From assembly GCA_020849295.1 (NCBI GenBank), contig JADLGN010000027.1, positions 62,001 to 126,000 of the forward strand: a stretch of 64,000 bases of DNA, in the 5' to 3' direction. The DNA is from Bacteroidia bacterium. GTDB lineage: Bacteria > Bacteroidota > Bacteroidia > NS11-12g > UBA9320. The notes under the pieces were generated by a model. It was not told the origin of the DNA, did no database searches, and saw nothing but the letters and a program-made list of their open reading frames with translations. Below are positions 1 to 64,000 of the stretch, piece after piece (the first letter of the stretch is position 1; the number at the start of each line of letters is the position of its first letter). A program made the translations under genes and the position numbers.

Positions 1-854
1 CATCTATGTTTCATTTATTTACACATGCTATGTTCAAAGCATTACTTTTCTTAGGGGCAGGAGCAGTAATTCATTATATTCACAGCAACGAGATGAAAGA
101 TATGGGTGGGCTAAGAAAAACTATGCCTTTTACTAATTTATGTTTTTTAGTGGCATGTCTTGCAATTGCAGGAATTCCGCCATTTTCAGGGTTTTTTAGC
201 AAAGAAGAAATACTCGCAGCAGCATGGCAATCAAATAAAACTATATTTTTTGCTGCTTTGTTTACAGCATTTCTTACAGCATTTTATATGTTCAGACTGT
301 ACTTTAAGATTTTCTGGTATATTGAGCCTCTCAAAGCAAAAGCAAAATCAGAAGGAAATTTATACATGATAATTCCTCTTTCTTTACTTGCTTTTTTATC
401 AATTTTTGCAGGATTTGTTCCTTTTAATAAAATTATCACATCTGATGGTAAAGCATTTGAATCATCATTTCATTTTACATTTTCATTGTTACCAATTGCT
501 GTAGCCGTAACAGGTATTTTGATATCATTGTATTTATTCAAATCAAAAAACAATAAGCCTGCAATAATTAGTTCTACTTTTGGTAGTTTAATAAAAACTG
601 TTAGAAATAAGTTTTACATTGATGAGTTGTATATTTTTATTACTCAAAAAGTGATTTTTTCACTTATTTCAAAGCCATCAACATGGATTGATAAAAATAT
701 AGTTGACGGTGCGGTAAATATAACAGGAAACGCTACTCAAACATTTTCTGAAAAAATAAAAAAAATACAGTCGGGTAATACTCAAAATTATGCATTTTGG
801 TATATTTCGGCTTTGATAATTCTAATTGTTATTTTCACTTATATGTATTATTGA
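1..854 (+). CDS. nuoL: NADH-quinone oxidoreductase subunit L, C-terminal part (partial)
   Basis: Membrane proton-pumping subunit of respiratory complex I. The frame is open through the left edge, so the 5' part lies outside the window; the first in-window ATG at 6 is internal. About 283 residues remain. The visible start carries the conserved NuoL core around MFHLFTHAMFKALLFLGAGA and the discontinuous-helix motif AGIPPFSGFFSKEEIL. A long region of hydrophobic segments follows, consistent with the lateral amphipathic helix and final transmembrane helix typical of NuoL. The gene is followed after one base by a small ORF and then by nuoM and nuoN on the same strand, as in a nuo operon. Family assignment is firm; the full length cannot be judged here. 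Confidence 0.95.
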   Translation, partial: SMFHLFTHAMFKALLFLGAGAVIHYIHSNEMKDMGGLRKTMPFTNLCFLVACLAIAGIPPFSGFFSKEEILAAAWQSNKTIFFAALFTAFLTAFYMFRLYFKIFWYIEPLKAKAKSEGNLYMIIPLSLLAFLSIFAGFVPFNKIITSDGKAFESSFHFTFSLLPIAVAVTGILISLYLFKSKNNKPAIISSTFGSLIKTVRNKFYIDELYIFITQKVIFSLISKPSTWIDKNIVDGAVNITGNATQTFSEKIKKIQSGNTQNYAFWYISALIILIVIFTYMYY

Positions 855-855
855 T

Positions 856-1242
856 ATGAAAAATAAAGAACTTGAAAATCGAATCAACAAAATAATTTCG
901 GATATTGAAATTGCCGAAGAAGAAATATATCGTCCTTTAGAAGATGTAGTTACTCTTTCGGTTTGTTATAAAGTTAGAAATTCAATTGCTGAAATTTTAA
1001 AACTGTTTTTGGATAGCAAAAATGTAAAATACAATAATAACAATAATCTTGAAACTCTTTTCTCACTATGCACAAGCAATGTAAAAGATTTTGACACAAT
1101 AGATATTTCAAAAGTATATTGCAAAAGTGAAAACAATACATCTTGCAACGACAAATATTGTTTAAGTTTAAATAAAGTTGCAGAGTGTATAACTATAGCC
1201 GAAAATCTGAGAGATATTATTTTAAAAAAACTAAATAAATAA
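856..1242 (+). CDS. Small HEPN-like helical protein inside the nuo operon
   Basis: A 128-residue protein of unknown function, placed one base after the nuoL stop and three bases before nuoM. The start is taken at ATG 856 rather than an in-frame codon at 826 inside nuoL. It is predicted to be mostly alpha-helical. Residues 1-55 and 100-128 resemble the helices of HEPN domains, with an Asn-rich linker (YNNNNNLE, about 59-66) between them. A cysteine cluster lies at about 89-102 (CKSENNTSCNDKYC) and could bind metal or form disulfides. The RxxxxH motif of HEPN ribonucleases is not seen. Tight packing implies co-translation with complex I subunits, so an assembly or regulatory role is possible. 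The HEPN assignment is by eye only; existence of the gene is likely. Confidence 0.7.
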   Translation: MKNKELENRINKIISDIEIAEEEIYRPLEDVVTLSVCYKVRNSIAEILKLFLDSKNVKYNNNNNLETLFSLCTSNVKDFDTIDISKVYCKSENNTSCNDKYCLSLNKVAECITIAENLRDIILKKLNK

Positions 1243-1245
1243 TTA

Positions 1246-2736
1246 ATGATAACAAATTTATCAGCATTAATAATAATACCACTTTTGTTTATATTGTTAT
1301 TGCTATTTTCAAAAGATAAACTACTAATAAAAAAAATATCACTATTTGGAGCTATTGTTCAATTAATTTATATCATTTTTATATTGATTGCATATATAAA
1401 TCAAAGCCACAAAGAGGATTTTACATTTATAAATTCATTTAGTTGGTTCAAATCATTAAATATTGATTATATAACAGGAATTGACGGAATTTCAATTTCA
1501 ATGTTACTTATGACATCAGTAGTAGTATTGGCTGGAATACTTGTTTCGTGGAAAATAGATTTTAGGGTAAAAGAGTTTTTTATATTACTATATCTTCTTA
1601 GTACTGGAGCTTATGGCTTTTTCATATCGCTTGATTTGTTTTTAATGTTTTTCTTTTTAGAACTTGCCGTAATCCCAAAATACCTATTGATAGCAATATG
1701 GGGAAGCGGTAAAAAAGAATATAGTGCCATGAAATTAGCACTTATGCTTATGACAGGTTCGGCTTTGATATTGATAGGAATTCTTATTTTATATTTCGAT
1801 ACACAACTACATACATTCAATATATTAAAATTAACAGAAACCGACATACCAGTTGAAACACAGAGAATTTCATTTCCTTTAATATTTGTTGGTTTTGGGA
1901 TTTTTACAGCATTATTTCCATTTCATACATGGGTGCCAGATGGACATTCTTCAGCACCAACAGCAGCATCAATGTTTTTAGCAGGAATTTCTATGAAATT
2001 AGGCGGATATGGTTGTCTGCGAGTTGCTGCTTTCCTAATGCCTGAAGCCACAATAGAGTATTCAAAAATTATAATATTACTTGCTGTAATAGCTATATTT
2101 TACGGTGCATTAGCCACATTAATGCAAAAAGACTTGAAATATATGAATGCATATTCATCAGTAAGTCATTGCGGATTTATTCTTTTAGGAATTGGTATGT
2201 TAAACCAAACATCTATAAATGGTGCTGTAATTCAAATGATATCGCACGGAATAATGACCGCCCTTTTCTTTGCATCAATAGGAATGATTTACGAACGTAC
2301 ACATACCCGAAAAATAGAAGAACTTGGCGGAGTCATTAAATCTATGCCTTTTATTGGAAGTGTATTTATGATAGCTGGTTTATGTTCTCTTGGATTACCC
2401 GGATTAAGTGGGTTTGTAGCCGAAATGACAATTTTTATTGGAGCATGGCAAAATGATGGAATTTTTTATCGTATATCTACAATTATTTCATGTGCTTCAA
2501 TTGTTATTACTGCCGTATATATTTTAAGAGCATCAGGAAAAGCTATTACCGGACCTGTTAAAAATTCAGAATTTTTAAAATTAAAAGATGCGACAATTGC
2601 AGAAAAAACTGCTTCAGTATTGTTAGTTGCAGTTATTTTAATAATTGGATTTACACCTTTTTTATTAATAAATCTGATAAATGACGACACATTTATCATA
2701 TCACAAAATTTTTTAAAAGTACTTTCGTCAAAATAA
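1246..2736 (+). CDS. nuoM: NADH-quinone oxidoreductase subunit M
   Basis: Antiporter-like proton-pumping subunit of complex I, 496 residues, the normal family length, with about 14 predicted transmembrane segments. Diagnostic motifs are FFLELAVIPKYLLIAIWG (the conserved membrane Glu of helix 5) and HTWVPDGHSSAPTAASMFLAG followed by the Lys-containing KLGGYG stretch. Later come NAYSSVSHCGFILLGIG and GLPGLSGFVAEMTI, all characteristic of NuoM. The ATG lies three bases after the stop of the HEPN-like gene, and nuoN starts four bases after its stop, so the genes are surely co-transcribed. Confidence 0.97.
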   Translation: MITNLSALIIIPLLFILLLLFSKDKLLIKKISLFGAIVQLIYIIFILIAYINQSHKEDFTFINSFSWFKSLNIDYITGIDGISISMLLMTSVVVLAGILVSWKIDFRVKEFFILLYLLSTGAYGFFISLDLFLMFFFLELAVIPKYLLIAIWGSGKKEYSAMKLALMLMTGSALILIGILILYFDTQLHTFNILKLTETDIPVETQRISFPLIFVGFGIFTALFPFHTWVPDGHSSAPTAASMFLAGISMKLGGYGCLRVAAFLMPEATIEYSKIIILLAVIAIFYGALATLMQKDLKYMNAYSSVSHCGFILLGIGMLNQTSINGAVIQMISHGIMTALFFASIGMIYERTHTRKIEELGGVIKSMPFIGSVFMIAGLCSLGLPGLSGFVAEMTIFIGAWQNDGIFYRISTIISCASIVITAVYILRASGKAITGPVKNSEFLKLKDATIAEKTASVLLVAVILIIGFTPFLLINLINDDTFIISQNFLKVLSSK

Positions 2737-2740
2737 AAAT

Positions 2741-4150
2741 ATGAATTTAGATTTTTTCAGATTGATGCTCCCCGAACTGTTTTTAATATTGATAATTTTT
2801 ATATTATTGATTATAAAAATTGGTGATTTTGTAAAGCAAAATACTTATCTGATTAACATTGTAAATATATTATTTGTATTAAATATCGGAGCTATTTTAT
2901 TATGTTTTAATAATGGTGAACTATTTAGCGGAATGTATATAAGCAAAAGTATTTTTTCATTTGAAAAACTCATATTGGTATGTGGTTCATTAATTATTTT
3001 TCTTCTTTCTCATCATTGGTTAAAAAATCATAAGCACCTTGCCGAGTTTTATATTCTTATAATTTCATCTTTACTTGGTATGGAATATATGATTTCTTCG
3101 GGAAATTTTTTAATGTTTTATTTAGGTCTTGAGCTTGCGTCTATTACTCTTGCGGCTTTAGTTAACTTTGATTTAGAAAAGAAAAAATCATCAGAAGCAG
3201 CAATGAAAATGATTTTGCTTTCAGCGTTTTCTTCAGGAATTATGCTTTTTGGTATATCTTTACTTTATGGAACAAGCGGAAGTCTTGATTTTGATGTATT
3301 GAAAAATTCAATTTCTGCTAATAAACTAAATATTGTAGCTTTAATTTTTGTTTTTTCAGGCTTTGCTTTTAAAATTTCGGCTGTTCCTTTTCATTTCTGG
3401 ACTGCCGATGTTTACGAAGGTGCCCCTATTTCAGTAACAGCTTTTCTTTCTGTAATTTCAAAAGCTGCTGTTGTATTTGTATTTATATCGGTTTTAAGTC
3501 CACTTTTTAATAATTTGTATTTTCTTTGGAATTATTTATTAATTGGAATAATAGCACTCACAATTACTATTGCCAATATATTTGCTATAAGACAACATAA
3601 TGTAAAGAGATTTCTTGCATTTTCATCAATTGTACAAGCAGGCTATATTTTACTTGCTATATCTGCAAATAATAGCATAGCACAATCTTCTGCAATATAT
3701 TTTATTATTATTTATCTGTTTTCAAATTTGGGGGTATTTGCTGTAGTTTCTGCCATTTCAGATTTATACAATAAAGAAGAAATGAAAGATTATCGTGGAT
3801 TATATAAAAACAATCCTATGCTAAGTTGGGCGCTGGCTTTGTCTATTTTTTCTTTAGCCGGAATCCCTCCTGCAGCTGGCTTTTTCGGGAAAATTTTCTT
3901 AATCACATCTGGAGCTTTCACTGGCAACTATGCTCTTATTGCTTTGGCTGTAATTAATTTGGTAATATCATTGTATTATTATCTGATGTTTATTAAGAAA
4001 ATTTTTATAGAGGAAAATGAATATCCAATTGAAAAGTTAAAACCGGGGTTAAATGTGTATTTGGCAATCAGTACTTGTGTATGTGGCATTTTAATAATAG
4101 GATTTATAGGTGAAATTTTTGAATTTATCACAAGATTATTTGTAAATTAA
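2741..4150 (+). CDS. nuoN: NADH-quinone oxidoreductase subunit N
   Basis: Third antiporter-like membrane subunit of complex I, 469 residues, of normal length and hydrophobic throughout. The diagnostic sequences are GLELASITLAALVNF, then KISAVPFHFWTADVYEGAP with the expected proline-rich half-helix break, then ISKAAVVFVF. C-terminally it has SLAGIPPAAGFFGKIFL. It is the last recognised nuo gene here; the canonical nuoL-M-N order is kept except for the small ORF between L and M. A 12-bp gap leads to the next small gene. Confidence 0.97.
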   Translation: MNLDFFRLMLPELFLILIIFILLIIKIGDFVKQNTYLINIVNILFVLNIGAILLCFNNGELFSGMYISKSIFSFEKLILVCGSLIIFLLSHHWLKNHKHLAEFYILIISSLLGMEYMISSGNFLMFYLGLELASITLAALVNFDLEKKKSSEAAMKMILLSAFSSGIMLFGISLLYGTSGSLDFDVLKNSISANKLNIVALIFVFSGFAFKISAVPFHFWTADVYEGAPISVTAFLSVISKAAVVFVFISVLSPLFNNLYFLWNYLLIGIIALTITIANIFAIRQHNVKRFLAFSSIVQAGYILLAISANNSIAQSSAIYFIIIYLFSNLGVFAVVSAISDLYNKEEMKDYRGLYKNNPMLSWALALSIFSLAGIPPAAGFFGKIFLITSGAFTGNYALIALAVINLVISLYYYLMFIKKIFIEENEYPIEKLKPGLNVYLAISTCVCGILIIGFIGEIFEFITRLFVN

Positions 4151-4162
4151 CATTAATAGAAT

Positions 4163-4507
4163 ATGGCATTAAATCAAAACCATTTATTTGAAGATATAGA
4201 AGAAATAAAATGTGCAATAGTAGAAAAAAACTGTTCGAAACAAAGAGTAAATTTCTTAAAATCACTGCTTGAACAAAATGGTTTTAAAGTAATTCTTAAA
4301 AATACCACACCTGCTGTAACAGATGAAAATCAATTAGAAAAACCTGTTGAAACATATACAATTGCTGTAGATAATGTAAGTTTTAATCCGATAAAGGCAG
4401 TATTCAACCGCGAACTTATTACAGAAAGCGGGAAAATTGTTTCGATAGAATATTGGAATCAGGAGAAAAAAGAACCCGATGAAGAAAAATGGTATTGGAA
4501 ACAATGA
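4163..4507 (+). CDS. Conserved-looking small soluble protein after nuoN
   Basis: A 114-residue protein, not recognised. It begins 12 bp after nuoN and is probably the last gene of the nuo transcript, since an AT-rich hairpin followed by T residues overlaps its stop. It has no signal peptide or membrane segment. The N-terminal half (about 14-50) looks like an alpha/beta unit with KCAIVEKNCSKQRVNFL and a strand FKVILKN. The C-terminal half contains YTIAVDNVSFNPIKAVFNREL and a charged, Trp-rich tail ending EEKWYWKQ. The pattern resembles small two-strand/helix proteins of unknown function, but no family can be named with confidence. Confidence 0.75.
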   Translation: MALNQNHLFEDIEEIKCAIVEKNCSKQRVNFLKSLLEQNGFKVILKNTTPAVTDENQLEKPVETYTIAVDNVSFNPIKAVFNRELITESGKIVSIEYWNQEKKEPDEEKWYWKQ

Positions 4508-4541
4508 TACTTTTCATTGTTTCGTATTAAAAAGTATTTTT
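4507..4541 (+). terminator. AT-rich hairpin terminator after the nuo operon
   Basis: Inverted repeat ATACTTTT (4507-4514) and AAAAGTAT (4530-4537), followed immediately by a short T run. The stem is weak and AT-rich, so this is tentative. Its position at the end of the last nuo-operon gene and before anmK fits a transcription end. Confidence 0.4.
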
Positions 4542-4578
4542 GCTGCACTTTTTATTAAAAATGATAATAATATAATTT

Positions 4579-5667
4579 ATGGAAATATATAATGTAATAG
4601 GTGTAATGTCAGGAACATCAATGGATGGGATAGATTTTGTTCATTGCACATTTGAAAACAAAGAAGGGAAATGGAAATATACAGTAAATGCACATGAAAC
4701 TACTGAATATGATGAAAAATGGAGGATGAGATTATCAAAACTTCGAACTCAATCAGCATATAATTTTGTAAGAACAGATAGGTATTTTGGTGAGTATATT
4801 GGCATTTTGATTAATGAATTTATTAAGAAAAAAAATTTAAAAACTGACCTGATTTCTTCACATGGTCATACAATTTTTCATCAGCCCGAAAATAATCTTA
4901 CCACACAAATAGGAGATGGAAATGCAATATCTGCAATTACAGGTATTCCGGTAGTTGCAAATTTTAGAGCAATAGACGTAATACTTGGCGGACAAGGTGC
5001 CCCGCTTGTAGGTATTGGCGATGAGTTGCTTTTTTCTGAATACGATATGTGTCTTAATCTTGGCGGATTTGCAAATATATCAGCTATTGTAGGAGGCAAA
5101 AGAATAGCCTATGATATATGTCCAGCAAATATTTTATTAAACCGCATTGCACGTGAATTTGATCTTGAATATGATGAAGATGGTAAAATAGCTGAACAAG
5201 GCAAAATAGATTACGATTTGCTGGCTGAACTAAATAAAATTGAGTATTATAAACAAGAATATCCAAAATCATTAGGAAGAGAATGGATAAATCAATTTTT
5301 TTGGAACATCGTAAGAGAATCTAAAATTGATAAGAAAGACAAAATGAAAACCCTTGTTGACCATATTTCGGGTCAGATTAGTGACAATATTGAAAAGTTA
5401 TGTAATGGAAATATTAATAATACTAAAGTGCTGATTACAGGTGGTGGAGCACACAATCCGGTACTTGTTGATTTTATAAAAAACGGAAGTGATGCCCAAA
5501 TAGTAATACCTGACCCTACAACTATAGATTTTAAAGAAGCCATTGTTTTTGCATTAATGGGTGTTTTAAGAATACAAAACAAAGTAAATGTAAAATCGAG
5601 TTTTACTGGAGCCACTGCTGACTCAATAAGTGGCTCGTTACACGGCGACTTTAGTAAATTAATTTAA
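4579..5667 (+). CDS. anmK: Anhydro-N-acetylmuramic acid kinase
   Basis: Cytoplasmic kinase of cell-wall recycling. It converts 1,6-anhydro-MurNAc to MurNAc-6-phosphate using ATP. The protein has 362 residues, the usual length. Residues 7-17 hold the ATPase/sugar-kinase motif IGVMSGTSMDG. Other family motifs are SSHGHTIFHQP, GFANISAIVGG, DICPANILLNRIAREFD and the C-terminal LITGGGAHNPVLVDFI. The 71-bp gap upstream carries a possible terminator, so it is probably expressed separately from the nuo genes. No murQ is visible nearby, so the rest of the recycling pathway must lie elsewhere. Confidence 0.95.
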   Translation: MEIYNVIGVMSGTSMDGIDFVHCTFENKEGKWKYTVNAHETTEYDEKWRMRLSKLRTQSAYNFVRTDRYFGEYIGILINEFIKKKNLKTDLISSHGHTIFHQPENNLTTQIGDGNAISAITGIPVVANFRAIDVILGGQGAPLVGIGDELLFSEYDMCLNLGGFANISAIVGGKRIAYDICPANILLNRIAREFDLEYDEDGKIAEQGKIDYDLLAELNKIEYYKQEYPKSLGREWINQFFWNIVRESKIDKKDKMKTLVDHISGQISDNIEKLCNGNINNTKVLITGGGAHNPVLVDFIKNGSDAQIVIPDPTTIDFKEAIVFALMGVLRIQNKVNVKSSFTGATADSISGSLHGDFSKLI

Positions 5668-5716
5668 ACCAAGCATTTTATCTTTAATATTTTTAAATTT
5701 ATTTCAACACTGATAA

Positions 5717-6955
5717 ATGACATCTTTATATAAAAAATTTGAAGAAAAAAGACCTGAAATTGTTTTTGAATGGAAAGACTCTGAAACAGAAGCCGAAGGC
5801 TGGATAGTAATAAATTCATTAAGAAATGGTGCGGCAGGTGGAGGTACAAGAATGAGAAAAGGACTAAACCGCAACGAGGTTGAATCTCTTGCAAAAACTA
5901 TGGAAATAAAATTTACAGTTGCCGGCCCGCCAATTGGTGGTGCAAAATCTGGTATAAATTTTGACCCAAGCGATCCGCGTAAAAAAGAAGTTTTACAAAG
6001 ATGGTACAAAGCAGCTCTTCCAATTCTAAAAAACTATTATGGCACAGGCGGAGATTTGAATGTTGACGAAGTACACGAGGTAATTCCGATAACTGCCTCA
6101 CTTGGCTTACTGCATCCACAAGAGGGAACTGTAAATGGCCATTTAACTTCATATACTTCAGAGCAAAAACTTGCCGCTATTTCAAAACTACAACAAGGTG
6201 TTTGCTTAAAAATAGAAGATGAAAGATTTACACCTGACATTACTAAAAATTATAATATTTCTGATATGATAACAGGTTGGGGAGTGGCAGAAGCTGTCCG
6301 CCATTATTATAATATATGGGGAGGTATGCTTAATGGAAAAATGGCTATAATTCAAGGATGGGGAAATGTGGCTTCATCGGCAGCATGGTATCTTAGCAAA
6401 AATGGTGTTCTTATTTGCGGCATATTAGACAAAAATGGTGGTTTAATAAATAAAAACGGATTTTGTTTTGAAGAAATAAACCATTTGTTTTTAACAAAGA
6501 AAAACAACTGCCTGAATACCCAAGACTTACTTCCTTTTGACGAAGCAAACAAACAAATATGGGATTTGGGTGCTGAAATATTTGTACCTGCCGCAGCATC
6601 AAGACTTGTTACTGCTGAACATATAAATAAGCTAATAGATGGTGGTATAGAGGTTATAAGTTGTGGAGCAAATGTACCATTTGCAGATAGCGAAATTTTT
6701 ATGGGAGATATAAGCAAACTTGCTGATGCAAATATTGCTGTAATACCTGATTTTATTGCTAATTGCGGAATGGCGAGAGTTTTTGCTTATCTAATGAAAT
6801 TAGACAGTGAAGTAAATGATACAATGATACTGAAAGATGTTTCTAATACAATAAATGGAGCTTTATTAAAACTGCATCAATTTAACCCAAAACATCACGG
6901 CTTGCTAAACAAGGCTCTTGAAATAAGTCTTACTGAAATAATGAATATAGAATAG
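5717..6955 (+). CDS. Glu/Leu/Phe/Val-type amino-acid dehydrogenase
   Basis: NAD(P)-dependent oxidative deaminase of the glutamate/leucine/phenylalanine/valine dehydrogenase superfamily, 412 residues. The N-terminal substrate domain has the glycine-rich GGGTRMRKG (41-49) and the catalytic-lysine motif GGAKSG (74-79, K77), with GGDLNVDEVH (111-120) carrying the second catalytic Asp region. The C-terminal Rossmann domain starts near 207 with GKMAIIQGWGNVASSAAW and includes VPAAASRLVTAEHINKL and PDFIANCGMARVFAYL. It is shorter than classical glutamate dehydrogenases (about 420-450), and an unusually long loop separates the two domains. The substrate amino acid cannot be read from sequence. It ends four bases before the convergent hydrolase gene. 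Confidence 0.85.
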   Translation: MTSLYKKFEEKRPEIVFEWKDSETEAEGWIVINSLRNGAAGGGTRMRKGLNRNEVESLAKTMEIKFTVAGPPIGGAKSGINFDPSDPRKKEVLQRWYKAALPILKNYYGTGGDLNVDEVHEVIPITASLGLLHPQEGTVNGHLTSYTSEQKLAAISKLQQGVCLKIEDERFTPDITKNYNISDMITGWGVAEAVRHYYNIWGGMLNGKMAIIQGWGNVASSAAWYLSKNGVLICGILDKNGGLINKNGFCFEEINHLFLTKKNNCLNTQDLLPFDEANKQIWDLGAEIFVPAAASRLVTAEHINKLIDGGIEVISCGANVPFADSEIFMGDISKLADANIAVIPDFIANCGMARVFAYLMKLDSEVNDTMILKDVSNTINGALLKLHQFNPKHHGLLNKALEISLTEIMNIE

Positions 6956-6959
6956 ATTT

Positions 6960-7700
6960 TCATTTTAGTTCCTCATTCATTTTTTCCCAATATAGCTCAT
7001 ATTTACTGAGATTATTGTGTTTCCCGTCTTCTATTGTATAAAATATTTTATTAATATTATTAATGCACTTAAAAAGCTTTTGCCCCGATTCGTAAGGCAC
7101 AACTTCATCTTTTGTGCCATGAAAAATTATTATTTTAAATTCTGTATTTTTAAGATGTAAATATGTATTAAAGTGATATTTTAACTTATTCTTAAAAAAA
7201 AACTCAGGTAAAAAATTTCCTACTAAATTATACATACTGTAATAAGGCGTTTCAAGAATTAGTTTTGAAGGTTTTACCTTAGATGCAAGCCATGATGCCA
7301 TTCCTGTACCAAGAGAACGACCATATAATACAATTTTATTTGGTTTAAAAGTGTCTTTTATGTAATTGTAAAAAAACAATGAGTCATTATAAAGTGATTT
7401 TTCGGAAAGAATACCTTTGCTTTTTCCATATCCTCTATAGTCAATTACATATACGTCATAATTATACTTTGTTAATTCAGAGGCTATTTTTCCCCATCTA
7501 TTCAAATTGTCTTTATTACCATGAAAATATAACAAAGCTCCTTTGCTGTTTTTAGAACTAAATTTTAAAAAATTTAATGAAACATCATTTTCAGGAAAAA
7601 TAAAAAACTCTTCAAATGGTGCATCAAATTTGAATTTATAATTTCTGCTAAGTACAACTGGTCTGAATATTAATTTGTCTAAAATATGTTCAATTGTCAT
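6960..7700 (-). CDS. Alpha/beta-fold hydrolase (soluble paralogue)
   Basis: A 246-residue serine hydrolase of the BAAT/dienelactone-hydrolase-like alpha/beta family. The triad is visible: nucleophile S129 in GRSLGTG, acid D198 in HGTKDEVVP and H228 in DGKHNNL. The oxyanion region is FHG at 59-61. No signal peptide is seen. It follows a longer paralogue after a 1-bp gap; the two share the same order of motifs (YRGYGKSKG vs YRGFGKSTG, GRSLG, HGTKD, GHNNL or KHNNL), so they arose by tandem duplication. The substrate is unknown. Confidence 0.85.
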   Translation of the reverse strand: MTIEHILDKLIFRPVVLSRNYKFKFDAPFEEFFIFPENDVSLNFLKFSSKNSKGALLYFHGNKDNLNRWGKIASELTKYNYDVYVIDYRGYGKSKGILSEKSLYNDSLFFYNYIKDTFKPNKIVLYGRSLGTGMASWLASKVKPSKLILETPYYSMYNLVGNFLPEFFFKNKLKYHFNTYLHLKNTEFKIIIFHGTKDEVVPYESGQKLFKCINNINKIFYTIEDGKHNNLSKYELYWEKMNEELK

Positions 7701-7701
7701 T

Positions 7702-8604
7702 TTATTTTAAAAAGCGTTTAAAAAACTTTTTCTTTTTTGGTTTCTTAAAATTTATACTGCTATTTGTTGTGTTAAAATCTTTATAGTTTTTACCACCAAT
7801 AATTTTTCCTAAAATTTCATGATACGGCTCAAAAATATGTAAATTATTATGACCACCGCCAATTATAGGGTATAATTTAGCATTTGTTGGGTTTAAATGC
7901 GAAAGTTTAATACTCGATTCAAAAGGGATTAATCTGTCTTTGGTTCCATGTATAATATGGATTGGGCATTTTACATACTTAATCCATTTGTAGGTGGGAA
8001 TTGGAAATTTTAACAAATAAGTCATTGGTAAAAAAGGGAGATATTTACTTGTAATTTTTGCAAGACTGTAATACGGAGCATCAAGTATCAGCATTCTGGG
8101 CTGGTTGGTAGAAGCTAGCTTAGTAGCAAAGCCGGAGCCGAGCGATCTTCCATAAATAATTATAAATTTTTCATCAACCTGCATTTTTATTTTATCATAT
8201 ATTATTTGTAAATCATTTTTAATTCCTTGCTGCGAACGCCTACCTGTACTTTTTCCAAATCCACGATAATCAACCATTATTACATCGTAATTATAACTTA
8301 CAAAATCTATTGCAAATTTTCCCCAACCCTTTATACTTCTACTGTTTCCTTTAAGGTACAATAATACTCCAACCGGGTTTTTAGCTTTGAACCTTAATAC
8401 AGAGAGCGTAACTCCTTCCTTTATTTCTATATTATGTTCGTCAAAATCAAGATTATTATATTGAAATTCAAATTCAGGAGATAATTTTTCGGGATGAAAA
8501 AGAAAATAATCTTGAATAAAATACACCAATATGCTTATTATAAAATATGCAATTACTACAACTGTAAAAATACTTATCAGATTATTTGAAAACCATTCAA
8601 ACAA
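7702..8604 (-). CDS. Alpha/beta-fold hydrolase, N-terminally membrane anchored
   Basis: A 300-residue paralogue of the neighbouring hydrolase. A hydrophobic helix at about 9-30 should anchor it in the inner membrane. It is followed by the hydrolase domain with S154 in GRSLGSG, D223 in HGTKDRLIP and H252 in GGGHNNL. A basic tail follows (KKPKKKKFFKRFLK). It resembles the YqkD/Bem46-like membrane-anchored hydrolases found widely in bacteria; substrate unknown. It lies 36 bp downstream of exbD on the same strand. Confidence 0.85.
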   Translation of the reverse strand: MFEWFSNNLISIFTVVVIAYFIISILVYFIQDYFLFHPEKLSPEFEFQYNNLDFDEHNIEIKEGVTLSVLRFKAKNPVGVLLYLKGNSRSIKGWGKFAIDFVSYNYDVIMVDYRGFGKSTGRRSQQGIKNDLQIIYDKIKMQVDEKFIIIYGRSLGSGFATKLASTNQPRMLILDAPYYSLAKITSKYLPFLPMTYLLKFPIPTYKWIKYVKCPIHIIHGTKDRLIPFESSIKLSHLNPTNAKLYPIIGGGHNNLHIFEPYHEILGKIIGGKNYKDFNTTNSSINFKKPKKKKFFKRFLK

Positions 8605-8640
8605 ATTAAATTTGAAATTATATTAAACAAATATAATATG

Positions 8641-9036
8641 TTATTGCTTTTGAGTTGCAATAACCATTTTAATTTGATTTTTTACACCAAGTGTCATTAC
8701 ATCTACCAAATCTTGAACACTTAATGCTGCATCGGCTCTAAGAATAATGGTTGGTTCTTCCATATCTTTTGATTTTTGGATTAACACACCTTCTATTTCA
8801 TTATAATTTACTTCTATATTATTTATAAAATAATGTTTATCTGCTGTTATTACCAATATAATTGGAGGTTTGCTTACACGCTGACTTACGGCGGTTTTAG
8901 GTAAAAATATTTTTATTACACTCGGATTAGCAAGTGTAGATATGATTAAGAAAAATAACATAAGGAAAAACATTATGTCATTTAAGGCTCCTGTTCCTAC
9001 CTCTGCTTCAAATCTTCTCTTTGTTCTTAATCTCAT
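8641..9036 (-). CDS. exbD: ExbD/TolR-family energy-transducing protein
   Basis: Small inner-membrane component of a TonB/Tol-type proton-driven motor, 131 residues. The N-terminus is basic. The single transmembrane helix (about 19-36, NDIMFFLMLFFLIISTLA) carries the conserved proton-path aspartate D20, and a periplasmic domain follows (38-131) with strands such as ITADKHYFINNIEVNYNEI. It is immediately downstream of the exbB-like gene (10-bp gap), its obligate partner. No tonB is adjacent. Some Bacteroidota encode a second ExbD here; only one is seen. Confidence 0.9.
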   Translation of the reverse strand: MRLRTKRRFEAEVGTGALNDIMFFLMLFFLIISTLANPSVIKIFLPKTAVSQRVSKPPIILVITADKHYFINNIEVNYNEIEGVLIQKSKDMEEPTIILRADAALSVQDLVDVMTLGVKNQIKMVIATQKQ

Positions 9037-9046
9037 AAAAATTGTA

Positions 9047-9748
9047 TTATCTTGTTGGCTCTTGCAAAATATCTATAAATTCGATAACTGCAGCTTCTAC
9101 TCTATATGTTAGGCGGTCAACCATTATCATCAGAAGATGATAACCCGAATAAGAAAAAACTCCCACTACAAGACCGGCAAGACTTGTTATCATTTTTTGG
9201 TACAAACCACCTGCTACAATAGCAATACTAAAGTTATCAGTAGCTGCAATAGAGTGAAAAATAGTAATAACCCCTAAAATAGTACCAATAAACCCTAACA
9301 TAGGTGCAATACCTGCTATAATGCCAAGTACTCCTAAATTTTTTTCGGCTTTAGAAATTTCGAGATTTCCTACATTTTCCATGCTTGCTTCTATATCTTT
9401 AAGTGGTTTGCCTATTCTCATAAGTCCTTTTTCTATCATTCGAGAAACAGGTGTTGGATTTTTATGGCAAAGGGTTATAGCAGCAGTAATATTTCCGTTT
9501 ACTACATTATCTTTTATGCTTGCCATAAAGTTTGGATTCACTTTGAATTTCTTTTTTATACTAAAATATCTTTCTATCATTATATAAACTGCAATCACAC
9601 TACACAGGGCAATCGGTATCATTACCGGTCCTCCTTTAATAAGCATATCAAGAATATTTATTTCATTGATTACATTATTGTGTTCTGCATTTGTATTTAC
9701 TGAATCAGCGGCAGCAGTTGTAGCCTGCAATAAAATTGAGAAAATCAT
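9047..9748 (-). CDS. exbB: MotA/TolQ/ExbB-family proton channel protein
   Basis: Inner-membrane proton-channel subunit of 233 residues that forms the pentameric stator around ExbD. There are three predicted membrane helices: about 38-58 (GPVMIPIALCSVIAVYIMIERYF), about 138-160 (LGIIAGIAPMLGFIGTILGVI, the conserved TolQ/ExbB motif) and about 175-200 (GGLYQKMITSLAGLVVGVFSYSGY). The order exbB then exbD is canonical. A roughly 105-bp AT-rich gap separates it from the upstream lipid gene and may hold its own promoter, though I see no clean consensus. Confidence 0.92.
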   Translation of the reverse strand: MIFSILLQATTAAADSVNTNAEHNNVINEINILDMLIKGGPVMIPIALCSVIAVYIMIERYFSIKKKFKVNPNFMASIKDNVVNGNITAAITLCHKNPTPVSRMIEKGLMRIGKPLKDIEASMENVGNLEISKAEKNLGVLGIIAGIAPMLGFIGTILGVITIFHSIAATDNFSIAIVAGGLYQKMITSLAGLVVGVFSYSGYHLLMIMVDRLTYRVEAAVIEFIDILQEPTR

Positions 9749-9853
9749 ATATTATTTTTTCGTGTTTTGTTTAAAACCACAAAGTTTATAGAATAGTATA
9801 ATTTTTATTAAAAATTTTATAAACAATTTTTAATTATTGCACGATAATTTCTG

Positions 9854-10540
9854 TTAAAAAAAGTGTTCTGCTATGTACATTGCTAAAAGAACAGCAAAAG
9901 GTATTAAAAGATTGTCAAAGCCTTTTTTACTATAAAGCTCGGTAACTGTAGAAGTTGTAGCAATAAAAACCGAAACCCAAATTATATCAAGCTGATTAAA
10001 TATTGCTGATTTGAACAAAAATACAACTGTAATAAAAAATGAAATTATCCAAAAAGCTATACTTCCACCTATGCTTTTATTAAACTTCTTGAATTTGTAA
10101 ATAGGATAAAATTTTCCAACAAGAGCTGCCGCAGGATCACAAATTGCCATAATAATTATTGGCAGAAAATAATAAATGTATGTATTGTTTGTGATGCCCG
10201 AATTTCTTTCAGTATAGTACCAAATTAAATACACCAAATAAATTACAATAGGGTATGCTATACTTCCGTAAGTTTTACGAGGTACAGCATTTATACTTTT
10301 AAGAAATCCGTAATTTCTGCTGAGTATAAGTAATAACTGAAAAAAACCACATATTAGTAAAACTAACCATTGATTGTGTATATAAACCGGAAAAAGTAAT
10401 GAAATTAATCCTGAGCCAACATGTGCTGTTTTTCGTGTAATTTCTGCATCAACTTTCAATCGGTGATACATTAGTTCGGTAATTGTAAAAAGTATTAAAC
10501 CGGAAATTGAAATAATTAAGAAATATAAAAAATCAGTCAT
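9854..10540 (-). CDS. Dolichol/phytol-kinase-like integral membrane lipid enzyme
   Basis: A 228-residue protein with about seven membrane segments, of the SEC59/VTE5/CdsA-like group of CTP-dependent lipid kinases and cytidylyltransferases. Motifs seen are RKTAHVGSG (36-44), PRKTYGSIAYP (about 87-97), DPAAALVGK (135-143) and the KSIGGS segment (155-160), which match the conserved blocks of bacterial phytol-kinase-like proteins. It lies 3 bp after a CdsA-like gene, making two enzymes of CTP/lipid chemistry in a row, followed upstream by a CDP-alcohol phosphatidyltransferase. The substrate could be a polyprenol, diacylglycerol or another lipid alcohol; the sequence does not decide. Confidence 0.75.
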   Translation of the reverse strand: MTDFLYFLIISISGLILFTITELMYHRLKVDAEITRKTAHVGSGLISLLFPVYIHNQWLVLLICGFFQLLLILSRNYGFLKSINAVPRKTYGSIAYPIVIYLVYLIWYYTERNSGITNNTYIYYFLPIIIMAICDPAAALVGKFYPIYKFKKFNKSIGGSIAFWIISFFITVVFLFKSAIFNQLDIIWVSVFIATTSTVTELYSKKGFDNLLIPFAVLLAMYIAEHFF

Positions 10541-10543
10541 TTT

Positions 10544-11275
10544 TTAAGTTATCAAATTAAAGCAAAAATATAATACTCCTGTAAAAATATGGCTGTCATA
10601 TCTGTCTAATACTCCTCCTTGACCCGGCAATATTTGCGAAAAATCTTTAATTCTCATATATCTTTTGAGCATTGAACTTAATATATCTCCTATAACAGAA
10701 CCTATAATTATAAAATATATTATAATATTCCATTGTTCATTTAATAATATATTTTTTAATGCCAAAAACACAAACAAAAGGCTTATTATAGTACCACCAA
10801 TATATCCTTCAAGTGTTTTTTGAGGACTTATTTTTTTAATAATTTTTAACTTTCCGAATATCTGTCCTGTTATTTGGCAAAAAGCATCGAAAATACAAAT
10901 AGTAACAAAAATGCCAAGTAAAACTTCACGGTTTGAAATTGATGAAAATCCAATAAAACAATTTGAAATAATGATATAAAATGCTAAAATTAAAAATTCT
11001 TTAAACTTAAGTTTATTCAAATTTTTTAGTATTTCATAAAAACCTATACTGCAAACTGCACAAGCCATCCAAAAATAAAATTTATTTAAATATGTAATTC
11101 CGCTAATTGCTAATCCAGCCCAAATTATGTAAGTAAAATATTTAAGCCACCATTTTTTTCGGTTTTGTTTATCTTTTTTTATTAAGGCAATATAATTGCC
11201 AAGTGCACCTATAATTGAAAAAATGATAAAATATTTTAAGATAATATTCAAGCTTTTTTGCTTTTTAAAATCCAA
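10544..11275 (-). CDS. cdsA: Phosphatidate cytidylyltransferase (CdsA-like)
   Basis: Integral membrane CTP transferase that makes CDP-diacylglycerol or a related CDP-lipid, 243 residues and somewhat shorter than E. coli CdsA. It has many hydrophobic helices. The family blocks are ISPQKTLEG (149-157) and the C-terminal signature running from S200 through LKRYMRIKDFSQILPGQGG to DRYDS (224-228), including the catalytic acidic residues. The start overlaps the end of the CDP-alcohol phosphatidyltransferase gene by 28 bp, which implies translational coupling. Whether it is the housekeeping copy or a specialised one for this cassette cannot be told from the window. Confidence 0.85.
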   Translation of the reverse strand: MDFKKQKSLNIILKYFIIFSIIGALGNYIALIKKDKQNRKKWWLKYFTYIIWAGLAISGITYLNKFYFWMACAVCSIGFYEILKNLNKLKFKEFLILAFYIIISNCFIGFSSISNREVLLGIFVTICIFDAFCQITGQIFGKLKIIKKISPQKTLEGYIGGTIISLLFVFLALKNILLNEQWNIIIYFIIIGSVIGDILSSMLKRYMRIKDFSQILPGQGGVLDRYDSHIFTGVLYFCFNLIT

Positions 11276-11832
11276 TACAATCCTTTTGCATTTACTATTG
11301 GTTTTGGGAGTATAGTAATCATAATTATTTCTTCAATACACGCCAAAACTCCCATGAACATTGTAATTAAATAAAACAAATCGAAAAATTCAAAAACAAA
11401 TGTAGTAAATAAAAAAATTCCCTGGATATATCCTACAAACTTAAATGAGTAAATATGAAATCCCGGAATTTCATTATATTTTAAAAATCCATACAACATT
11501 GAACTCAAATACAAAAACAAGTAAATAAAAAAAGGAAATGGATTGGCAGCAAAACCTTCCCATCTGAAAACATATATACCAGCTACGCCAAGTATTACAC
11601 TTCCTACATCAGCATAAGAATCGAGCTTGGCACCCAGTTTTGTTTGCATTTTAAATGTACGGGCTATAAATCCGTCAAGTATATCTGTTAGAAGATTTAT
11701 AGAAAAAAGCCATACAAACAATAATTGATGATGAGTAAATATTAAAAACAATATAAACGGAAAACTACATAAACGATAAAGTGATAATATATTTGGAATA
11801 TTCCATTTGAAATCGAAATTTTCGTTTTCCAC
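11248..11832 (-). CDS. CDP-alcohol phosphatidyltransferase family protein
   Basis: A 194-residue membrane enzyme that transfers a phosphatidyl group from a CDP-lipid to an alcohol, as PgsA, PssA or inositol-phosphate synthases do. The complete signature is present at residues 50-75: D50, D53-G54, A57-R58, G67, D71 and D75 with the exact family spacing. Six or so membrane helices follow. The acceptor alcohol (glycerol phosphate, serine, inositol phosphate or other) cannot be assigned. The neighbouring CdsA-like gene would supply its CDP-lipid donor. It is located 8 bp after the upstream SDR gene. Confidence 0.88.
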   Translation of the reverse strand: MENENFDFKWNIPNILSLYRLCSFPFILFLIFTHHQLLFVWLFSINLLTDILDGFIARTFKMQTKLGAKLDSYADVGSVILGVAGIYVFRWEGFAANPFPFFIYLFLYLSSMLYGFLKYNEIPGFHIYSFKFVGYIQGIFLFTTFVFEFFDLFYLITMFMGVLACIEEIIMITILPKPIVNAKGLYWILKSKKA

Positions 11833-11840
11833 TAATAACT

Positions 11841-12827
11841 TTATTTTATATAATTATGTAACCTGAACCACTCTATACTTTTAGAAATTGCATTATCTAT
11901 TGGTGTAGAAGGCATTAATAATTCTTTTTGGGCTTTTGATGGGTTATAATATGATTTTTCAATTGAAATCAAAGCTATACCAAGGCTTATTTCAGGTTTT
12001 TTCTTTGATATTCTTGCCCAAAGTGAACCCAAAAAACCTAAAATTAAAACTAGTAAATTGCTAATTTTTATCATATCAAAAGGTCGGTCTAAAATTTTAT
12101 AAATTTTCTTGAAAAAATCATAAAATGAAATGTTTTCGTTTCCGGCAAGATAACATTCTCCTGTTTTTCCCATTTTTATAGCATTTACCACAGCTACGGC
12201 AACATCTTTGCTATATACAAAATTTCTGCCTCCTTCATTAAAGTACTTCAGTTTTCTATTACAAATAGAAACTATAAGTTTGCCTGATGAGGGTTTTGAG
12301 TCGTATTCGCCAATCATATATGTTGGGTTAATTATTACAACAGGAAAATTATTTTCTTTGAATTCGTTTAAAAGCATTTGTTGAGTTTGGTTTTTACTGT
12401 CTAAATAATCCATTTTATAATTTTCTCCTTTGTATGGAGAGTTCTCATTTCCCGGTTTTTCTAAATCACCTTTACCAAATGAACTTGCTGAGCCAATATG
12501 AATCATTCTTTCAATTTTTAGCTCCTTAACAGCTTTTACTACATTTACAGTACCTTCGTAGTTTACTTTTTTTAAAAAATCTGATCTTCGAGGAAAAATA
12601 TCAGTGATTGCTGCTATATGGATAACACAATTGCATCCATGCATTAATTCCTTTAAAAGTTCATAATTAAGTATATCACCTTCTTTAATTTCAATTCCTA
12701 AACCATCAATAGTGCTATAACTTTCACCTTTTAATATCATAGCTTTTACACTATACCCTTGATTTAATAATTCACGACATACGTTACTTCCAAGCATTCC
12801 TGCTGCTCCTGTTACAAATATTTTCAC
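11841..12827 (-). CDS. NAD-dependent epimerase/dehydratase (extended SDR)
   Basis: A 328-residue extended short-chain dehydrogenase. The N-terminal Rossmann motif is GAAGMLG (7-13), the active-site serines are around 113-116 (SASS) and the catalytic pair is Y141/K145 in YLDSK. The overall pattern resembles the dihydroflavonol reductase/3-beta-hydroxysteroid dehydrogenase branch rather than nucleotide-sugar epimerases. A hydrophobic segment at about 254-269 may tether it to the membrane. It is the first gene of the lipid cassette (8 bp before the CDP-alcohol phosphatidyltransferase), so a lipid or isoprenoid-alcohol substrate is plausible but unproven. Confidence 0.85.
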   Translation of the reverse strand: MKIFVTGAAGMLGSNVCRELLNQGYSVKAMILKGESYSTIDGLGIEIKEGDILNYELLKELMHGCNCVIHIAAITDIFPRRSDFLKKVNYEGTVNVVKAVKELKIERMIHIGSASSFGKGDLEKPGNENSPYKGENYKMDYLDSKNQTQQMLLNEFKENNFPVVIINPTYMIGEYDSKPSSGKLIVSICNRKLKYFNEGGRNFVYSKDVAVAVVNAIKMGKTGECYLAGNENISFYDFFKKIYKILDRPFDMIKISNLLVLILGFLGSLWARISKKKPEISLGIALISIEKSYYNPSKAQKELLMPSTPIDNAISKSIEWFRLHNYIK

Positions 12828-12859
12828 TTAATTTTTATTATACTTTTCAGGGTATAAAA

Positions 12860-13465
12860 TTATAAAAAAAATGTAACTAAAAAATATGCACCTATATAGA
12901 TTATTAATGCAATGCCACACGTGCGATTTAGTTTTTTATATTTTTCACTGTTCTTATCTATTTTTCCTCTTTTATTACTTTTTGAAACATCGGTAATTTT
13001 CATTTTATTTATACTTTCAGAATCTAAAATTTTACCATTAAAACTTTTTATTTTATAACCTAAGTAATTAACTTCTACTTGTTTTCTAAGTTTATATGGG
13101 ATATAAGTTATTTTATTTTTGTTGCTGTCAATTTTAGTTATAATTCCTCTTAATGTTTCATTTTTTGAATTTTTAATGCTGTCGTATTCATTTTTTGAAT
13201 ACCTATTAATACTATTAAATAAAATGTAAAACAATGAGCATGTAATATCTGATACCTCATTAGTGCTAATATCTGTGAGATTTTTATTTAAAACATATTC
13301 AACTTTAAAAGTGTCAATATTCCAAAGCCATACTCCGCTTATTGATTTGCCATTTTTTAAGTAAATTGTATATTGAGTTTCAGGGAAATCAGGATTTTGA
13401 GCTATTGTATTAAAACTAAAATAAAATAAAGCTACAAAAAGCATAAAATTTTTAATAATATGCAT
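12860..13465 (-). CDS. Secreted or membrane-anchored protein of unknown function
   Basis: A 201-residue protein, not recognised. It has a signal peptide (MHIIKNFMLFVALFYFSFNTIAQ, split here only for description at residues 1-23). Two beta-rich halves follow, each beginning with a G-x-I/V turn (NGKSISGVWLW near 37; ETLRGIITKIDSNKNKITY near 103). A lysine-rich linker and a C-terminal hydrophobic helix (about 183-200) complete it. The fold may be two small beta-barrels exposed to the periplasm and held by the C-terminal helix. It sits 9 bp after another small secreted gene. Confidence 0.7.
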   Translation of the reverse strand: MHIIKNFMLFVALFYFSFNTIAQNPDFPETQYTIYLKNGKSISGVWLWNIDTFKVEYVLNKNLTDISTNEVSDITCSLFYILFNSINRYSKNEYDSIKNSKNETLRGIITKIDSNKNKITYIPYKLRKQVEVNYLGYKIKSFNGKILDSESINKMKITDVSKSNKRGKIDKNSEKYKKLNRTCGIALIIYIGAYFLVTFFL

Positions 13466-13474
13466 AATGATATA

Positions 13475-13789
13475 CTAATAAAATCTGACTTCGGGTTTTT
13501 TGTTTATAAAAACTATATAAATTTTCCCCCATTTGCTGTTTGGAAATTCAATTTTTATAATTTTTTCTAATAAAATATCATGCAAACTGTTATTCTTAAT
13601 ATATACAAGCCAAAATTCTTTAATTTCAAAAATCTGAATATTTCTAATTGTTGTATTATCAGTTTCGAATATTTTACCTTCACCTAATGCAGCCAAATCA
13701 TCTTTATTACTAAAATCAGGGAGTTTTGACTGGCTTTGCACTGAGTAATGCAAAGCCAGCAACATTAAAACTAATATGAAATTTTTCAT
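13475..13789 (-). CDS. Small secreted protein of unknown function
   Basis: A 104-residue protein with a clear signal peptide (about 1-20, ending VQSQS). The remainder is beta-strand-rich (TTIRNIQIFEIKEFWLVYIK, then IEFPNSKWGKIYIVFI). No family is recognised. It lies between the CsgG/TolB-like outer-membrane gene (36 bp) and the 201-residue secreted gene (9 bp), so these three probably act together at the envelope. Confidence 0.65.
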   Translation of the reverse strand: MKNFILVLMLLALHYSVQSQSKLPDFSNKDDLAALGEGKIFETDNTTIRNIQIFEIKEFWLVYIKNNSLHDILLEKIIKIEFPNSKWGKIYIVFINKKPEVRFY

Positions 13790-13825
13790 TACAATTTTGT
13801 TTTAAATAAACTCTTATAATAACAT

Positions 13826-14962
13826 TTATCTGGATTTTTGTTTTTTGTATATATTAAATCCAAAAGAAAATCCCGCTATAGTACCTTCTTTACGAGGAAT
13901 TACATATAAATTAACCGGGATATTCAAATATCCTGATTTGAAAGTTCTTCCAACACCTATAAATAAACCTGTGCTCAAAGCCAAATAACCTCTACTATCT
14001 AGTCTGCTTTCAATTGTATAAGGATTTTTTTTGGGCAAATTCCAGTATTCTTCCAAGTACCATTCATCTTTTCCTTTTCCTAACTCATTATTAACATCAA
14101 AAAAACCATCAGCCTTTCTTACAATCTTAAAATTTGGTCCAAATCCTATTTCCCAATTTCCTTTACCAAATCTGAATCCGTTAAGAAAAGTTGCATTTGG
14201 TATAATTCTGCCAGATTCTAATGCTCCAATTGCAGGGATAAACTCTACAAGAGCTTTGAAATTCCCTGCACTTATATATTGCTTTTCAAACTGCCATCCA
14301 AGGATAAAATTTACCGGATACATATCATATCCACCTTTATCTTTTGGGGCTTTCATTACTTTTGCAGCGTCTCCAGTAGTGAGTGATGCTCCCATTCTTG
14401 GTCCATCAAGTTTTACCATATTTTGTGGGCTTTCTATTGGTGTATCATAATTTATTAGCTGATTGGCAAGACTTTGGTCAACTTGTAAATTTAGTAATTT
14501 ATGTACAGACAATCTAAGCATTTTTTGTATTTCAGCCTGTAAGTTGATGTACTCAGTTACATCTTGCTTTTCTACTTTTTCACTTTTTATATCAATTAAT
14601 TTTAATGTTATAATTATTTTTTCTCCAAAACGCTCAACACTTGCAGTAATTACCTTATCAACATTTAGCATCTTGCCCGCTTCAACAACACATGTTTTAC
14701 TTAAACAAGTTTTAATATCAACAGAATTTTTCTTTAAAACATCTGCTATATCATATTTATCCATAATTATATATGTGTTTGTTTTTTCCACTTCGAGCTT
14801 GAGCATAAAACTAATACTTTCGGCATCATTAATTACGCCTTTACTGTCAACGCCTAATACGGCAGCCGATGGTTGAGTACCACTTTGCGAATAAGAAAAA
14901 TAGAACATAACTGAAAATGCTAAAAGCATTATTTTTCTTAAAGATAATTTAATTGTTTTCAT
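13826..14962 (-). CDS. CsgG/TolB-N-like outer-membrane protein
   Basis: A 378-residue envelope protein. A signal peptide covers about 1-26. Residues about 32-165 form an alpha/beta domain like the CsgG/LpoB/TolB N-terminal family: a strand AAVLGVD, a helix, YIIMDKYDIADVLKK, a CLSKTCVVEAGKMLNVDKVI segment with two cysteines, then strands EKIIITLKLIDIKSEKVE. Residues about 205-378 are glycine- and aromatic-rich alternating strands that look like an outer-membrane beta-barrel, ending in GFSFGFNIYKKQKSR. The function is unknown. It begins a run of three secreted genes and has a plausible Bacteroidota promoter upstream. Confidence 0.78.
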   Translation of the reverse strand: MKTIKLSLRKIMLLAFSVMFYFSYSQSGTQPSAAVLGVDSKGVINDAESISFMLKLEVEKTNTYIIMDKYDIADVLKKNSVDIKTCLSKTCVVEAGKMLNVDKVITASVERFGEKIIITLKLIDIKSEKVEKQDVTEYINLQAEIQKMLRLSVHKLLNLQVDQSLANQLINYDTPIESPQNMVKLDGPRMGASLTTGDAAKVMKAPKDKGGYDMYPVNFILGWQFEKQYISAGNFKALVEFIPAIGALESGRIIPNATFLNGFRFGKGNWEIGFGPNFKIVRKADGFFDVNNELGKGKDEWYLEEYWNLPKKNPYTIESRLDSRGYLALSTGLFIGVGRTFKSGYLNIPVNLYVIPRKEGTIAGFSFGFNIYKKQKSR

Positions 14963-14984
14963 TTTTATTATAATTTTATTAAGG

Positions 14985-15013
14985 CAAATTTGATTTATTA
15001 TTTTTAAACCAAA
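14985..15013 (-). promoter_or_regulatory. Putative Bacteroidota promoter of the CsgG/TolB-like gene
   Basis: On the minus strand a TTTG (15010-15013) is followed, after 17 bases, by CAAATTTG (14985-14992), close to the TTTG...TAnnTTTG consensus of Bacteroidota sigma-A promoters. The start codon is 22 bases further downstream. Confidence 0.45.
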
Positions 15014-15043
15014 TAACGGAAATTAATTTTAATTTTAATTTTC

Positions 15044-15090
15044 TTGCAATTTTTGCAATTATAAAAGTAAAAGTATTTTAATTTTTGCAA
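15044..15090. repeat. Three TTGCAA(T) sites in a divergent intergenic region
   Basis: The palindromic hexamer TTGCAA occurs at 15044-15049, 15053-15058 and 15085-15090 in a 220-bp AT-rich region between divergent genes (CsgG/TolB-like on minus, HTH regulator on plus). The first two start nine bases apart. They could be operator sites for the adjacent HTH protein, or chance in AT-rich DNA. Apart from these sites and the promoter at 14985-15013, I see nothing in 14963-15182. Confidence 0.35.
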
Positions 15091-15182
15091 TTTTTAATTA
15101 TCATTGTATGATTTAATGCTGATTAAAATTAGATATATTTAATATTAATTGTTCAAAATACAAAAAATCATAAAATTAATTA

Positions 15183-16187
15183 ATGAAAAATGAATTTGAG
15201 TTTCAGGAAAAATTAGTTAAACAAATTAAGGCTACTGTACCATCTCATATAGCTATTGCAGAAGAACTTGCCGAATTGCTGAATCTGTCTTCAGATAGTA
15301 TTTACAGGCGTTTGCGTTGTCAAAGTTTTTTTTCATTTGATGAAGTTGCTCTTATTTCAAAAAAATATGGAATTTCTTTAGATAACTTTATAAATCTTGA
15401 TTCTCTTCAGGTATTATTTAATTTTAACCCAATGTATGATGAAAAATCAAACTTTGAAAAATACCTATTGTGGTTTTCTGAGTACTTGACTAAACTTGCT
15501 CAATCAAAAGAAACACATATTACTTATGTATCGGAAGATGTTCCTCTTTTCAGACATTTTAAATATAACACTTTGTCTGCATTTAAAAGTTTCTATTGGA
15601 ACAAGGCGGTACTAAATAATACAAGTCTTATAGGAAAAAAATTTCACCAAAAAATTGTTTCAGATAAAATAATAGAGTTAAATAAAAAAACGATTGAATC
15701 ATATTACAAAATAAACAGTACAGAGATATGGAATGAAGAAACATTAAAAAGCACTCTTAAACAGGTAGAGTTTTTCTGGGAATCAGACCAGTTTGAATCT
15801 GCAGAACAGGCATTATATGTATTAAATGAAATACGCGAAATGATTGACGATTTGAAACATGAATGTGAAAACAGCTATAAAGATTTTGAAAATAATCAGG
15901 GAAAATTAAATTTTTATGTAAGCGAGGTAATGATAGGCAATAATTGTGTTCTTGTTGATTTTGGTAATGAAATGGATAGTAGTAGAGTTTTTCTTAGTCA
16001 TAATACATTTAACAGCATTTCTACATATAATTCGGCATTTGTACTTGAAACACGTCAATGGATGGAAAATATTAAAAGAAAATCCATATTAATAAGTGGT
16101 TCGGCAGAAAAACAAAGAGCGATATTTTTTAAAAAAAATTATGACATGATTAATTCTCTTGAAAAAATAATTACTGGCAATACTTGA
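15183..16187 (+). CDS. HTH-domain transcriptional regulator, Bacteroidota type
   Basis: A 334-residue protein with an N-terminal helix-turn-helix (about 20-68). Helices IAIAEELAELLNLSSDSIYRRL and FSFDEVALISKKYGISLDNF resemble Cro/C1-type DNA-binding domains. The remaining 260 residues are predicted helical and mixed, with no recognised enzyme motif, and may form a sensor or dimerisation domain. It is transcribed divergently from the CsgG/TolB-like gene, so it may control that gene. Ligand and regulon are unknown. Confidence 0.72.
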   Translation: MKNEFEFQEKLVKQIKATVPSHIAIAEELAELLNLSSDSIYRRLRCQSFFSFDEVALISKKYGISLDNFINLDSLQVLFNFNPMYDEKSNFEKYLLWFSEYLTKLAQSKETHITYVSEDVPLFRHFKYNTLSAFKSFYWNKAVLNNTSLIGKKFHQKIVSDKIIELNKKTIESYYKINSTEIWNEETLKSTLKQVEFFWESDQFESAEQALYVLNEIREMIDDLKHECENSYKDFENNQGKLNFYVSEVMIGNNCVLVDFGNEMDSSRVFLSHNTFNSISTYNSAFVLETRQWMENIKRKSILISGSAEKQRAIFFKKNYDMINSLEKIITGNT

Positions 16188-16226
16188 TTATTTATTGAAT
16201 TATAAAAATTAACATTTCATAATCTA

Positions 16227-16234
16227 TAATTTTG
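16227..16234 (+). promoter_or_regulatory. Possible -7 element upstream of lnt
   Basis: TAATTTTG matches the Bacteroidota -7 consensus TAnnTTTG and lies 16 bases before the TTG start of lnt. No well-spaced -33 TTTG is seen, so this is tentative. Confidence 0.35.
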
Positions 16235-16250
16235 CCAATATTATAATAAC

Positions 16251-17813
16251 TTGAAAAAGCAATTTTATTTAATACTGCTATCACCGTTTCTATTATCACT
16301 TGGGTGGACACCTTTGCCTTTTGGTTTTTTACTTTTTACGGGTTTTATACCTCTTTTAATTCTGGAGCAAATTGCAATTAAAAAATATTGGCTAAAAGTT
16401 TATTTATCTATTATTCTATGGAATTTAGCTACCACTTTTTGGGTATGGAATGCATCACCAGGTGGTTGTATAGCAATGCTAATTTGTAACTCTCTTTTAC
16501 AGCTTTTTCCTTTCATTATTTACAAAAGAATAAAGAAAAACTATAGCATTAATTTTGCTCTTATTGCTTGGGCTATATCAATGCTGAGTGTAGAATATCT
16601 ACACTTAAACTGGCAAATTGCTTATCCTTGGCTAAATCTTGGAAATGGATTAGCCGGCACGCCTAAAATAATACAATGGTATGAATATACAGGCACTTTT
16701 GGAGGTTCACTTTGGATATTGCTTATAAATATTTTTATTTTTAAATATTTCAATTCAAGAGATAAAATCAATATATATATTTCGTCATTTCTTGTCATAG
16801 TTCCTATTATTTTATCATTTATTATTTTCTATTCTATTTCATTAGAAAAAAAGGGAAATATAAAAATTGCTGTTATACAGCCAAATATTGACCCATATAC
16901 AAAATTTGATAATTATGACCCGGAATCAGAAGTTAAAAATTTTATTCAAATGTCAGAAAATATAGTTGATTCGAGTATTGAATTTCTTTTATTCCCCGAA
17001 ACCGGACTTACACAAAATTGTAATGAAGAAAATATAAACGATGCTACAACTTATACTTTACTAAAGACTTGGCTAAAAAAATATCCTGATATGACATTGG
17101 TTTCAGGATGTAATACACATCGTTTTTTTGATTCAACTCATCGTACTTCAACATCAAGAAAATACAATGAAAACAGATTTTATGACGTATATAATTCTTC
17201 AGTTGCAGTAAATAAAAATGGAGTAATAGATATTTATCATAAATCGAAACTTGTACCCGGAGTTGAAAAAATGCCTTATCCTAAAATTTTTGGTTTCTTA
17301 GAAAAAATGGCAATAGACCTCGGTGGTACAAGTGGAAGTCTTGGAGAAGACTCTGTTCAAAAAGTATTTTTTTCTAAAAAAAATATAGGAGCCGCACCGC
17401 TTATTTGTTATGAATCAATTTTTGGTGAACTTACAGGCAACTTTGTAAAAAATGGTGCTAATGTAATTTTTGTACTTACAAATGACGGTTGGTGGGGCAA
17501 TACTCCCGGATATAGCCAACATGAATATTATGCCAGATTGAGAGCAATTGAATATCGCAGAGATGTAGTTAGATGCACAAATACAGGTATTAGCTGTAAA
17601 ATAAATAAAAAGGGAGAAATTTCAGGAGAAACATTATGGTGGAAGCCCGACGCGGTTGTTTATGAAATAAATCCATCAAGCCATATAACATTTTACAGCT
17701 TATATGGTGACTTTATTGGAAGAACCGCAGCATGGCTAATGATAGTTGTGTTTTTTATGTTAATATTTAAAAAAGAATATTTTAAGAAATTTTTATATTA
17801 CTTTTATCGTTAA
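16251..17813 (+). CDS. lnt: Apolipoprotein N-acyltransferase
   Basis: Inner-membrane enzyme that adds the third acyl chain to the N-terminal cysteine of lipoproteins. It has 520 residues, the usual length, and begins with TTG. The N-terminal half has several membrane helices (LILLSPFLLSLGWTPLPFG and onward). The C-terminal half is the nitrilase-like domain with the catalytic triad: E250 in FPETGL, K331 in YHKSKLVPG and C386 in LICYESIFGE, followed by NDGWWGNTPGYSQH. It is 63 bp after the HTH gene and seven bases before the porZ ATG, so lnt and porZ are likely co-transcribed. Confidence 0.95.
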   Translation: MKKQFYLILLSPFLLSLGWTPLPFGFLLFTGFIPLLILEQIAIKKYWLKVYLSIILWNLATTFWVWNASPGGCIAMLICNSLLQLFPFIIYKRIKKNYSINFALIAWAISMLSVEYLHLNWQIAYPWLNLGNGLAGTPKIIQWYEYTGTFGGSLWILLINIFIFKYFNSRDKINIYISSFLVIVPIILSFIIFYSISLEKKGNIKIAVIQPNIDPYTKFDNYDPESEVKNFIQMSENIVDSSIEFLLFPETGLTQNCNEENINDATTYTLLKTWLKKYPDMTLVSGCNTHRFFDSTHRTSTSRKYNENRFYDVYNSSVAVNKNGVIDIYHKSKLVPGVEKMPYPKIFGFLEKMAIDLGGTSGSLGEDSVQKVFFSKKNIGAAPLICYESIFGELTGNFVKNGANVIFVLTNDGWWGNTPGYSQHEYYARLRAIEYRRDVVRCTNTGISCKINKKGEISGETLWWKPDAVVYEINPSSHITFYSLYGDFIGRTAAWLMIVVFFMLIFKKEYFKKFLYYFYR

Positions 17814-17820
17814 ATTGTAT

Positions 17821-20076
17821 ATGTCAAGAATACTCGGTGTACTAATATTTTCAATTATTTTAATCACAAATATTTTTGCACAAAAAACCAAATATAATGG
17901 AGTTGGGAGATGGCGTACACATTTTCCATATAAAGATGTAAAGCAAATACAAGAAGTCGGAGATTTTATATTCGTACTACCCGAAAAAGGGTTTTATACT
18001 TATCATCAGCCAAGTGGCGAAATTACTTTATACTCAAAAGTGAATGGATTTAGTGATATTGATATTGCTCTAATGAGATATATTGCTGACGAAAACAAAG
18101 TGATTTTTATTTATAAATCAGGAAATATTGATATATTAAACCTAAAAGATTGGAGTATTAAAAATATTCCTGACATATTGCGTAAAAGTATTTTTGGAGA
18201 AAAAAACTTTTACGACATTCAGTATTTTGATAAAAAAGCCTACTTAGCCTGTAGTTTTGGGATAATAGTAATAGACTTAAATAAACTTGAGATAAGTGAT
18301 TCATATCAAAATATTGGTCCTTCAGGTGAAGTAATACCCATATATTCTACAATAAGATACAAAAATTACATTTATGCCGGAACTAACAAAGGATTATTAA
18401 GAGCTAAAGCAGAATTTACAAACCTTAGTGATTATAAAAACTGGCAAATAATAAAAATAGGAAACGAAAGTAAGTTACTTAGGGTTTTTGATGGAAAACT
18501 TTTTGCAGTAAATGACTCGCTTTTTCAAAAATTTAACGATACATTGTGGCAAAATGTAAAATACAGTAATAAAAGAAACATACAAAGTATCGAAATAAAT
18601 CATAACAAACTGGTTGAAACACATTGGGGCGGATATTTAATTATAAAACCAAATAATATTATTGACAGTGTTAGAGAAAATCAGATGTCGTATGGTATAG
18701 TTGATATTAATGGTTTGATATGGACCGGTGGGGCTGGATTAGGACTTATAAATATTAAACCAAATGGATCTTATGGATATTTCGGACTAAACGGACCAAA
18801 CGGAATTACTACAAATACAATTGCGGCATGGAAAGAAGAAATGTGGGTAACAAGTGGTGGTCCGGGCTATGTTTTTGGACCAACATTTAATGGCAGCGGA
18901 TATTATCATTTTATAGATAACCGGTGGGATAACCGCCCTCAAACTCCTGAAGAACTTCGTGCAATGTATGATTTTTCGAGTATAGCAATTGATGAAAATA
19001 CAGGTGAAGTTTGGCTTGGCAGCCATGGTACCGGAATTGCAAGATTGCAAAACGGTAAATTTGTTGAAAGATTTGATTATTACAACAGCACATTAAGAAA
19101 ACAAGCAGGATTGTTTACAATAGTACCAGGAATAGCATTAGACAGTAAAAAAAATCTTTGGGCTGCTAATTACGATACTGATAGTTGTGTTTCGGTAAGA
19201 TTTAAAAATGGAAAATGGCAAAATTATAAACTTACTACAAAATATGTAGGTGAGATGGTAATAGACGACCTAGACCAAAAATGGATGACAACACCACGTA
19301 TAGGAAGTTCGGGTATTGTAGTGTTCAAAGAAAGTTCAAATGGCAAACCCCAACGCGAACGATTACTAATGAAAGGGAAAGGTTCGGGAGATTTGCCTTC
19401 AAACAGAGTAAATGCAATAATTAAAGACAAAGACAACGAAATTTGGATTGGTACAGATGAAGGTTTGGCAGTTTTTTTTAACCCTATAAGAGCTTTTGAT
19501 TTGGAAGAAGATGCACAAAGAATAATTGTTGACCAAAACGGAGTTGTAGGGTATTTGTTAGGAAATGAAGCTATAAATGATTTAGCTGTGGATGGGGCAA
19601 ACCGCAAATGGGCAGCTACTAGTAATGGAGCTTTTTTAATTGAAAAAGATGGAACAAGTGTTTTAGAACATTTTACAGTAGATAATACGCCACTACCAAG
19701 CAATATTATTAAATCAGTAGGTGTAAATGGTGTTACCGGTGAAGTATTTTTTGGTACAGAAAACGGTATAATTTCTTATGGAGGAAATGCAACTGAAGCC
19801 ACTGACGAACATTCAAATGTAAAAATTTATCCTAACCCGGTTAGAGAAAATTATAATGGAGATATTACAATTACAGGCTTGCCCGACTATGCTACGGTAA
19901 AAATTACCGATGTTTCGGGCAGAATAATTTATGAAACTCTTTCAAACGGCGGTATTGCTACATGGAATGGACGCTTATTTAACGGAAGCAAACCTAAAAC
20001 AGGAATTTACCTTATCTTTAGTTCAAATAAAGAAGACAAAGAAAGTCTTGTAAGCAAAATGCTAATTGTAAACTGA
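17821..20076 (+). CDS. porZ: PorZ-like type IX secretion protein with retained sorting domain
   Basis: Cell-surface T9SS component related to Porphyromonas PorZ, which presents anionic LPS to the sortase PorU. I chose ATG 17821 over an in-frame TTG at 17815, giving 751 residues. A signal peptide ends at IFAQ (about 20). The N-terminal motif WRTHFPYKDV (about 31) opens the beta-propeller; repeats such as WLGSHGTGIARL and IWIGTDEGLAV match two-component-regulator propeller blades. The last 80 or so residues are a T9SS type A sorting domain beginning KIYPNPVRENYNGD and ending SKMLIVN. Length and architecture agree with PorZ (about 780 residues). Its product is likely exported by the system it serves. 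Confidence 0.88.
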   Translation: MSRILGVLIFSIILITNIFAQKTKYNGVGRWRTHFPYKDVKQIQEVGDFIFVLPEKGFYTYHQPSGEITLYSKVNGFSDIDIALMRYIADENKVIFIYKSGNIDILNLKDWSIKNIPDILRKSIFGEKNFYDIQYFDKKAYLACSFGIIVIDLNKLEISDSYQNIGPSGEVIPIYSTIRYKNYIYAGTNKGLLRAKAEFTNLSDYKNWQIIKIGNESKLLRVFDGKLFAVNDSLFQKFNDTLWQNVKYSNKRNIQSIEINHNKLVETHWGGYLIIKPNNIIDSVRENQMSYGIVDINGLIWTGGAGLGLINIKPNGSYGYFGLNGPNGITTNTIAAWKEEMWVTSGGPGYVFGPTFNGSGYYHFIDNRWDNRPQTPEELRAMYDFSSIAIDENTGEVWLGSHGTGIARLQNGKFVERFDYYNSTLRKQAGLFTIVPGIALDSKKNLWAANYDTDSCVSVRFKNGKWQNYKLTTKYVGEMVIDDLDQKWMTTPRIGSSGIVVFKESSNGKPQRERLLMKGKGSGDLPSNRVNAIIKDKDNEIWIGTDEGLAVFFNPIRAFDLEEDAQRIIVDQNGVVGYLLGNEAINDLAVDGANRKWAATSNGAFLIEKDGTSVLEHFTVDNTPLPSNIIKSVGVNGVTGEVFFGTENGIISYGGNATEATDEHSNVKIYPNPVRENYNGDITITGLPDYATVKITDVSGRIIYETLSNGGIATWNGRLFNGSKPKTGIYLIFSSNKEDKESLVSKMLIVN

Positions 20077-21764
20077 TGCGTAAAATTTTAATTTTTACAT
20101 CCTCTTTTTTTATTGTAGTTTTTCTTTTATCATTTTTTATCCTTTACAAAACTTCTCATGAAGAGTTTTTGGTTTTTATTGAAAATTTTTTTTTAATAAA
20201 ATCTGACAAAATCAAAGTATTACATGATGTTTTAAATACTGAATTTTATAATAGAATAAAGTACTCATTGCTTATTTTAAGCTTTTTTGCTAGCGTAAGT
20301 TTGTACATATTTATTTCAAAGCAAAATTTATTTTATTTGATATTAGTATTTTTAAAATTACCTCTTGGGTACTTAAAATGGATATATAGAAACTTTATTG
20401 AACTTACTCTGAAAACAAAAATTTTATTGATATTATTATTAACTTTAGTTTTTGCACATAGAGTTTATATCAGCAATACAACATCAGTAATTTATGACGA
20501 AGCTTGGACTTACCTTGCCTTTACACAAAAAAATCCATTAATAGCCGCTTGTTTTTACCCTACTTCAAACAATCATATTTTATACTCACATCTTACACAA
20601 ATTACTAAATTTTTGCCTTTTGATATATTGTTTAATTTAAGATTACCTTCAATAATAACCGGGATTTTGGCAATAATTACATTTTTCTTTTGTACAAAGA
20701 GATATTTTTCAGAATATAATTTATGGCTATCTGTTTCTTTGCTTTCATTTATTTTCCCAATGGTATATTATGGAGTGGCAGCTCGAGGATATTCAATGTT
20801 GTTACTATTATTTATAATTGGATTTTTTGCAACTATAGATATTATTAAAAATCCAAATAATTATAAAGCTTATTGTATAATTATGTTTTCTTCTGTATTG
20901 GGTTTCTATACTATTCCTGTGTATTTATATCCATGTATTACATTAAACTTATTTTTACTCATTTTTTTTATAATTAACAAAGACTATACATCTCTTTTTA
21001 GAATAATAAAATTTGGATTACTAACAGTTATTGCTGTGTTATTTTTATATTTACCTGTATTTGTGGTAAGTGGTGTAAATTCAGTTATAGACAATAAGTT
21101 TGTAAAATCAAAAAGTTTTCATTTTGTAGCTGATAATTTTTTAAGTCATTTATCAAATACAGCTAGATTTTTCTCTTCTATTTATAGTGATTTTTTTGCT
21201 TTACTTCTAGTATTTTTAATGCTGGTTTTTTTTATAGTTATATTGGTTTTTTCAAAAAATATTCTATTAAAACTTTCATTATTTTGTATAATTATAATTC
21301 CGGTTTTTATATTTATTCATAGATTAATTCCTGTAGAAAGAACTTGGATTTATCTTTTAATTCCTTTTTGTTTTTCTTTAGGAATTGTTGCTAATAATAA
21401 ACTAACTCAAATTTTCATTTTTATACTTTTTGTTTTTAATATGGTTAATATAATTACAAGCTACCAAAAACAAATGTTGTGGTACGATAAAATATGCGAA
21501 GAAGATTATATACAAGGCAAATACATTACAAACTATTTTATAAATAAAAATGTTTCAGTAATCAGTAAAAATAGGATGAACACATATTTAAAATTCAATA
21601 AATTTTCAAAAAATCAAAATTGGGAAATAATTGATGAAATCCCTGAAAATATAAGTAAAGAATATTTTTTGATTTTATACAACAAAGAAAAAGAAACAAT
21701 AAACACAAGTTCGTTTACAAAGTTATTTTACTACGAAGGATATTCAATATATAAATCAGAATAA
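20076..21764 (+). CDS. Polytopic membrane glycosyltransferase (GT39/ArnT-like)
   Basis: A 562-residue membrane protein with about 12 predicted helices. The motif YDEAWT with D141/E142 in the first large extracytoplasmic loop, followed by NNHILYSHLT, is typical of ArnT/PMT-family enzymes that use polyprenyl-phosphate sugars. The C-terminal about 90 residues are soluble. The start overlaps the porZ stop by one base (TGATG), so it is translationally coupled to porZ; recO begins one base after its stop. The acceptor is unknown. The link with PorZ suggests modification of LPS or of T9SS cargo, which is inference. Confidence 0.8.
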   Translation: MRKILIFTSSFFIVVFLLSFFILYKTSHEEFLVFIENFFLIKSDKIKVLHDVLNTEFYNRIKYSLLILSFFASVSLYIFISKQNLFYLILVFLKLPLGYLKWIYRNFIELTLKTKILLILLLTLVFAHRVYISNTTSVIYDEAWTYLAFTQKNPLIAACFYPTSNNHILYSHLTQITKFLPFDILFNLRLPSIITGILAIITFFFCTKRYFSEYNLWLSVSLLSFIFPMVYYGVAARGYSMLLLLFIIGFFATIDIIKNPNNYKAYCIIMFSSVLGFYTIPVYLYPCITLNLFLLIFFIINKDYTSLFRIIKFGLLTVIAVLFLYLPVFVVSGVNSVIDNKFVKSKSFHFVADNFLSHLSNTARFFSSIYSDFFALLLVFLMLVFFIVILVFSKNILLKLSLFCIIIIPVFIFIHRLIPVERTWIYLLIPFCFSLGIVANNKLTQIFIFILFVFNMVNIITSYQKQMLWYDKICEEDYIQGKYITNYFINKNVSVISKNRMNTYLKFNKFSKNQNWEIIDEIPENISKEYFLILYNKEKETINTSSFTKLFYYEGYSIYKSE

Positions 21765-21765
21765 A

Positions 21766-22494
21766 ATGATATTAAAAACTGAAGCTATTTGTATAAAAAA
21801 TACACGATTTGGCGAATCGGGAATAATTAGTAAACTATATACTAAAGACAGAGGAATATCTTCATTTTTGATTCAAGGAATTAATAGAAAATCAAGTATA
21901 ATAAAAAACTCTCATATTATGCCTGGTAATTTATTAGAAATTGTTTATTACAAAAAAACTTCTTTAGGTATCAGCAGAATAAAAGAAACTAAACTAACTG
22001 ATAATTTTTATGGATTAGAAACAAATATTTCCAAAAATGCTGTATTGCAATTTGTATTAGAAATTATTTCCAAAACAAACGAAGATGAAATTGAAGACGA
22101 ATCTCTTTTTAATTTTCTTCAAAAAAGTTTAAGGTTTTTAAATAATAAAGAGACTCAAATTAAATATTTTCCATTAATATTTTTATGTAAATATTTATCA
22201 TTTACCGGTTGGTACCCTAATATTGACGACGCAAAAGATGAGTGTTATTTTAATTTAAAAGAGGGAAAATTTATACAAAAAACAGACTTATCAGAAAAGT
22301 TAATTCTTAATAGTAATATAAGTAAAAAATTGTATGATGTATTGACTATTTCATCAAGGATGAATTACTCAGATATTAATATAGATTTAAACCAAAAAGA
22401 AATATTACAATACCTTATTACATATTTTGAAATTCACTTATTAAAGGGTAAAAAAATAAAATCACCTGAAATTTTATCTGAAATTTTAAATTAA
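21766..22494 (+). CDS. recO: DNA repair protein RecO
   Basis: Recombination mediator that helps load RecA on gapped DNA with RecF/RecR, 242 residues, normal for Bacteroidota. The N-terminal OB-fold contains TEAICIKNTRFGESGIISKLYTKDRG (described as residues 5-30), and the helical C-terminal domain contains FLCKYLSFTGWYPN. The zinc-binding cysteines of some RecO proteins are absent apart from single residues. It ends a three- or four-gene transcript and is followed directly by a strong hairpin. Confidence 0.93.
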   Translation: MILKTEAICIKNTRFGESGIISKLYTKDRGISSFLIQGINRKSSIIKNSHIMPGNLLEIVYYKKTSLGISRIKETKLTDNFYGLETNISKNAVLQFVLEIISKTNEDEIEDESLFNFLQKSLRFLNNKETQIKYFPLIFLCKYLSFTGWYPNIDDAKDECYFNLKEGKFIQKTDLSEKLILNSNISKKLYDVLTISSRMNYSDINIDLNQKEILQYLITYFEIHLLKGKKIKSPEILSEILN

Positions 22495-22501
22495 TAAAAA
22501 A

Positions 22502-22533
22502 AAGCCACCTCGTTCTTATGAGATGGCTTTTTT
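22502..22533. terminator. Bidirectional intrinsic terminator between recO and the OmpA-family gene
   Basis: Arms AAGCCACCTC (22502-22511) and GAGATGGCTT (22520-22529) pair with one mismatch around an 8-base loop, flanked by A-rich and T-rich runs. It lies between convergent genes and can serve both. Confidence 0.8.
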
Positions 22534-22549
22534 AATAAATATTTATTAT

Positions 22550-24127
22550 TTATTTATCTGCTTTTTTTATTTCAACTTTTCTGTTTTTCTGATATTTTGA
22601 AGACTCATCAATAGTTGTTTTATAATCTACATTAATTCTATTTCTTTGAATTCCATAATAGTCATTAAGATAATCCACAACTTCAGTAACTCTCATACGT
22701 GAAAGTTGCTCACCTGATTTAGCACCTACAACTCCATCTGGATATCCAATTGTAAGAATTCTAAGTTCAGGACATTCTTTCATTTTTGAAGCAATTTCAT
22801 GTAAAATACCATAATATTCAGGTTTAATTTTTGAACTGCCTTTTTCAAATACAATTGGAGGAAAAACCACATCATTACAATCACAACATGTAGCAGAACT
22901 TGACGTACTACTGCTTGGTGAACTTTGCGGTGTAACATGTATTCCTTTGTTATTCACAATTGAATTTACTGGTGTTTTTGTATCTTCATCTCTAAAGTCG
23001 GGAACTCCATCATTGTCTTCGTCTAACATTACACCTTTGTCATCTACTATTGCATTTTTTTCCGAAAAAGGTTGACTGTCATTAGTGTCATCTATTCCGT
23101 CTCCATCGCTATCAATAGATTTGCCATTACCGTACACATTAGAACCTTCAGGTGTATTTGGGTCTTTGTCAAGAAAATCTGCAACTCCATCTCCATCCCC
23201 ATCTTTTGACAACGCTGTAGCTACATTATTTATTGAATCCATTTTTTCATATAAAGATTCAATCGGATTTAACCAATCATAATGATTTTCATCGTTATCT
23301 TTTTTATTTTTGATTTTAAAAGATGCCTGAAAACTTAAGAGTGAATAATAATCAGTAAAACGATTTCTCCATACCGGAGCCGAAAGTGCATCTAAATTAT
23401 CACATCTTGTATAATGCATTCTATATTCAATACCTAAATCCAACTTTGTACCAAAATTTCTTTTTACACCAATTCCAAAAGGAACTGCAAAATTAACTGC
23501 TGATTTTATTTTACCATTTGGTTTTGCACCTCCGTTGTATGTAAGAAATTCGCCAACTGGCGCTTTATAATCTCCTGCAACTTGTTTCCATCTCTGTATA
23601 GTATCAGTCCAATCACCTTTGGCTTTGCTCCAAATAGCGCCGGCACCTACTAACATAAAAATTTGATATTTTCTCAATGGTCTTAGAAATGATAAATTAC
23701 CAAGTGTATAAACCGTTGAAACATTAAAATCTTTAAAATTATTTGTAAATTCATAAGAATCTTCTGAAGGAGCCTGATTACCGGGATCGTTTATATTAAG
23801 ACCTCTTCTGAAAAGACCATTATATTGCTTAGAACCGTTTCTGCTTATTTGCTGATAATCTCTTCCTCCTTTTAACTGTCCTATATTGCCACTAAATTTT
23901 ACGGCAAAAGTTTGACCAAATGAGTATTTTGCATGAAGACCTATAGCTGTGCCAAATTGAATATTATCGGCATCTCCGTTTGTTTCGGTTGGGCTTATTT
24001 GAAATCCTAAGGACCATCTTCTTGAAGGTTCAAATTTTGTAAAAAAACTGCCAATTTGAGAAATAGATTCTAATGGAAAAATAATAATGACAGATACAAA
24101 AAATAAAAATTTATAATTTTTTTTCAT
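22550..24127 (-). CDS. OmpA-family outer-membrane protein with TSP3 repeats
   Basis: A 525-residue cell-envelope protein. ATG 24127 is chosen over an in-frame ATG 24 bases upstream because it places the signal peptide (MKKNYKFLFFVSVIIIFP...) at the N-terminus. Residues about 30-270 are a glycine/aromatic-rich beta-barrel-like region. About 300-400 hold three thrombospondin type-3 calcium-binding repeats (DKDGDGVADFLDKDP, DSDGDGIDDTNDSQP, DEDNDGVPDFRDED). A Ser/Cys-rich linker (SSTSSSATCCDC) leads to the C-terminal OmpA peptidoglycan-binding domain with FEKGSSKIKPE and SRMRVTEVVDYL and the final NRKVEIK. It probably anchors the outer membrane to the cell wall. It is monocistronic, with promoter and terminator visible. 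Confidence 0.88.
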   Translation of the reverse strand: MKKNYKFLFFVSVIIIFPLESISQIGSFFTKFEPSRRWSLGFQISPTETNGDADNIQFGTAIGLHAKYSFGQTFAVKFSGNIGQLKGGRDYQQISRNGSKQYNGLFRRGLNINDPGNQAPSEDSYEFTNNFKDFNVSTVYTLGNLSFLRPLRKYQIFMLVGAGAIWSKAKGDWTDTIQRWKQVAGDYKAPVGEFLTYNGGAKPNGKIKSAVNFAVPFGIGVKRNFGTKLDLGIEYRMHYTRCDNLDALSAPVWRNRFTDYYSLLSFQASFKIKNKKDNDENHYDWLNPIESLYEKMDSINNVATALSKDGDGDGVADFLDKDPNTPEGSNVYGNGKSIDSDGDGIDDTNDSQPFSEKNAIVDDKGVMLDEDNDGVPDFRDEDTKTPVNSIVNNKGIHVTPQSSPSSSTSSSATCCDCNDVVFPPIVFEKGSSKIKPEYYGILHEIASKMKECPELRILTIGYPDGVVGAKSGEQLSRMRVTEVVDYLNDYYGIQRNRINVDYKTTIDESSKYQKNRKVEIKKADK

Positions 24128-24148
24128 GTGTTGTATATAAGTAGTTAA

Positions 24149-24180
24149 CAAATATAGTAATTATTATTTTAACTAATCAA
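24149..24180 (-). promoter_or_regulatory. Bacteroidota-type promoter of the OmpA-family gene
   Basis: On the minus strand a TTG (24178-24180) is followed after 21 bases by TATATTTG (24149-24156), an exact TAnnTTTG. It lies 21 bases before the chosen ATG at 24127 and supports that start. Confidence 0.6.
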
Positions 24181-24282
24181 TAAATTTTTTTTATAAAATG
24201 TGAATAAATATTATTTCTATTTTTTAAGTTTTAGATTTTAAAGCCATTGGTAATTTAAAGTTAGATAAGTTTGTTAAAAAAA

Positions 24283-25851
24283 TTATTTTGATAAAAAATA
24301 AAATCTGCTTTCTAAACCTTCAAAAATAAAATTACAACTATATAAATCGGGATATTCTATCAAAAAATCAGTGCGTTCTTGTATGGAAGTAAAAAATTTG
24401 CTCTTTAATTTTAATACTTTTTCAGAAATAGGATTTTCAACTAAAACTGCTAAATCAATTTTCGATTTATAATTTTTTAGTTTATTTAATGTTGAATTAA
24501 ATTCCTTTATATATAATTCTACTTTATGTTTTTCGTATTCGCTGCTTATCATTTCATCATTAATTTCTGCCAATAATTTTTCTAACTTATTCAGTTTTAC
24601 ATCAACTTTACCCTTTATAGAACTTTGTTTACTATTTACTTTATTTATCAATTTTTCGCTATTTAAGAATAAATCTTCAGGATATATCCCAAGTTTTTTT
24701 ATATCGTTGTATATTTTTTCTTTTAATATTATTGCCGAATCACGAAGAATAAGTACAGGAAATTTCATTTTAAATTTTTCAAAAGTTTTAGTTAATAATA
24801 AGCAGTATTCAATTTCAGTACTTCCGCCTACATAAACCAAATTTGGCAAAATTGATTCTTGATATAGAACTCTTGCAAATACATTAGGGCTTAATTTTTC
24901 TACATTTTTTAATATTTCTTCTTTAGAAATTTTCATCCCTTTATGATATTCAAAATTTTTATTTTCTGATTCTATAAGTTTGTATCTCTTTTCATTATCT
25001 AACCAGAAAAAATTTGATTTTTGAGGATTTAAAACGGGTTTATAGCCATTTTTTTTAAGCGTTGTACTCTGTTCGTTTGCAGTTTTATAAATTAAATTAT
25101 TTTCTAATTCTTCTCTAAATACATTTATTGCCATTTCTTTCAAGGCTTTGTCATCGGGGTTTATTATTATTAAACCTTCTTTTTCAAAAATATCATGAAG
25201 TATTCCTCTTGTAGCAGCAGATAATGTATTTTTTTCATAATAATGCTTTTTAAGCAAAAGAAACAATGCTTTGTTTTCTTCTGTTTTGTCGGCTCTGCTT
25301 TCAAGTTCGCTTATCAAATCATGCAAACCTTTGCAATTCAATCTTCCAACTGCATTGCCGGATATTATTTCCCATTTGTATTCATTACCAAACAATTTTG
25401 TTTTACTTATTTCTTCAAAATCATGATCTTCACTTGCCATCCAAAAAATCGGCACCACTTTATTTTTGTGCTTTTGAGAATTGATAAGTTTTACAATTTT
25501 CAATAGAGATTTTATTTTGTAAATAAAAAAAAGTGGTCCTAAAAAAATATGAATTTGCTGTCCTGTAGTACAGGTAAAAATATTGTTTTCTTTTAATGAA
25601 AGTATATTTTTATATACTTCTGATTTTATATCTAATCTAATATTATCATTTTTATATTGGTTTAATAATGAATTTACAAGGGTTGGTCGTTTGCTTATTT
25701 CAAATTCTCTAGTTAAACTGTTTTTAAGTATTAAATCTAATGATGGTTGCTTAAAAAAAACATTATTTTTGGCAGTACCATTAATATAATTTTTTGTTGT
25801 TTTACTCAGGTAATCTGTTTCTGATATATTTAATGACTTTACAATTTTCAT
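24283..25851 (-). CDS. bshC: Bacillithiol biosynthesis cysteine-adding enzyme
   Basis: Putative cysteine ligase of the last step of bacillithiol synthesis, adding Cys to GlcN-malate, 522 residues (family about 530-540). Characteristic blocks are FTCTTGQQIHIFLGPLFFIYK, VPIFWMASEDHDFEEI, LNPQKSNFFWLD and VYVGGSTEIEYCLLL. The C-terminal part has the long coiled-coil typical of BshC (about 380-470). Its ATG overlaps the rimO stop by 4 bp, so it is co-translated with rimO. bshA and bshB are not in this window. Confidence 0.9.
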   Translation of the reverse strand: MKIVKSLNISETDYLSKTTKNYINGTAKNNVFFKQPSLDLILKNSLTREFEISKRPTLVNSLLNQYKNDNIRLDIKSEVYKNILSLKENNIFTCTTGQQIHIFLGPLFFIYKIKSLLKIVKLINSQKHKNKVVPIFWMASEDHDFEEISKTKLFGNEYKWEIISGNAVGRLNCKGLHDLISELESRADKTEENKALFLLLKKHYYEKNTLSAATRGILHDIFEKEGLIIINPDDKALKEMAINVFREELENNLIYKTANEQSTTLKKNGYKPVLNPQKSNFFWLDNEKRYKLIESENKNFEYHKGMKISKEEILKNVEKLSPNVFARVLYQESILPNLVYVGGSTEIEYCLLLTKTFEKFKMKFPVLILRDSAIILKEKIYNDIKKLGIYPEDLFLNSEKLINKVNSKQSSIKGKVDVKLNKLEKLLAEINDEMISSEYEKHKVELYIKEFNSTLNKLKNYKSKIDLAVLVENPISEKVLKLKSKFFTSIQERTDFLIEYPDLYSCNFIFEGLESRFYFLSK

Positions 25852-27161
25852 TTTACTATTTTGCCATATAAATCAAAAAAATCAGCTTTAGTGATTTTTA
25901 CATTTGAAAAATCTCCAATTCTTAAATAATTATCTTTAATCGGAACTAATACTTCATTATCAACATCAGGAGAGTCAGCTTCTGTTCTACCAATAAAAAA
26001 TTCTCTATCTGATTTGTCAAAAAGAACTTTTAGTGTTTTACCAATTTTTTTTTGATTTTCTTCATAAGAAATATTTTGCTGAACATTCATCAAGTATTCG
26101 GCTCTTTTGTCTTTTTCTTCCTGCAAAATGTCATCAACCAATGAATATGCGTGAGTGTTTTCTTCATGAGAGTATGTGAACACTCCTAACCTTGAAAATT
26201 TAATTCTTTCAACAAACTCTTTAAGTTCTTCTATATCTTGCTCTGTTTCTCCCGGATGCCCAACAAGCATAGTAGTTCTTAGAGATATTTCAGGTACTTT
26301 TTGCTTAATTTTATCTATAAGTTCAATAATTGCTCTTTTGCTAATACCTCTTCTCATAGCTTTAAGCATATTATCTGACACATGTTGAAGTGGAATGTCG
26401 AGATATTTGCAAATTTTGTTATTGTTTTTCATTACATCAAGTACATCTAATGGGAAATGCGAAGGATATGAATAATGTAATCTTATCCACTCTATTTGTT
26501 CAATTTCTGCAAGTTTTTGTAATAATTCTGATATTTGCTTTTTACCTGAAATATCCATTCCATAATAAGTAGTATCTTGAGCTATAAGAATTAGTTCTTT
26601 TACTCCATTTTTTGCTAGATTTTTTGCCTCTTCTATAATTAATTCTACAGGTTTTGATTTAAATTTACCTCTCATCAACGGTATCGCACAAAATGAACAT
26701 GGATGATTACAGCCTTCGGCTATTTTTAAATATGCATAATGAGAGGGTGTACTTATTAATCTTTCACCAATAAGTTCGTGTTTATAATCTGCACCTAATT
26801 TTTTTAACAAAGCAGGAAGTTCAAATGTGCCAAACCACGAATCTACTTCTGGTATTTCACTTTTTAATTCATCTCTATATCTTTGAGAAAGACAACCTGT
26901 AACATATAATTTTTCGATTTTTCCCGATTTTTTCAGGTTACTATAATGCAAAATTGTATCAATGCTTTCTTGTTTTGCACTTTCAATAAATCCGCATGTA
27001 TTTACTACTATAATTTTATGATTATTTTTACTGCTTTCATGTACAGCATAAATATCATTTGCTTTAAGTTGACTTAATAAAACTTCTGAATCAACTACAT
27101 TTTTTGAGCAACCGAGAGTTACTATATTTATATTATTACTTTTTAATGTTTTTGTTTTCAA
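25848..27161 (-). CDS. rimO: Ribosomal protein S12 methylthiotransferase
   Basis: Radical-SAM enzyme that methylthiolates an aspartate of ribosomal protein S12, 437 residues. The N-terminal MTTase domain carries the auxiliary-cluster cysteines C18, C56 and C90. The radical-SAM cluster is C151-xxx-C155-xx-C158 in GCNHPCSFCAIP. The C-terminal TRAM domain begins near 370. The preference for RimO over MiaB comes from the RGKFKSKP region after the Cys motif and the overall length. It is located 5 bp after ftsY and 4 bp overlapping bshC. Confidence 0.94.
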   Translation of the reverse strand: MKTKTLKSNNINIVTLGCSKNVVDSEVLLSQLKANDIYAVHESSKNNHKIIVVNTCGFIESAKQESIDTILHYSNLKKSGKIEKLYVTGCLSQRYRDELKSEIPEVDSWFGTFELPALLKKLGADYKHELIGERLISTPSHYAYLKIAEGCNHPCSFCAIPLMRGKFKSKPVELIIEEAKNLAKNGVKELILIAQDTTYYGMDISGKKQISELLQKLAEIEQIEWIRLHYSYPSHFPLDVLDVMKNNNKICKYLDIPLQHVSDNMLKAMRRGISKRAIIELIDKIKQKVPEISLRTTMLVGHPGETEQDIEELKEFVERIKFSRLGVFTYSHEENTHAYSLVDDILQEEKDKRAEYLMNVQQNISYEENQKKIGKTLKVLFDKSDREFFIGRTEADSPDVDNEVLVPIKDNYLRIGDFSNVKITKADFFDLYGKIVK

Positions 27162-27166
27162 AATAA

Positions 27167-28117
27167 TTAATTGAAAATTGATTCAATATATGCTTCTGGG
27201 TCAAAAATCATCAAATCTTTTAATGTTTCTCCTACTCCAATGTATTTTACAGGTATTTTAAATTGATCTGAAATTCCTATAACAACTCCGCCTTTTGCAG
27301 TTCCGTCAAGTTTAGTTACGGCAAGTGCATTTACTTCAGTTGCAGCAGTAAATTGTTTAGCTTGTTCAAATGCATTTTGACCGGTTGTACCATCTAAAAC
27401 TAACAATACTTCATTGGGTAAATCATCTCTTAATTTTTGAATTACTCTTTTAATTTTTGATAATTCATTCATCAAATTCATTTTGTTGTGTAAACGCCCT
27501 GCTGTATCTATTATTACTATATCTGCTTTATTTTCTATCCCAAATTTTACAGCTTCATAAGCCACTGATGCCGGATCGGTATTCATTCCTTTAGAAATAA
27601 AATCTACTCCTGCTCTTTCACTCCATATTTTAAGCTGATCAACAGCTGCTGCTCTAAATGTATCAGCAGCACCAAGAACTACTTTCAATCCTTCTGCTTT
27701 AAATTTTGTGGCAAGTTTGCCAATTGTTGTGGTTTTTCCAACTCCATTTACTCCAACTACCATAATTACATAAGGTTTTTGAGTTGTTTCAGAATTCAGT
27801 TTTTGATTATGGTTTTGTAGCAAATCAATAATTTCTTCTTTCAATATTCTGTTTAAATCATCTATACCATTATACTTTTCTTTAGAAACTCTATTTTCAA
27901 ATCTCTTAATAATATTTAAAGTGGTTTCTATACCAACATCAGCAGAAATAAGTGTTTCTTCAAGGTCGTCCAAAAAATTATCATCTATGGTAGTTCTACC
28001 AAAAAATGCAGCAGATAATTTTGATAGAAAGCTCTTTTTTGTTTTTTCAAGACCTTTGTTTAGATTATTTTTTTCTTCTTCTGAATTTGTTTTTTTTAAA
28101 AAATCAAAAAATCCCAT
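27167..28117 (-). CDS. ftsY: Signal recognition particle receptor FtsY
   Basis: SRP-receptor GTPase that docks ribosome-SRP complexes on the inner membrane, 316 residues. The N-terminal A domain is very short, as usual in Bacteroidota. The NG domain shows the G1 P-loop GVNGVGKTT (122-130), DTFRAAAVDQL, DTAGRLHNKMNLMNEL and TKLDGTAKGGV, with the C-terminal GVGETLKDLMIFDPEAYIESIF. It is located just downstream of the DUF4295 gene but separated from it by a strong terminator hairpin. Confidence 0.96.
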   Translation of the reverse strand: MGFFDFLKKTNSEEEKNNLNKGLEKTKKSFLSKLSAAFFGRTTIDDNFLDDLEETLISADVGIETTLNIIKRFENRVSKEKYNGIDDLNRILKEEIIDLLQNHNQKLNSETTQKPYVIMVVGVNGVGKTTTIGKLATKFKAEGLKVVLGAADTFRAAAVDQLKIWSERAGVDFISKGMNTDPASVAYEAVKFGIENKADIVIIDTAGRLHNKMNLMNELSKIKRVIQKLRDDLPNEVLLVLDGTTGQNAFEQAKQFTAATEVNALAVTKLDGTAKGGVVIGISDQFKIPVKYIGVGETLKDLMIFDPEAYIESIFN

Positions 28118-28161
28118 TTCAATTATTTTTTATTAATAGTTCTGGTTTTTCTATAAAAACA

Positions 28162-28194
28162 AAAGGCTTTCCTTATTTTTATCGGAAAGCCTTT
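28162..28194 (-). terminator. Intrinsic terminator of the rpmB-rpmG-DUF4295 operon
   Basis: Perfect 11-bp arms AAAGGCTTTCC (28162-28172) and GGAAAGCCTTT (28184-28194) around an 11-base loop. On the minus strand it is followed by a T-rich stretch. It ends the ribosomal transcript before ftsY. Confidence 0.85.
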
Positions 28195-28215
28195 AATTAA
28201 TATCATTTTAATAAC

Positions 28216-28365
28216 TTACTTAAAAGTTTCTTTTACCATTTCAGCAGTCATCATTTCGGTTTTGAATGTATATGCCCCAGTTTGTGGATTTTTTACGGCT
28301 CTAATTACTTTAGCCCAATCTTTACCGGTGCTTGTTTTTAATGTTGCTACTACTTTCTTTGCCAT
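28216..28365 (-). CDS. DUF4295 small basic protein
   Basis: A 49-residue basic protein beginning MAKKVVATLKTSTGKDWAKV and ending MVKETFK. It starts one base after the rpmG stop. DUF4295 proteins are found almost only in Bacteroidota and nearly always directly after L28 and L33 genes, so this is probably a ribosome-associated protein. The evidence is the translated sequence and the conserved position. The ATG at 28365 is unambiguous. Confidence 0.9.
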   Translation of the reverse strand: MAKKVVATLKTSTGKDWAKVIRAVKNPQTGAYTFKTEMMTAEMVKETFK

Positions 28366-28366
28366 T

Positions 28367-28549
28367 TTACTTTATTTCTTTATGTACTGTTTTTTTATTT
28401 AATATACGGTTAAACTTTTTTAACTCAATTCTTTCAGTTGTGTTTTTTTTATTTTTGGTAGTAATATACCTTGATGTACCCGGCTTTCCGCTGTTTTTAT
28501 GCTCTGTACATTCTAAAATCACTTGTATTCTGTTTCCTTTTTTTGCCAT
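28367..28549 (-). CDS. rpmG: 50S ribosomal protein L33
   Basis: A 60-residue large-subunit ribosomal protein. The conserved core includes [31 protein letters not shown] (in the first half) and the C-terminal [15 protein letters not shown]. Only one cysteine is present, so it is the zinc-free form. It lies between rpmB and the DUF4295 gene, as in most Bacteroidota. Confidence 0.97.
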
Positions 28550-28565
28550 TTCTTTAAGTTTTATT

Positions 28566-28799
28566 TTAAATTTTACCCTTTGTTATCAAATTTTGTAAAC
28601 AAGATGAAATACCTTTTTTGTTAATGGTTTTTAATGCACTTGTAGAAACTTTAAGTGTAATCCAAGCATCTTCTTCCGGTATATAAAACTTCTTTACGTG
28701 CAGGTTAGGGTAAAATCTTCTTTTGGTTTTTAAATTAGAAAACGAAACATTGTTTCCCTTAATTGCTTTTTTTCCTGTTAAATCACAAACCCTTGACAT
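28566..28799 (-). CDS. rpmB: 50S ribosomal protein L28
   Basis: A 77-residue large-subunit ribosomal protein with the family start [18 protein letters not shown] and the middle motif [17 protein letters not shown]. It is the first gene of the operon rpmB-rpmG-DUF4295, with a promoter-like element about 28 bases upstream. Confidence 0.97.
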
Positions 28800-28826
28800 T
28801 TTATTAAAAATTTTTTTTTAGGACTG

Positions 28827-28860
28827 CAAAGGTGATATTTTTATTTAAATTTTACAAAAG
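28827..28860 (-). promoter_or_regulatory. Putative promoter of the rpmB operon
   Basis: On the minus strand CTTTTG (28855-28860) is followed after 20 bases by CACCTTTG (28827-28834), continuing CA. This resembles the TTTG...TAnnTTTGCA promoters of Bacteroidota, though TA is replaced by CA. Confidence 0.5.
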
Positions 28861-28877
28861 TATTTTAAAATATTTTT

Positions 28878-29636
28878 TTATATCCCTCTTTCCTTTTTAA
28901 TTTGATTATATGCCTGTTGTATTTTTTTAAATTTTTCTTCTGCAGTTTTTACTTCAGTTGCAGGTTTTGAGGCGTGTTTATCAGGATGATACTGTCTGGC
29001 AAGTTTTCTATATGTTTTTTTAATTTCTTCATCACTTGCATTTGGTTCAATTCCAAGTTCTTTGTAAATATCTGAACTCGAAACATTACTTGAATTTCCA
29101 TAACTACTATAGTTGCCGGTGTATGTAAACTTAATTTTAATTGCTTCAAAATCCCATTGAGATATGTTTAATTTTTGTGCTATGTATTGAAGTAAGTTAA
29201 GCTCATTATTACTTATATCGCCATCGGCTTGCGCTATTCCAAACAGGTAATGTATTAGTTTTACTTTTTCTGATTTTATCATGTTCTGATTTATTCCAAC
29301 ACATGATGAGTCAATATTTAAATGTGAGTTTAAAATATCTCTGAGTTTAAGCATATCTACACGGGTTTTGTCAACACCAAAATTCTGTTTGTAGAGTTCT
29401 TTTACAAATTCAAGTTCATTTTTGGTAACATTTCCATCTGCTTTTAATATTGATGCAGTAAGCACAAGAAACGAATAGCTGAAATCTTCTCTGTAAAAAT
29501 TATTTGTATTATAATTTTGCTCATCTTTTTCTAAAGAACTTGAGCTATCAAAAATACTTCCAATCAAATAACCGATTATTGCTCCGGGTATTCTAAAAAA
29601 TATAAAACCAATTAATGCTCCTAAAAATTTAATCAC
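28878..29636 (-). CDS. TerB-like/DnaJ co-chaperone (DjlA-type)
   Basis: A 252-residue protein with DjlA architecture. A short glycine-containing hydrophobic N-terminus (about 4-26) can span or dip into the membrane. A TerB-like acidic helical domain (about 50-160) follows, with [20 protein letters not shown] and [22 protein letters not shown]-terminal J domain (about 189-250) carries the HPD motif in [10 protein letters not shown] and should stimulate an Hsp70. The gene stands 1 bp after a DUF4340 gene on the same strand. Confidence 0.88.
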
Positions 29637-29637
29637 T

Positions 29638-30651
29638 TTAGTTATTGATTAATAAATCAGAATATTTAAGCATAATTTGATTAAAAACTATATCTTGTAT
29701 GATTAAAATTCTGCCATTGTTGTTTAGTTCAGCATTATATCTGGCAGGATCATAAGCCAGTTCATTTCCTTTACTGTCATACAATCCGTGCATTTTAGGA
29801 TATGATTTTCTTTTGTATATTTCAATCATGGTTTCATTACTGCTAAAATCGCTAATTTTTATTATACAATATGGGTTGGTTTTTAATAAACTATCTTTTT
29901 TAATTTTATTAAATTCGGCAAAACCTTCACATTGAATATTTTTAAATTTTTCAAAATATTGATTGATTATAGAATAATTTAGTTTCCCTTGTTTAGCATT
30001 ATCAGATGCTATTACTTCAAAATCGCCCTGTTTGTTTTTCTTTATTATATCAAAATTATCTATTGTGTTTTGAGGATATGAAACTGAAATTTGCCTAATT
30101 TCTTCAGCATTAATATCAAAAATCACTTTATTTATCCATTCCTTTTCTATAGCCGGAAATCTTGTACTTAAGAATCCATCAAACCCCGGAATGTGTGTTA
30201 TATATGGGTCTTTTAAGCCTTTTTTATACATATAAGTTCCTGACATATCATTTGTGGGTTGACCTACATAAAATTCGTTCAGTTTTTTGTTTATTGAAAA
30301 AATTTCAACTTTGGTTGACAAAGTGGCCATTGCTGATATTACATTTAATCTTGCATTTGCCGGCACTGTACCTTTTACTCTTACTTTTTTTAACGTTTCA
30401 AATAATAAAAGTTCTATTGCTGGTTGATAAGCTTCATACTTACCATTCACTATCCATTTGTTTTCACTTTTTTCAAGTATTACATCTCCTTCCTGTTTGT
30501 TTGAAATTATTATCTTATCAATTTCTTCAGGTTTTTCAATAGCAAACATTGTTGCCAGAGTGGGTTTATCATTTTTTTTTAGAAATAAAATTAGTAATAC
30601 GGCAAAAAATAATACTAAAAGAATTAAAATGTTAAAATACTTCTTTTTCAT
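29638..30651 (-). CDS. DUF4340 domain protein
   Basis: A 337-residue protein with an N-terminal membrane helix (about 6-25) and a large extracytoplasmic beta-rich domain. The phrases [33 protein letters not shown] (about 59-91) and [19 protein letters not shown] match DUF4340, a family often found next to gliding-type ABC-transporter genes in Bacteroidota. No such transporter is present here. The precise function is unknown. It ends one base before the DjlA-like gene. Confidence 0.8.
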
Positions 30652-30669
30652 TAATAATCTTTGAGGTTT

Positions 30670-31524
30670 TTACTTCTTTTTTGCTTTCCATTCTAAAATT
30701 GATTTTTCATTTAGAATCACATATTCATCGTTATTTTGCTCAAGTGCTAATTTTTTAGATTTTTCGGCTATTTCAATTGCTTCATTTATTTTACCCAATT
30801 TTGCAAGTATCAATGATTTTTGTCTTAAAATCCAAAATTTTTCATTATTTTCAAGTGATTTATTTATCCATTCTAAGGCTTTGCTAAGATCTTTCCCGTT
30901 TTCGAGGTAATAAACGGCAGCCTGATAATATGTAGCCTGCGAAACTCCCTTCATTTTATCTTCTATCTCGGCTAAAACCTTTTTTTCAACTTCGGTTGAA
31001 ATTTTAAATTTCACAAGTGTGTTGTCCCATTTTATTTCGAGGTAACAAGAATTGTTTGTAATGTCTGATATCTCTATAGCCATTGTTTCAATTTTATGAT
31101 TTAAGATAGTTGACTTCACCTTAAATCTCATAAAATCGTCAGTTTCATTATAGTCTTTACCTACGCCCCAATATGTGTTTACAGTATGTAAAATTATAGT
31201 CCACTCATCTTTCTCAGGAATTGTGTAAAGAGTATATTCGCCTGCCGGCACTTCTTTACCTTCTACTATTACCTCATCTTTAAATTTAAGTTTAGTTGAA
31301 GCATTTGCACCTGTACGCCATATTTTACCAAATGGAACTACATCTCCAAAAATCACTCTACCTTTCACACTTGGGCGGCAATAGTCAATTGTAATTTCAT
31401 TAAAACCCACTTCTTGGGTAATTACACAATGAGGACTAAGACGAGGTGTTGAAATTTGGCCTAATGTATTATTAATACTAATTATTAAAAGAATAATTGA
31501 TATGAAAATTGATTTTTTTTTCAT
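30670..31524 (-). CDS. Secreted DUF2911 protein with TPR-like C-terminus
   Basis: ATG 31524 (MKKKSIFISIILL) is preferred over an upstream in-frame codon at 31548 because it gives a normal signal peptide; the result is 284 residues. The DUF2911 domain (about 25-170) has RPSVKGRVIFG, FGKIWRTGANASTKLKF and EVPAGEYTLYTIP. The C-terminal part (about 205-280) contains two TPR-like helix pairs (LSKALEWINKSLENNEKFW, LAKLGKINEAIEIAEKS). The family is common in Bacteroidota and of unknown role, presumably periplasmic. Confidence 0.85.
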   Translation of the reverse strand: MKKKSIFISIILLIISINNTLGQISTPRLSPHCVITQEVGFNEITIDYCRPSVKGRVIFGDVVPFGKIWRTGANASTKLKFKDEVIVEGKEVPAGEYTLYTIPEKDEWTIILHTVNTYWGVGKDYNETDDFMRFKVKSTILNHKIETMAIEISDITNNSCYLEIKWDNTLVKFKISTEVEKKVLAEIEDKMKGVSQATYYQAAVYYLENGKDLSKALEWINKSLENNEKFWILRQKSLILAKLGKINEAIEIAEKSKKLALEQNNDEYVILNEKSILEWKAKKK

Positions 31525-31545
31525 GATTTGTATTTTTTTAAATTG

Positions 31546-31553
31546 CAAATTTA
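31546..31553 (-). promoter_or_regulatory. -7 element of the DUF2911 gene
   Basis: Minus-strand TAAATTTG is an exact TAnnTTTG, 21 bases before the chosen ATG at 31524. No clear -33 TTTG at normal spacing. Confidence 0.45.
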
Positions 31554-31608
31554 CTTTGAAACACGCTATTGTAACTGTTGTTTAATGAATTTTTATTGCT
31601 GTTCGAAG

Positions 31609-31638
31609 AAAAACAATTACAATTTATTAATTGTTTTT
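31609..31638. promoter_or_regulatory. Perfect 11-bp inverted repeat in a divergent promoter region
   Basis: Arms AAAAACAATTA (31609-31619) and TAATTGTTTTT (31628-31638) pair perfectly around 8 bases. Because both flanking genes point away, it cannot be a shared terminator. It may be an operator or a 5'-leader hairpin. Confidence 0.4.
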
Positions 31639-31685
31639 AAGATTATCAAATATCCGTTTGTTTGTTATAAATTATTTTTGAAGTT

Positions 31686-32579
31686 CTGAAAAGTAATATT
31701 TTTTGGGTTCATCTGGCTCTTTTTACGGTTGCATTGTTATATGGAGCCACTTTTACTATTGCAAAAGAAATAATGCCATTATGGTTAAAACCGGAAGCAT
31801 TTGTAAGCTTAAGAATAATTATTTCTGCATTAATTTTTGTGATTATAAATGTTTTTTTTATACGACAGAAAATTACTAATTATGATGATTTAAAACTCTT
31901 AATAGTATGCACTCTTTTCGGAACTCTATTTAATATGTTGCTTTTTTTCAGAGGGCTAAGTTTTACTCATAGAATAAATGGAGCAGTTTTAATGATGTTT
32001 ACTCCGGTATTTACTGCATTTATTTCGGCATTTATTTTAAAAGAAAAATTTGGAATAATAAGAATTGCAGGTCTTATTTTAGCTACTTTTGGCGGAGTAT
32101 TCTTCATTGGAGGTATAGGTCTTAATTTTAATAAACAAACTGTAATTGGAGATATAATGGTTACTGTAAACGCCATTTTGTACTCAATATACCTTGTTAA
32201 AGTAAAGCCCCTAATGAGGAAGTATAATCCACTAACTGTTTCGGCATATATGTTTGTAGTTGGAGGAATTTTAGTTTTACCATTTGGATTTATTCAAATA
32301 ATAAATACAAATTTTTTAACTTTCAGTACCAGTATATGGGCTGGAATTGTATTTGTAATAGTTGGTACAACTTTTTTAACCTACCTTTTAAATGCTTGGG
32401 CATTAAAACACGCAAGCCCTTCTCTTGTGGGTTCTTACATATATTTACAACCGGTTTTAGCAACAATTATTGCTGTTTTAGCACAAAAAGAAACACTTAC
32501 AATAGAAAAGGTTATTTTTGCAATTCTAATATTTACAGGAGTGTTTTTAGTAAACAAAAGAATAGAAAAAAATGCTTAA
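31686..32579 (+). CDS. EamA/DMT-family transporter
   Basis: Drug/metabolite transporter superfamily permease with ten predicted helices in two EamA halves. The first ATG/TTG in frame is TTG 31734, but this would remove part of helix 1. The frame is open back to a stop at 31668-31670, and the upstream codons give KSNIIFWVHLALFTVA, a normal first helix. I therefore place the start at CTG 31686 (297 residues, the usual family length); the codon is unusual and the start uncertain. Motifs include GATFTIAKE, AGLILATFGGVFFIGG and the second-half ILRVGTT-like segment WALKHASPSLVGSYIYLQPV. The substrate is unknown. It ends 8 bp inside the yicC start. Confidence 0.82.
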   Translation: MKSNIFWVHLALFTVALLYGATFTIAKEIMPLWLKPEAFVSLRIIISALIFVIINVFFIRQKITNYDDLKLLIVCTLFGTLFNMLLFFRGLSFTHRINGAVLMMFTPVFTAFISAFILKEKFGIIRIAGLILATFGGVFFIGGIGLNFNKQTVIGDIMVTVNAILYSIYLVKVKPLMRKYNPLTVSAYMFVVGGILVLPFGFIQIINTNFLTFSTSIWAGIVFVIVGTTFLTYLLNAWALKHASPSLVGSYIYLQPVLATIIAVLAQKETLTIEKVIFAILIFTGVFLVNKRIEKNA

Positions 32580-33447
32580 ATCAATGACAGGCTATGGCAG
32601 TGCCGAATTTGCCGGGAGTAAATATTATTTTAAATTAGAAATAAAAACACTAAATGGAAAATTTCTCGATTTAAATCTTCGTATGCCCCGAATGTTTTCC
32701 GACAAAGAAATTATATTTAGAAATTATATTAGCTCAAAAATTATAAGGGGAACTGTAAACATATATATTACCGTTGAAAAGCTACCCGGAACAGAATCAA
32801 ATCCTGTAATATTAAATAAAGAATTGGCAACCTCATATTATCATGCATGGAATGAGCTTGCTCAAAAGTTAAATGGAGACAATAGTAATTTGCTTTCTAC
32901 ATTAATGCAAATGCCCGAAATGGTTATTTCTAATGGAATGGAATATTCAGAAACAGACTGGAAAGAATTAATATATACTTTTGATATTGCTTTTAACAGT
33001 TTAGAAAAATTTAGAATTGAAGAAGGAATTGCATTGCAAAAACTCCTTTCGGCACATTGCTCAAGTATAGAAAATTTGATATCTGAAATTTCTCTTTCAG
33101 AAAACGAAAGAGTTGCCATTGTTAGAGAAAGACTCATGAAAAATATTGACGAATTGCTCGGTAATGATACTTTTGATAAAAACAGATTTGAGCAAGAAAT
33201 AATTTACTACCTTGAAAAATTTGATATTACCGAAGAAAAAAACCGTTTGATAACTCATTGTGAGCATTTTTTAAATACAATAAACGAATCTGAAAGTGGG
33301 CGAAAACTTAATTTTATTGCACAGGAAATAGGCAGAGAAATAAATACGCTTGGTGCCAAAGCATATCATTCTGCAATGCAAAAAACTGTGATAAAAATGA
33401 AAGAAGAACTCGAAAAAATAAAAGAACAAGTTTTAAATGTTTTATAA
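32572..33447 (+). CDS. YicC-family endoribonuclease-like protein
   Basis: A 291-residue YicC-family protein. The family start LKSMTGYGSAEFAGSKYYFKLEIKTLNGKFLDLNLRMP (described as residues 2-39) and the C-terminal GRKLNFIAQEIGREINTLGAKA are both present. YicC/YloC proteins have been reported as RNases linked to RNA turnover. It overlaps the end of the EamA gene by 8 bp and precedes gmk by 9 bp, and the yicC-gmk pairing is common in bacteria. Confidence 0.92.
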   Translation: MLKSMTGYGSAEFAGSKYYFKLEIKTLNGKFLDLNLRMPRMFSDKEIIFRNYISSKIIRGTVNIYITVEKLPGTESNPVILNKELATSYYHAWNELAQKLNGDNSNLLSTLMQMPEMVISNGMEYSETDWKELIYTFDIAFNSLEKFRIEEGIALQKLLSAHCSSIENLISEISLSENERVAIVRERLMKNIDELLGNDTFDKNRFEQEIIYYLEKFDITEEKNRLITHCEHFLNTINESESGRKLNFIAQEIGREINTLGAKAYHSAMQKTVIKMKEELEKIKEQVLNVL

Positions 33448-33456
33448 GATTAAGTT

Positions 33457-34026
33457 TTGGAAAAGGTAATTATTTTTTCTGCTCCTTCAGGTTCCGGCAA
33501 AACCACAGTTGTTAATTATCTGCTTGGCAAACTTAGTGATATGATAGCATTTTCGGTATCTGCAACAACACGCAAAAAAAGAGATGGAGAAATAGATGGA
33601 GTTGATTATTATTTTTTAGATGAAAAAACTTTTTATCAAAAAATTGAATGTAATGAGTTTTTAGAATACGAAGAAGTATATAAAGGTTTGTACTATGGAA
33701 CACTTAAGTCAGAAATTGACCGAATTTGGCTATTGGGCAAATGTGTAATTTTTGATGTTGATGTAAAAGGTGGAATAAATATTAAAAAACAATATGGTAG
33801 TAAAGCTCTTTCAGTATTCCTTAAGCCTCCGTCAGTTGATGTATTGCTTGAAAGGTTAAGAAAGCGAGATACAGAAGTAGAGCATCAACTTAATGAACGT
33901 ATAACAAAAGCAAATTTTGAGTTGGGATTTGAAAATCAGTTTGACGTTGTAATTGTAAACGATGATTTACAGCAAACATTTAATACTGCCGAAGCTCTTG
34001 TTTTAGATTTTATAAAAAATAAATAA
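33457..34026 (+). CDS. gmk: Guanylate kinase
   Basis: Cytoplasmic ATP:GMP phosphotransferase, 189 residues, starting with TTG. The P-loop APSGSGKTT is at about 8-16, followed by SATTRKKRDGEIDGVDYYF (GMP-binding) and FDVDVKGGINIKKQYG. The lid region RLRKRDTEVEHQLNERI is normal. It is nine bases after the YicC gene. Confidence 0.96.
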   Translation: MEKVIIFSAPSGSGKTTVVNYLLGKLSDMIAFSVSATTRKKRDGEIDGVDYYFLDEKTFYQKIECNEFLEYEEVYKGLYYGTLKSEIDRIWLLGKCVIFDVDVKGGINIKKQYGSKALSVFLKPPSVDVLLERLRKRDTEVEHQLNERITKANFELGFENQFDVVIVNDDLQQTFNTAEALVLDFIKNK

Positions 34027-34030
34027 TAAT

Positions 34031-34062
34031 TTTGTTTTCATCTAAACTAAAACTTACATTTG
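34031..34062 (+). promoter_or_regulatory. Canonical Bacteroidota promoter of nadD
   Basis: TTTG (34031-34034), 20-base spacer, TACATTTG (34055-34062). The expected transcription start near 34069 lies between this and ATG 34090. It argues against the in-frame TTG at 34060, which is inside the -7 element. Confidence 0.65.
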
Positions 34063-34089
34063 TCATTTATCGTAGCATATTTACCTAAA

Positions 34090-34677
34090 ATGAAAATTGG
34101 TTTGTATTTCGGTTCTTTTAATCCTATTCATAATGGACATTTGATTATTGCACAATTTATGCTTAATCAAACTGATTTAGAAGAAGTTTGGATAATGGTT
34201 TCGCCTCAAAACCCTTTAAAATCTGCAAGAGATCTTTTCCCCGAAAAACAACGCCTTGAAATGGCAGAAATTGCAGTAGGTAATAATGAAAAAATAAAAG
34301 TATCTGATTTTGAGTTTTCAATGCCACGCCCTTCATATACTTGCGATACTTTAAAAAAACTTGTTAAAAAATTTCCACAACATCAGTTTGAGATAATAAT
34401 GGGCAGTGATACATTGCAGCATTTAGACAAATGGAAAGATTATGAATATATATTGATTAATTTTAAAATACTTTCATACCAAAGAGATGGTTTTAATGGA
34501 GGTGAATTTGCTAAAAATCAAAAAGTAAAAATTTATAAAGCCCCAACAATACAATTATCATCTACTCAAATAAGAAGCTTGATGAGATTGAATAAATCTG
34601 TAAGATACCTTGTTCCAGATACTCTATTTGAGTATTTACAAACATTGAAAGAAAACAATGTTTCAATTATGGTTTAA
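34090..34677 (+). CDS. nadD: Nicotinate-nucleotide adenylyltransferase
   Basis: Enzyme of NAD synthesis that joins ATP and nicotinate mononucleotide, 195 residues. The start ATG 34090 puts the nucleotidyltransferase motif GSFNPIHNGH at residues 8-17. The C-terminal adenylyltransferase motif is STQIRSLMR. Other blocks: MVSPQNPLKSA and IMGSDTLQHLDKW. A promoter is visible just upstream within the gmk-nadD gap, so it can be expressed independently of gmk. Confidence 0.95.
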   Translation: MKIGLYFGSFNPIHNGHLIIAQFMLNQTDLEEVWIMVSPQNPLKSARDLFPEKQRLEMAEIAVGNNEKIKVSDFEFSMPRPSYTCDTLKKLVKKFPQHQFEIIMGSDTLQHLDKWKDYEYILINFKILSYQRDGFNGGEFAKNQKVKIYKAPTIQLSSTQIRSLMRLNKSVRYLVPDTLFEYLQTLKENNVSIMV

Positions 34678-34688
34678 TTAATCTGAAA

Positions 34689-34862
34689 TCAACATTTACA
34701 ATACTTTTTGTCAATATATATTTTTTGGTGGTTTTTGCCTTTAAGATAATAGCATCCGCCATTTTTACCTTTATAAATATTACGTCCGTTGTATTTTCCG
34801 CATGGTTTATGTACTCCAAAAGCCATTAATGAAAAAATTATAGCAAATAATATTGATTTCAT
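34689..34862 (-). CDS. Small secreted protein with PBCV-basic-adaptor-like motif
   Basis: A 57-residue ORF translated directly from the sequence. A signal peptide (MKSILFAIIFSLMAFG) is followed by a short mature part with cysteines at 21, 37, 55 and 57. The stretch GRNIYKGKNGGCYYL (26-40), then KIYIDKKYCKC, matches the PBCV-specific basic adaptor motif of the form GR-x-I/V-Y-x-G-x-x-GG-x-YY. Similar short secreted proteins occur in Bacteroidota. It lies convergent to nadD, 11 bp apart. A TAAATTTG -7-like element at 34870-34877 sits almost on the start codon. The function is unknown. Confidence 0.7.
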   Translation of the reverse strand: MKSILFAIIFSLMAFGVHKPCGKYNGRNIYKGKNGGCYYLKGKNHQKIYIDKKYCKC

Positions 34863-34976
34863 AGTAATACAAATTTAATTATTATTTTAAAATCTATACT
34901 GTTAATCTATTTTATTAATTTTTTCACATTCAATTCAAAAACAATTATTTTTGAAACTTATTTTTAATCAAGACTA

Positions 34977-36023
34977 ATGAATTTTAATACAAAATTTCTT
35001 TTAAGTTTAATATTTGTTATATTTAGTATTGGTGAATTGTTTTCTAAACCTGTAATACTTACACTTAAAGAAACAAAATTTCCTCCTCCACGAATAATCA
35101 GAACATGCTGCACATTTGGTGCAAACTTAAGCATTGCGGCAGTTCCAAAGGTTAAAATAAATGATATTACAAGTATTGAAAAAATAGGAAATCATAAATA
35201 TTTAGGGAGTAGTTTAGAAAAGAACGGATTAGTATATACACGCAAAGGCGGATTTTTAGATTTAGGTCATTTAAGAGACCAGGCTGATTGGACAGCATAT
35301 CTTTATACTGTATTATTATACAATAAGGATAAAGGCAAAATAAATATTCAACTAGGAAATGAAGGCGGGAAAAAAACTTTAGATGCAAAATGGAATAGTA
35401 TTTTAGACAGCAGCGATGCTTTACTTCTGGCTGCAAAAATTGCTTATGATTTATCTGTTTGGCATGAGATTTCTACATGGTTTGGTTCATCTTATGTGCC
35501 ATTTTTCCCCGAAAGGTATTCGAGTTTTTCAGTTGAAGATATTTATAGCAATATGCTGGGTGTACTTATTGGTATTGAAGCCTTAAAAAGCAATTTGCCT
35601 TATGAAGATGCAATGACTAAGTTGCTTTCTGAAACTTTATACAAACTTGATGTTGTAAAAACCGAAAAAGAAACTTATGATGCACTTGAAGCCACAAGAA
35701 ATATTTGGTGGACACGTGATGCCCTTTTGCCCAGTAAAAAAGTACTAGTTAGGCATGAATGTAAAGCATATCCTTGTGCTACGCCTTGGTTGGTTCCAAG
35801 ATTTGCATCTGATACGGTTTCTCCTTACAAAATAGCATTAAATGAGTTTGCTTCAAACGGAGTATCGCTAAATGATTTTTATACTTTTAAAATAATCCTT
35901 ACTAATAAATTGCATAAAAATAAAATTTTAAGGAAGTATAAAAAACGGATTGTAACTCAAAACGATTTTAAAAATATACTTAATGAAATAGAGCTTGAAA
36001 TGGCTGAAGAGTTTAAAACATAA
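34977..36023 (+). CDS. DUF4056 secreted protein
   Basis: A 348-residue protein with a signal peptide (about 1-23). The region RTCCTFGANL (about 42-51), GLVYTRKGGFLDLGHLRDQADWTAY (about 85-109) and SVWHEISTWFG match the DUF4056 pattern, with conserved Cys, His and Glu residues suggestive of a metal site or active site. No reaction is known. It is monocistronic between two convergent neighbours; a TATTTTTG element at 34946-34953 may be its -7 box. Confidence 0.8.
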   Translation: MNFNTKFLLSLIFVIFSIGELFSKPVILTLKETKFPPPRIIRTCCTFGANLSIAAVPKVKINDITSIEKIGNHKYLGSSLEKNGLVYTRKGGFLDLGHLRDQADWTAYLYTVLLYNKDKGKINIQLGNEGGKKTLDAKWNSILDSSDALLLAAKIAYDLSVWHEISTWFGSSYVPFFPERYSSFSVEDIYSNMLGVLIGIEALKSNLPYEDAMTKLLSETLYKLDVVKTEKETYDALEATRNIWWTRDALLPSKKVLVRHECKAYPCATPWLVPRFASDTVSPYKIALNEFASNGVSLNDFYTFKIILTNKLHKNKILRKYKKRIVTQNDFKNILNEIELEMAEEFKT

Positions 36024-36035
36024 AAGTTTTTTAAA

Positions 36036-36728
36036 TTATTCTTTCTCGTAATTCAATACAATTACAATTTCTCCTTTTGCTGGCTTATTAGTAAAATATT
36101 GTACTAATTCTGCCAAAGTTCCTATTTTATTTTCTTCAAATAACTTAGAAATTTCGCGACTTACACAGGCTTTTCTTTGCTCACCAAAAATGTTTATTAA
36201 ATCATTAAGTGTTTTTATAAGCCTGTATGGGCTTTCGTAAAACACCATTGTCCTCTTTTCGTTTTTTAATTCTTCAAGTCTTGTTTGTCTTCCTTTTTTT
36301 TGTGGTAAAAACCCTTCAAACACAAAACGTTCGGTTGGAAATCCACTTGAAATTAACGCCGGAACAAATGCTGTAGCCCCAGGCAAAACTTCAATATTAA
36401 TATTTTCTTTTAAACTTTCTCTTACAAGCAAAAATCCCGGATCTGATATACCAGGAGTACCTGCATCTGAGCAATAACTCAATGTTTTACCATCCTTCAA
36501 CATTTCAATTATATTACTCATCTGTTTATGTTCGTTGTACTTATGAAGGCTTATTGTTTTCTTTTCAATCCCGAGTTTTTTAAGTAAATTCCCAGTTATT
36601 CTTGTATCCTCACATAAAACTATATCAGATGATTTTAGTGATTCAATAGCTCTAAGGGTTATATCTCCCATATTTCCAATTGGAGTAGGTACAATATATA
36701 TTTTTCCTTCTTTTATTTTTTCATCCAT
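36036..36728 (-). CDS. rsmI: 16S rRNA 2'-O-methyltransferase RsmI
   Basis: SAM-dependent enzyme methylating the ribose of C1402 in 16S rRNA, 230 residues from ATG 36728. A GTG at 36740 in frame would give four more residues. Family blocks: IYIVPTPIGNMGDITLRAIE at the N-terminus, LCEDTRITGNLLKKLGI, YCSDAGTPGISDPGFLLVRE and VFEGFLPQKKGRQ. It overlaps the ribE end by 16 bp, so translation is probably coupled. Confidence 0.95.
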   Translation of the reverse strand: MDEKIKEGKIYIVPTPIGNMGDITLRAIESLKSSDIVLCEDTRITGNLLKKLGIEKKTISLHKYNEHKQMSNIIEMLKDGKTLSYCSDAGTPGISDPGFLLVRESLKENINIEVLPGATAFVPALISSGFPTERFVFEGFLPQKKGRQTRLEELKNEKRTMVFYESPYRLIKTLNDLINIFGEQRKACVSREISKLFEENKIGTLAELVQYFTNKPAKGEIVIVLNYEKE

Positions 36729-37297
36729 TCTTTTACCCACTTGCCTATTATATCAAATTCAAGATTTACAATATTTCCTACTTTCAAATTCATTAGATTT
36801 GTATTATTTAATGTGTATGGTATAATTTCGACTGAAAATTCTCCAAGTTTGCTTTCTACCACAGTTAGGCTAATTCCGTTTATTGTTATTGAGCCTTTTT
36901 CTATAGTTCTATTTTCATTTGACGAATCGTATTTAATTACAATTTTAATACTCCCATTTTTGTCTTCAAATAATGAGCATACTCCTGTAATATCAATATG
37001 ACCTTGAACTATATGCCCGTCAAATCTACCATTCATTTGCATACTTCGTTCAAGATTTATTTTTATTCCTTTTTCCCAATATTCAATATCGGTTTTTTGT
37101 ATAGTTTCTGATATAGCAGTTACATAATGAATATCGCCATCTACTTTTATTACTGTTAAACAAATGCCATTGTGCGACACACTTTGGTCAACTTTAAGTT
37201 GATTGCTTATTTCTGATTTAATACCTATTGTTTTATTGGTTCTGTCATTATCAACTGAAATAACCTCTCCTATACATTCTACAATACCTGTAAACAT
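36713..37297 (-). CDS. ribE: Riboflavin synthase, alpha subunit
   Basis: Makes riboflavin from two 6,7-dimethyl-8-ribityllumazines, 194 residues. Two lumazine-binding repeats are visible: MFTGIVECIGEVISVD ... SVSHNGICLTV and GRFDGHIVQGHIDITGVC ... SITINGISLTVVE. No FMN-riboswitch-like structure was recognised upstream. It is 88 bp from the end of the giant gene, with the terminator between. Confidence 0.95.
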   Translation of the reverse strand: MFTGIVECIGEVISVDNDRTNKTIGIKSEISNQLKVDQSVSHNGICLTVIKVDGDIHYVTAISETIQKTDIEYWEKGIKINLERSMQMNGRFDGHIVQGHIDITGVCSLFEDKNGSIKIVIKYDSSNENRTIEKGSITINGISLTVVESKLGEFSVEIIPYTLNNTNLMNLKVGNIVNLEFDIIGKWVKEWMKK

Positions 37298-37331
37298 TAA
37301 GCAAACTTACATTAAAATTTAATTTATAAAA

Positions 37332-37363
37332 AAAATCCCGACAGATTTAACTATCGGGATTTT
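37332..37363 (-). terminator. Intrinsic terminator of the giant surface-protein gene
   Basis: Perfect 10-bp arms AAAATCCCGA (37332-37341) and TCGGGATTTT (37354-37363) with a 12-base loop. On the minus strand a run of T residues follows. It lies 23 bp after the stop of the 14.9-kb gene. Confidence 0.85.
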
Positions 37364-37385
37364 ATTTTTAAATTAAATGAGTTTA

Positions 37386-40300
37386 TCAGTTACTAACTTC
37401 AAATCTCAACATAGAATTTCCTTGCTTAGTACTTAGTTTTATGTAATATACTCCTGATGCAAGATTGTGATTGCTAATTGTAACTGTGTTGTTAAATTCA
37501 ATATTATTCAACACTGCCTTACCCAATTGGTCATATACCACCATATTTACCTTATCTCCTGTACTTACTTCTACTGTAAATACTTCTTTTGCCGGATTAG
37601 GATAAATATTAGCTACAAATGAATTTTTCCTTATACTGCTTACAGAAGTAGCATCATAAAGAGTCACATTATAATTTGCAGGATTACCAATACATCCGTT
37701 TGAACCTGTTTCGGTAACAGTAAGTGAACCTGAAACAGATGGTTTTGAGTTCCATTTAACCTGTATTGTACTTGCTCCGTTTGATAATACTGTACCATTT
37801 ACAGCAACCCAATTGTATGATGAACCGGCGTTATATGGTACTGTGTAAGTCTGAATGCTTTCATTTGGAATATTTGTTGGTCCTGCTATAGTTGTATTGG
37901 CAGGATTTGCAAGTACTCTCATAGTGTAATATGCAGAATCTTTACAACCAAATATAGTTGATACAACAAGTTTCACAATATAATTACCTGCAGTTGCATA
38001 CGTTCTTGAAGCATCTTTTGTGGTAACGGTAGTTCCATCACCCAATGTCCACTTACTATTGTATGTTACAACGCCTGACGTATTATTTGTAAATAAGAAC
38101 GTATTACCATTTAAGCATTGTATTTCGTCGTTATATGTAAATGAAGCTGTAGGGCTTTCGTTTATAGTTACTGTTTTTGTAATATTATCAGAACATCCAA
38201 AATCAGAATTTACTGTTAATGTAACATTATAACTACCAGTTGCACTATATGTTTTCACTGCATTTACACCTGCACTCATTGTGGCATCACCAAAATTCCA
38301 CAATCTGTTCAACGAGCCTTCACTTATTGTTGAAGCATCTGTAAAGTTAAACAAATGTCCTTTGAAACACTGTGATGCACTATTAATATTGAAATTAGCT
38401 GTTGGTTTTGGATAAACCATCACTGGTGCATTTGTAGAATCTTTACAACCATTATTACTTGTTACAACAAGTTTTACATTATAGTTTGCTGCTGTTGAAT
38501 ATGATTTGTTTGGATTTGCAGTAGTTGAATTTCCTCCATCACCAAAATACCACATTCTTGTGTAGCTGCCTGAATTTATAGATGAATTATCTGTATAATT
38601 GAACAAATTACCTGTAATACACTGGCGATCGTCATCTATACTAAATGATGCAATTGGCATAGCAAAAACATTAACTGTTTTAGTAATGTTTGAAGCACAT
38701 CCATTAATAGTTTCTACACTTAAAGTAACATTGTATGTCCCTGAATTTGAATATGTATAATTAGGGTTCAAACTGTTTGAACTTCCGCCATCTCCAAATT
38801 GCCAATAAACATCATTTGCTCCTGTTGATGTATTTGTAAATGAAGTAGCCAATCCTTTACAACGCTCTACAAAAGTGAAGTTAGCTGTAGGATTTGCAAA
38901 TATTACAATTTGTTTAATAATAACATCTGTACAGTTATTTGAATTTGTAACTGTAAGTTTTACGTTATAGGTACCTGCGTTGGTGTATGCATGAGTTGGT
39001 GAAGCTAATGTAGATGTTCCTCCGTCACCGAATTCCCAAGCATAAGTTGTACCGCCTGAAGAAGTATTGCTAAAAGTAGCTGTTACACCTTGGCAAACAT
39101 TGGCTACGTTAAAGTTAGCAGTTGGTTTGCCAAATACAACTACATTACTTGTGTATGAATTTACACAACCTTTATCTGTAGTTGCTGTAAGATTAACTAT
39201 ATAATTTCCTCCTGATGAATAAGTATGAGTAGGATTTGTTGAACTGCTTGTATTGCCATCTCCAAATTTCCATTGGTAAGTCATACTTCCGGCACTTAAT
39301 GTGGAGTTGTTAGTAAATGTTGCACTTGTACCAACACAATAATTACTTGAATGTGTAAATGATACTGAAGCACGAGGATGAATTGTTACATTTGAATTTG
39401 TAGTATCAAAACATCCATTAATAGATGTTACAATAAGTTTAACATTATATGTTCCTGGTGAATTGTATGCTTTAACAGGATTTGCTGTGCTTGATGTATT
39501 TCCATCTCCAAATGTCCAGGCGTGCCCAACTGCTCCTACAGAGTTTGAAGCAAATGCCAAATTATCATTTGTACATCCGTTGTTTACGTTAAATGAAGCT
39601 TTTGGTCTTGCCCAAACAGTAATTGTTTTATAAGTAGAATCTGTACAGTTGTTAGAGCTAATTACTACAAGTTTAACATTGTAATTGCCATCTATAGTAT
39701 AAATATTAGTTGGACTTGTCTGTGTACTAATATTGCCATTTCCAAATGCCCATTTATATGAAGCTCCTCCTGTTGAAGTATTTGTAAAATTCATTATTCC
39801 TCCTCTGCATATAGGATTTGGTGAAGCAGTAAATGATACGTTTGGTTTTGGATAAACAGTAATTGATTTTGACAAAGAATCTTTACATCCGTAAATAGTC
39901 ATAGCAACAAGTTCAACATTATATGTGCCTGAATTGGCATATTTATAATCAGGAGATTTTGTTGCACTACTGTTTCCATCGCCAAACTTCCATAGATATG
40001 TAGAAGCTCCGCTAGTTTGATTATCAAAACTTATAAATGTTCCAAGGCATTGGTTGCTTGCATTAAATGCAACTGTTGGTTTTGGATGAATTACTACTGA
40101 ACCTGTAGTTGAATCTTTACATCCATATACATTAGATACAACAAGTTTTACATAATAAGTTCCTGCACTTGTATAAGTTTTTACCGGATTTTTAACTGTA
40201 GATGTTGTTGCATCTCCAAAACTCCAAAGATTTGAAGTTGCTCCTATACTTGTGTTGTTAAATGCAATACTGTTTCCTATACATACATTATATCCGCTGA

Positions 40301-43300
40301 AAGAAGCTTCTGGCGAGCTATAAACAGTATAACTGCTGCTAATTGTATTTGTACATCCAAATGAAGTTTTTGCAGAAAGTGTAACTGTATAATTTCCTGG
40401 ATTTGGATAAGTATAGCTTGGATTTGCTAAAGTTGAAGTAGTTCCATTTCCAAAATCCCAGTTATATGTACTTGCTCCGCTCGATGTATTTGTAAAGCTG
40501 CTTATAAAACCATAACATACATTATTTGTTGTAAATCCTGCGGTTGGATTTGGATAAATCGTAACAGTTTTAATTATTGAATCAATACAGTTGTTTATTG
40601 ATTTTACAAGTAGAGTAATATTATAGGTTCCTGCTGTAGCATAAGTATGTGTTGGGTTTACTGATGTTGAAGTACCACCATCGCCAAATTTCCAGTAGTA
40701 AGTTATAGCACCACTTGATGAATTTGAAAACGATGTTGATAAACCTATACAATTATTAGAAGTACTGAAATTAGCGCTAGGTTTGCTGTAAAGTTCAACT
40801 GTTTTTACAACAGAGTCTTTACAACCAAATGATGAAGTAGAAATAAGCTTAGCAGTATAAGAAGCTGCTGTACTATATGTTTTAGTAAAGCTCGATGAAG
40901 TTGAAGTACTTGTAGTACCATCGCCAAATTTCCATAATAGACTTGCATAGTTTGATGAACTATGGGTAAATGTGTTTGCGTTAGGATAACATTCATTTGT
41001 TGCAGTAAATGCCGGTATTGAGCGAATATTAAATACTACTACTTTAGTTAATGAATCTTTAAATCCTCCTGGTAATGATATTCTGAATTTAACATTATAT
41101 GTTCCTGAACTTGCATAATGGTGGCGTGCATGTTGAACATTTGAAGTACTGCCATCACCAAAATTCCAATAGAATTGTAAACCAGAACCTGCACCACAGG
41201 CATATATTGTTTCATCTGTAAATATTGCAGAGTCACCATCACATTTCAATACAAAAGAATAGGCTGGAGTTGGCGAAGTAGCTACTAATACAGATTTTGA
41301 AACAGAGTCTTTACAACCAAGGTTACTAGTTCCTACAAGTGTAACCGTGTATGTTCCGCTTGATGCGTAAGTTTTGTTTGGAACATTTGAAGTGCTTGTA
41401 GTTCCGTCTCCAAATTTCCATAGATAAGTCAATGTACCTGATGATATCCATGAATTGTTTGTAATTGGCATTGGGTCATTATAACAATGATTTGCCGCAG
41501 TAAATACAATATTTGGTTTTGGCAATGTACGAACCTTTATTGCATTACTTTCGCCGCTTGGACATCCCGGACTTTGTGCTAGTCTCTTGAAATATGTCAA
41601 TTGAAGCAGTGCAGGTGATGAATACGTTGACAATGTTGCTCCGCTTATATCTGTCCAATTGATACTATCTGTTGATGATTGCCATTGGAATGTATATGAA
41701 CCTGGTCCTCCGGTAGGGGCTGAAATTTGAGTAAATCCTGCAGGTGTATATCCTGCACATATTACCTGGCCACTTCCTATTGAACCTCCTGTAATTGGTG
41801 AATAAAGTTTTACTTTTACTCCGTTTGTTCCCTCTGATGGGCAATTGCCTGATGTAACTAATACTCGGTAATACGTAATACTTGTAACATTAGTTGGTGT
41901 ATAAGTATTTGAATTGGCACCTGTAATATTACTCCATGTTGATGAATCTGGAGATTGTTGCCATTGATAATTGTATGTACCATAAGCTCCACTTGGTGCT
42001 GTGCTAAAACTAAATGCTGTACCTGTTCCATTGTAACAAATTGTTTGTGGCGAACCTATTACCCCTGCATTCAAAATTGTATTTGTTGTTATTTTTATAA
42101 TATTGCTATAACGTGGTCCACAACCTGACACAGTTTTTACCATTCTGCGATAATATTTTGTTATAATTAATGAAGGTGGCTGATAATCTAATCCTGTTGC
42201 TCCGCTTATATCAGTATATGTAACATTGTCATTAGAACTTTGCCACTGGAATGTATATGGAGCCTGGCTGCCCGATGCACTTGTAATATTATAAATCAGT
42301 GCTGGACTTGTGTTGTAGCAAATAGTTTGATTTGCTCCTATACTTCCTGGATTTAACTCTGGTAAAATCAATATTTGGCGAGTAAAACTATCAACGCAAT
42401 TATATGCAGATGTAGATATAAGTTTTACATAATATGCAGTTCCTGGCGTTGAGTATGTATGACTTACCGGACTGCCTGTGCCTGTAGTTCCATCTCCATA
42501 TTTCCATGTATTTGCAGATATTGTGCTGCCAGTAACAGTTGATGTAGAAGTTAGCTTTAAAGAATTGCCAGCACAAGTGTCAGAATATGTAAATGATACT
42601 TTTGGTAAATGATAAACATCAATTGATCCGTTAAAAGTGTCATTAGTATTATTATCAAACACCCAACTTGTAAATGCTTTTATCGTATTGATTCCTGTAA
42701 GTGTAAATGGTGTCTGAATATTATGTATAATATCTATAGAATCGCCGGCAGCAAGTGTATTTGAAACTAAATGAGAATAAACCGAACCTCCGTTCAAGCT
42801 GTAATTTACATAGAAATTGCTTGCTGAAGTAAATCCTACATTTTTCACTCTTAATTGTACTGATGTTAAGTCGTTAGTTTTACATATTGTTAATGGACTT
42901 AAAAGTGTAGAAACTCTTATATCTCCGGTAAATTCATAAGCACCAATTGTTGGAGTTGATGAATTTCTAACTGTATTTTCAATATCTCTGCTAACACCTA
43001 CAAATTTTCCTGCAGTTGAAAGAGCGGTATTTTTTATATGTAAATCTGTAGTTGAATAATACATTGGATTTACAGATTTTGAATTTATATCGCTTTTTAC
43101 AGGCGAATTATAAAATACGCCTGCCATACTTGATGCATTACCAAAACCTGAACCTATAATACTTGCAATTACACCTCCCGATGTAGCATTGTAGTAATTA
43201 TTATGGTCAACCATGCTGTATCCTGTTATCAAGCCATTAAAAATAGCTGTAATGCCAACCTGTGTAGCAAAATTGTTGTTTACAATTCTGTATGAAGTAT

Positions 43301-46300
43301 CCGAATAAGCATAAGTGTATAATGCTGTTCCCATTCCAACCATATTTACGCTGTTATGATATAAATATGTATTGGTTGGATAATAAACATATAACCCATA
43401 TTTTCCTGTACTTGTAGTTCCAAGACAACTTACACTATTATTCAATATATAGAATTTTCTATACCCACTGTCTGCCATATAACTTCCATAAGAATAAATA
43501 TAATAAGATGGATATTGAACAATAACTCCAAATCCGACATCTGAACTAAGTTTTATATTATTATTTTTCATTACTCCCCCTTTAGCTATATATGAACTAA
43601 AAATTCCACGTTTGCTTCCATAAGCAGATGCTGATGTTATTTTATTATTTGAAACAATCGGGTATTCCATATATTGCATTGCAATACCATGATAATAAAA
43701 ATCTGAAATAATATTTGAGTCAATAATAACATTTCTGCTCATAATCAAGTTTGGTACTGTTGGCGACAATCCTGCCCAAAATATTCCATTAGAACCATAA
43801 TTAATTGTGTTTTTTACAAAACTGTTATAATTATGGTTTTGGTTGTAACAAAATACTGGTGAGTAGTATTGTGATGTAGAATTTACATTCATACCTGTAA
43901 TTATGTTATTATATAAAATATTACTGTCTGAAGAAACTAAGCCATCCATTTCAAAGTTTACTACCGAACCATAATTTGTAATTGTAGAAGTAGCTGTAGA
44001 TTTAAGTGTTAAATCTTTAATAATTATTCTTTTCGCACCTTTAAGCATTAGTGTGTAATTTTGAGTAAGCACCAATGGGGCTGCATATTGCAAAGTTACA
44101 CTTGAAGGATTTCCATCTGCCGAACGGAAAGTAACTGTATTATTGCCGGTTGCCCCCGGAATTTTATTTATCAAAACTTGTTCAGTATATGTACCTGCTG
44201 CAACATTAAATACTACAGGTGCAGAAATACCGCAAGCTGATGCTGTTATTACTGCTTCCTGCCATGTTGCATAATTGGTTGATGATGGTGTTGACCCAAT
44301 AGTAAATGTTCCGCTTAAAGCACCACAAGTTGTTTTCCAAATTGTATCGTTTAATGTATAACCGTCAGTAACTCCATTTGGTTCAGATGTAAATACATAT
44401 AATGTGTCTTTTGCTGCAATGGTAAGTAAATACTGATTGCTTCCTGTAAATCTTGCAGTGTCCTGAGCAAGAGAAGTAAGACTTCCGCTCCAGGTAATTG
44501 TTTTTACTGTTCCTTTTTTGCCAATTTTATAGTTAATTTTTGCAGAAGTAATTGTATTAAATCCAAAGTTTTTGAAATTAACCCATACATCTGTTAAACC
44601 TGCTGCTGCGGGTGCTATAGGTTTAAGTATTACAAGTGGTCCTATATTGTTAGATGGAGGTGTGTATTCGTCACATCCTATATCTGTTTTTGTAGTACTT
44701 CTCGTTTCTCCGTCAATATCTTCAGTATATCCTGCTAATGCTACTCCTGTAGAGTCTAAAGCAAGTGAATGTGTATGCATATCGCATGGCGAGAAATATT
44801 CGGGGTCAATGCTTACTGAATTTGTATCATTGGCTATACCCATATAAGTAGCAGATGACCAAAGTGAATCTGAACTGAAAAGAGTACCATTAAAATAGTA
44901 CTTATTTGATCCTTTGGTTAGGTAGTTATTATTGTTCATACCACCTATCACTGCTGCTTGGGCTTCAGTATTTGTACCTGAAATATACATGGCAACTCCA
45001 GAACCATTATTTATGAAATTATTATTGTAGATACGATTGTTGGTATAAGTAGTTCCTGAATAAAAATATCCGCTGAAAGGAGTGCTATACATATATGTAC
45101 CATTAACAAGAACACTATTATAAACCCAGTCAGTATAAATACAATAATTAGGATATAAACCATAAGTAGTAGATGAAGAAGATGGCAATCCAATATTTAT
45201 CATATTATTTGATACTTCGCAGCGTAAAGTTGCACTGCCGGTACTGTAATTTTGATAAATACCATATCCGCCCGACTGACCACATATACGGTTTTTAGTA
45301 ATTTTACAATAATTGAGATAATATGAATAAATTCCATATGTATTTGTATTTACTCCCCTTCCAAGATTATTTATTCTATTTCCAGATACTTCCATTGTAT
45401 CATGATAATACAGATATAAACCATAGTAATACTGATTATTTAAAATATTACGGGTTAGTTTGTTTTTGTGTGACAAATATGTTGGAGTAGTGCTGTAACC
45501 AAACCATGTAATACCAAAATATCCTCCGTTTACAGTATTGCTGTCTAAAACAGTATAGTTTGCATTATATCCTGATGACGAATAAGAAGTGTTTGAAGCT
45601 GAAATTGCAATACCAACAATATTTGAACTGACAATTGTTTGATTTACATCAATTATACATCCTTTAATAAGCATTGAGTCACAACCCTGGTTTCCATTTG
45701 CTTTCATACTTATACCCCATCCGTAAGTTGTTCCGGTGTTTTCAATACCTATATTCATAAATCTCAAATGTTTTACCCCAACAAATTGTACAACATGGCG
45801 TGGATCAGAAACCGTAGAGTTCCATACTATTCTGCATTTGGTAGCATCTACTCCGTTTATTGTTACGGTATTAGTTGCAGATGCTCCCGGAATTAAGCCG
45901 GGGAAAGTTCCTTGTTCTATATATGTTCCTGCTGAAGCGGTAATTGTTACCGGTCCATCAACTCCACAAGTATAAAGCGCTGTAACTGCTTTTGTAAATG
46001 ATTTGAAATTTGTAGTGCCTGAACCTGCCGGATTTATAGTATAATTTCCCGATAATTTTGCACAGAAACCATAATATCCGGTTGTATCATCATAATGCTG
46101 ACCATCGGTATTTGAGTTTACATTTCCTGTAAATGCTCTCATTTCATTATATCCATAGCCGAAAGTAGCTTGTTTACTTCCTGTAAATTTAACTGTATCT
46201 AAACCGCATGCAGGAATATTTAATCCGGTAAATGTTTCTGAAACTGTAGTTCCGTTCAAATTATAACTTACATCAAGGCTTGTAATAGTTGTAGAGCCGG

Positions 46301-49300
46301 TATTCATTATTTCTACTTCAATATCGTAAGGTGTACTCGGTGTAATATTTGAAGAAGCAGGTGTTACAATTCTTGTGGCTGATGCACTAAAAGAAGGTAC
46401 TTGTGCTTCATGTGCCCCAATAATTGGTAACGAACCGCTACGTGTAGTACTAAAATAATCATTTGTAACTGCTGTAAGCGGAGTTCCTGTCATATTGCAT
46501 GTATTAGACAATCTTAAATCATAATTACTGTAAAAAGGTGGCTTTAAATATTTTGAATTTGCACCTCCTGCTGTTGATGTTTGGAAAGTAGAAGTTGTAT
46601 ATACACCTGCATGAAACAAAACATATACGCTACGTGGATTCCAATAAACATTATAATCAACATTTCCCGAACCAACATTGACTGTACTGTATAGTGTATA
46701 GCCATATGCATTGGCTGTAGGACTATTCATTGCAAAAATGTTGTTTTTATATACATTATTTGCCATTGATGTGTATAATGCATAAGTTGCTGCTCCACTA
46801 TATTGATTAAAACTGTTATAATAAAAATCCCAGAAATCGGTTCCCGGTGCGTAAATACCATAAGTTGTATTTTCAAATACTACCATATTATTTGCAAATA
46901 ATCCTCTTAGGCTTGCACTATTGGTACAATAGTAAAAATACATACTATATGATGCACTAGAATATAAGATTTTATTCCCAGAAAATTCATTATATGATGT
47001 TGGTGTTTTTTGTGCCAAATAATATAAATAAACAGGATAGCTCGTTGCGAACTTACCATTTATCACATTGTTGCTAAAAACTAACCCTGATAAATAGTAT
47101 AAATTTACTCCCACAGCTCTGCCTCCATAGAAATAATTGTTTCTCATAAAGATATAATCACTTCTTGAACCAATTGCAGTACTGCTATAAAAATAAACAT
47201 TAGCATAACCATATCTGAAATGATTAGAGTCAATCTCCAAACTGTCTGTTGTAATATTTGAACTTACTGTAGTAAGTGAAGCACTAACTACAAGCGGAAC
47301 ATTAAAAGTACTAGTAGAAAGAGAGTCTCCTAAAATAAACAGATTACAACCTTTAATTTTTATTTTTTTGCAATTATTTCCAAATATATGTGCTGCCCAT
47401 CCATAAATTCCCTTTACATGCAGTGATACGTTTCGAAGTGTAACATATTTGGTATTGTCAAATCTCCATACATAGTGTAAACCGGTAAAACTTGTAGAAA
47501 GTGTAGAATCAACTATTATAACATCCTCTTTGTTTCCGGTACTTGACTGGAATGTAATCCAGTTTGTATTTGATGTTCCTGCAATATAAGGTAATGTTAC
47601 CTTTTCCATATATCTTCCAGGGCGAATGTTAAAAGTCACAGGACCTATAACTCCTCCACATACAAGATCATTTATTGCCTGATTTATTGTAGCAAAATCA
47701 GGAGAAGAACCCCCTATAGTGTATGTACCGCTAAATGCAACCCCAATATTAAAAGCTGTTGTATCGTTAAGTGTATTTTCATCTAAAAGATTGTCAGGAT
47801 TTGATGTCCATGCTTTGAATGAAACGCAACCAGAAATGTGGTTATATCCTGTTGAAAATAACACAGAAGTAGTATCACACAATGCAAGCGGATTGGAAAG
47901 GTAAAAAGTTTGTGAAACAGGTGTATTATTATTTATAGAATAACTTACAGTAACTGTATCTATAGGAGTTGAGCCATTGTTTAATATATTTACTCTAACC
48001 TGTTGCATACCTGCTATTAAAGGTTTTGCAGGTTTCACTATAGAATAAACCGCTACATCTCTTGATAATGCCTGTGATTCATGTGCTCCAATAATAGGTT
48101 TGCTTGTACTTCTTGTTGTATTGTAAATATCAAAAGGTACAGATGAAATATAACTGCCTGTTAAATTACAATCAAAATAAACCCTTAAATCAGAAAAGCT
48201 GTAATATGTAGGTTTAAAGAATTTGGAATTTGCACCGCCTGTTGTGCTCAAAAGAGATTGAGATATAGGGAATGCCGAGCCATTATATATTGGAGTGGCC
48301 CCAGTAGGGTGCCAGTATATATTATTATCAATGGTTCCGGGGGTAGAAGCTACTGTTTGATAAACTAAATAACCGCCAGTATTTCCCCAAGTATTAGTAT
48401 TAGTTAATAAATTATTTTTTATTACATTGGTAGTAGTATTGTTATAAATATTGTATGATGTATAATTTGATGATGCATTATACATATTAATAGTATTATG
48501 GTAAATGTCCCAATAATTACAAGTTGACATATAAAGTCCATAACTACCCTGACCCCAAATCATATTATTGTAAAAATTCCAATTATTGCTGTTAATAGTA
48601 TATATTCCATAACCTCCCGTTTGGGTATTTATTGTATTATTTGAAATAGTTCCTTTGCTTAACAAATTATCACCATAATATAAATACATTGCATAGCTTG
48701 TACCGGCATCAATAAAATTACCTGAAATTTCAGAAGGTGCAGATGTGAGGTATTGCCCAAAATAATACATATAAACTCCATAAGTAAGATTTGAGTAATT
48801 TTTACGTAATAATCTATTATTGTTAAATCTTAAACCTGACTGATAAAACATATATGTGCCATAATAATATGCACCATAAAAAATATTATTTCTGTAAAAG
48901 TTATTATCCTGTCGTGAAGTTGTACTCGAGCCATAAGCAACTAAACCAAAATATCCATATTTAATTATATTAGAGTCAATTTCAAGACTATCAATTTTTG
49001 CACCAGAAGAGTATGTTGAATTTGAGCCGTTGATAACAAGCGGTATTTTATTTGAATTTCCTGAAGTTGAATCATTACTTATTATTACACAATTTTTTAT
49101 TTTAATATTTTGGGTTCCATTTCCCATAATATGCAAGCCCCATCCATAACTTGGTCCTTTTTGTAATAAAGTAACTTTTCTTAATGTCATATACATTGAA
49201 GTATTAAATCTCCACACATGTGCATCAATATTTGACAAAGCCGAGTCAATAATTATCACATCTTCAGCTTTACCGGTTGCTGATTGGAAAATAATATAAT

Positions 49301-52268
49301 TTTCTTTTGATGAGCCTGCAATTGCACCAACATTTATTTTTTCGCGGTACGTACCCGAATCAATATCAATTACTACAGGTCCACACAAACCTTTGCTTGT
49401 AAGATCAGCTACAGCAGCATTTATTGTACTATAGTCTGCTCCTGTTCCTCCAACAGTATAGGTTCCGCCCATACCTGCTCCACCGTTTCTAAACCAAAAT
49501 GTGTCACGTGGTGTTACTGATACTGAATTAACACTTGAAGCGGTAACTCCTGCAGGAAATGAAGAAATATTTGCTGCACTGTCCTGCACAATACAAAATG
49601 CATAACAAGTATCACCAATAGTAAATCCACTCATTGTGCTGTAATCTACCGTAAAATTCCATACTCCATTAAATCTTGTTCCTGAAGCTAATGACCCTTT
49701 TACTGACTGGAAAGATCCCGCTTTACCTTTTTTGTAATATAATCTTGGTAAATTAGAACCAGACTCAGGCAAACCTCCCTGATCAATAATTCTTGCTTTT
49801 ACCGGTCTTGTAGTACTTGAACAGCTTATTGGTGAAAAAATATCAAACATTGCCGGAGGAAATACATCAGAAGATGTTGTAGTAAAACTTCCTTCGTCTG
49901 CTCCTATATCAGGAGCAGTGCCAGAACCTGAATAACCTGTATTTCCTTGTCTTGCTGTTGCATCATAATCATCAGTTATGCCAAAGATGTTCATACCGTT
50001 ACTCTCTACATTTGTTTGAGCTGTGGCATCAATATGTAAGAAGTTAGAGTTGCTTCCTGTTGTACTTGCAAATGTAACATTCTCGCTTACCGAACCCATT
50101 TCTGCTATTTTTACTCTGCGACGATATGCATCCATTGTTTGGCATGCAAGAATACCGTCCCAGTAAATTAGTCTGGTGCTTGATGGGCTGCCTGCATAAT
50201 AAATATTATTTTGGCTGTAATTAAGAATCTTATCAGGACTTAAGCCATTACGCCAGTGTGCAACGCTTCTGCCCGATGAACCGGGGGTGGCAAGGTTTAT
50301 AAAAATATTATTTTTTATTGTTGTATTTAATGAAGTACTTGTATATAAAGCTGCCGAACTAAATCCGGAACCTGAACTGGTAAATGATGGTATATAAACA
50401 GTATTATAACTAACATTTGCTGCTGTTCCTGATGAAACATCAATACCTCTGATGGCTGGGCTGTATGATGATGTGCTTGCTTTTAAGTTTCCTACAGTAT
50501 TGTTAAATATTTGAGTAGTTCCATAAGTATTATATATACCATACACATATCCTGAAAGAGCATCAATATCGTGTACTTTATTGCGGTAAATATAATTTTG
50601 ATCAATGCTTCCGTTGAAATAAATACCATAAATTGTTCCTGTAAAACTTGCAGGTGAAGTATAATTCCCTAATGAGTTATTATAAAAATTATTTATAGAT
50701 GTTGTTGAACCTCCAAAAAATGAGAGATAGTGTGTACCACTTGTCCCGCCAGAGCGACTGTTTCCGTTAATATAATTATTATAAACTTTAAATAACGGAG
50801 AACTACTTGTTGATATATACATATCGTAAGTGGTGCTTGTGCCCTTATAAACATTTGACTGGATTGTATCATTATTAATAGTTGTTAAACTATTTCCTCC
50901 TGAAGTAAAAAAAGCATAAGTCGTGCCTCCTGTAGTAGTGCCGGATGAAAGTCTTGAATTATTTTTAATTGTATTATCCGAAACATTAAGAGTGCTTCCA
51001 ATATTTGTATTGCTTGCGGAATTATAGAAATGATAATGAGTGCCTGTACAAGAAATGGAAGTAGAACCAATAGTGTTGTTTAAAATTTTATTTCTTTCAA
51101 TTTTAGTTGTAAAACCTGCTGCTGAATTATAAAAATAGTAAATAGTAGCACTGGAAGAATTAGAAAAAGTACAATTTGATATTTCATTATCTGTAATTTC
51201 TACCAAATTATTTGTACCGCTAATTCCAATTGTATTAAATATTCCATAATGTATAGAAGTAGTTGTAGATGAAGGTGATGATAAAACCGGCGTCAAAGTC
51301 AATTTATTCTTTCTAATTCTAATTGTAGAATTTGTTCCTGCAGTCGTATAAATACCATATATACTTGAAGTAGTAAGATTTCCTCCGGAAATAGTATTTC
51401 CATCAATAAATGACCTGTTTTGTGCATATATATACATTGGGTAAGTAACAGAAGAACCTCCTCCGAAATTTGTAATTGTATTGCCTTGGCCTATATCGCC
51501 TATACGGTTTCCTACATCATAAGTAGAGTTTGAACTTGAATATCCGTATAATACAATTCCATTAATTACATCAGAAATTGTATTACTCAAAAACTGATTA
51601 TAATTGTTTGTATTTGTTATAGTATCAGTTGGGCTATATTGTGATGTAGTCGTTCTTATATGATTTGCTACATAAATTCCTTTGCATCCTGATGGGCCTA
51701 TACCTGATGAGCCGGTATGGGCTTTATTCAATGTAATAGTGCAATTTTTAATTACATTATAGCAGCAACCATCCGAAGAGCTTGTAGCATTCTTTTTTAA
51801 TAAGGCATAACCCCACTCCATACGTGTAGTTGTAGAAGTATTTGAAGAGTTTTCTGATAAATCTATTCCATCAATAGTTACATAGTCAGAACCCGAAAGT
51901 ATAAAAATACCATCTAAAGATCCTGTACCTGTATAAGCAGTTATTTTTGGATTAGGCGATCCGCCGTTGTTTTCAAATCTTATTGGATTTGCTGAGGTAC
52001 CGGTAATTTTCAATTCAATTGCCGAAGTTAAAGTTTCGGTATGTCCAGCACTCACTTGTATTACTACACCGCCGGTACCTACTCCGTAAGTGTTCAAATC
52101 AGTTACTGCTGCCTCAACTGTTGCATAATCACAGCCCGATGAACATACTGATTTTGTACCTGTGAGCTGTGCTTTGGCTGATTTTGTGTTAAAAAATAAA
52201 ATAAAGAAACTTAATGATAAAAAGGTTAAACAAAACCTTGACGAATTAATAAGTAAATTTTTTTTCAT
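37386..52268 (-). CDS. Giant T9SS-secreted surface protein (beta-helix, CARDB, Ig-like and PKD modules)
   Basis: A 4960-residue predicted adhesin or surface-structure protein. Signal peptide: about 1-33 (ends AKAQ). Five related modules begin near residues 33, 935, 1513, 2073 and 2652; the last four open with G-T/N-Y/F-T-I/V (for example GTYTIGGSSPDFATINQAI). All contain long Asn/Tyr/Gly-rich right-handed beta-helix repeats (patterns like NNxI-x-N-x-Y-G-I-Y). CARDB-like spacers follow (for example VRVNILNNGSTPIDTVTVSY). A CARDB-like domain near 3110 and a PKD domain near 3220 are followed by three Ig-like modules (about 3305-3580). Fifteen more PKD domains run to about 4788 (WKFGDGTTST cores). 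The last 80 residues are a T9SS type A sorting domain (NIYPNPAKEVF ... RFEVSN). It is a single uninterrupted frame. Confidence 0.92.
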   Translation of the reverse strand: MKKNLLINSSRFCLTFLSLSFFILFFNTKSAKAQLTGTKSVCSSGCDYATVEAAVTDLNTYGVGTGGVVIQVSAGHTETLTSAIELKITGTSANPIRFENNGGSPNPKITAYTGTGSLDGIFILSGSDYVTIDGIDLSENSSNTSTTTRMEWGYALLKKNATSSSDGCCYNVIKNCTITLNKAHTGSSGIGPSGCKGIYVANHIRTTTSQYSPTDTITNTNNYNQFLSNTISDVINGIVLYGYSSSNSTYDVGNRIGDIGQGNTITNFGGGSSVTYPMYIYAQNRSFIDGNTISGGNLTTSSIYGIYTTAGTNSTIRIRKNKLTLTPVLSSPSSTTTSIHYGIFNTIGISGTNNLVEITDNEISNCTFSNSSSATIYYFYNSAAGFTTKIERNKILNNTIGSTSISCTGTHYHFYNSASNTNIGSTLNVSDNTIKNNSRLSSGTTTGGTTYAFFTSGGNSLTTINNDTIQSNVYKGTSTTYDMYISTSSSPLFKVYNNYINGNSRSGGTSGTHYLSFFGGSTTSINNFYNNSLGNYTSPASFTGTIYGIYFNGSIDQNYIYRNKVHDIDALSGYVYGIYNTYGTTQIFNNTVGNLKASTSSYSPAIRGIDVSSGTAANVSYNTVYIPSFTSSGSGFSSAALYTSTSLNTTIKNNIFINLATPGSSGRSVAHWRNGLSPDKILNYSQNNIYYAGSPSSTRLIYWDGILACQTMDAYRRRVKIAEMGSVSENVTFASTTGSNSNFLHIDATAQTNVESNGMNIFGITDDYDATARQGNTGYSGSGTAPDIGADEGSFTTTSSDVFPPAMFDIFSPISCSSTTRPVKARIIDQGGLPESGSNLPRLYYKKGKAGSFQSVKGSLASGTRFNGVWNFTVDYSTMSGFTIGDTCYAFCIVQDSAANISSFPAGVTASSVNSVSVTPRDTFWFRNGGAGMGGTYTVGGTGADYSTINAAVADLTSKGLCGPVVIDIDSGTYREKINVGAIAGSSKENYIIFQSATGKAEDVIIIDSALSNIDAHVWRFNTSMYMTLRKVTLLQKGPSYGWGLHIMGNGTQNIKIKNCVIISNDSTSGNSNKIPLVINGSNSTYSSGAKIDSLEIDSNIIKYGYFGLVAYGSSTTSRQDNNFYRNNIFYGAYYYGTYMFYQSGLRFNNNRLLRKNYSNLTYGVYMYYFGQYLTSAPSEISGNFIDAGTSYAMYLYYGDNLLSKGTISNNTINTQTGGYGIYTINSNNWNFYNNMIWGQGSYGLYMSTCNYWDIYHNTINMYNASSNYTSYNIYNNTTTNVIKNNLLTNTNTWGNTGGYLVYQTVASTPGTIDNNIYWHPTGATPIYNGSAFPISQSLLSTTGGANSKFFKPTYYSFSDLRVYFDCNLTGSYISSVPFDIYNTTRSTSKPIIGAHESQALSRDVAVYSIVKPAKPLIAGMQQVRVNILNNGSTPIDTVTVSYSINNNTPVSQTFYLSNPLALCDTTSVLFSTGYNHISGCVSFKAWTSNPDNLLDENTLNDTTAFNIGVAFSGTYTIGGSSPDFATINQAINDLVCGGVIGPVTFNIRPGRYMEKVTLPYIAGTSNTNWITFQSSTGNKEDVIIVDSTLSTSFTGLHYVWRFDNTKYVTLRNVSLHVKGIYGWAAHIFGNNCKKIKIKGCNLFILGDSLSTSTFNVPLVVSASLTTVSSNITTDSLEIDSNHFRYGYANVYFYSSTAIGSRSDYIFMRNNYFYGGRAVGVNLYYLSGLVFSNNVINGKFATSYPVYLYYLAQKTPTSYNEFSGNKILYSSASYSMYFYYCTNSASLRGLFANNMVVFENTTYGIYAPGTDFWDFYYNSFNQYSGAATYALYTSMANNVYKNNIFAMNSPTANAYGYTLYSTVNVGSGNVDYNVYWNPRSVYVLFHAGVYTTSTFQTSTAGGANSKYLKPPFYSNYDLRLSNTCNMTGTPLTAVTNDYFSTTRSGSLPIIGAHEAQVPSFSASATRIVTPASSNITPSTPYDIEVEIMNTGSTTITSLDVSYNLNGTTVSETFTGLNIPACGLDTVKFTGSKQATFGYGYNEMRAFTGNVNSNTDGQHYDDTTGYYGFCAKLSGNYTINPAGSGTTNFKSFTKAVTALYTCGVDGPVTITASAGTYIEQGTFPGLIPGASATNTVTINGVDATKCRIVWNSTVSDPRHVVQFVGVKHLRFMNIGIENTGTTYGWGISMKANGNQGCDSMLIKGCIIDVNQTIVSSNIVGIAISASNTSYSSSGYNANYTVLDSNTVNGGYFGITWFGYSTTPTYLSHKNKLTRNILNNQYYYGLYLYYHDTMEVSGNRINNLGRGVNTNTYGIYSYYLNYCKITKNRICGQSGGYGIYQNYSTGSATLRCEVSNNMINIGLPSSSSTTYGLYPNYCIYTDWVYNSVLVNGTYMYSTPFSGYFYSGTTYTNNRIYNNNFINNGSGVAMYISGTNTEAQAAVIGGMNNNNYLTKGSNKYYFNGTLFSSDSLWSSATYMGIANDTNSVSIDPEYFSPCDMHTHSLALDSTGVALAGYTEDIDGETRSTTKTDIGCDEYTPPSNNIGPLVILKPIAPAAAGLTDVWVNFKNFGFNTITSAKINYKIGKKGTVKTITWSGSLTSLAQDTARFTGSNQYLLTIAAKDTLYVFTSEPNGVTDGYTLNDTIWKTTCGALSGTFTIGSTPSSTNYATWQEAVITASACGISAPVVFNVAAGTYTEQVLINKIPGATGNNTVTFRSADGNPSSVTLQYAAPLVLTQNYTLMLKGAKRIIIKDLTLKSTATSTITNYGSVVNFEMDGLVSSDSNILYNNIITGMNVNSTSQYYSPVFCYNQNHNYNSFVKNTINYGSNGIFWAGLSPTVPNLIMSRNVIIDSNIISDFYYHGIAMQYMEYPIVSNNKITSASAYGSKRGIFSSYIAKGGVMKNNNIKLSSDVGFGVIVQYPSYYIYSYGSYMADSGYRKFYILNNSVSCLGTTSTGKYGLYVYYPTNTYLYHNSVNMVGMGTALYTYAYSDTSYRIVNNNFATQVGITAIFNGLITGYSMVDHNNYYNATSGGVIASIIGSGFGNASSMAGVFYNSPVKSDINSKSVNPMYYSTTDLHIKNTALSTAGKFVGVSRDIENTVRNSSTPTIGAYEFTGDIRVSTLLSPLTICKTNDLTSVQLRVKNVGFTSASNFYVNYSLNGGSVYSHLVSNTLAAGDSIDIIHNIQTPFTLTGINTIKAFTSWVFDNNTNDTFNGSIDVYHLPKVSFTYSDTCAGNSLKLTSTSTVTGSTISANTWKYGDGTTGTGSPVSHTYSTPGTAYYVKLISTSAYNCVDSFTRQILILPELNPGSIGANQTICYNTSPALIYNITSASGSQAPYTFQWQSSNDNVTYTDISGATGLDYQPPSLIITKYYRRMVKTVSGCGPRYSNIIKITTNTILNAGVIGSPQTICYNGTGTAFSFSTAPSGAYGTYNYQWQQSPDSSTWSNITGANSNTYTPTNVTSITYYRVLVTSGNCPSEGTNGVKVKLYSPITGGSIGSGQVICAGYTPAGFTQISAPTGGPGSYTFQWQSSTDSINWTDISGATLSTYSSPALLQLTYFKRLAQSPGCPSGESNAIKVRTLPKPNIVFTAANHCYNDPMPITNNSWISSGTLTYLWKFGDGTTSTSNVPNKTYASSGTYTVTLVGTSNLGCKDSVSKSVLVATSPTPAYSFVLKCDGDSAIFTDETIYACGAGSGLQFYWNFGDGSTSNVQHARHHYASSGTYNVKFRISLPGGFKDSLTKVVVFNIRSIPAFTATNECYPNANTFTHSSSNYASLLWKFGDGTTSTSTSSSFTKTYSTAASYTAKLISTSSFGCKDSVVKTVELYSKPSANFSTSNNCIGLSTSFSNSSSGAITYYWKFGDGGTSTSVNPTHTYATAGTYNITLLVKSINNCIDSIIKTVTIYPNPTAGFTTNNVCYGFISSFTNTSSGASTYNWDFGNGTTSTLANPSYTYPNPGNYTVTLSAKTSFGCTNTISSSYTVYSSPEASFSGYNVCIGNSIAFNNTSIGATSNLWSFGDATTSTVKNPVKTYTSAGTYYVKLVVSNVYGCKDSTTGSVVIHPKPTVAFNASNQCLGTFISFDNQTSGASTYLWKFGDGNSSATKSPDYKYANSGTYNVELVAMTIYGCKDSLSKSITVYPKPNVSFTASPNPICRGGIMNFTNTSTGGASYKWAFGNGNISTQTSPTNIYTIDGNYNVKLVVISSNNCTDSTYKTITVWARPKASFNVNNGCTNDNLAFASNSVGAVGHAWTFGDGNTSSTANPVKAYNSPGTYNVKLIVTSINGCFDTTNSNVTIHPRASVSFTHSSNYCVGTSATFTNNSTLSAGSMTYQWKFGDGNTSSSTNPTHTYSSGGNYIVNLTATTDKGCVNSYTSNVVVFGKPTANFNVANVCQGVTATFSNTSSGGTTYAWEFGDGGTSTLASPTHAYTNAGTYNVKLTVTNSNNCTDVIIKQIVIFANPTANFTFVERCKGLATSFTNTSTGANDVYWQFGDGGSSNSLNPNYTYSNSGTYNVTLSVETINGCASNITKTVNVFAMPIASFSIDDDRQCITGNLFNYTDNSSINSGSYTRMWYFGDGGNSTTANPNKSYSTAANYNVKLVVTSNNGCKDSTNAPVMVYPKPTANFNINSASQCFKGHLFNFTDASTISEGSLNRLWNFGDATMSAGVNAVKTYSATGSYNVTLTVNSDFGCSDNITKTVTINESPTASFTYNDEIQCLNGNTFLFTNNTSGVVTYNSKWTLGDGTTVTTKDASRTYATAGNYIVKLVVSTIFGCKDSAYYTMRVLANPANTTIAGPTNIPNESIQTYTVPYNAGSSYNWVAVNGTVLSNGASTIQVKWNSKPSVSGSLTVTETGSNGCIGNPANYNVTLYDATSVSSIRKNSFVANIYPNPAKEVFTVEVSTGDKVNMVVYDQLGKAVLNNIEFNNTVTISNHNLASGVYYIKLSTKQGNSMLRFEVSN
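37905..41530 (-). repeat. Tandem array of 15 PKD-domain coding units
   Basis: Coding repeats of about 78-86 codons, each with a W/Y-x-F-G-D/N-G core, a T-Y/H-x-Y turn and a YxVxLxV strand, inside the giant gene. Nearly every unit has one cysteine near its start and another about 45 residues later. Copies are diverged at DNA level. A sixteenth related unit lies separately at about 42361-42615. Confidence 0.85.
41530..42360 (-). repeat. Three Ig-like coding modules inside the giant gene
   Basis: Three units of about 90 codons, each with a GxIGxxQxIC opening, a FQWQSS or YQWQQS strand, then W/Y-x-DISGA or SNITGA, and a YYRxL or YFKRL strand with a closing cysteine. They separate the first PKD domain from the 15-domain array. 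Coordinates are approximate. Confidence 0.75.
42930..52170 (-). repeat. Five beta-helix modules of the giant gene
   Basis: Repeated units in the N-terminal two thirds. Later unit openings lie near 49466, 47732, 46052 and 44313, so three unit lengths are 1.68-1.74 kb. The first unit (to about 49466) is longer and differs at its end. Homology is at protein level; boundaries are approximate. Confidence 0.75.
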
Positions 52269-52492
52269 ATACTGATATTTTAGAATTTTTTTACATTTTG
52301 TTAATAAATTTTGGGTAAAATCAATGTAAAAGAATAGAATCTAATCATTAATTCAAAATTTTGAATGTAAAAAAAACATAAGATTTTTAAAAATAATTTT
52401 TAAGCCTTTGATTTTCAGTTAATATTTTTTTATTAATTAAATAACATTACGTTGTAAAAAAAATATTTGTTTAAATGATTTGAGTTTGTTTT
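52269..52492. other. AT-rich intergenic region before the giant gene
   Basis: 224 bases between the MOSC gene end and the giant gene start, both on the minus strand. It must contain the giant gene's promoter, but I see no clean TTTG/TAnnTTTG pair, hairpin or small ORF. Confidence 0.4.
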
Positions 52493-53293
52493 TCAGAAAA
52501 ATGTAATTTTTTCATTCAAACAAATTTTGCCTGTTTTTTTCACTAAAGTATTTTGACCAAACATTATTTTACCATTAAACAAACGATATTTTTTTAATGT
52601 TAAAATAACTTCATCATTTATTATAGATGTATCTTGGTCTATAGACGGAACTATACATCTTGCACAAGGCTTTACAGGGGTGAATTCAGAATCTGATATT
52701 TTAAAATTTTTTATTTCATCTTCAAAATGTGGCTTAATACCACCGAGTAAAATGTTAGGTCTGAATCTGTTTACGGGAACTTTGATTTTTAATTTTTCAT
52801 TTAATAAATCTATTGACGGCTGGCTTAAAACCATTGTTTGATAAGCATCAGAAAATGCAATTATCTCATTGTTTTTTGCATGTTCTATATCTGTTTTTCT
52901 GTTTGTACAATCATCTACTCTTACCAAACGACAATTAATTCCTGTATTTTCAGTAAACCACCTGTCAAAATCATTTCCCATAAGAGCAGCTTTTACTTTA
53001 TCATTCCAAATCGTTACATCTATAAATTCATCAGTCTTTTCATAAAAAGGAATAAGTATTTTATTCTTGTTAAATTGTACCTCAAATCCGTCTGGTTTTT
53101 TTAATAATTTAAAAAGGCACAACTTGTGAATTTGTCTTTGAGTGAGAAATTTTCCGTTAGAATCAACAAGCATCCACCATCTGTCAAACTCAAGCCCTAA
53201 CGGAGTTACTACAGACTCTTCAAGCTCAATACCTCCAAGAGATTTTACAGGATAAATAAATATTGATTTTACGAATATATCCTTATTTTTCAC
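52493..53293 (-). CDS. MOSC-domain protein (YcbX/mARC-like)
   Basis: A 266-residue protein with an N-terminal MOSC beta-barrel domain (about 8-120, IFIYPVKSLGGIELEES, FDRWWMLVDSNGKFLTQRQ) and a MOSC domain after it. The C210-A-R-C213 pair in KPCARCIVP matches the conserved cysteine region of YcbX/mARC proteins, where a cysteine ligates molybdenum. It may bind a Moco of its own (reducing N-hydroxylated compounds) or act in Mo-cofactor sulfur transfer. It is the last gene of the eight-gene redox operon, 7 bp after the PFOR gene, so a role in molybdoenzyme function is likely but unproven. Confidence 0.85.
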   Translation of the reverse strand: MKNKDIFVKSIFIYPVKSLGGIELEESVVTPLGLEFDRWWMLVDSNGKFLTQRQIHKLCLFKLLKKPDGFEVQFNKNKILIPFYEKTDEFIDVTIWNDKVKAALMGNDFDRWFTENTGINCRLVRVDDCTNRKTDIEHAKNNEIIAFSDAYQTMVLSQPSIDLLNEKLKIKVPVNRFRPNILLGGIKPHFEDEIKNFKISDSEFTPVKPCARCIVPSIDQDTSIINDEVILTLKKYRLFNGKIMFGQNTLVKKTGKICLNEKITFF

Positions 53294-53300
53294 TAAGTAA

Positions 53301-56300
53301 TTATAAGTTTTTTAGTGAAAGTAACTTTTCCCAATGGTCATAAATACCTTCCTGCGCATGACGCAATAAAAATTCGGCATTTTGCGGATTTTGTCTTACA
53401 AGGCTGCTAAACCTTGTTTCTTTATATAAAAACTCTTTCACTTCTATTGAAGGCTCTTTTGAGTCAATTGAAAATTTTTCTCCTTTTGGTTTAAGTGGAT
53501 TATATCTGAAAAGAGGCCAATATCCTGATTTTACTGCATTCACTTGCTGATTTGCCCCATTTGCCATATCATATCCATGAGCTATACAATGGCTATAAGC
53601 AATAATTACGGAAGTGCCCGGAAATGCTTCAGCCTCCTGAATTGTTCTTATTGTATGTGCATCATTAGCTCCCATTGCAATTTGTGCTACATAAGCCGAA
53701 CCATGAGCTATTGCTTGCATTGCCAAATCTTTTTTGCCGGTAACTTTGCCATTTACAGAAAATTTTGCACTTGCTCCTATTGGTGTTGATTTTGATTTCT
53801 GACCACCTGTGTTTGAGTAAACTTCGGTATCAAGTACAATAATATTTATATTTTCTCCTGTAGAAAGCACATGGTCAAGTCCTCCAAATCCTATATCATA
53901 AGCCCAACCATCTCCACCAATTATCCAATGTGATTTTTTTACCAGACTGTCGGCAATTAAGTTTAGTTTTTGTGCTTCAAAAGTATTTATGCCTGATATT
54001 TTTTCTCTAAGCAGCTCTACATTTTTTCTTTGTAATTCTATTCCTGCCTCATCGTTTTGGTTACATTCCAAAATTTGATTGCTAAGATTATCTCCTATTA
54101 TATTTTTTAATTTTAATACCAGATTTCTTGCTGATTCTGTTTTATGGTCGTAAGCCAGTTTTATTCCAAGTCCGAATTCGGCATTGTCTTCAAAAAGTGA
54201 ATTTGCCCATGCCGGACCGCAGCCTTTACTGTTAGTTGTCCATGGTGTAGTAGGCAAATTGCCTCCATAAATAGATGAACAACCTGTGGCATTTGCAACT
54301 ACCATTCTATCACCATAAAGTTGAGATAATAATTTCACATAAGGTGTTTCGCCGCAACCCGAGCAAGCTCCCGAAAATTCAAATAACGGCTCTAAAAACT
54401 GAGTACCTTTAACAGTATTTTTATTTATTTTAAGCCTGTCCATTTCCGGAATTGAAAGAAAAAAGTTCCAGTTTTCTATTTCCTTTTCTTTTACATCTAG
54501 CTGTGGTTTCATGTTCAAAGCTTTTATTCCGGGTTCAGTTTTGCTTTCCATTGGGCAATATTCATAGCATAGATTACAACCTGTACAATCTTCTACTGCA
54601 ACCTGCAAAGTATAAGCCTCCGTTTCTTTTGAAAACTCTTTTCCAACAGGTGGCACATGTTTGAATGATTCAGGCGAATTTTTAAGAATTTCTTTTTCAT
54701 ACACTTTTGGTCTTATTGCCGCATGAGGACATATCAAGTAACATTTACCACATTGTGAACACAAATTTTCATCCCACACAGGAACCATTTCGGCAATATT
54801 TCTCTTTTCCCATTTTGTAGTTGAAACAGGATAGATGCCGTCAATAGGAAACGCACTTACAGGCAACTCGTCTCCTTCAAATTTTATGATTTTTGCTAAT
54901 ACATTTTTTACAAATTCAGGAGAATCGTAAGGAACTGTTTTGTCAACTTGAAGATTTCCATTTATATATTTTGAATAATCAAGCTCAATTAAATTGTCGA
55001 GGGTTTTGTCAACGGCTTCATAGTTTTTTAAAACAACAGCTTCGCCTTTTGATGAATACGATTTTTTAATAGCTTCTTTAATTCTGCCTATTGCCTGTTC
55101 TTTGGGCAAAATACCTGATATGGCAAAAAAACATGTTTGTAAAATTGTATTTACTCTTGAACCCATACCGGTTTGACGTGCAACAACCGCAGCATTTATT
55201 ATATACAATTTAATTTTCTTATTAATAATTTCACTTTGAACAGATGAAGGAATTTTATCCCATGTTTCTTCGCTGCTGTAAGGCGAGTTTAATAAAAATA
55301 CTGCTCCGTTTTCAACATTTTTCAAAACATCGTATTTTAAAATAAAATTGAACTGATGTACAGCAATAAAATTTGCTGAATTGATTAAGTATGTTGATTT
55401 GATTGGCTTAGCTCCAAATCTAAGATGAGAAACCGTTAATGAGCCTGATTTTTTTGAATCGTAAACAAAATAACCCTGCACAAAATTATCAGTGGTGTCT
55501 CCAATTATTTTTATTGAATTTTTATTTGCACTAACTGTTCCGTCTGCTCCCAGTCCGTAAAATAATCCTCTAAACAAATGTTGTTTGTCAAGTGAAAAGG
55601 TTTTGTCATACTCAATACTTGTATTTGTAATATCATCATCAATACCTACAGTAAAATGATTTTTAGGATTAGTTTTATTCAATTCATCAAATACTGAAAT
55701 AACCATAGACGGAGTAAATTCTTTTGAGGCAAGTCCATATCTTCCTCCTATAATTAAAGGCATTTTTCTTTTACTTTCAACCAAAGCATTTACAACATCC
55801 ATGTACAAGGGTTCTCCTATGCTTCCGGGTTCTTTACAACGATCTAAAACAGCTATTTTCTCAACAGATTCGGGAATTATATCAATAAAATCTTTAACTT
55901 CAAATGGGCGATATAACCTTACATATACATATCCTGTTTTTTCAGACTTAATATTATTTAAAAATTCTACGGTTTCTTCTACTGTTCCTGCACCTGATCC
56001 CATTATTACAATTATTCTTTCTGGATTACTATGCCCAAAGTATTCAAATGGTTTGTAATATCTGCCTGTTAAATCTCCAATGCTTTTCATCAATTGCTTA
56101 ACAGCAACAGGTGTATTTTTGTAAAATTTATTAGCTGCTTCTCTGCTTTGAAAAAAAACATCAGGATTTTGCGCTGTACCTCTAATAGTAGGATTTTCCG
56201 GCGACATGGCATTTTGACGAAATCTCATAACATCGCTTTCATCAATCATTGATTTTATTTGTTCATCGCTTATTACATTTACTTTCATAAGTTCATGCGA

Positions 56301-56828
56301 CGTTCTGAAACCATCAAAAATATTAAGAAAAGGAATTCGTGTACGCAGTGTTGCAGATTGAGCTAAAAGTGCCATATCCATTGCTTCTTGTGCATTTTTC
56401 GAAAAAAGAAATGCCCAACCTGTTTGCCTTACTGACATTACATCAGAATGATCGCCAAAAATAGAAAGTGCATGTGTGGCTAATGTTCGGGCTGCAATTT
56501 GAAAAACCGCAGGCAGCAATTCTCCTGCAATTTTATACATATTAGGTATCATTAACAGTAAGCCTTGAGAACAAGTAAATGTAGATGAAAGAGCTCCGCC
56601 TTGTAAAGAACCGTGTACTGCTCCTGCTGCTCCTGCTTCGCTTTGCATTTCTATAATTCGCGGAGTTTCGCCATATATATTTTTGTGACCTGCTGCTGAC
56701 CATTCGTCACAAAGTTCTCCCATAGTTGAAGATGGAGTAATTGGATATATAGCACAAACCTCGTTTGTTTTATAGGCAATATATGCTGCTGCTTCATTGC
56801 CATCCATTATTTTTATGTTGTTGCTCAT
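53301..56828 (-). CDS. nifJ: Pyruvate:ferredoxin (flavodoxin) oxidoreductase
   Basis: Thiamine-diphosphate enzyme that oxidatively decarboxylates pyruvate to acetyl-CoA and reduces ferredoxin. It has 1175 residues, the length of single-chain PFORs. Domain I begins GNEAAAYIAYKTNEVCAIYPITPSS. The ferredoxin-like domain has two [4Fe-4S] motifs, CSQCGKCYLICPH and CTGCNLCYEYCP. The third cluster and TPP-binding domain show ACSGCGETPYVKLL, NATGCSSIYGG, GDGWAYDIGFGG and LDTEVYSNTGGQKSKSTP. Its ATG overlaps the stop of the FAD-subunit gene by one or two bases, so it is co-translated with the molybdoenzyme genes. That placement suggests electron supply to that enzyme rather than only central metabolism. 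Confidence 0.96.
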   Translation of the reverse strand: MSNNIKIMDGNEAAAYIAYKTNEVCAIYPITPSSTMGELCDEWSAAGHKNIYGETPRIIEMQSEAGAAGAVHGSLQGGALSSTFTCSQGLLLMIPNMYKIAGELLPAVFQIAARTLATHALSIFGDHSDVMSVRQTGWAFLFSKNAQEAMDMALLAQSATLRTRIPFLNIFDGFRTSHELMKVNVISDEQIKSMIDESDVMRFRQNAMSPENPTIRGTAQNPDVFFQSREAANKFYKNTPVAVKQLMKSIGDLTGRYYKPFEYFGHSNPERIIVIMGSGAGTVEETVEFLNNIKSEKTGYVYVRLYRPFEVKDFIDIIPESVEKIAVLDRCKEPGSIGEPLYMDVVNALVESKRKMPLIIGGRYGLASKEFTPSMVISVFDELNKTNPKNHFTVGIDDDITNTSIEYDKTFSLDKQHLFRGLFYGLGADGTVSANKNSIKIIGDTTDNFVQGYFVYDSKKSGSLTVSHLRFGAKPIKSTYLINSANFIAVHQFNFILKYDVLKNVENGAVFLLNSPYSSEETWDKIPSSVQSEIINKKIKLYIINAAVVARQTGMGSRVNTILQTCFFAISGILPKEQAIGRIKEAIKKSYSSKGEAVVLKNYEAVDKTLDNLIELDYSKYINGNLQVDKTVPYDSPEFVKNVLAKIIKFEGDELPVSAFPIDGIYPVSTTKWEKRNIAEMVPVWDENLCSQCGKCYLICPHAAIRPKVYEKEILKNSPESFKHVPPVGKEFSKETEAYTLQVAVEDCTGCNLCYEYCPMESKTEPGIKALNMKPQLDVKEKEIENWNFFLSIPEMDRLKINKNTVKGTQFLEPLFEFSGACSGCGETPYVKLLSQLYGDRMVVANATGCSSIYGGNLPTTPWTTNSKGCGPAWANSLFEDNAEFGLGIKLAYDHKTESARNLVLKLKNIIGDNLSNQILECNQNDEAGIELQRKNVELLREKISGINTFEAQKLNLIADSLVKKSHWIIGGDGWAYDIGFGGLDHVLSTGENINIIVLDTEVYSNTGGQKSKSTPIGASAKFSVNGKVTGKKDLAMQAIAHGSAYVAQIAMGANDAHTIRTIQEAEAFPGTSVIIAYSHCIAHGYDMANGANQQVNAVKSGYWPLFRYNPLKPKGEKFSIDSKEPSIEVKEFLYKETRFSSLVRQNPQNAEFLLRHAQEGIYDHWEKLLSLKNL

Positions 56829-57769
56829 TAGCTTATTAATCCTAATTTTTTGAAACTTTTATTTAAAAAAACACTTATCATATCTTTTCTGTATTTCCTT
56901 GAATATACGTCGTTCTCTACTATTCTTGATTTTTTCACAGATTGTTTGATTAAATCTTCAATATTATCTTCTACTTTTCCTTTTACGCATACCGGCATAG
57001 GGTCAACTGCTCCAAGTACTATTCTTATTTTTCCTGAATTATTTACAGTTACGGCTGTTGAAAGTGAACTAAATTCAAGCGACTCTCTTTGCCTTAGCTT
57101 ATAGAAAACAGATTTGAAATTTTGATTTAACGGTAAATTTATTGAACGGACTATTGAAGTTTTTTTAAATTCTCTAGGATTTACTCCGTCACCTGTATAT
57201 ATTGACTCGAGCAAAGACTTTTTATTTCCATCTTCATCTGTATATTCAATTTCGGCATTCATACTTATTAAAGCTACTGCTGTATCTGATACAAATTTTG
57301 AAAAGCAGTTTTTCTTACCTCCTGTTGCTATACAAATATCTCCTTCGCATTTCAGGCAATATCCAACTGATTCTCTCCACCACTCTGTTTGATTGTAAAA
57401 TGAACAGCGATTTTCGCATAAAATATTTCCCCCTAATGTTGCACTTTTTCTTATTACAGGTGATGCTACAGCATTTGCTGCTTCTATAAGAACATTAAAT
57501 TCATTTTTTATTATATGATTTTTTTGCAAATTGTCAAGCGTAGTTAAAGAACCTATTTTTAAAAAACCATTTTCTGTTTTTATTTCTGAAAGTTCTTTAA
57601 GTCCTGAAATATCAATTATATAATCAAAAAAATCGTTGCCCTGAAATTTATTTACAATAGCATCGGTTCCACCTGCAATATACTTGAAGCAGTCTTTGTG
57701 TTCCAACGCTATATTAATTGCCTCACTTATTGATTTTGGTATTATATATTTTTTTTCTGATACAAGCAT
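56828..57769 (-). CDS. FAD subunit of a xanthine-dehydrogenase-family enzyme with [4Fe-4S] insertion
   Basis: Medium, FAD-binding (CutM/HcrB-type) subunit of a molybdenum hydroxylase-family enzyme, 313 residues. FAD motifs: AGGTDAI (32-38) and ATLGGNIL (110-117). An insertion after this contains cysteines C118, C122, C138, C141, C146 and C155 around YNQTEWWRES and YCLKCEGDIC. As I recall it, C122/C138/C146/C155 is the ligand set and spacing of the extra [4Fe-4S] cluster in Thauera 4-hydroxybenzoyl-CoA reductase beta subunit. Ordinary XDH and CO-dehydrogenase FAD subunits lack this loop. The enzyme should therefore pass electrons from a low-potential donor. It lies 5 bp after the fused subunit gene. 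Confidence 0.88.
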   Translation of the reverse strand: MLVSEKKYIIPKSISEAINIALEHKDCFKYIAGGTDAIVNKFQGNDFFDYIIDISGLKELSEIKTENGFLKIGSLTTLDNLQKNHIIKNEFNVLIEAANAVASPVIRKSATLGGNILCENRCSFYNQTEWWRESVGYCLKCEGDICIATGGKKNCFSKFVSDTAVALISMNAEIEYTDEDGNKKSLLESIYTGDGVNPREFKKTSIVRSINLPLNQNFKSVFYKLRQRESLEFSSLSTAVTVNNSGKIRIVLGAVDPMPVCVKGKVEDNIEDLIKQSVKKSRIVENDVYSRKYRKDMISVFLNKSFKKLGLIS

Positions 57770-57774
57770 TTTAT

Positions 57775-60564
57775 TTAATCATTTGTTAATACTGCACTTT
57801 GTTTCATTTTATAAAGTATTTCTTCGGCACTTATAGGGAGTTTTGTTACTCTTACACCAACAGCATCAAATATTGCATTGGCTATAGCCGGTATAACAGG
57901 ATGTATAGCACCTTCGCCACATTCTTTAGCTCCAAAAGGACCTTCGGGGTCAATAGTTTCAATAATATTAGTATGAATTTCGGGGGTATCAAGTGTGGTT
58001 GGTATTTTGTAATCCAAAAAATTGTTGTTTACCAATAATCCGTTATAATATTTCATTTGCTCAGTAAGTGCCTGACCTATTCCCATGTGCCACGAGCCTT
58101 CAAGTTGCCCTTCTACAGCCATTGGATTTAGTGCTTTTCCACAATCATGCGCCCCCCAAATATTCAATACTTTTACAAATCCGGTATCCAAATCTACTTT
58201 AACTTCAGCTACACATGCTCCAAAGCTATATGATGGGCTTAGCCCTGCTCCTGCTCCTTTAAAATCTCCTCCAAGTTTTGGTGAAATATATTTTCCACTA
58301 ACGCTTACAGCTCCTCTTTTGGCTGTTAATATTTCTATAGCTTCAAGCCATGATATATCAACTTTTTTGTCATTACTGAAAACTCTGTTGTTTTCACAAA
58401 TTAGTTCATCTGATTTTATTTCATATTTTTTGCAGATTGCCTGTAAAATTTCTCTTTTTAGATTTTCGGCGGCATCTTTGGCTGCATTTCCTGCCATAAA
58501 TGTTACACGACTTGAATAACTTCCCATATCAACAGGAGTAAGCATAGTATCGGCTGCAAGAACGTATAGATATTGCATATCTATGCCAAGTACCTCTCCT
58601 ACTATAATGGCAAGCATTGTATCGCTACCTTGTCCTATATCACTGGCTCCTGATGAAATTACAACTCTGCCGTCAAAATCAACTTTAAGATGCACTACAG
58701 ACTGTGGTAATTCATTCCATATTATTGGCAATGCACTGCCACTAATAAAAAAACCACAGCCTACGCCAAGTCCATGTCCGTCTTTTAGTTTTCCATAGCG
58801 ATTTTTCCAGTCTGATTGTTCAATTACTTTTTGTAATGATTCTCTGCTTCCATTAGATGTTATTCGGTATTGCCCAACTGTTAGGGTATTTGAATCGAGA
58901 AAATTTTTCATCCTCAACTCACATGGGTCCATTTTAATTTTATGTGCAAGCTCGTCAATAATACATTCAACGGCAAATCTTGAATTTACTGCTCCATGAC
59001 CTCTCATTGCTCCGCATTGTGGCTTGTTGGTATAAACTCTATATGTTCTAAAACCAAAATTATCTAATTTATATGGAGCCTGAAGCAAAACACCATTGTA
59101 ATATGAAGTAACTACACCAAAACTGCCATAAGCTCCTCCGTCAATAGCAATATCAGCATCAAGAACTTTTAATATACCATCATTAGAAATACCCATTTCT
59201 ACAGTCATTTTTGAAGGATGTCGTCCATGATTGGTTAAAAAAACCTCTTCTCTGTTTAGTCTTGTTCTTACCGGTTTTCCTGTTATTCTTGCTATATGCG
59301 AAATAATGATTTCGTGTGGGAAAGGGTCACTTTTTCCTCCAAAACCTCCGCCTATATATGGCTTTATAACTCTTACTCTGCTTAATGGTACGTGCATTAC
59401 TTTGGCTAAAGCTCTATGTAGATAATGAGGAACTTGTGTAGCGGTTATAATAGTTAATCCGTTTTCATCCCAATATGCTGTTGCTGCATGTGGCTCAGTA
59501 AATCCATGATTTATACCTTCAAATTCAAAAGAAAGTTTTGTTTTTACATCACAATCTTCAAGGCCTTGTTGCTGATTGCCAAATCTCAATTCGGCTTTTT
59601 TATGAATATTATTGTTAAATTTTACGTGCTCATGTATTTTTTCATTTTCACCTACATCGTTTATTGAATCATCAATGTTTAAGTATGGCTTCAATGCTTT
59701 GTATTCAATTTTTATAAGGTTGCACGCTTCTGCTGCAATTTCTTCAGTTATTGCTGCTATTGCTACAACTATTTCGCCAATATATCTTACTTTGCTTACA
59801 GCCATAGCTGTTTCATCTTGTGAAATTGGTAATACTCCAAATTTTTCTTCGAGTTCTTTGCCTGTGGCTATATATTTTACTCCATCAACATTTTTAGCTT
59901 TACTAATATCAATATTTACTATTTGAGCATGAGGAATAGTGCTTCTAACAAATTTACAATACAGTGCATTTTTTGTTTTTATATCATCTGCATATTCTGC
60001 GGTACCACATACTTTTTTACTTGCTTCAATATATGGTCTTGAAATGCCGACTGATGCTGTTTTATTCGGTTCAGCAGAACTAATATTTTCATTTTCTAAT
60101 GCAAATTCGCTTACGGCTTCTATTATTTTTTTATATCCTGTGCATCTGCATAAATTTCCAGACAAACCTTCTTTTATTTGATGTTTAATTTCACTTTCGT
60201 TAAGGTTTTTATCCATTGAATTTACAAGGCTTAGTGAAGTCATTACCATTCCGGGAGTACAAAATCCACATTGTATAGCACCCTTGTCAACAAATTTTTG
60301 CTGAAGTTTATGAAGTTTGCCATTTTCTGCCAATGCTTCAATTGTAGTGATTTCAGTATTTTCACATTTTAATACAGGAGTAATACAACTAAGTTTTGGC
60401 TCACCATTTACAAGAACTGTACATGCACCACAACTTCCTTGCTCACATCCTATTTTTGTCCCGGTCAACCCGACTTTCTCACGAATTACACTGCCAAGCA
60501 TTTCATGTTCTCCGCCAAGCAATTCATATTTTGTTCCGTTTATATTTAACGAAATTTTTCTCAT
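57775..60564 (-). CDS. Fused [2Fe-2S] plus molybdopterin subunit, hydroxybenzoyl-CoA-reductase-like
   Basis: A 929-residue fusion of the small (HcrC/CutS-type) and large (HcrA/CutL-type) subunits. Residues 1-160 hold two [2Fe-2S] clusters: C40, C45, C48, C60, then C99, C102, C139, C141 (GNLCRCTGYKKI). From about 175 follows the molybdopterin-cytosine-dinucleotide domain with YIGGGFGGKSDPF, GAMRGHGAVNSRFA (at the position of the XDH FRGFGGPQ-like loop) and the active-site glutamate block GAKECGEGAIHPVIPAIANA near the end. In 4-hydroxybenzoyl-CoA reductase and most relatives the two chains are separate. The substrate could be an aromatic CoA thioester, an N-heterocycle or something else. Confidence 0.88.
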   Translation of the reverse strand: MRKISLNINGTKYELLGGEHEMLGSVIREKVGLTGTKIGCEQGSCGACTVLVNGEPKLSCITPVLKCENTEITTIEALAENGKLHKLQQKFVDKGAIQCGFCTPGMVMTSLSLVNSMDKNLNESEIKHQIKEGLSGNLCRCTGYKKIIEAVSEFALENENISSAEPNKTASVGISRPYIEASKKVCGTAEYADDIKTKNALYCKFVRSTIPHAQIVNIDISKAKNVDGVKYIATGKELEEKFGVLPISQDETAMAVSKVRYIGEIVVAIAAITEEIAAEACNLIKIEYKALKPYLNIDDSINDVGENEKIHEHVKFNNNIHKKAELRFGNQQQGLEDCDVKTKLSFEFEGINHGFTEPHAATAYWDENGLTIITATQVPHYLHRALAKVMHVPLSRVRVIKPYIGGGFGGKSDPFPHEIIISHIARITGKPVRTRLNREEVFLTNHGRHPSKMTVEMGISNDGILKVLDADIAIDGGAYGSFGVVTSYYNGVLLQAPYKLDNFGFRTYRVYTNKPQCGAMRGHGAVNSRFAVECIIDELAHKIKMDPCELRMKNFLDSNTLTVGQYRITSNGSRESLQKVIEQSDWKNRYGKLKDGHGLGVGCGFFISGSALPIIWNELPQSVVHLKVDFDGRVVISSGASDIGQGSDTMLAIIVGEVLGIDMQYLYVLAADTMLTPVDMGSYSSRVTFMAGNAAKDAAENLKREILQAICKKYEIKSDELICENNRVFSNDKKVDISWLEAIEILTAKRGAVSVSGKYISPKLGGDFKGAGAGLSPSYSFGACVAEVKVDLDTGFVKVLNIWGAHDCGKALNPMAVEGQLEGSWHMGIGQALTEQMKYYNGLLVNNNFLDYKIPTTLDTPEIHTNIIETIDPEGPFGAKECGEGAIHPVIPAIANAIFDAVGVRVTKLPISAEEILYKMKQSAVLTND

Positions 60565-60574
60565 CTCAATTTTT

Positions 60575-60961
60575 TTATAAATTTTCTATAACTCTTTTTA
60601 GTTTTTCTTGTACTTGAATAGCTGTATCTCCAAGAATGTTGTTTTTTACAGCCATCATTGAAGCTACAGGGTCTATTGCACTTACTTCAACTTGGTTATT
60701 TTCGATTTCTTGCACTATTACATTACATGGCAACATAGTACCTATATGTGGTTCGGCTGATAATGCTTTATGAGCAAAAAACGGATTGCATGCTCCAAGT
60801 ATTTTGTATTTTCTGAAATCAACATCAATTTTTTTCTTTAAGGTTTCTTTTACATCTATTTCTGTAAGAATCCCAAATCCTTCTTTTTTTAATTCTTCGC
60901 TTACTTTTTCTATTGCTGCATCAAAATCTAAGGATAATTTTTTTGTAAAATAATAATTCAT
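60575..60961 (-). CDS. DUF302 protein
   Basis: A 128-residue DUF302-family protein. Conserved blocks: KKEGFGILTEIDVKETLKKK, YKILGACNPFFAHKALSAEP and GTMLPCNVIVQEI, including two cysteines (C61-like in GACNP and the PCN motif). DUF302 proteins are small, often found near heavy-metal or redox genes, and have been proposed to bind ligands or metals; no activity is established. It sits between the SDR gene (22 bp, containing a short GT run) and the molybdoenzyme fusion (10 bp) in the operon. Confidence 0.9.
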   Translation of the reverse strand: MNYYFTKKLSLDFDAAIEKVSEELKKEGFGILTEIDVKETLKKKIDVDFRKYKILGACNPFFAHKALSAEPHIGTMLPCNVIVQEIENNQVEVSAIDPVASMMAVKNNILGDTAIQVQEKLKRVIENL

Positions 60962-60967
60962 CTTTTA

Positions 60968-60980
60968 TGTGTGTGTGTGT
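60968..60980. repeat. Short (TG)n dinucleotide run upstream of the DUF302 gene
   Basis: TGTGTGTGTGTGT, 13 bases, in the 22-bp gap between the SDR stop and the DUF302 start. It may change spacing of the ribosome-binding region by slippage, but may also be neutral. Confidence 0.6.
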
Positions 60981-60983
60981 TTA

Positions 60984-61721
60984 TTATATTCCTGCTCCTA
61001 TGCTTTTTCCTCCGTCAACATATATTGTTTGTCCTGTAATAAATTTAGTATTTTCATTTGAAAGAAATGCTACGGCATTTGCTATATCTTCAGGATTACC
61101 CATAGTTCTGGTTGGTTGTGCTTCAATCAATTTTTGCAAAACTTCTTTATCAAGTTTTTGCGTAAGTGGGGTATTTATAAGTCCGGGAGCAATAGCATTT
61201 ACAAGTACATTGTATTTGCCAAGTTCAAGTGCAAGAACTCTGGTAAGACCAATAATTCCTGCTTTTGAGGCTGAATAATTACTTTGTCCCTTATTTCCTA
61301 ACCATGCTCTTGAAGCTATGTTTACAATACGTCCGCTTTGCTGAGTTTTCATTTGCTTTGCTGCTTCTTTGCACATAAGCCAGGTGCCTTTTAAATTAAT
61401 GTCAAGAACTGTATCAAAATCATCTGATGTCATATTCCAAATCATATTATCTTTAATTATTCCGGCATTATTTACCAATACATCTATTTTTTTATATTTT
61501 TCAATTATTGAACTAAAAAACTCTACAACTTGCTTTTCGTTACAAATATTTGTATTAGAAAATTCTAAATTATCAATGCCAAAATCTTTAATTAACTTTT
61601 TTCCGTTGTCTGTGTCAATGTCTAAAGCAATTAAAAAATAATTTTCATTAATTAGTTTTTCAACTATTGCCCTGCCTATTCCTTTTGCAGCACCTGTTAC
61701 TATTGCTATTTTTTTATTCAT
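60984..61721 (-). CDS. Short-chain dehydrogenase/reductase (FabG-like)
   Basis: A 245-residue classical SDR. ATG 61721 is chosen; an in-frame ATG at 61736 lies inside xdhC. The cofactor motif is TGAAKGIG near the N-terminus, with NNAG (about 85), the catalytic Ser in NIAS, and Tyr/Lys in YSASK. The C-terminus has the FITGQTIYVDGG pattern of 3-oxoacyl-reductase relatives. In the operon it may reduce or oxidise a hydroxyl/keto group of the same substrate as the molybdoenzyme; this is inference. Confidence 0.9.
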   Translation of the reverse strand: MNKKIAIVTGAAKGIGRAIVEKLINENYFLIALDIDTDNGKKLIKDFGIDNLEFSNTNICNEKQVVEFFSSIIEKYKKIDVLVNNAGIIKDNMIWNMTSDDFDTVLDINLKGTWLMCKEAAKQMKTQQSGRIVNIASRAWLGNKGQSNYSASKAGIIGLTRVLALELGKYNVLVNAIAPGLINTPLTQKLDKEVLQKLIEAQPTRTMGNPEDIANAVAFLSNENTKFITGQTIYVDGGKSIGAGI

Positions 61722-61722
61722 A

Positions 61723-62550
61723 TCAGCTACATTCATAGTTTATACATTTTTCTACTTCCAAAATATCAATTTTAGGTTTTCTCTTTGGTTTTATACCATT
61801 TTTCACTTCAATTAACTTAGCCAGAATACTCACAGCTATTTCTGCGGGAGTTTCAGGGTTTATATCTAAACCAATAGGCATATCTATATTATTCAACTGT
61901 TGTATAGTGGCAATTTTGCTTTCAAGAAATTTTTTTCTTGTTACTTCTGTTTTTCTTCGGCTTCCTATCATACCCAGATATGCATTTGGTTTATTAATAC
62001 AAAGTGAAAGTATTGCTCGGTCTGAAGGATGACTATAAGTTACTACAACAATATATGTTTGTTTATCAAAACTTAAATTTTCAATAGCATTTTCAAATTG
62101 TGAATATATTTTATTTATTTTTTCGTTTTTAAGTGCATGTATATAATCGCTTCGGTCATCTATTACTGTTACTTCAAAACCGGTATTTTGGGCAAATAGG
62201 GCAAGTGCCGTACCCACATGTCCGGCACCAAATATATATAACTTATTTTTTTCCATTATCGGCTCTATAAATATTTCAACCGTACCTCCGCAGCACATGC
62301 CAAGTTGCTGTAAAAGTTCAAATTTATAAAGTTTAGAGTTTTTATTTTCAATTGTAACTAAAGCTGCTTCTATTACCTGTTTTTCAAGATTTCCTCCTCC
62401 GATTGTTCCATATATCTTTTCATTTTGTAATACAAGCATTTTTGCTCCTGCCTTTCGTGGCGTAGAACCTTTGGTGCTAACAACTGTACAAAGTGCGGCT
62501 GCTAAGTTTTCGCGTTTTAATATTTCGGGTATATCAAGAATGCTTTGCAT
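61723..62550 (-). CDS. xdhC: XdhC-family molybdoenzyme maturation protein
   Basis: A 275-residue XdhC/CoxI-type protein that in studied systems binds molybdenum cofactor and delivers the sulfurated form to XDH-family enzymes. Motifs: CTVVSTKGSTPRKAGAKML and GTIGGGNLE near the N-terminus, the cysteine pair GMCCGGTVEIFIEP, then a Rossmann domain IFGAGHVGTALALFAQ and SHPSDRAIL ... MIGSRRKTE. It overlaps the mocA-like gene by 17 bp at its start and the SDR gene begins one base after its stop. Presence next to the enzyme genes is the expected pairing. Confidence 0.93.
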   Translation of the reverse strand: MQSILDIPEILKRENLAAALCTVVSTKGSTPRKAGAKMLVLQNEKIYGTIGGGNLEKQVIEAALVTIENKNSKLYKFELLQQLGMCCGGTVEIFIEPIMEKNKLYIFGAGHVGTALALFAQNTGFEVTVIDDRSDYIHALKNEKINKIYSQFENAIENLSFDKQTYIVVVTYSHPSDRAILSLCINKPNAYLGMIGSRRKTEVTRKKFLESKIATIQQLNNIDMPIGLDINPETPAEIAVSILAKLIEVKNGIKPKRKPKIDILEVEKCINYECS

Positions 62551-63148
62551 TTTGTTGTATTGTTTCTTTAAATTTTTCCCAATCTTCTGGCGAATTTACA
62601 TTTTCAATTACATTTAAACTACCAGAATCTACTTCTATTTTATTAAACGAGTGTAAAATATCTTTCAATGTCATATTGTTTTTAGAGTTTAATAATATTT
62701 TATTTATTATACTCTTACTCAACAATACCGGATGCCCGCTTTTCCCTTTGTAAACCGGCGAAATATATGAATCTGCTTTAGCTGCACCGGTAATTTTATC
62801 AATCAACTCTACACTTATTGCAGGATTATCAATATTTTGAATAAAACAAAAATCATTTTTTTTAATTTTTTTAAGACCTGCCTTTATTGAAAACATTCTA
62901 CCCAATTCTGGCTTATTATTTACCACAATTACAGCTTTCTTTTTTACTTTCTCTATAATATCTGCAAACTGTATATTAATAAAATTTGAGTTTAATACTA
63001 CTATTATATTTTTAATTGACGCATTACTGTATGTGTCAACAATATATTCAATAAGTGTTTTGTTTTCGAAGGGCAAAAAGCATTTTGGAAAATTCATTCT
63101 TTCTGAATTTCCTCCGCTTAAAATTACAACTGCTGAATTTTTGCTCAA
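62534..63148 (-). CDS. MocA/MobA-like molybdenum-cofactor nucleotidyltransferase
   Basis: A 204-residue NTP transferase starting with TTG. The N-terminal signature LSGGNSERMNFPKCFLPF corresponds to LAAGxSxRMGxxKxLLP, with the activating Lys present but the usual Gly after Met replaced by Asn. Later FIQNIDNPAIS fits the DxP metal-binding region, and KGKSGHPVLLSK the substrate loop. As the first gene before xdhC and a XDH-family enzyme, it most likely makes molybdopterin cytosine dinucleotide (MocA role). A MobA-type GTP enzyme is less likely by context. Confidence 0.82.
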   Translation of the reverse strand: MSKNSAVVILSGGNSERMNFPKCFLPFENKTLIEYIVDTYSNASIKNIIVVLNSNFINIQFADIIEKVKKKAVIVVNNKPELGRMFSIKAGLKKIKKNDFCFIQNIDNPAISVELIDKITGAAKADSYISPVYKGKSGHPVLLSKSIINKILLNSKNNMTLKDILHSFNKIEVDSGSLNVIENVNSPEDWEKFKETIQQNAKHS

Positions 63149-63249
63149 TTTCTCTATAATTAAATATGCGAAATAAGTAAGTATTATGGTTTTTATAAAT
63201 GACTATTGTCATTTTTGTGTATTTCCGGCTTTACCACAAAAAAACATTC

Positions 63250-63393
63250 ATGGAAAAAAGTAATTTATATAATATGAGGTATATTTTTTGTAAAGATATA
63301 CCTGATTTAATTAACTTAAATAAAATAAAAAACCCATCAGTATATAGTATAATTGAAAAAATTAGGGATATTTATAAAAAGCATTTAGCCTGA
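63250..63393 (+). CDS. Possible 47-residue small protein
   Basis: An ORF starting at ATG 63250 (MEKSNLYNMRYIFCKDIPDL at the N-terminus), ending TGA 63393. It is charged, probably helical at the C-terminus, with no family recognised. It lies divergent from the redox operon. The codon use is typical of the region, but random ORFs of this size are common in AT-rich DNA. Confidence 0.3.
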   Translation: MEKSNLYNMRYIFCKDIPDLINLNKIKNPSVYSIIEKIRDIYKKHLA

Positions 63394-63848
63394 ACAGTTA
63401 TTTTTTTTAACTTTAGTTTGTAATTAAAGAGATATTACCGCAAAGTTGGCAATGGCAAAGACGAGGGTAATTCTATTTCTGAGCCTGCTAATGTTTCTTC
63501 ATTTTAGGTATTTAAAAAATTGCTGTATGTATCAGTTAAATTAATACCTTTTTCTGAGCATAGTTTTTTATAATCTATTTTCTGATTGATTATCAATTTT
63601 TTTGAAATTTTGCTCACTTCTTTGAGTCCCCTGCTATTTTTTTAAGAAATAATAATGTGTTAATTTCAATATTTTCTTACTTTTGCGGCTTAAATTTTTA
63701 AAAGTATTAATATTATCTATACGAGGTGATTTTGTTCGATAAAAACAGATTTTTCTATAATTTTCCAAGTTGCACTAATACCCTATTTTACTATAAAAAT
63801 ACTTTTAATTTTTTTAAATTATATACACAATTTTTTTAAATAAGAATA
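63394..63848. other. Intergenic region with nothing recognised
   Basis: 455 bases before the final partial gene. I find no ORF worth calling, no hairpin terminator, no tRNA and no clear promoter pair. The GC-richer patch near 63437-63475 (ttaccgcaaagttggcaatg and on) is unlike its surroundings but matches nothing I recognise. Confidence 0.5.
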
Positions 63849-64000
63849 ATGAAAATAACAGAAAAGTTGAAAAAAAAATTAGGTCCTTTGGGTGACCATG
63901 CTCATTATGCTCACGGATATTACATGTATCCACGCTTAGAAGGCGAAATAAGTAATAAAATGATGTTTAATGGCAGCGAAAAACTTGTATGGAGTTTGAA
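63849..64000 (+). CDS. PLP-dependent aminotransferase/alpha-oxoamine-synthase-like protein, N-terminal part (partial)
   Basis: The frame starts at ATG 63849 and is still open at the window end; 50 residues are visible. The beginning KKKLGPLGDHAHYAHGYYM followed by PRLEGEIS and KLVWSLN matches the N-terminus of a Bacteroidota class I/II aminotransferase family related to 8-amino-7-oxononanoate and serine palmitoyl synthases. The catalytic domain is outside the window, so the reaction cannot be stated. Confidence 0.75.
   Translation, partial: MKITEKLKKKLGPLGDHAHYAHGYYMYPRLEGEISNKMMFNGSEKLVWSL

Follow-up and report, generated by a model that had tools for sequence, protein, structure and literature searches.

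A gene in the window (the whole 64,000-nucleotide stretch of Bacteroidia DNA that was analysed) encodes a protein in which the length of a C-terminal stalk is locked among related species while the N-terminal head is not. This combination is the new finding. The protein is probably a stalked adhesin or glycan-binding fibre that is exported as a T9SS cargo, anchored to LPS and fitted with an exchangeable head; this reading draws on sequence comparison, on structure models and on analogy with known systems. The original prediction had spoken of a very long fibre or adhesin, and this is likely. The full fibre would measure roughly 100–150 nm, a figure estimated from usual domain sizes and not computed.

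Gene and domain architecture

The gene lies on the minus strand as a single frame of 4960 codons that starts with ATG (Table 1); the plus strand over the same positions is full of stops. An intact frame of 14.9 kb, taking almost one quarter of the window, had been predicted with no strand given, and is confirmed. No other type A sorting-domain match of the genome has a longer frame (open frame of 4984 codons here; the next has 2873). G001, a congener, has an ortholog of 4957 aa with 77% identity over the full length and nine indels of 1–2 residues, thus there is no sign of a frameshift or of a collapsed array. The upstream genes of the ortholog are common to the window locus. Between the window gene and G001, every module is under purifying selection (dN/dS 0.05–0.18 at dS 0.87–2.08). 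The ortholog and these dN/dS values rule out an assembly artefact or a pseudogene. It should be noted that all genomes compared are draft assemblies and that the comparisons are at species level.

The gene stands alone. The MOSC-domain gene upstream is 224 bases away; on the other side, a hairpin resembling a terminator begins 25 bases past the stop, ahead of a lumazine-binding (riboflavin-synthase-like) gene. Positions 53301–63148 (minus strand) encode a pyruvate:ferredoxin oxidoreductase beside a molybdenum hydroxylase and a MOSC protein. The hydroxylase is of the 4-hydroxybenzoyl-CoA reductase/xanthine dehydrogenase type, with scores below the equivalog cut-offs. This set of genes suggests an anaerobic metabolism.

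Table 1. Features of the giant gene and the hairpin downstream of it (positions in the window).
Feature	Position	Strand	Basis
Whole gene, 4960 aa	37386..52268	-	open frame and translation
Sec signal peptide, residues 1–34 (MKKN...SAKAQ)	52167..52268	-	read by eye from translation; cleavage site inferred
B1, long N-terminal beta-helix, residues 35–795 (761 residues)	49884..52166	-	AlphaFold2 model and VIA
X1, beta-sandwich-like (Ig-like) linker, residues 796–932	49473..49883	-	model; comparison with G004
B2, beta-helix, residues 933–1398	48075..49472	-	module comparison
C2, CARDB-like linker, residues 1399–1512	47733..48074	-	Pfam CARDB 18.1 bits, cut-off 22.7
B3, beta-helix, residues 1513–1955	46404..47732	-	AlphaFold2 model of B3+C3; VIA
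C3, CARDB-like linker, residues 1956–2071	46056..46403	-	AlphaFold2; Foldseek match to CARDB 3idu
B4, beta-helix, residues 2072–2536	44661..46055	-	module comparison
C4, CARDB-like linker, residues 2537–2650	44319..44660	-	module comparison
B5, beta-helix, residues 2651–3114	42927..44318	-	module comparison
C5, CARDB-like linker, residues 3115–3221	42606..42926	-	module comparison; CARDB 21.2 bits, cut-off 22.7
P0, first PKD, start of stalk, residues 3222–3300	42369..42605	-	Pfam PKD_4 39.2 bits
I1–I3, Ig-like domains, residues about 3301–3584	41517..42368	-	module comparison
15 PKD domains, residues about 3585–4780	37929..41516	-	Pfam and module comparison
PKD_6-like domain, residues 4781–4887	37608..37928	-	Pfam PKD_6 25.5 bits, cut-off 25
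Type A T9SS sorting domain (residues 4888–4956) to stop	37386..37607	-	Por_Secre_tail, TIGR04183
Intrinsic-terminator-like hairpin, ATCCCGA / TCGGGAT then eight T	37328..37360	-	sequence read directly

The head (residues 1–3221) consists of a signal peptide and five right-handed beta-helix modules, the first long and the other four shorter, with Ig/CARDB-like linkers between them. The stalk (residues 3222–4960) consists of a PKD domain, three Ig-like domains, 15 PKD domains, a PKD-like domain and a type A T9SS sorting domain. Module boundaries were set by hand and the modules then compared pairwise. Helices B2–B5, units of about 445–465 residues alternating with linkers of about 110, are mutually homologous (24%–41% identity), and their homology to B1 is weaker. 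Linkers C2–C5 are likewise homologous to each other. The Ig-like domains I1–I3 are 37%–44% identical to each other and have a likeness to SprB repeats that lies below the Pfam cut-off (16.0 vs 28 bits). Exactly two cysteines are present in each of the 16 PKD and three Ig-like domains.

BLASTP of the whole protein against itself reported no module pairs. No tandem repeats were found at the DNA level; the array is therefore old and diverged.

Of the domains listed in the original prediction, the PKD array (16 PKD_4 stretches above the Pfam cut-off, in tandem), the beta-helix fold and the type A sorting domain stand. CARDB stays under the sequence cut-off in the two linkers tested (Table 1) and is represented by a fold match, described below. 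By sequence the Pfam Beta_helix model is also just under its cut-off (23.6 vs 25.9), and linker X1 gave no Pfam family above cut-off. The separate zones for the different repeat types and the base-shaft-tip layout that had been proposed hold in sequence, in comparison and in predicted structure. By residue, helices with their linkers occupy 35–3221, the Ig-like zone 3303–3581, the PKD zone 3577–4779 and the sorting domain 4888–4956.

Stalk length and head exchange among relatives

The stalk was taken as the sequence from the first PKD domain to the end of the protein. Its length is 1739, 1741 and 1741 aa in the window, G001 and G004 (three congeners), with indels of 2 aa or less. This agreement gives no support to the frameshifts or collapsed repeats that the original prediction had considered. 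A second genus of the same family (termed g3), represented by five species, has a stalk of 1795–1798 aa with two more PKD domains; indels are again 2 aa or less in 10 of 10 pairs. A third genus (G007) has the same count as g3, i.e. 1 + 3 + 17, or 18 PKD and three Ig-like domains.

The PKD domains are also in register within a genus. PKD k of the window best matches PKD k of its congeners in 16/16 cases for G001, 16/16 for G004, and 14/14 of those present in G003. Within g3 the register is 18/18 for G018–G020 and 16/18 for the more distant pair G018–G015. It is lost between genera (window–G018, 3/16; window–G015, 5/16). Each genus has a constant number of PKD domains, and it is the head that varies across species.

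PKD copies within the stalk have a mean identity of 39%, and their longest exact DNA repeat is 20 bases, compared with 11–16 in 20 codon shuffles. This low similarity between copies may be enough to keep the stalk length stable even if length itself is not selected.

A query consisting of the neck and the start of the stalk matched at least 597 of 605 residues in at least nine of the 108 genomes of the order, with the best 12 candidates scored per genome. A class-wide search found the neck in eight of 149 genomes at E-value = 1e-30 or less; six of these are outside the order, with 35%–43% identity over part or most of 360 aa. Thus the Ig-like trio is not unique. The G004 stalk gene (L067/L078/L079, G004:C2) is at a different locus from that of the window: one of its flanks matches window positions 4579–6955 and the other matches G003 (L077, G003:C14) at 82%–93%.

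The heads show another pattern. The window and G004 have 64.8% identity in the stalk vs 27.5% in the head. The G004 head has a different N-terminal domain, followed by B1-type helices with X1-type linkers after them. The G001 head is the same as that of the window. Neither the window nor the G004 head query matched a head for the G003 giant, whose stalk begins at the edge of contig C14; a third head type and an assembly gap look the same here.

One pair from g3 will be used to show the relationship in detail. G008 and G018 have 93.4% identity in the stalk, 60.7% in the head and 90%–95% in three flanking genes. Two head helices drop to 22%–51% identity per 100 aa, and the linker between them (C2) has 65%–72%. 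In a tree of 28 helices, B2 and B3 of G008 form one clade with B2 and B3 of G022, a distant species (97/94). Within it the B3 pair is joined at 99/98 and the B2 pair only at 91/66. Grouping the G008 helices with their counterparts in G018/G020/G015 was rejected by the AU test (p = 4.8e-4 for B3 and 4e-56 for B2), the groups having been named after the identities had been seen. In the stalk tree G008 is placed with G018 at 100/100.

The dS between G008 and G018 is 0.71 in the stalk and 1.03–1.54 in the three flanking genes. Most of the head is near or at saturation (pS about 0.72–0.80). Two linkers lie outside this saturation: C1, which is stalk-like (dS 0.74), and C3, which is less so (1.28). 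Since C1 has a stalk-like dS, the head is a mosaic and not the product of one clean swap. This pattern suggests an exchange of head cassettes, in part helix by helix. Old alleles under balancing selection would look similar, and because the head dS is saturated the two histories, balancing selection and horizontal transfer, are not separable. In a further g3 comparison, G015 has one helix and linker unit (551 aa) more than G018.

That the head differences reflect fast divergence or assembly chimeras, with no exchange, is improbable. Every genome is a draft assembly and the head dS is saturated, both of which favour such an origin. The exchanged helices, however, lie within one frame between a 93% identical stalk and related linkers (C2, 65%–72%), and they have positional partners in another species. 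Chimeras are not expected to preserve the frame and the module boundaries.

The clear case of exchange is confined to g3 (five species); for the window gene, the inference has a single congener, G004, behind it. Heads are not always variable, since a paralogous giant has retained seven helices in each of G000, G001 and G006.

Predicted structure, export and anchoring

Structure prediction, which had been suggested for the modules, was run on B1+X1 and on B3+C3, and both give a right-handed beta-helix. The AlphaFold2 model of B3+C3 (51 aligned modules; pLDDT 90.7, pTM 0.88) has the helix followed by an Ig-like domain. VIA-align gives B3 a Z of 30.7 to the alginate epimerases AlgE4 (rmsd 2.7, 318 aligned) and AlgE6 (rmsd 2.8, 322 aligned). 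The top Foldseek matches of the B3+C3 model are GH136 lacto-N-biosidases, a PL6 lyase, phage tailspikes and pectin methylesterases, and linker C3 matches the solved CARDB domain 3idu (TMt 0.58, E-value = 0.017). The B1+X1 model (10 sequences) has a mean pLDDT of 74.6 and a pTM of 0.73. B1 is closest to AlgE6 (5lw3; Z 24.9, rmsd 3.3, 330 aligned), and the adhesin PfbA is among its structural matches (Z 21.3, rmsd 3.7, 340 aligned).

The nearest solved folds are thus mostly polysaccharide-acting beta-helices, from alginate epimerases and lyases, GH136 and PL6 enzymes to pectinases and phage depolymerases. They favour a tethered polysaccharide-processing enzyme, in which at least one helix would be a lyase, epimerase or hydrolase that cuts polymers from its position on the stalk. 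This is nevertheless an improbable reading. Pfam gives no beta-helix enzyme family above cut-off in the protein. In an alignment of 51 modules (many of them paralogs), no column of the helix body (positions 40–415) has D, E, K, R or H conserved at 85% or more, while eight Asn columns are invariant; one active site shared across the helices is therefore unlikely, and the alignment is compatible with a site in a single module. The invariant Asn columns resemble structural Asn ladders. A beta-helix fold alone does not give function.

A structural coat, sheath or S-layer-like protein, the head modules of which would pack against each other rather than bind ligands, is improbable. The repetitive modules, the large size and the presence of several other giants in the genome are in keeping with a coat, but it is the head modules that are exchanged, whereas the units of a lattice should keep their contacts, and the neck and stalk start were found in nine of the 108 genomes of the order when the best 12 candidates per genome were scored.

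In the genome, an assembly of 2.68 Mb in 55 contigs that is 99.99% complete, there are 109 matches to the type A sorting domain, six of them under the curated cut-off, and 25 to type B (TIGR04131), with the giant gene not among the latter. The sorting domain of the giant scores 43.1–49.5 bits for Por_Secre_tail (cut-off 27) and 48.7 for NCBIfam TIGR04183 (cut-off 23). SprA (2385 bits, cut-off 200) and a PorU-type sortase (1179 bits, cut-off 420) are present. A PorZ-like T9SS protein is encoded in the window itself at 17815–20076 (plus strand; PorZ N-terminal propeller 113.9 bits, weak sorting domain). The N-terminal Sec signal, the C-terminal type A domain, and the translocon and sortase in the genome mark the giant as a predicted type A T9SS cargo. 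Its predicted export and anchoring to LPS are well supported, because SprA, the PorU sortase and the PorZ-like protein are all in the genome.

A SprB-like gliding adhesin, one that travels over the cell on a gliding track, is very improbable: GldB is above cut-off in the genome (227.6 vs 190) and the protein is very long and repetitive, with Ig-like domains that weakly resemble SprB repeats, but its sorting domain is type A and not type B (CHU_C 16.9 bits, Por_Secre_tail up to 49.5, each with a cut-off of 27), no PorP/SprF gene was found beside it, its neighbours encoding MOSC and lumazine-binding proteins, and LPS would hold a protein of type A in place. SprB-type membership was rejected on the sorting domain and the neighbours.

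For an LPS-anchored fibre the following course is proposed. The signal peptide seen in the sequence would direct Sec export. The type A domain would then be recognized and the protein passed through SprA, as in the known pathway, the parts of which are present. PorU would remove the sorting domain and the new C-terminus would be joined to LPS. The PKD/Ig array would form a stalk of fixed length, with the cysteine pair of each domain probably in a disulfide. From the position of the anchor, the stalk would hold the predicted five-helix head and its Ig-like linkers away from the envelope. The head, facing partners, phages or substrate, may be swapped between lineages, partly helix by helix, with the stalk retained. 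Its probable role, judged from fold and analogy, is binding of polysaccharide or glycosylated surfaces, not catalysis by one shared site.

Comparable proteins and meaning

Giant1–4 of Apilactobacillus kunkeei are surface proteins of 3000–8000 aa (PMC12863079). They are described there with an N-terminal beta-solenoid head, a very long repeat rod and C-terminal attachment, as here, and also with intragenic recombination and sequence exchange (PMC12863079). They differ in belonging to Gram-positive lactic acid bacteria and in having alpha-helical repeat rods (Giant1–3), an SH3b-like anchor and a single solenoid domain compared with five helices here (PMC12863079). They are not known to have a T9SS or a PKD stalk. 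The Giant family is the nearest published parallel in layout; anchor and rod differ.

Among T9SS proteins, SprB is giant and repetitive, and the known type A cargo (gingipains) is far shorter and enzymatic. SprB of Flavobacterium johnsoniae is described as a T9SS-exported surface adhesin, like the protein proposed here, but as a type B substrate that is anchored by SprF and moves on the gliding track (PMC12635249). Type A cargo is described as anchored to A-LPS (PMC9143113), and the giant has the same type of sorting domain. The solved structures of the pneumococcal adhesin PfbA and of phage tailspikes have right-handed beta-helices facing host surfaces or glycans, as proposed here, with about 6%–14% sequence identity to the helices of the giant in structural alignments. 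PfbA and the tailspikes are not known to have a PKD stalk. In the literature, no publication was found that combines three of beta-helix, CARDB, T9SS and PKD, nor anything on a comparable head/stalk exchange beyond the comparators named, although such a paper may exist.

Other giants were seen as well. A pair of genes in G000:C19 (L046/L047, joined coordinates 1100–26145) encodes first a protein of 5475 aa, in which seven beta-helices are accompanied by eight CARDB-like linkers; it ends in ITIIK and gave no type A or type B sorting-domain match at its C-terminus. The product of the second gene, 8 bases on, is 2869 aa long and combines a type A domain with 20 SprB repeats and a peptidase of the M4 thermolysin type. 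A gene starting just after the giant of the 5475 aa type is also present in G001 and G006. A sister family (L065+L053+L054, G052:C8) has an 8168 aa frame with B1-type helix repeats.

A broader reading is possible but tentative: Bacteroidota may have modular giant receptors in which a length-locked, in-register PKD/Ig stalk bears beta-helix cassettes that set specificity and undergo recombination at the conserved Ig-like linkers. Recognition would thus be re-targeted at unchanged reach, in a cell-borne counterpart of the exchangeable tips of phage tail fibres, probably driven by phages or partners.

Giant bacterial proteins are often listed merely as repetitive curiosities. The comparison splits this one into two parts of opposite evolution, a stalk of unchanging length and a head with exchanged helices. 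This makes it testable why such proteins are so long, i.e. whether they provide a fixed reach past surface polysaccharides, and what drives change at the tip, in uncultured bacteria that have a T9SS and many giant surface proteins.
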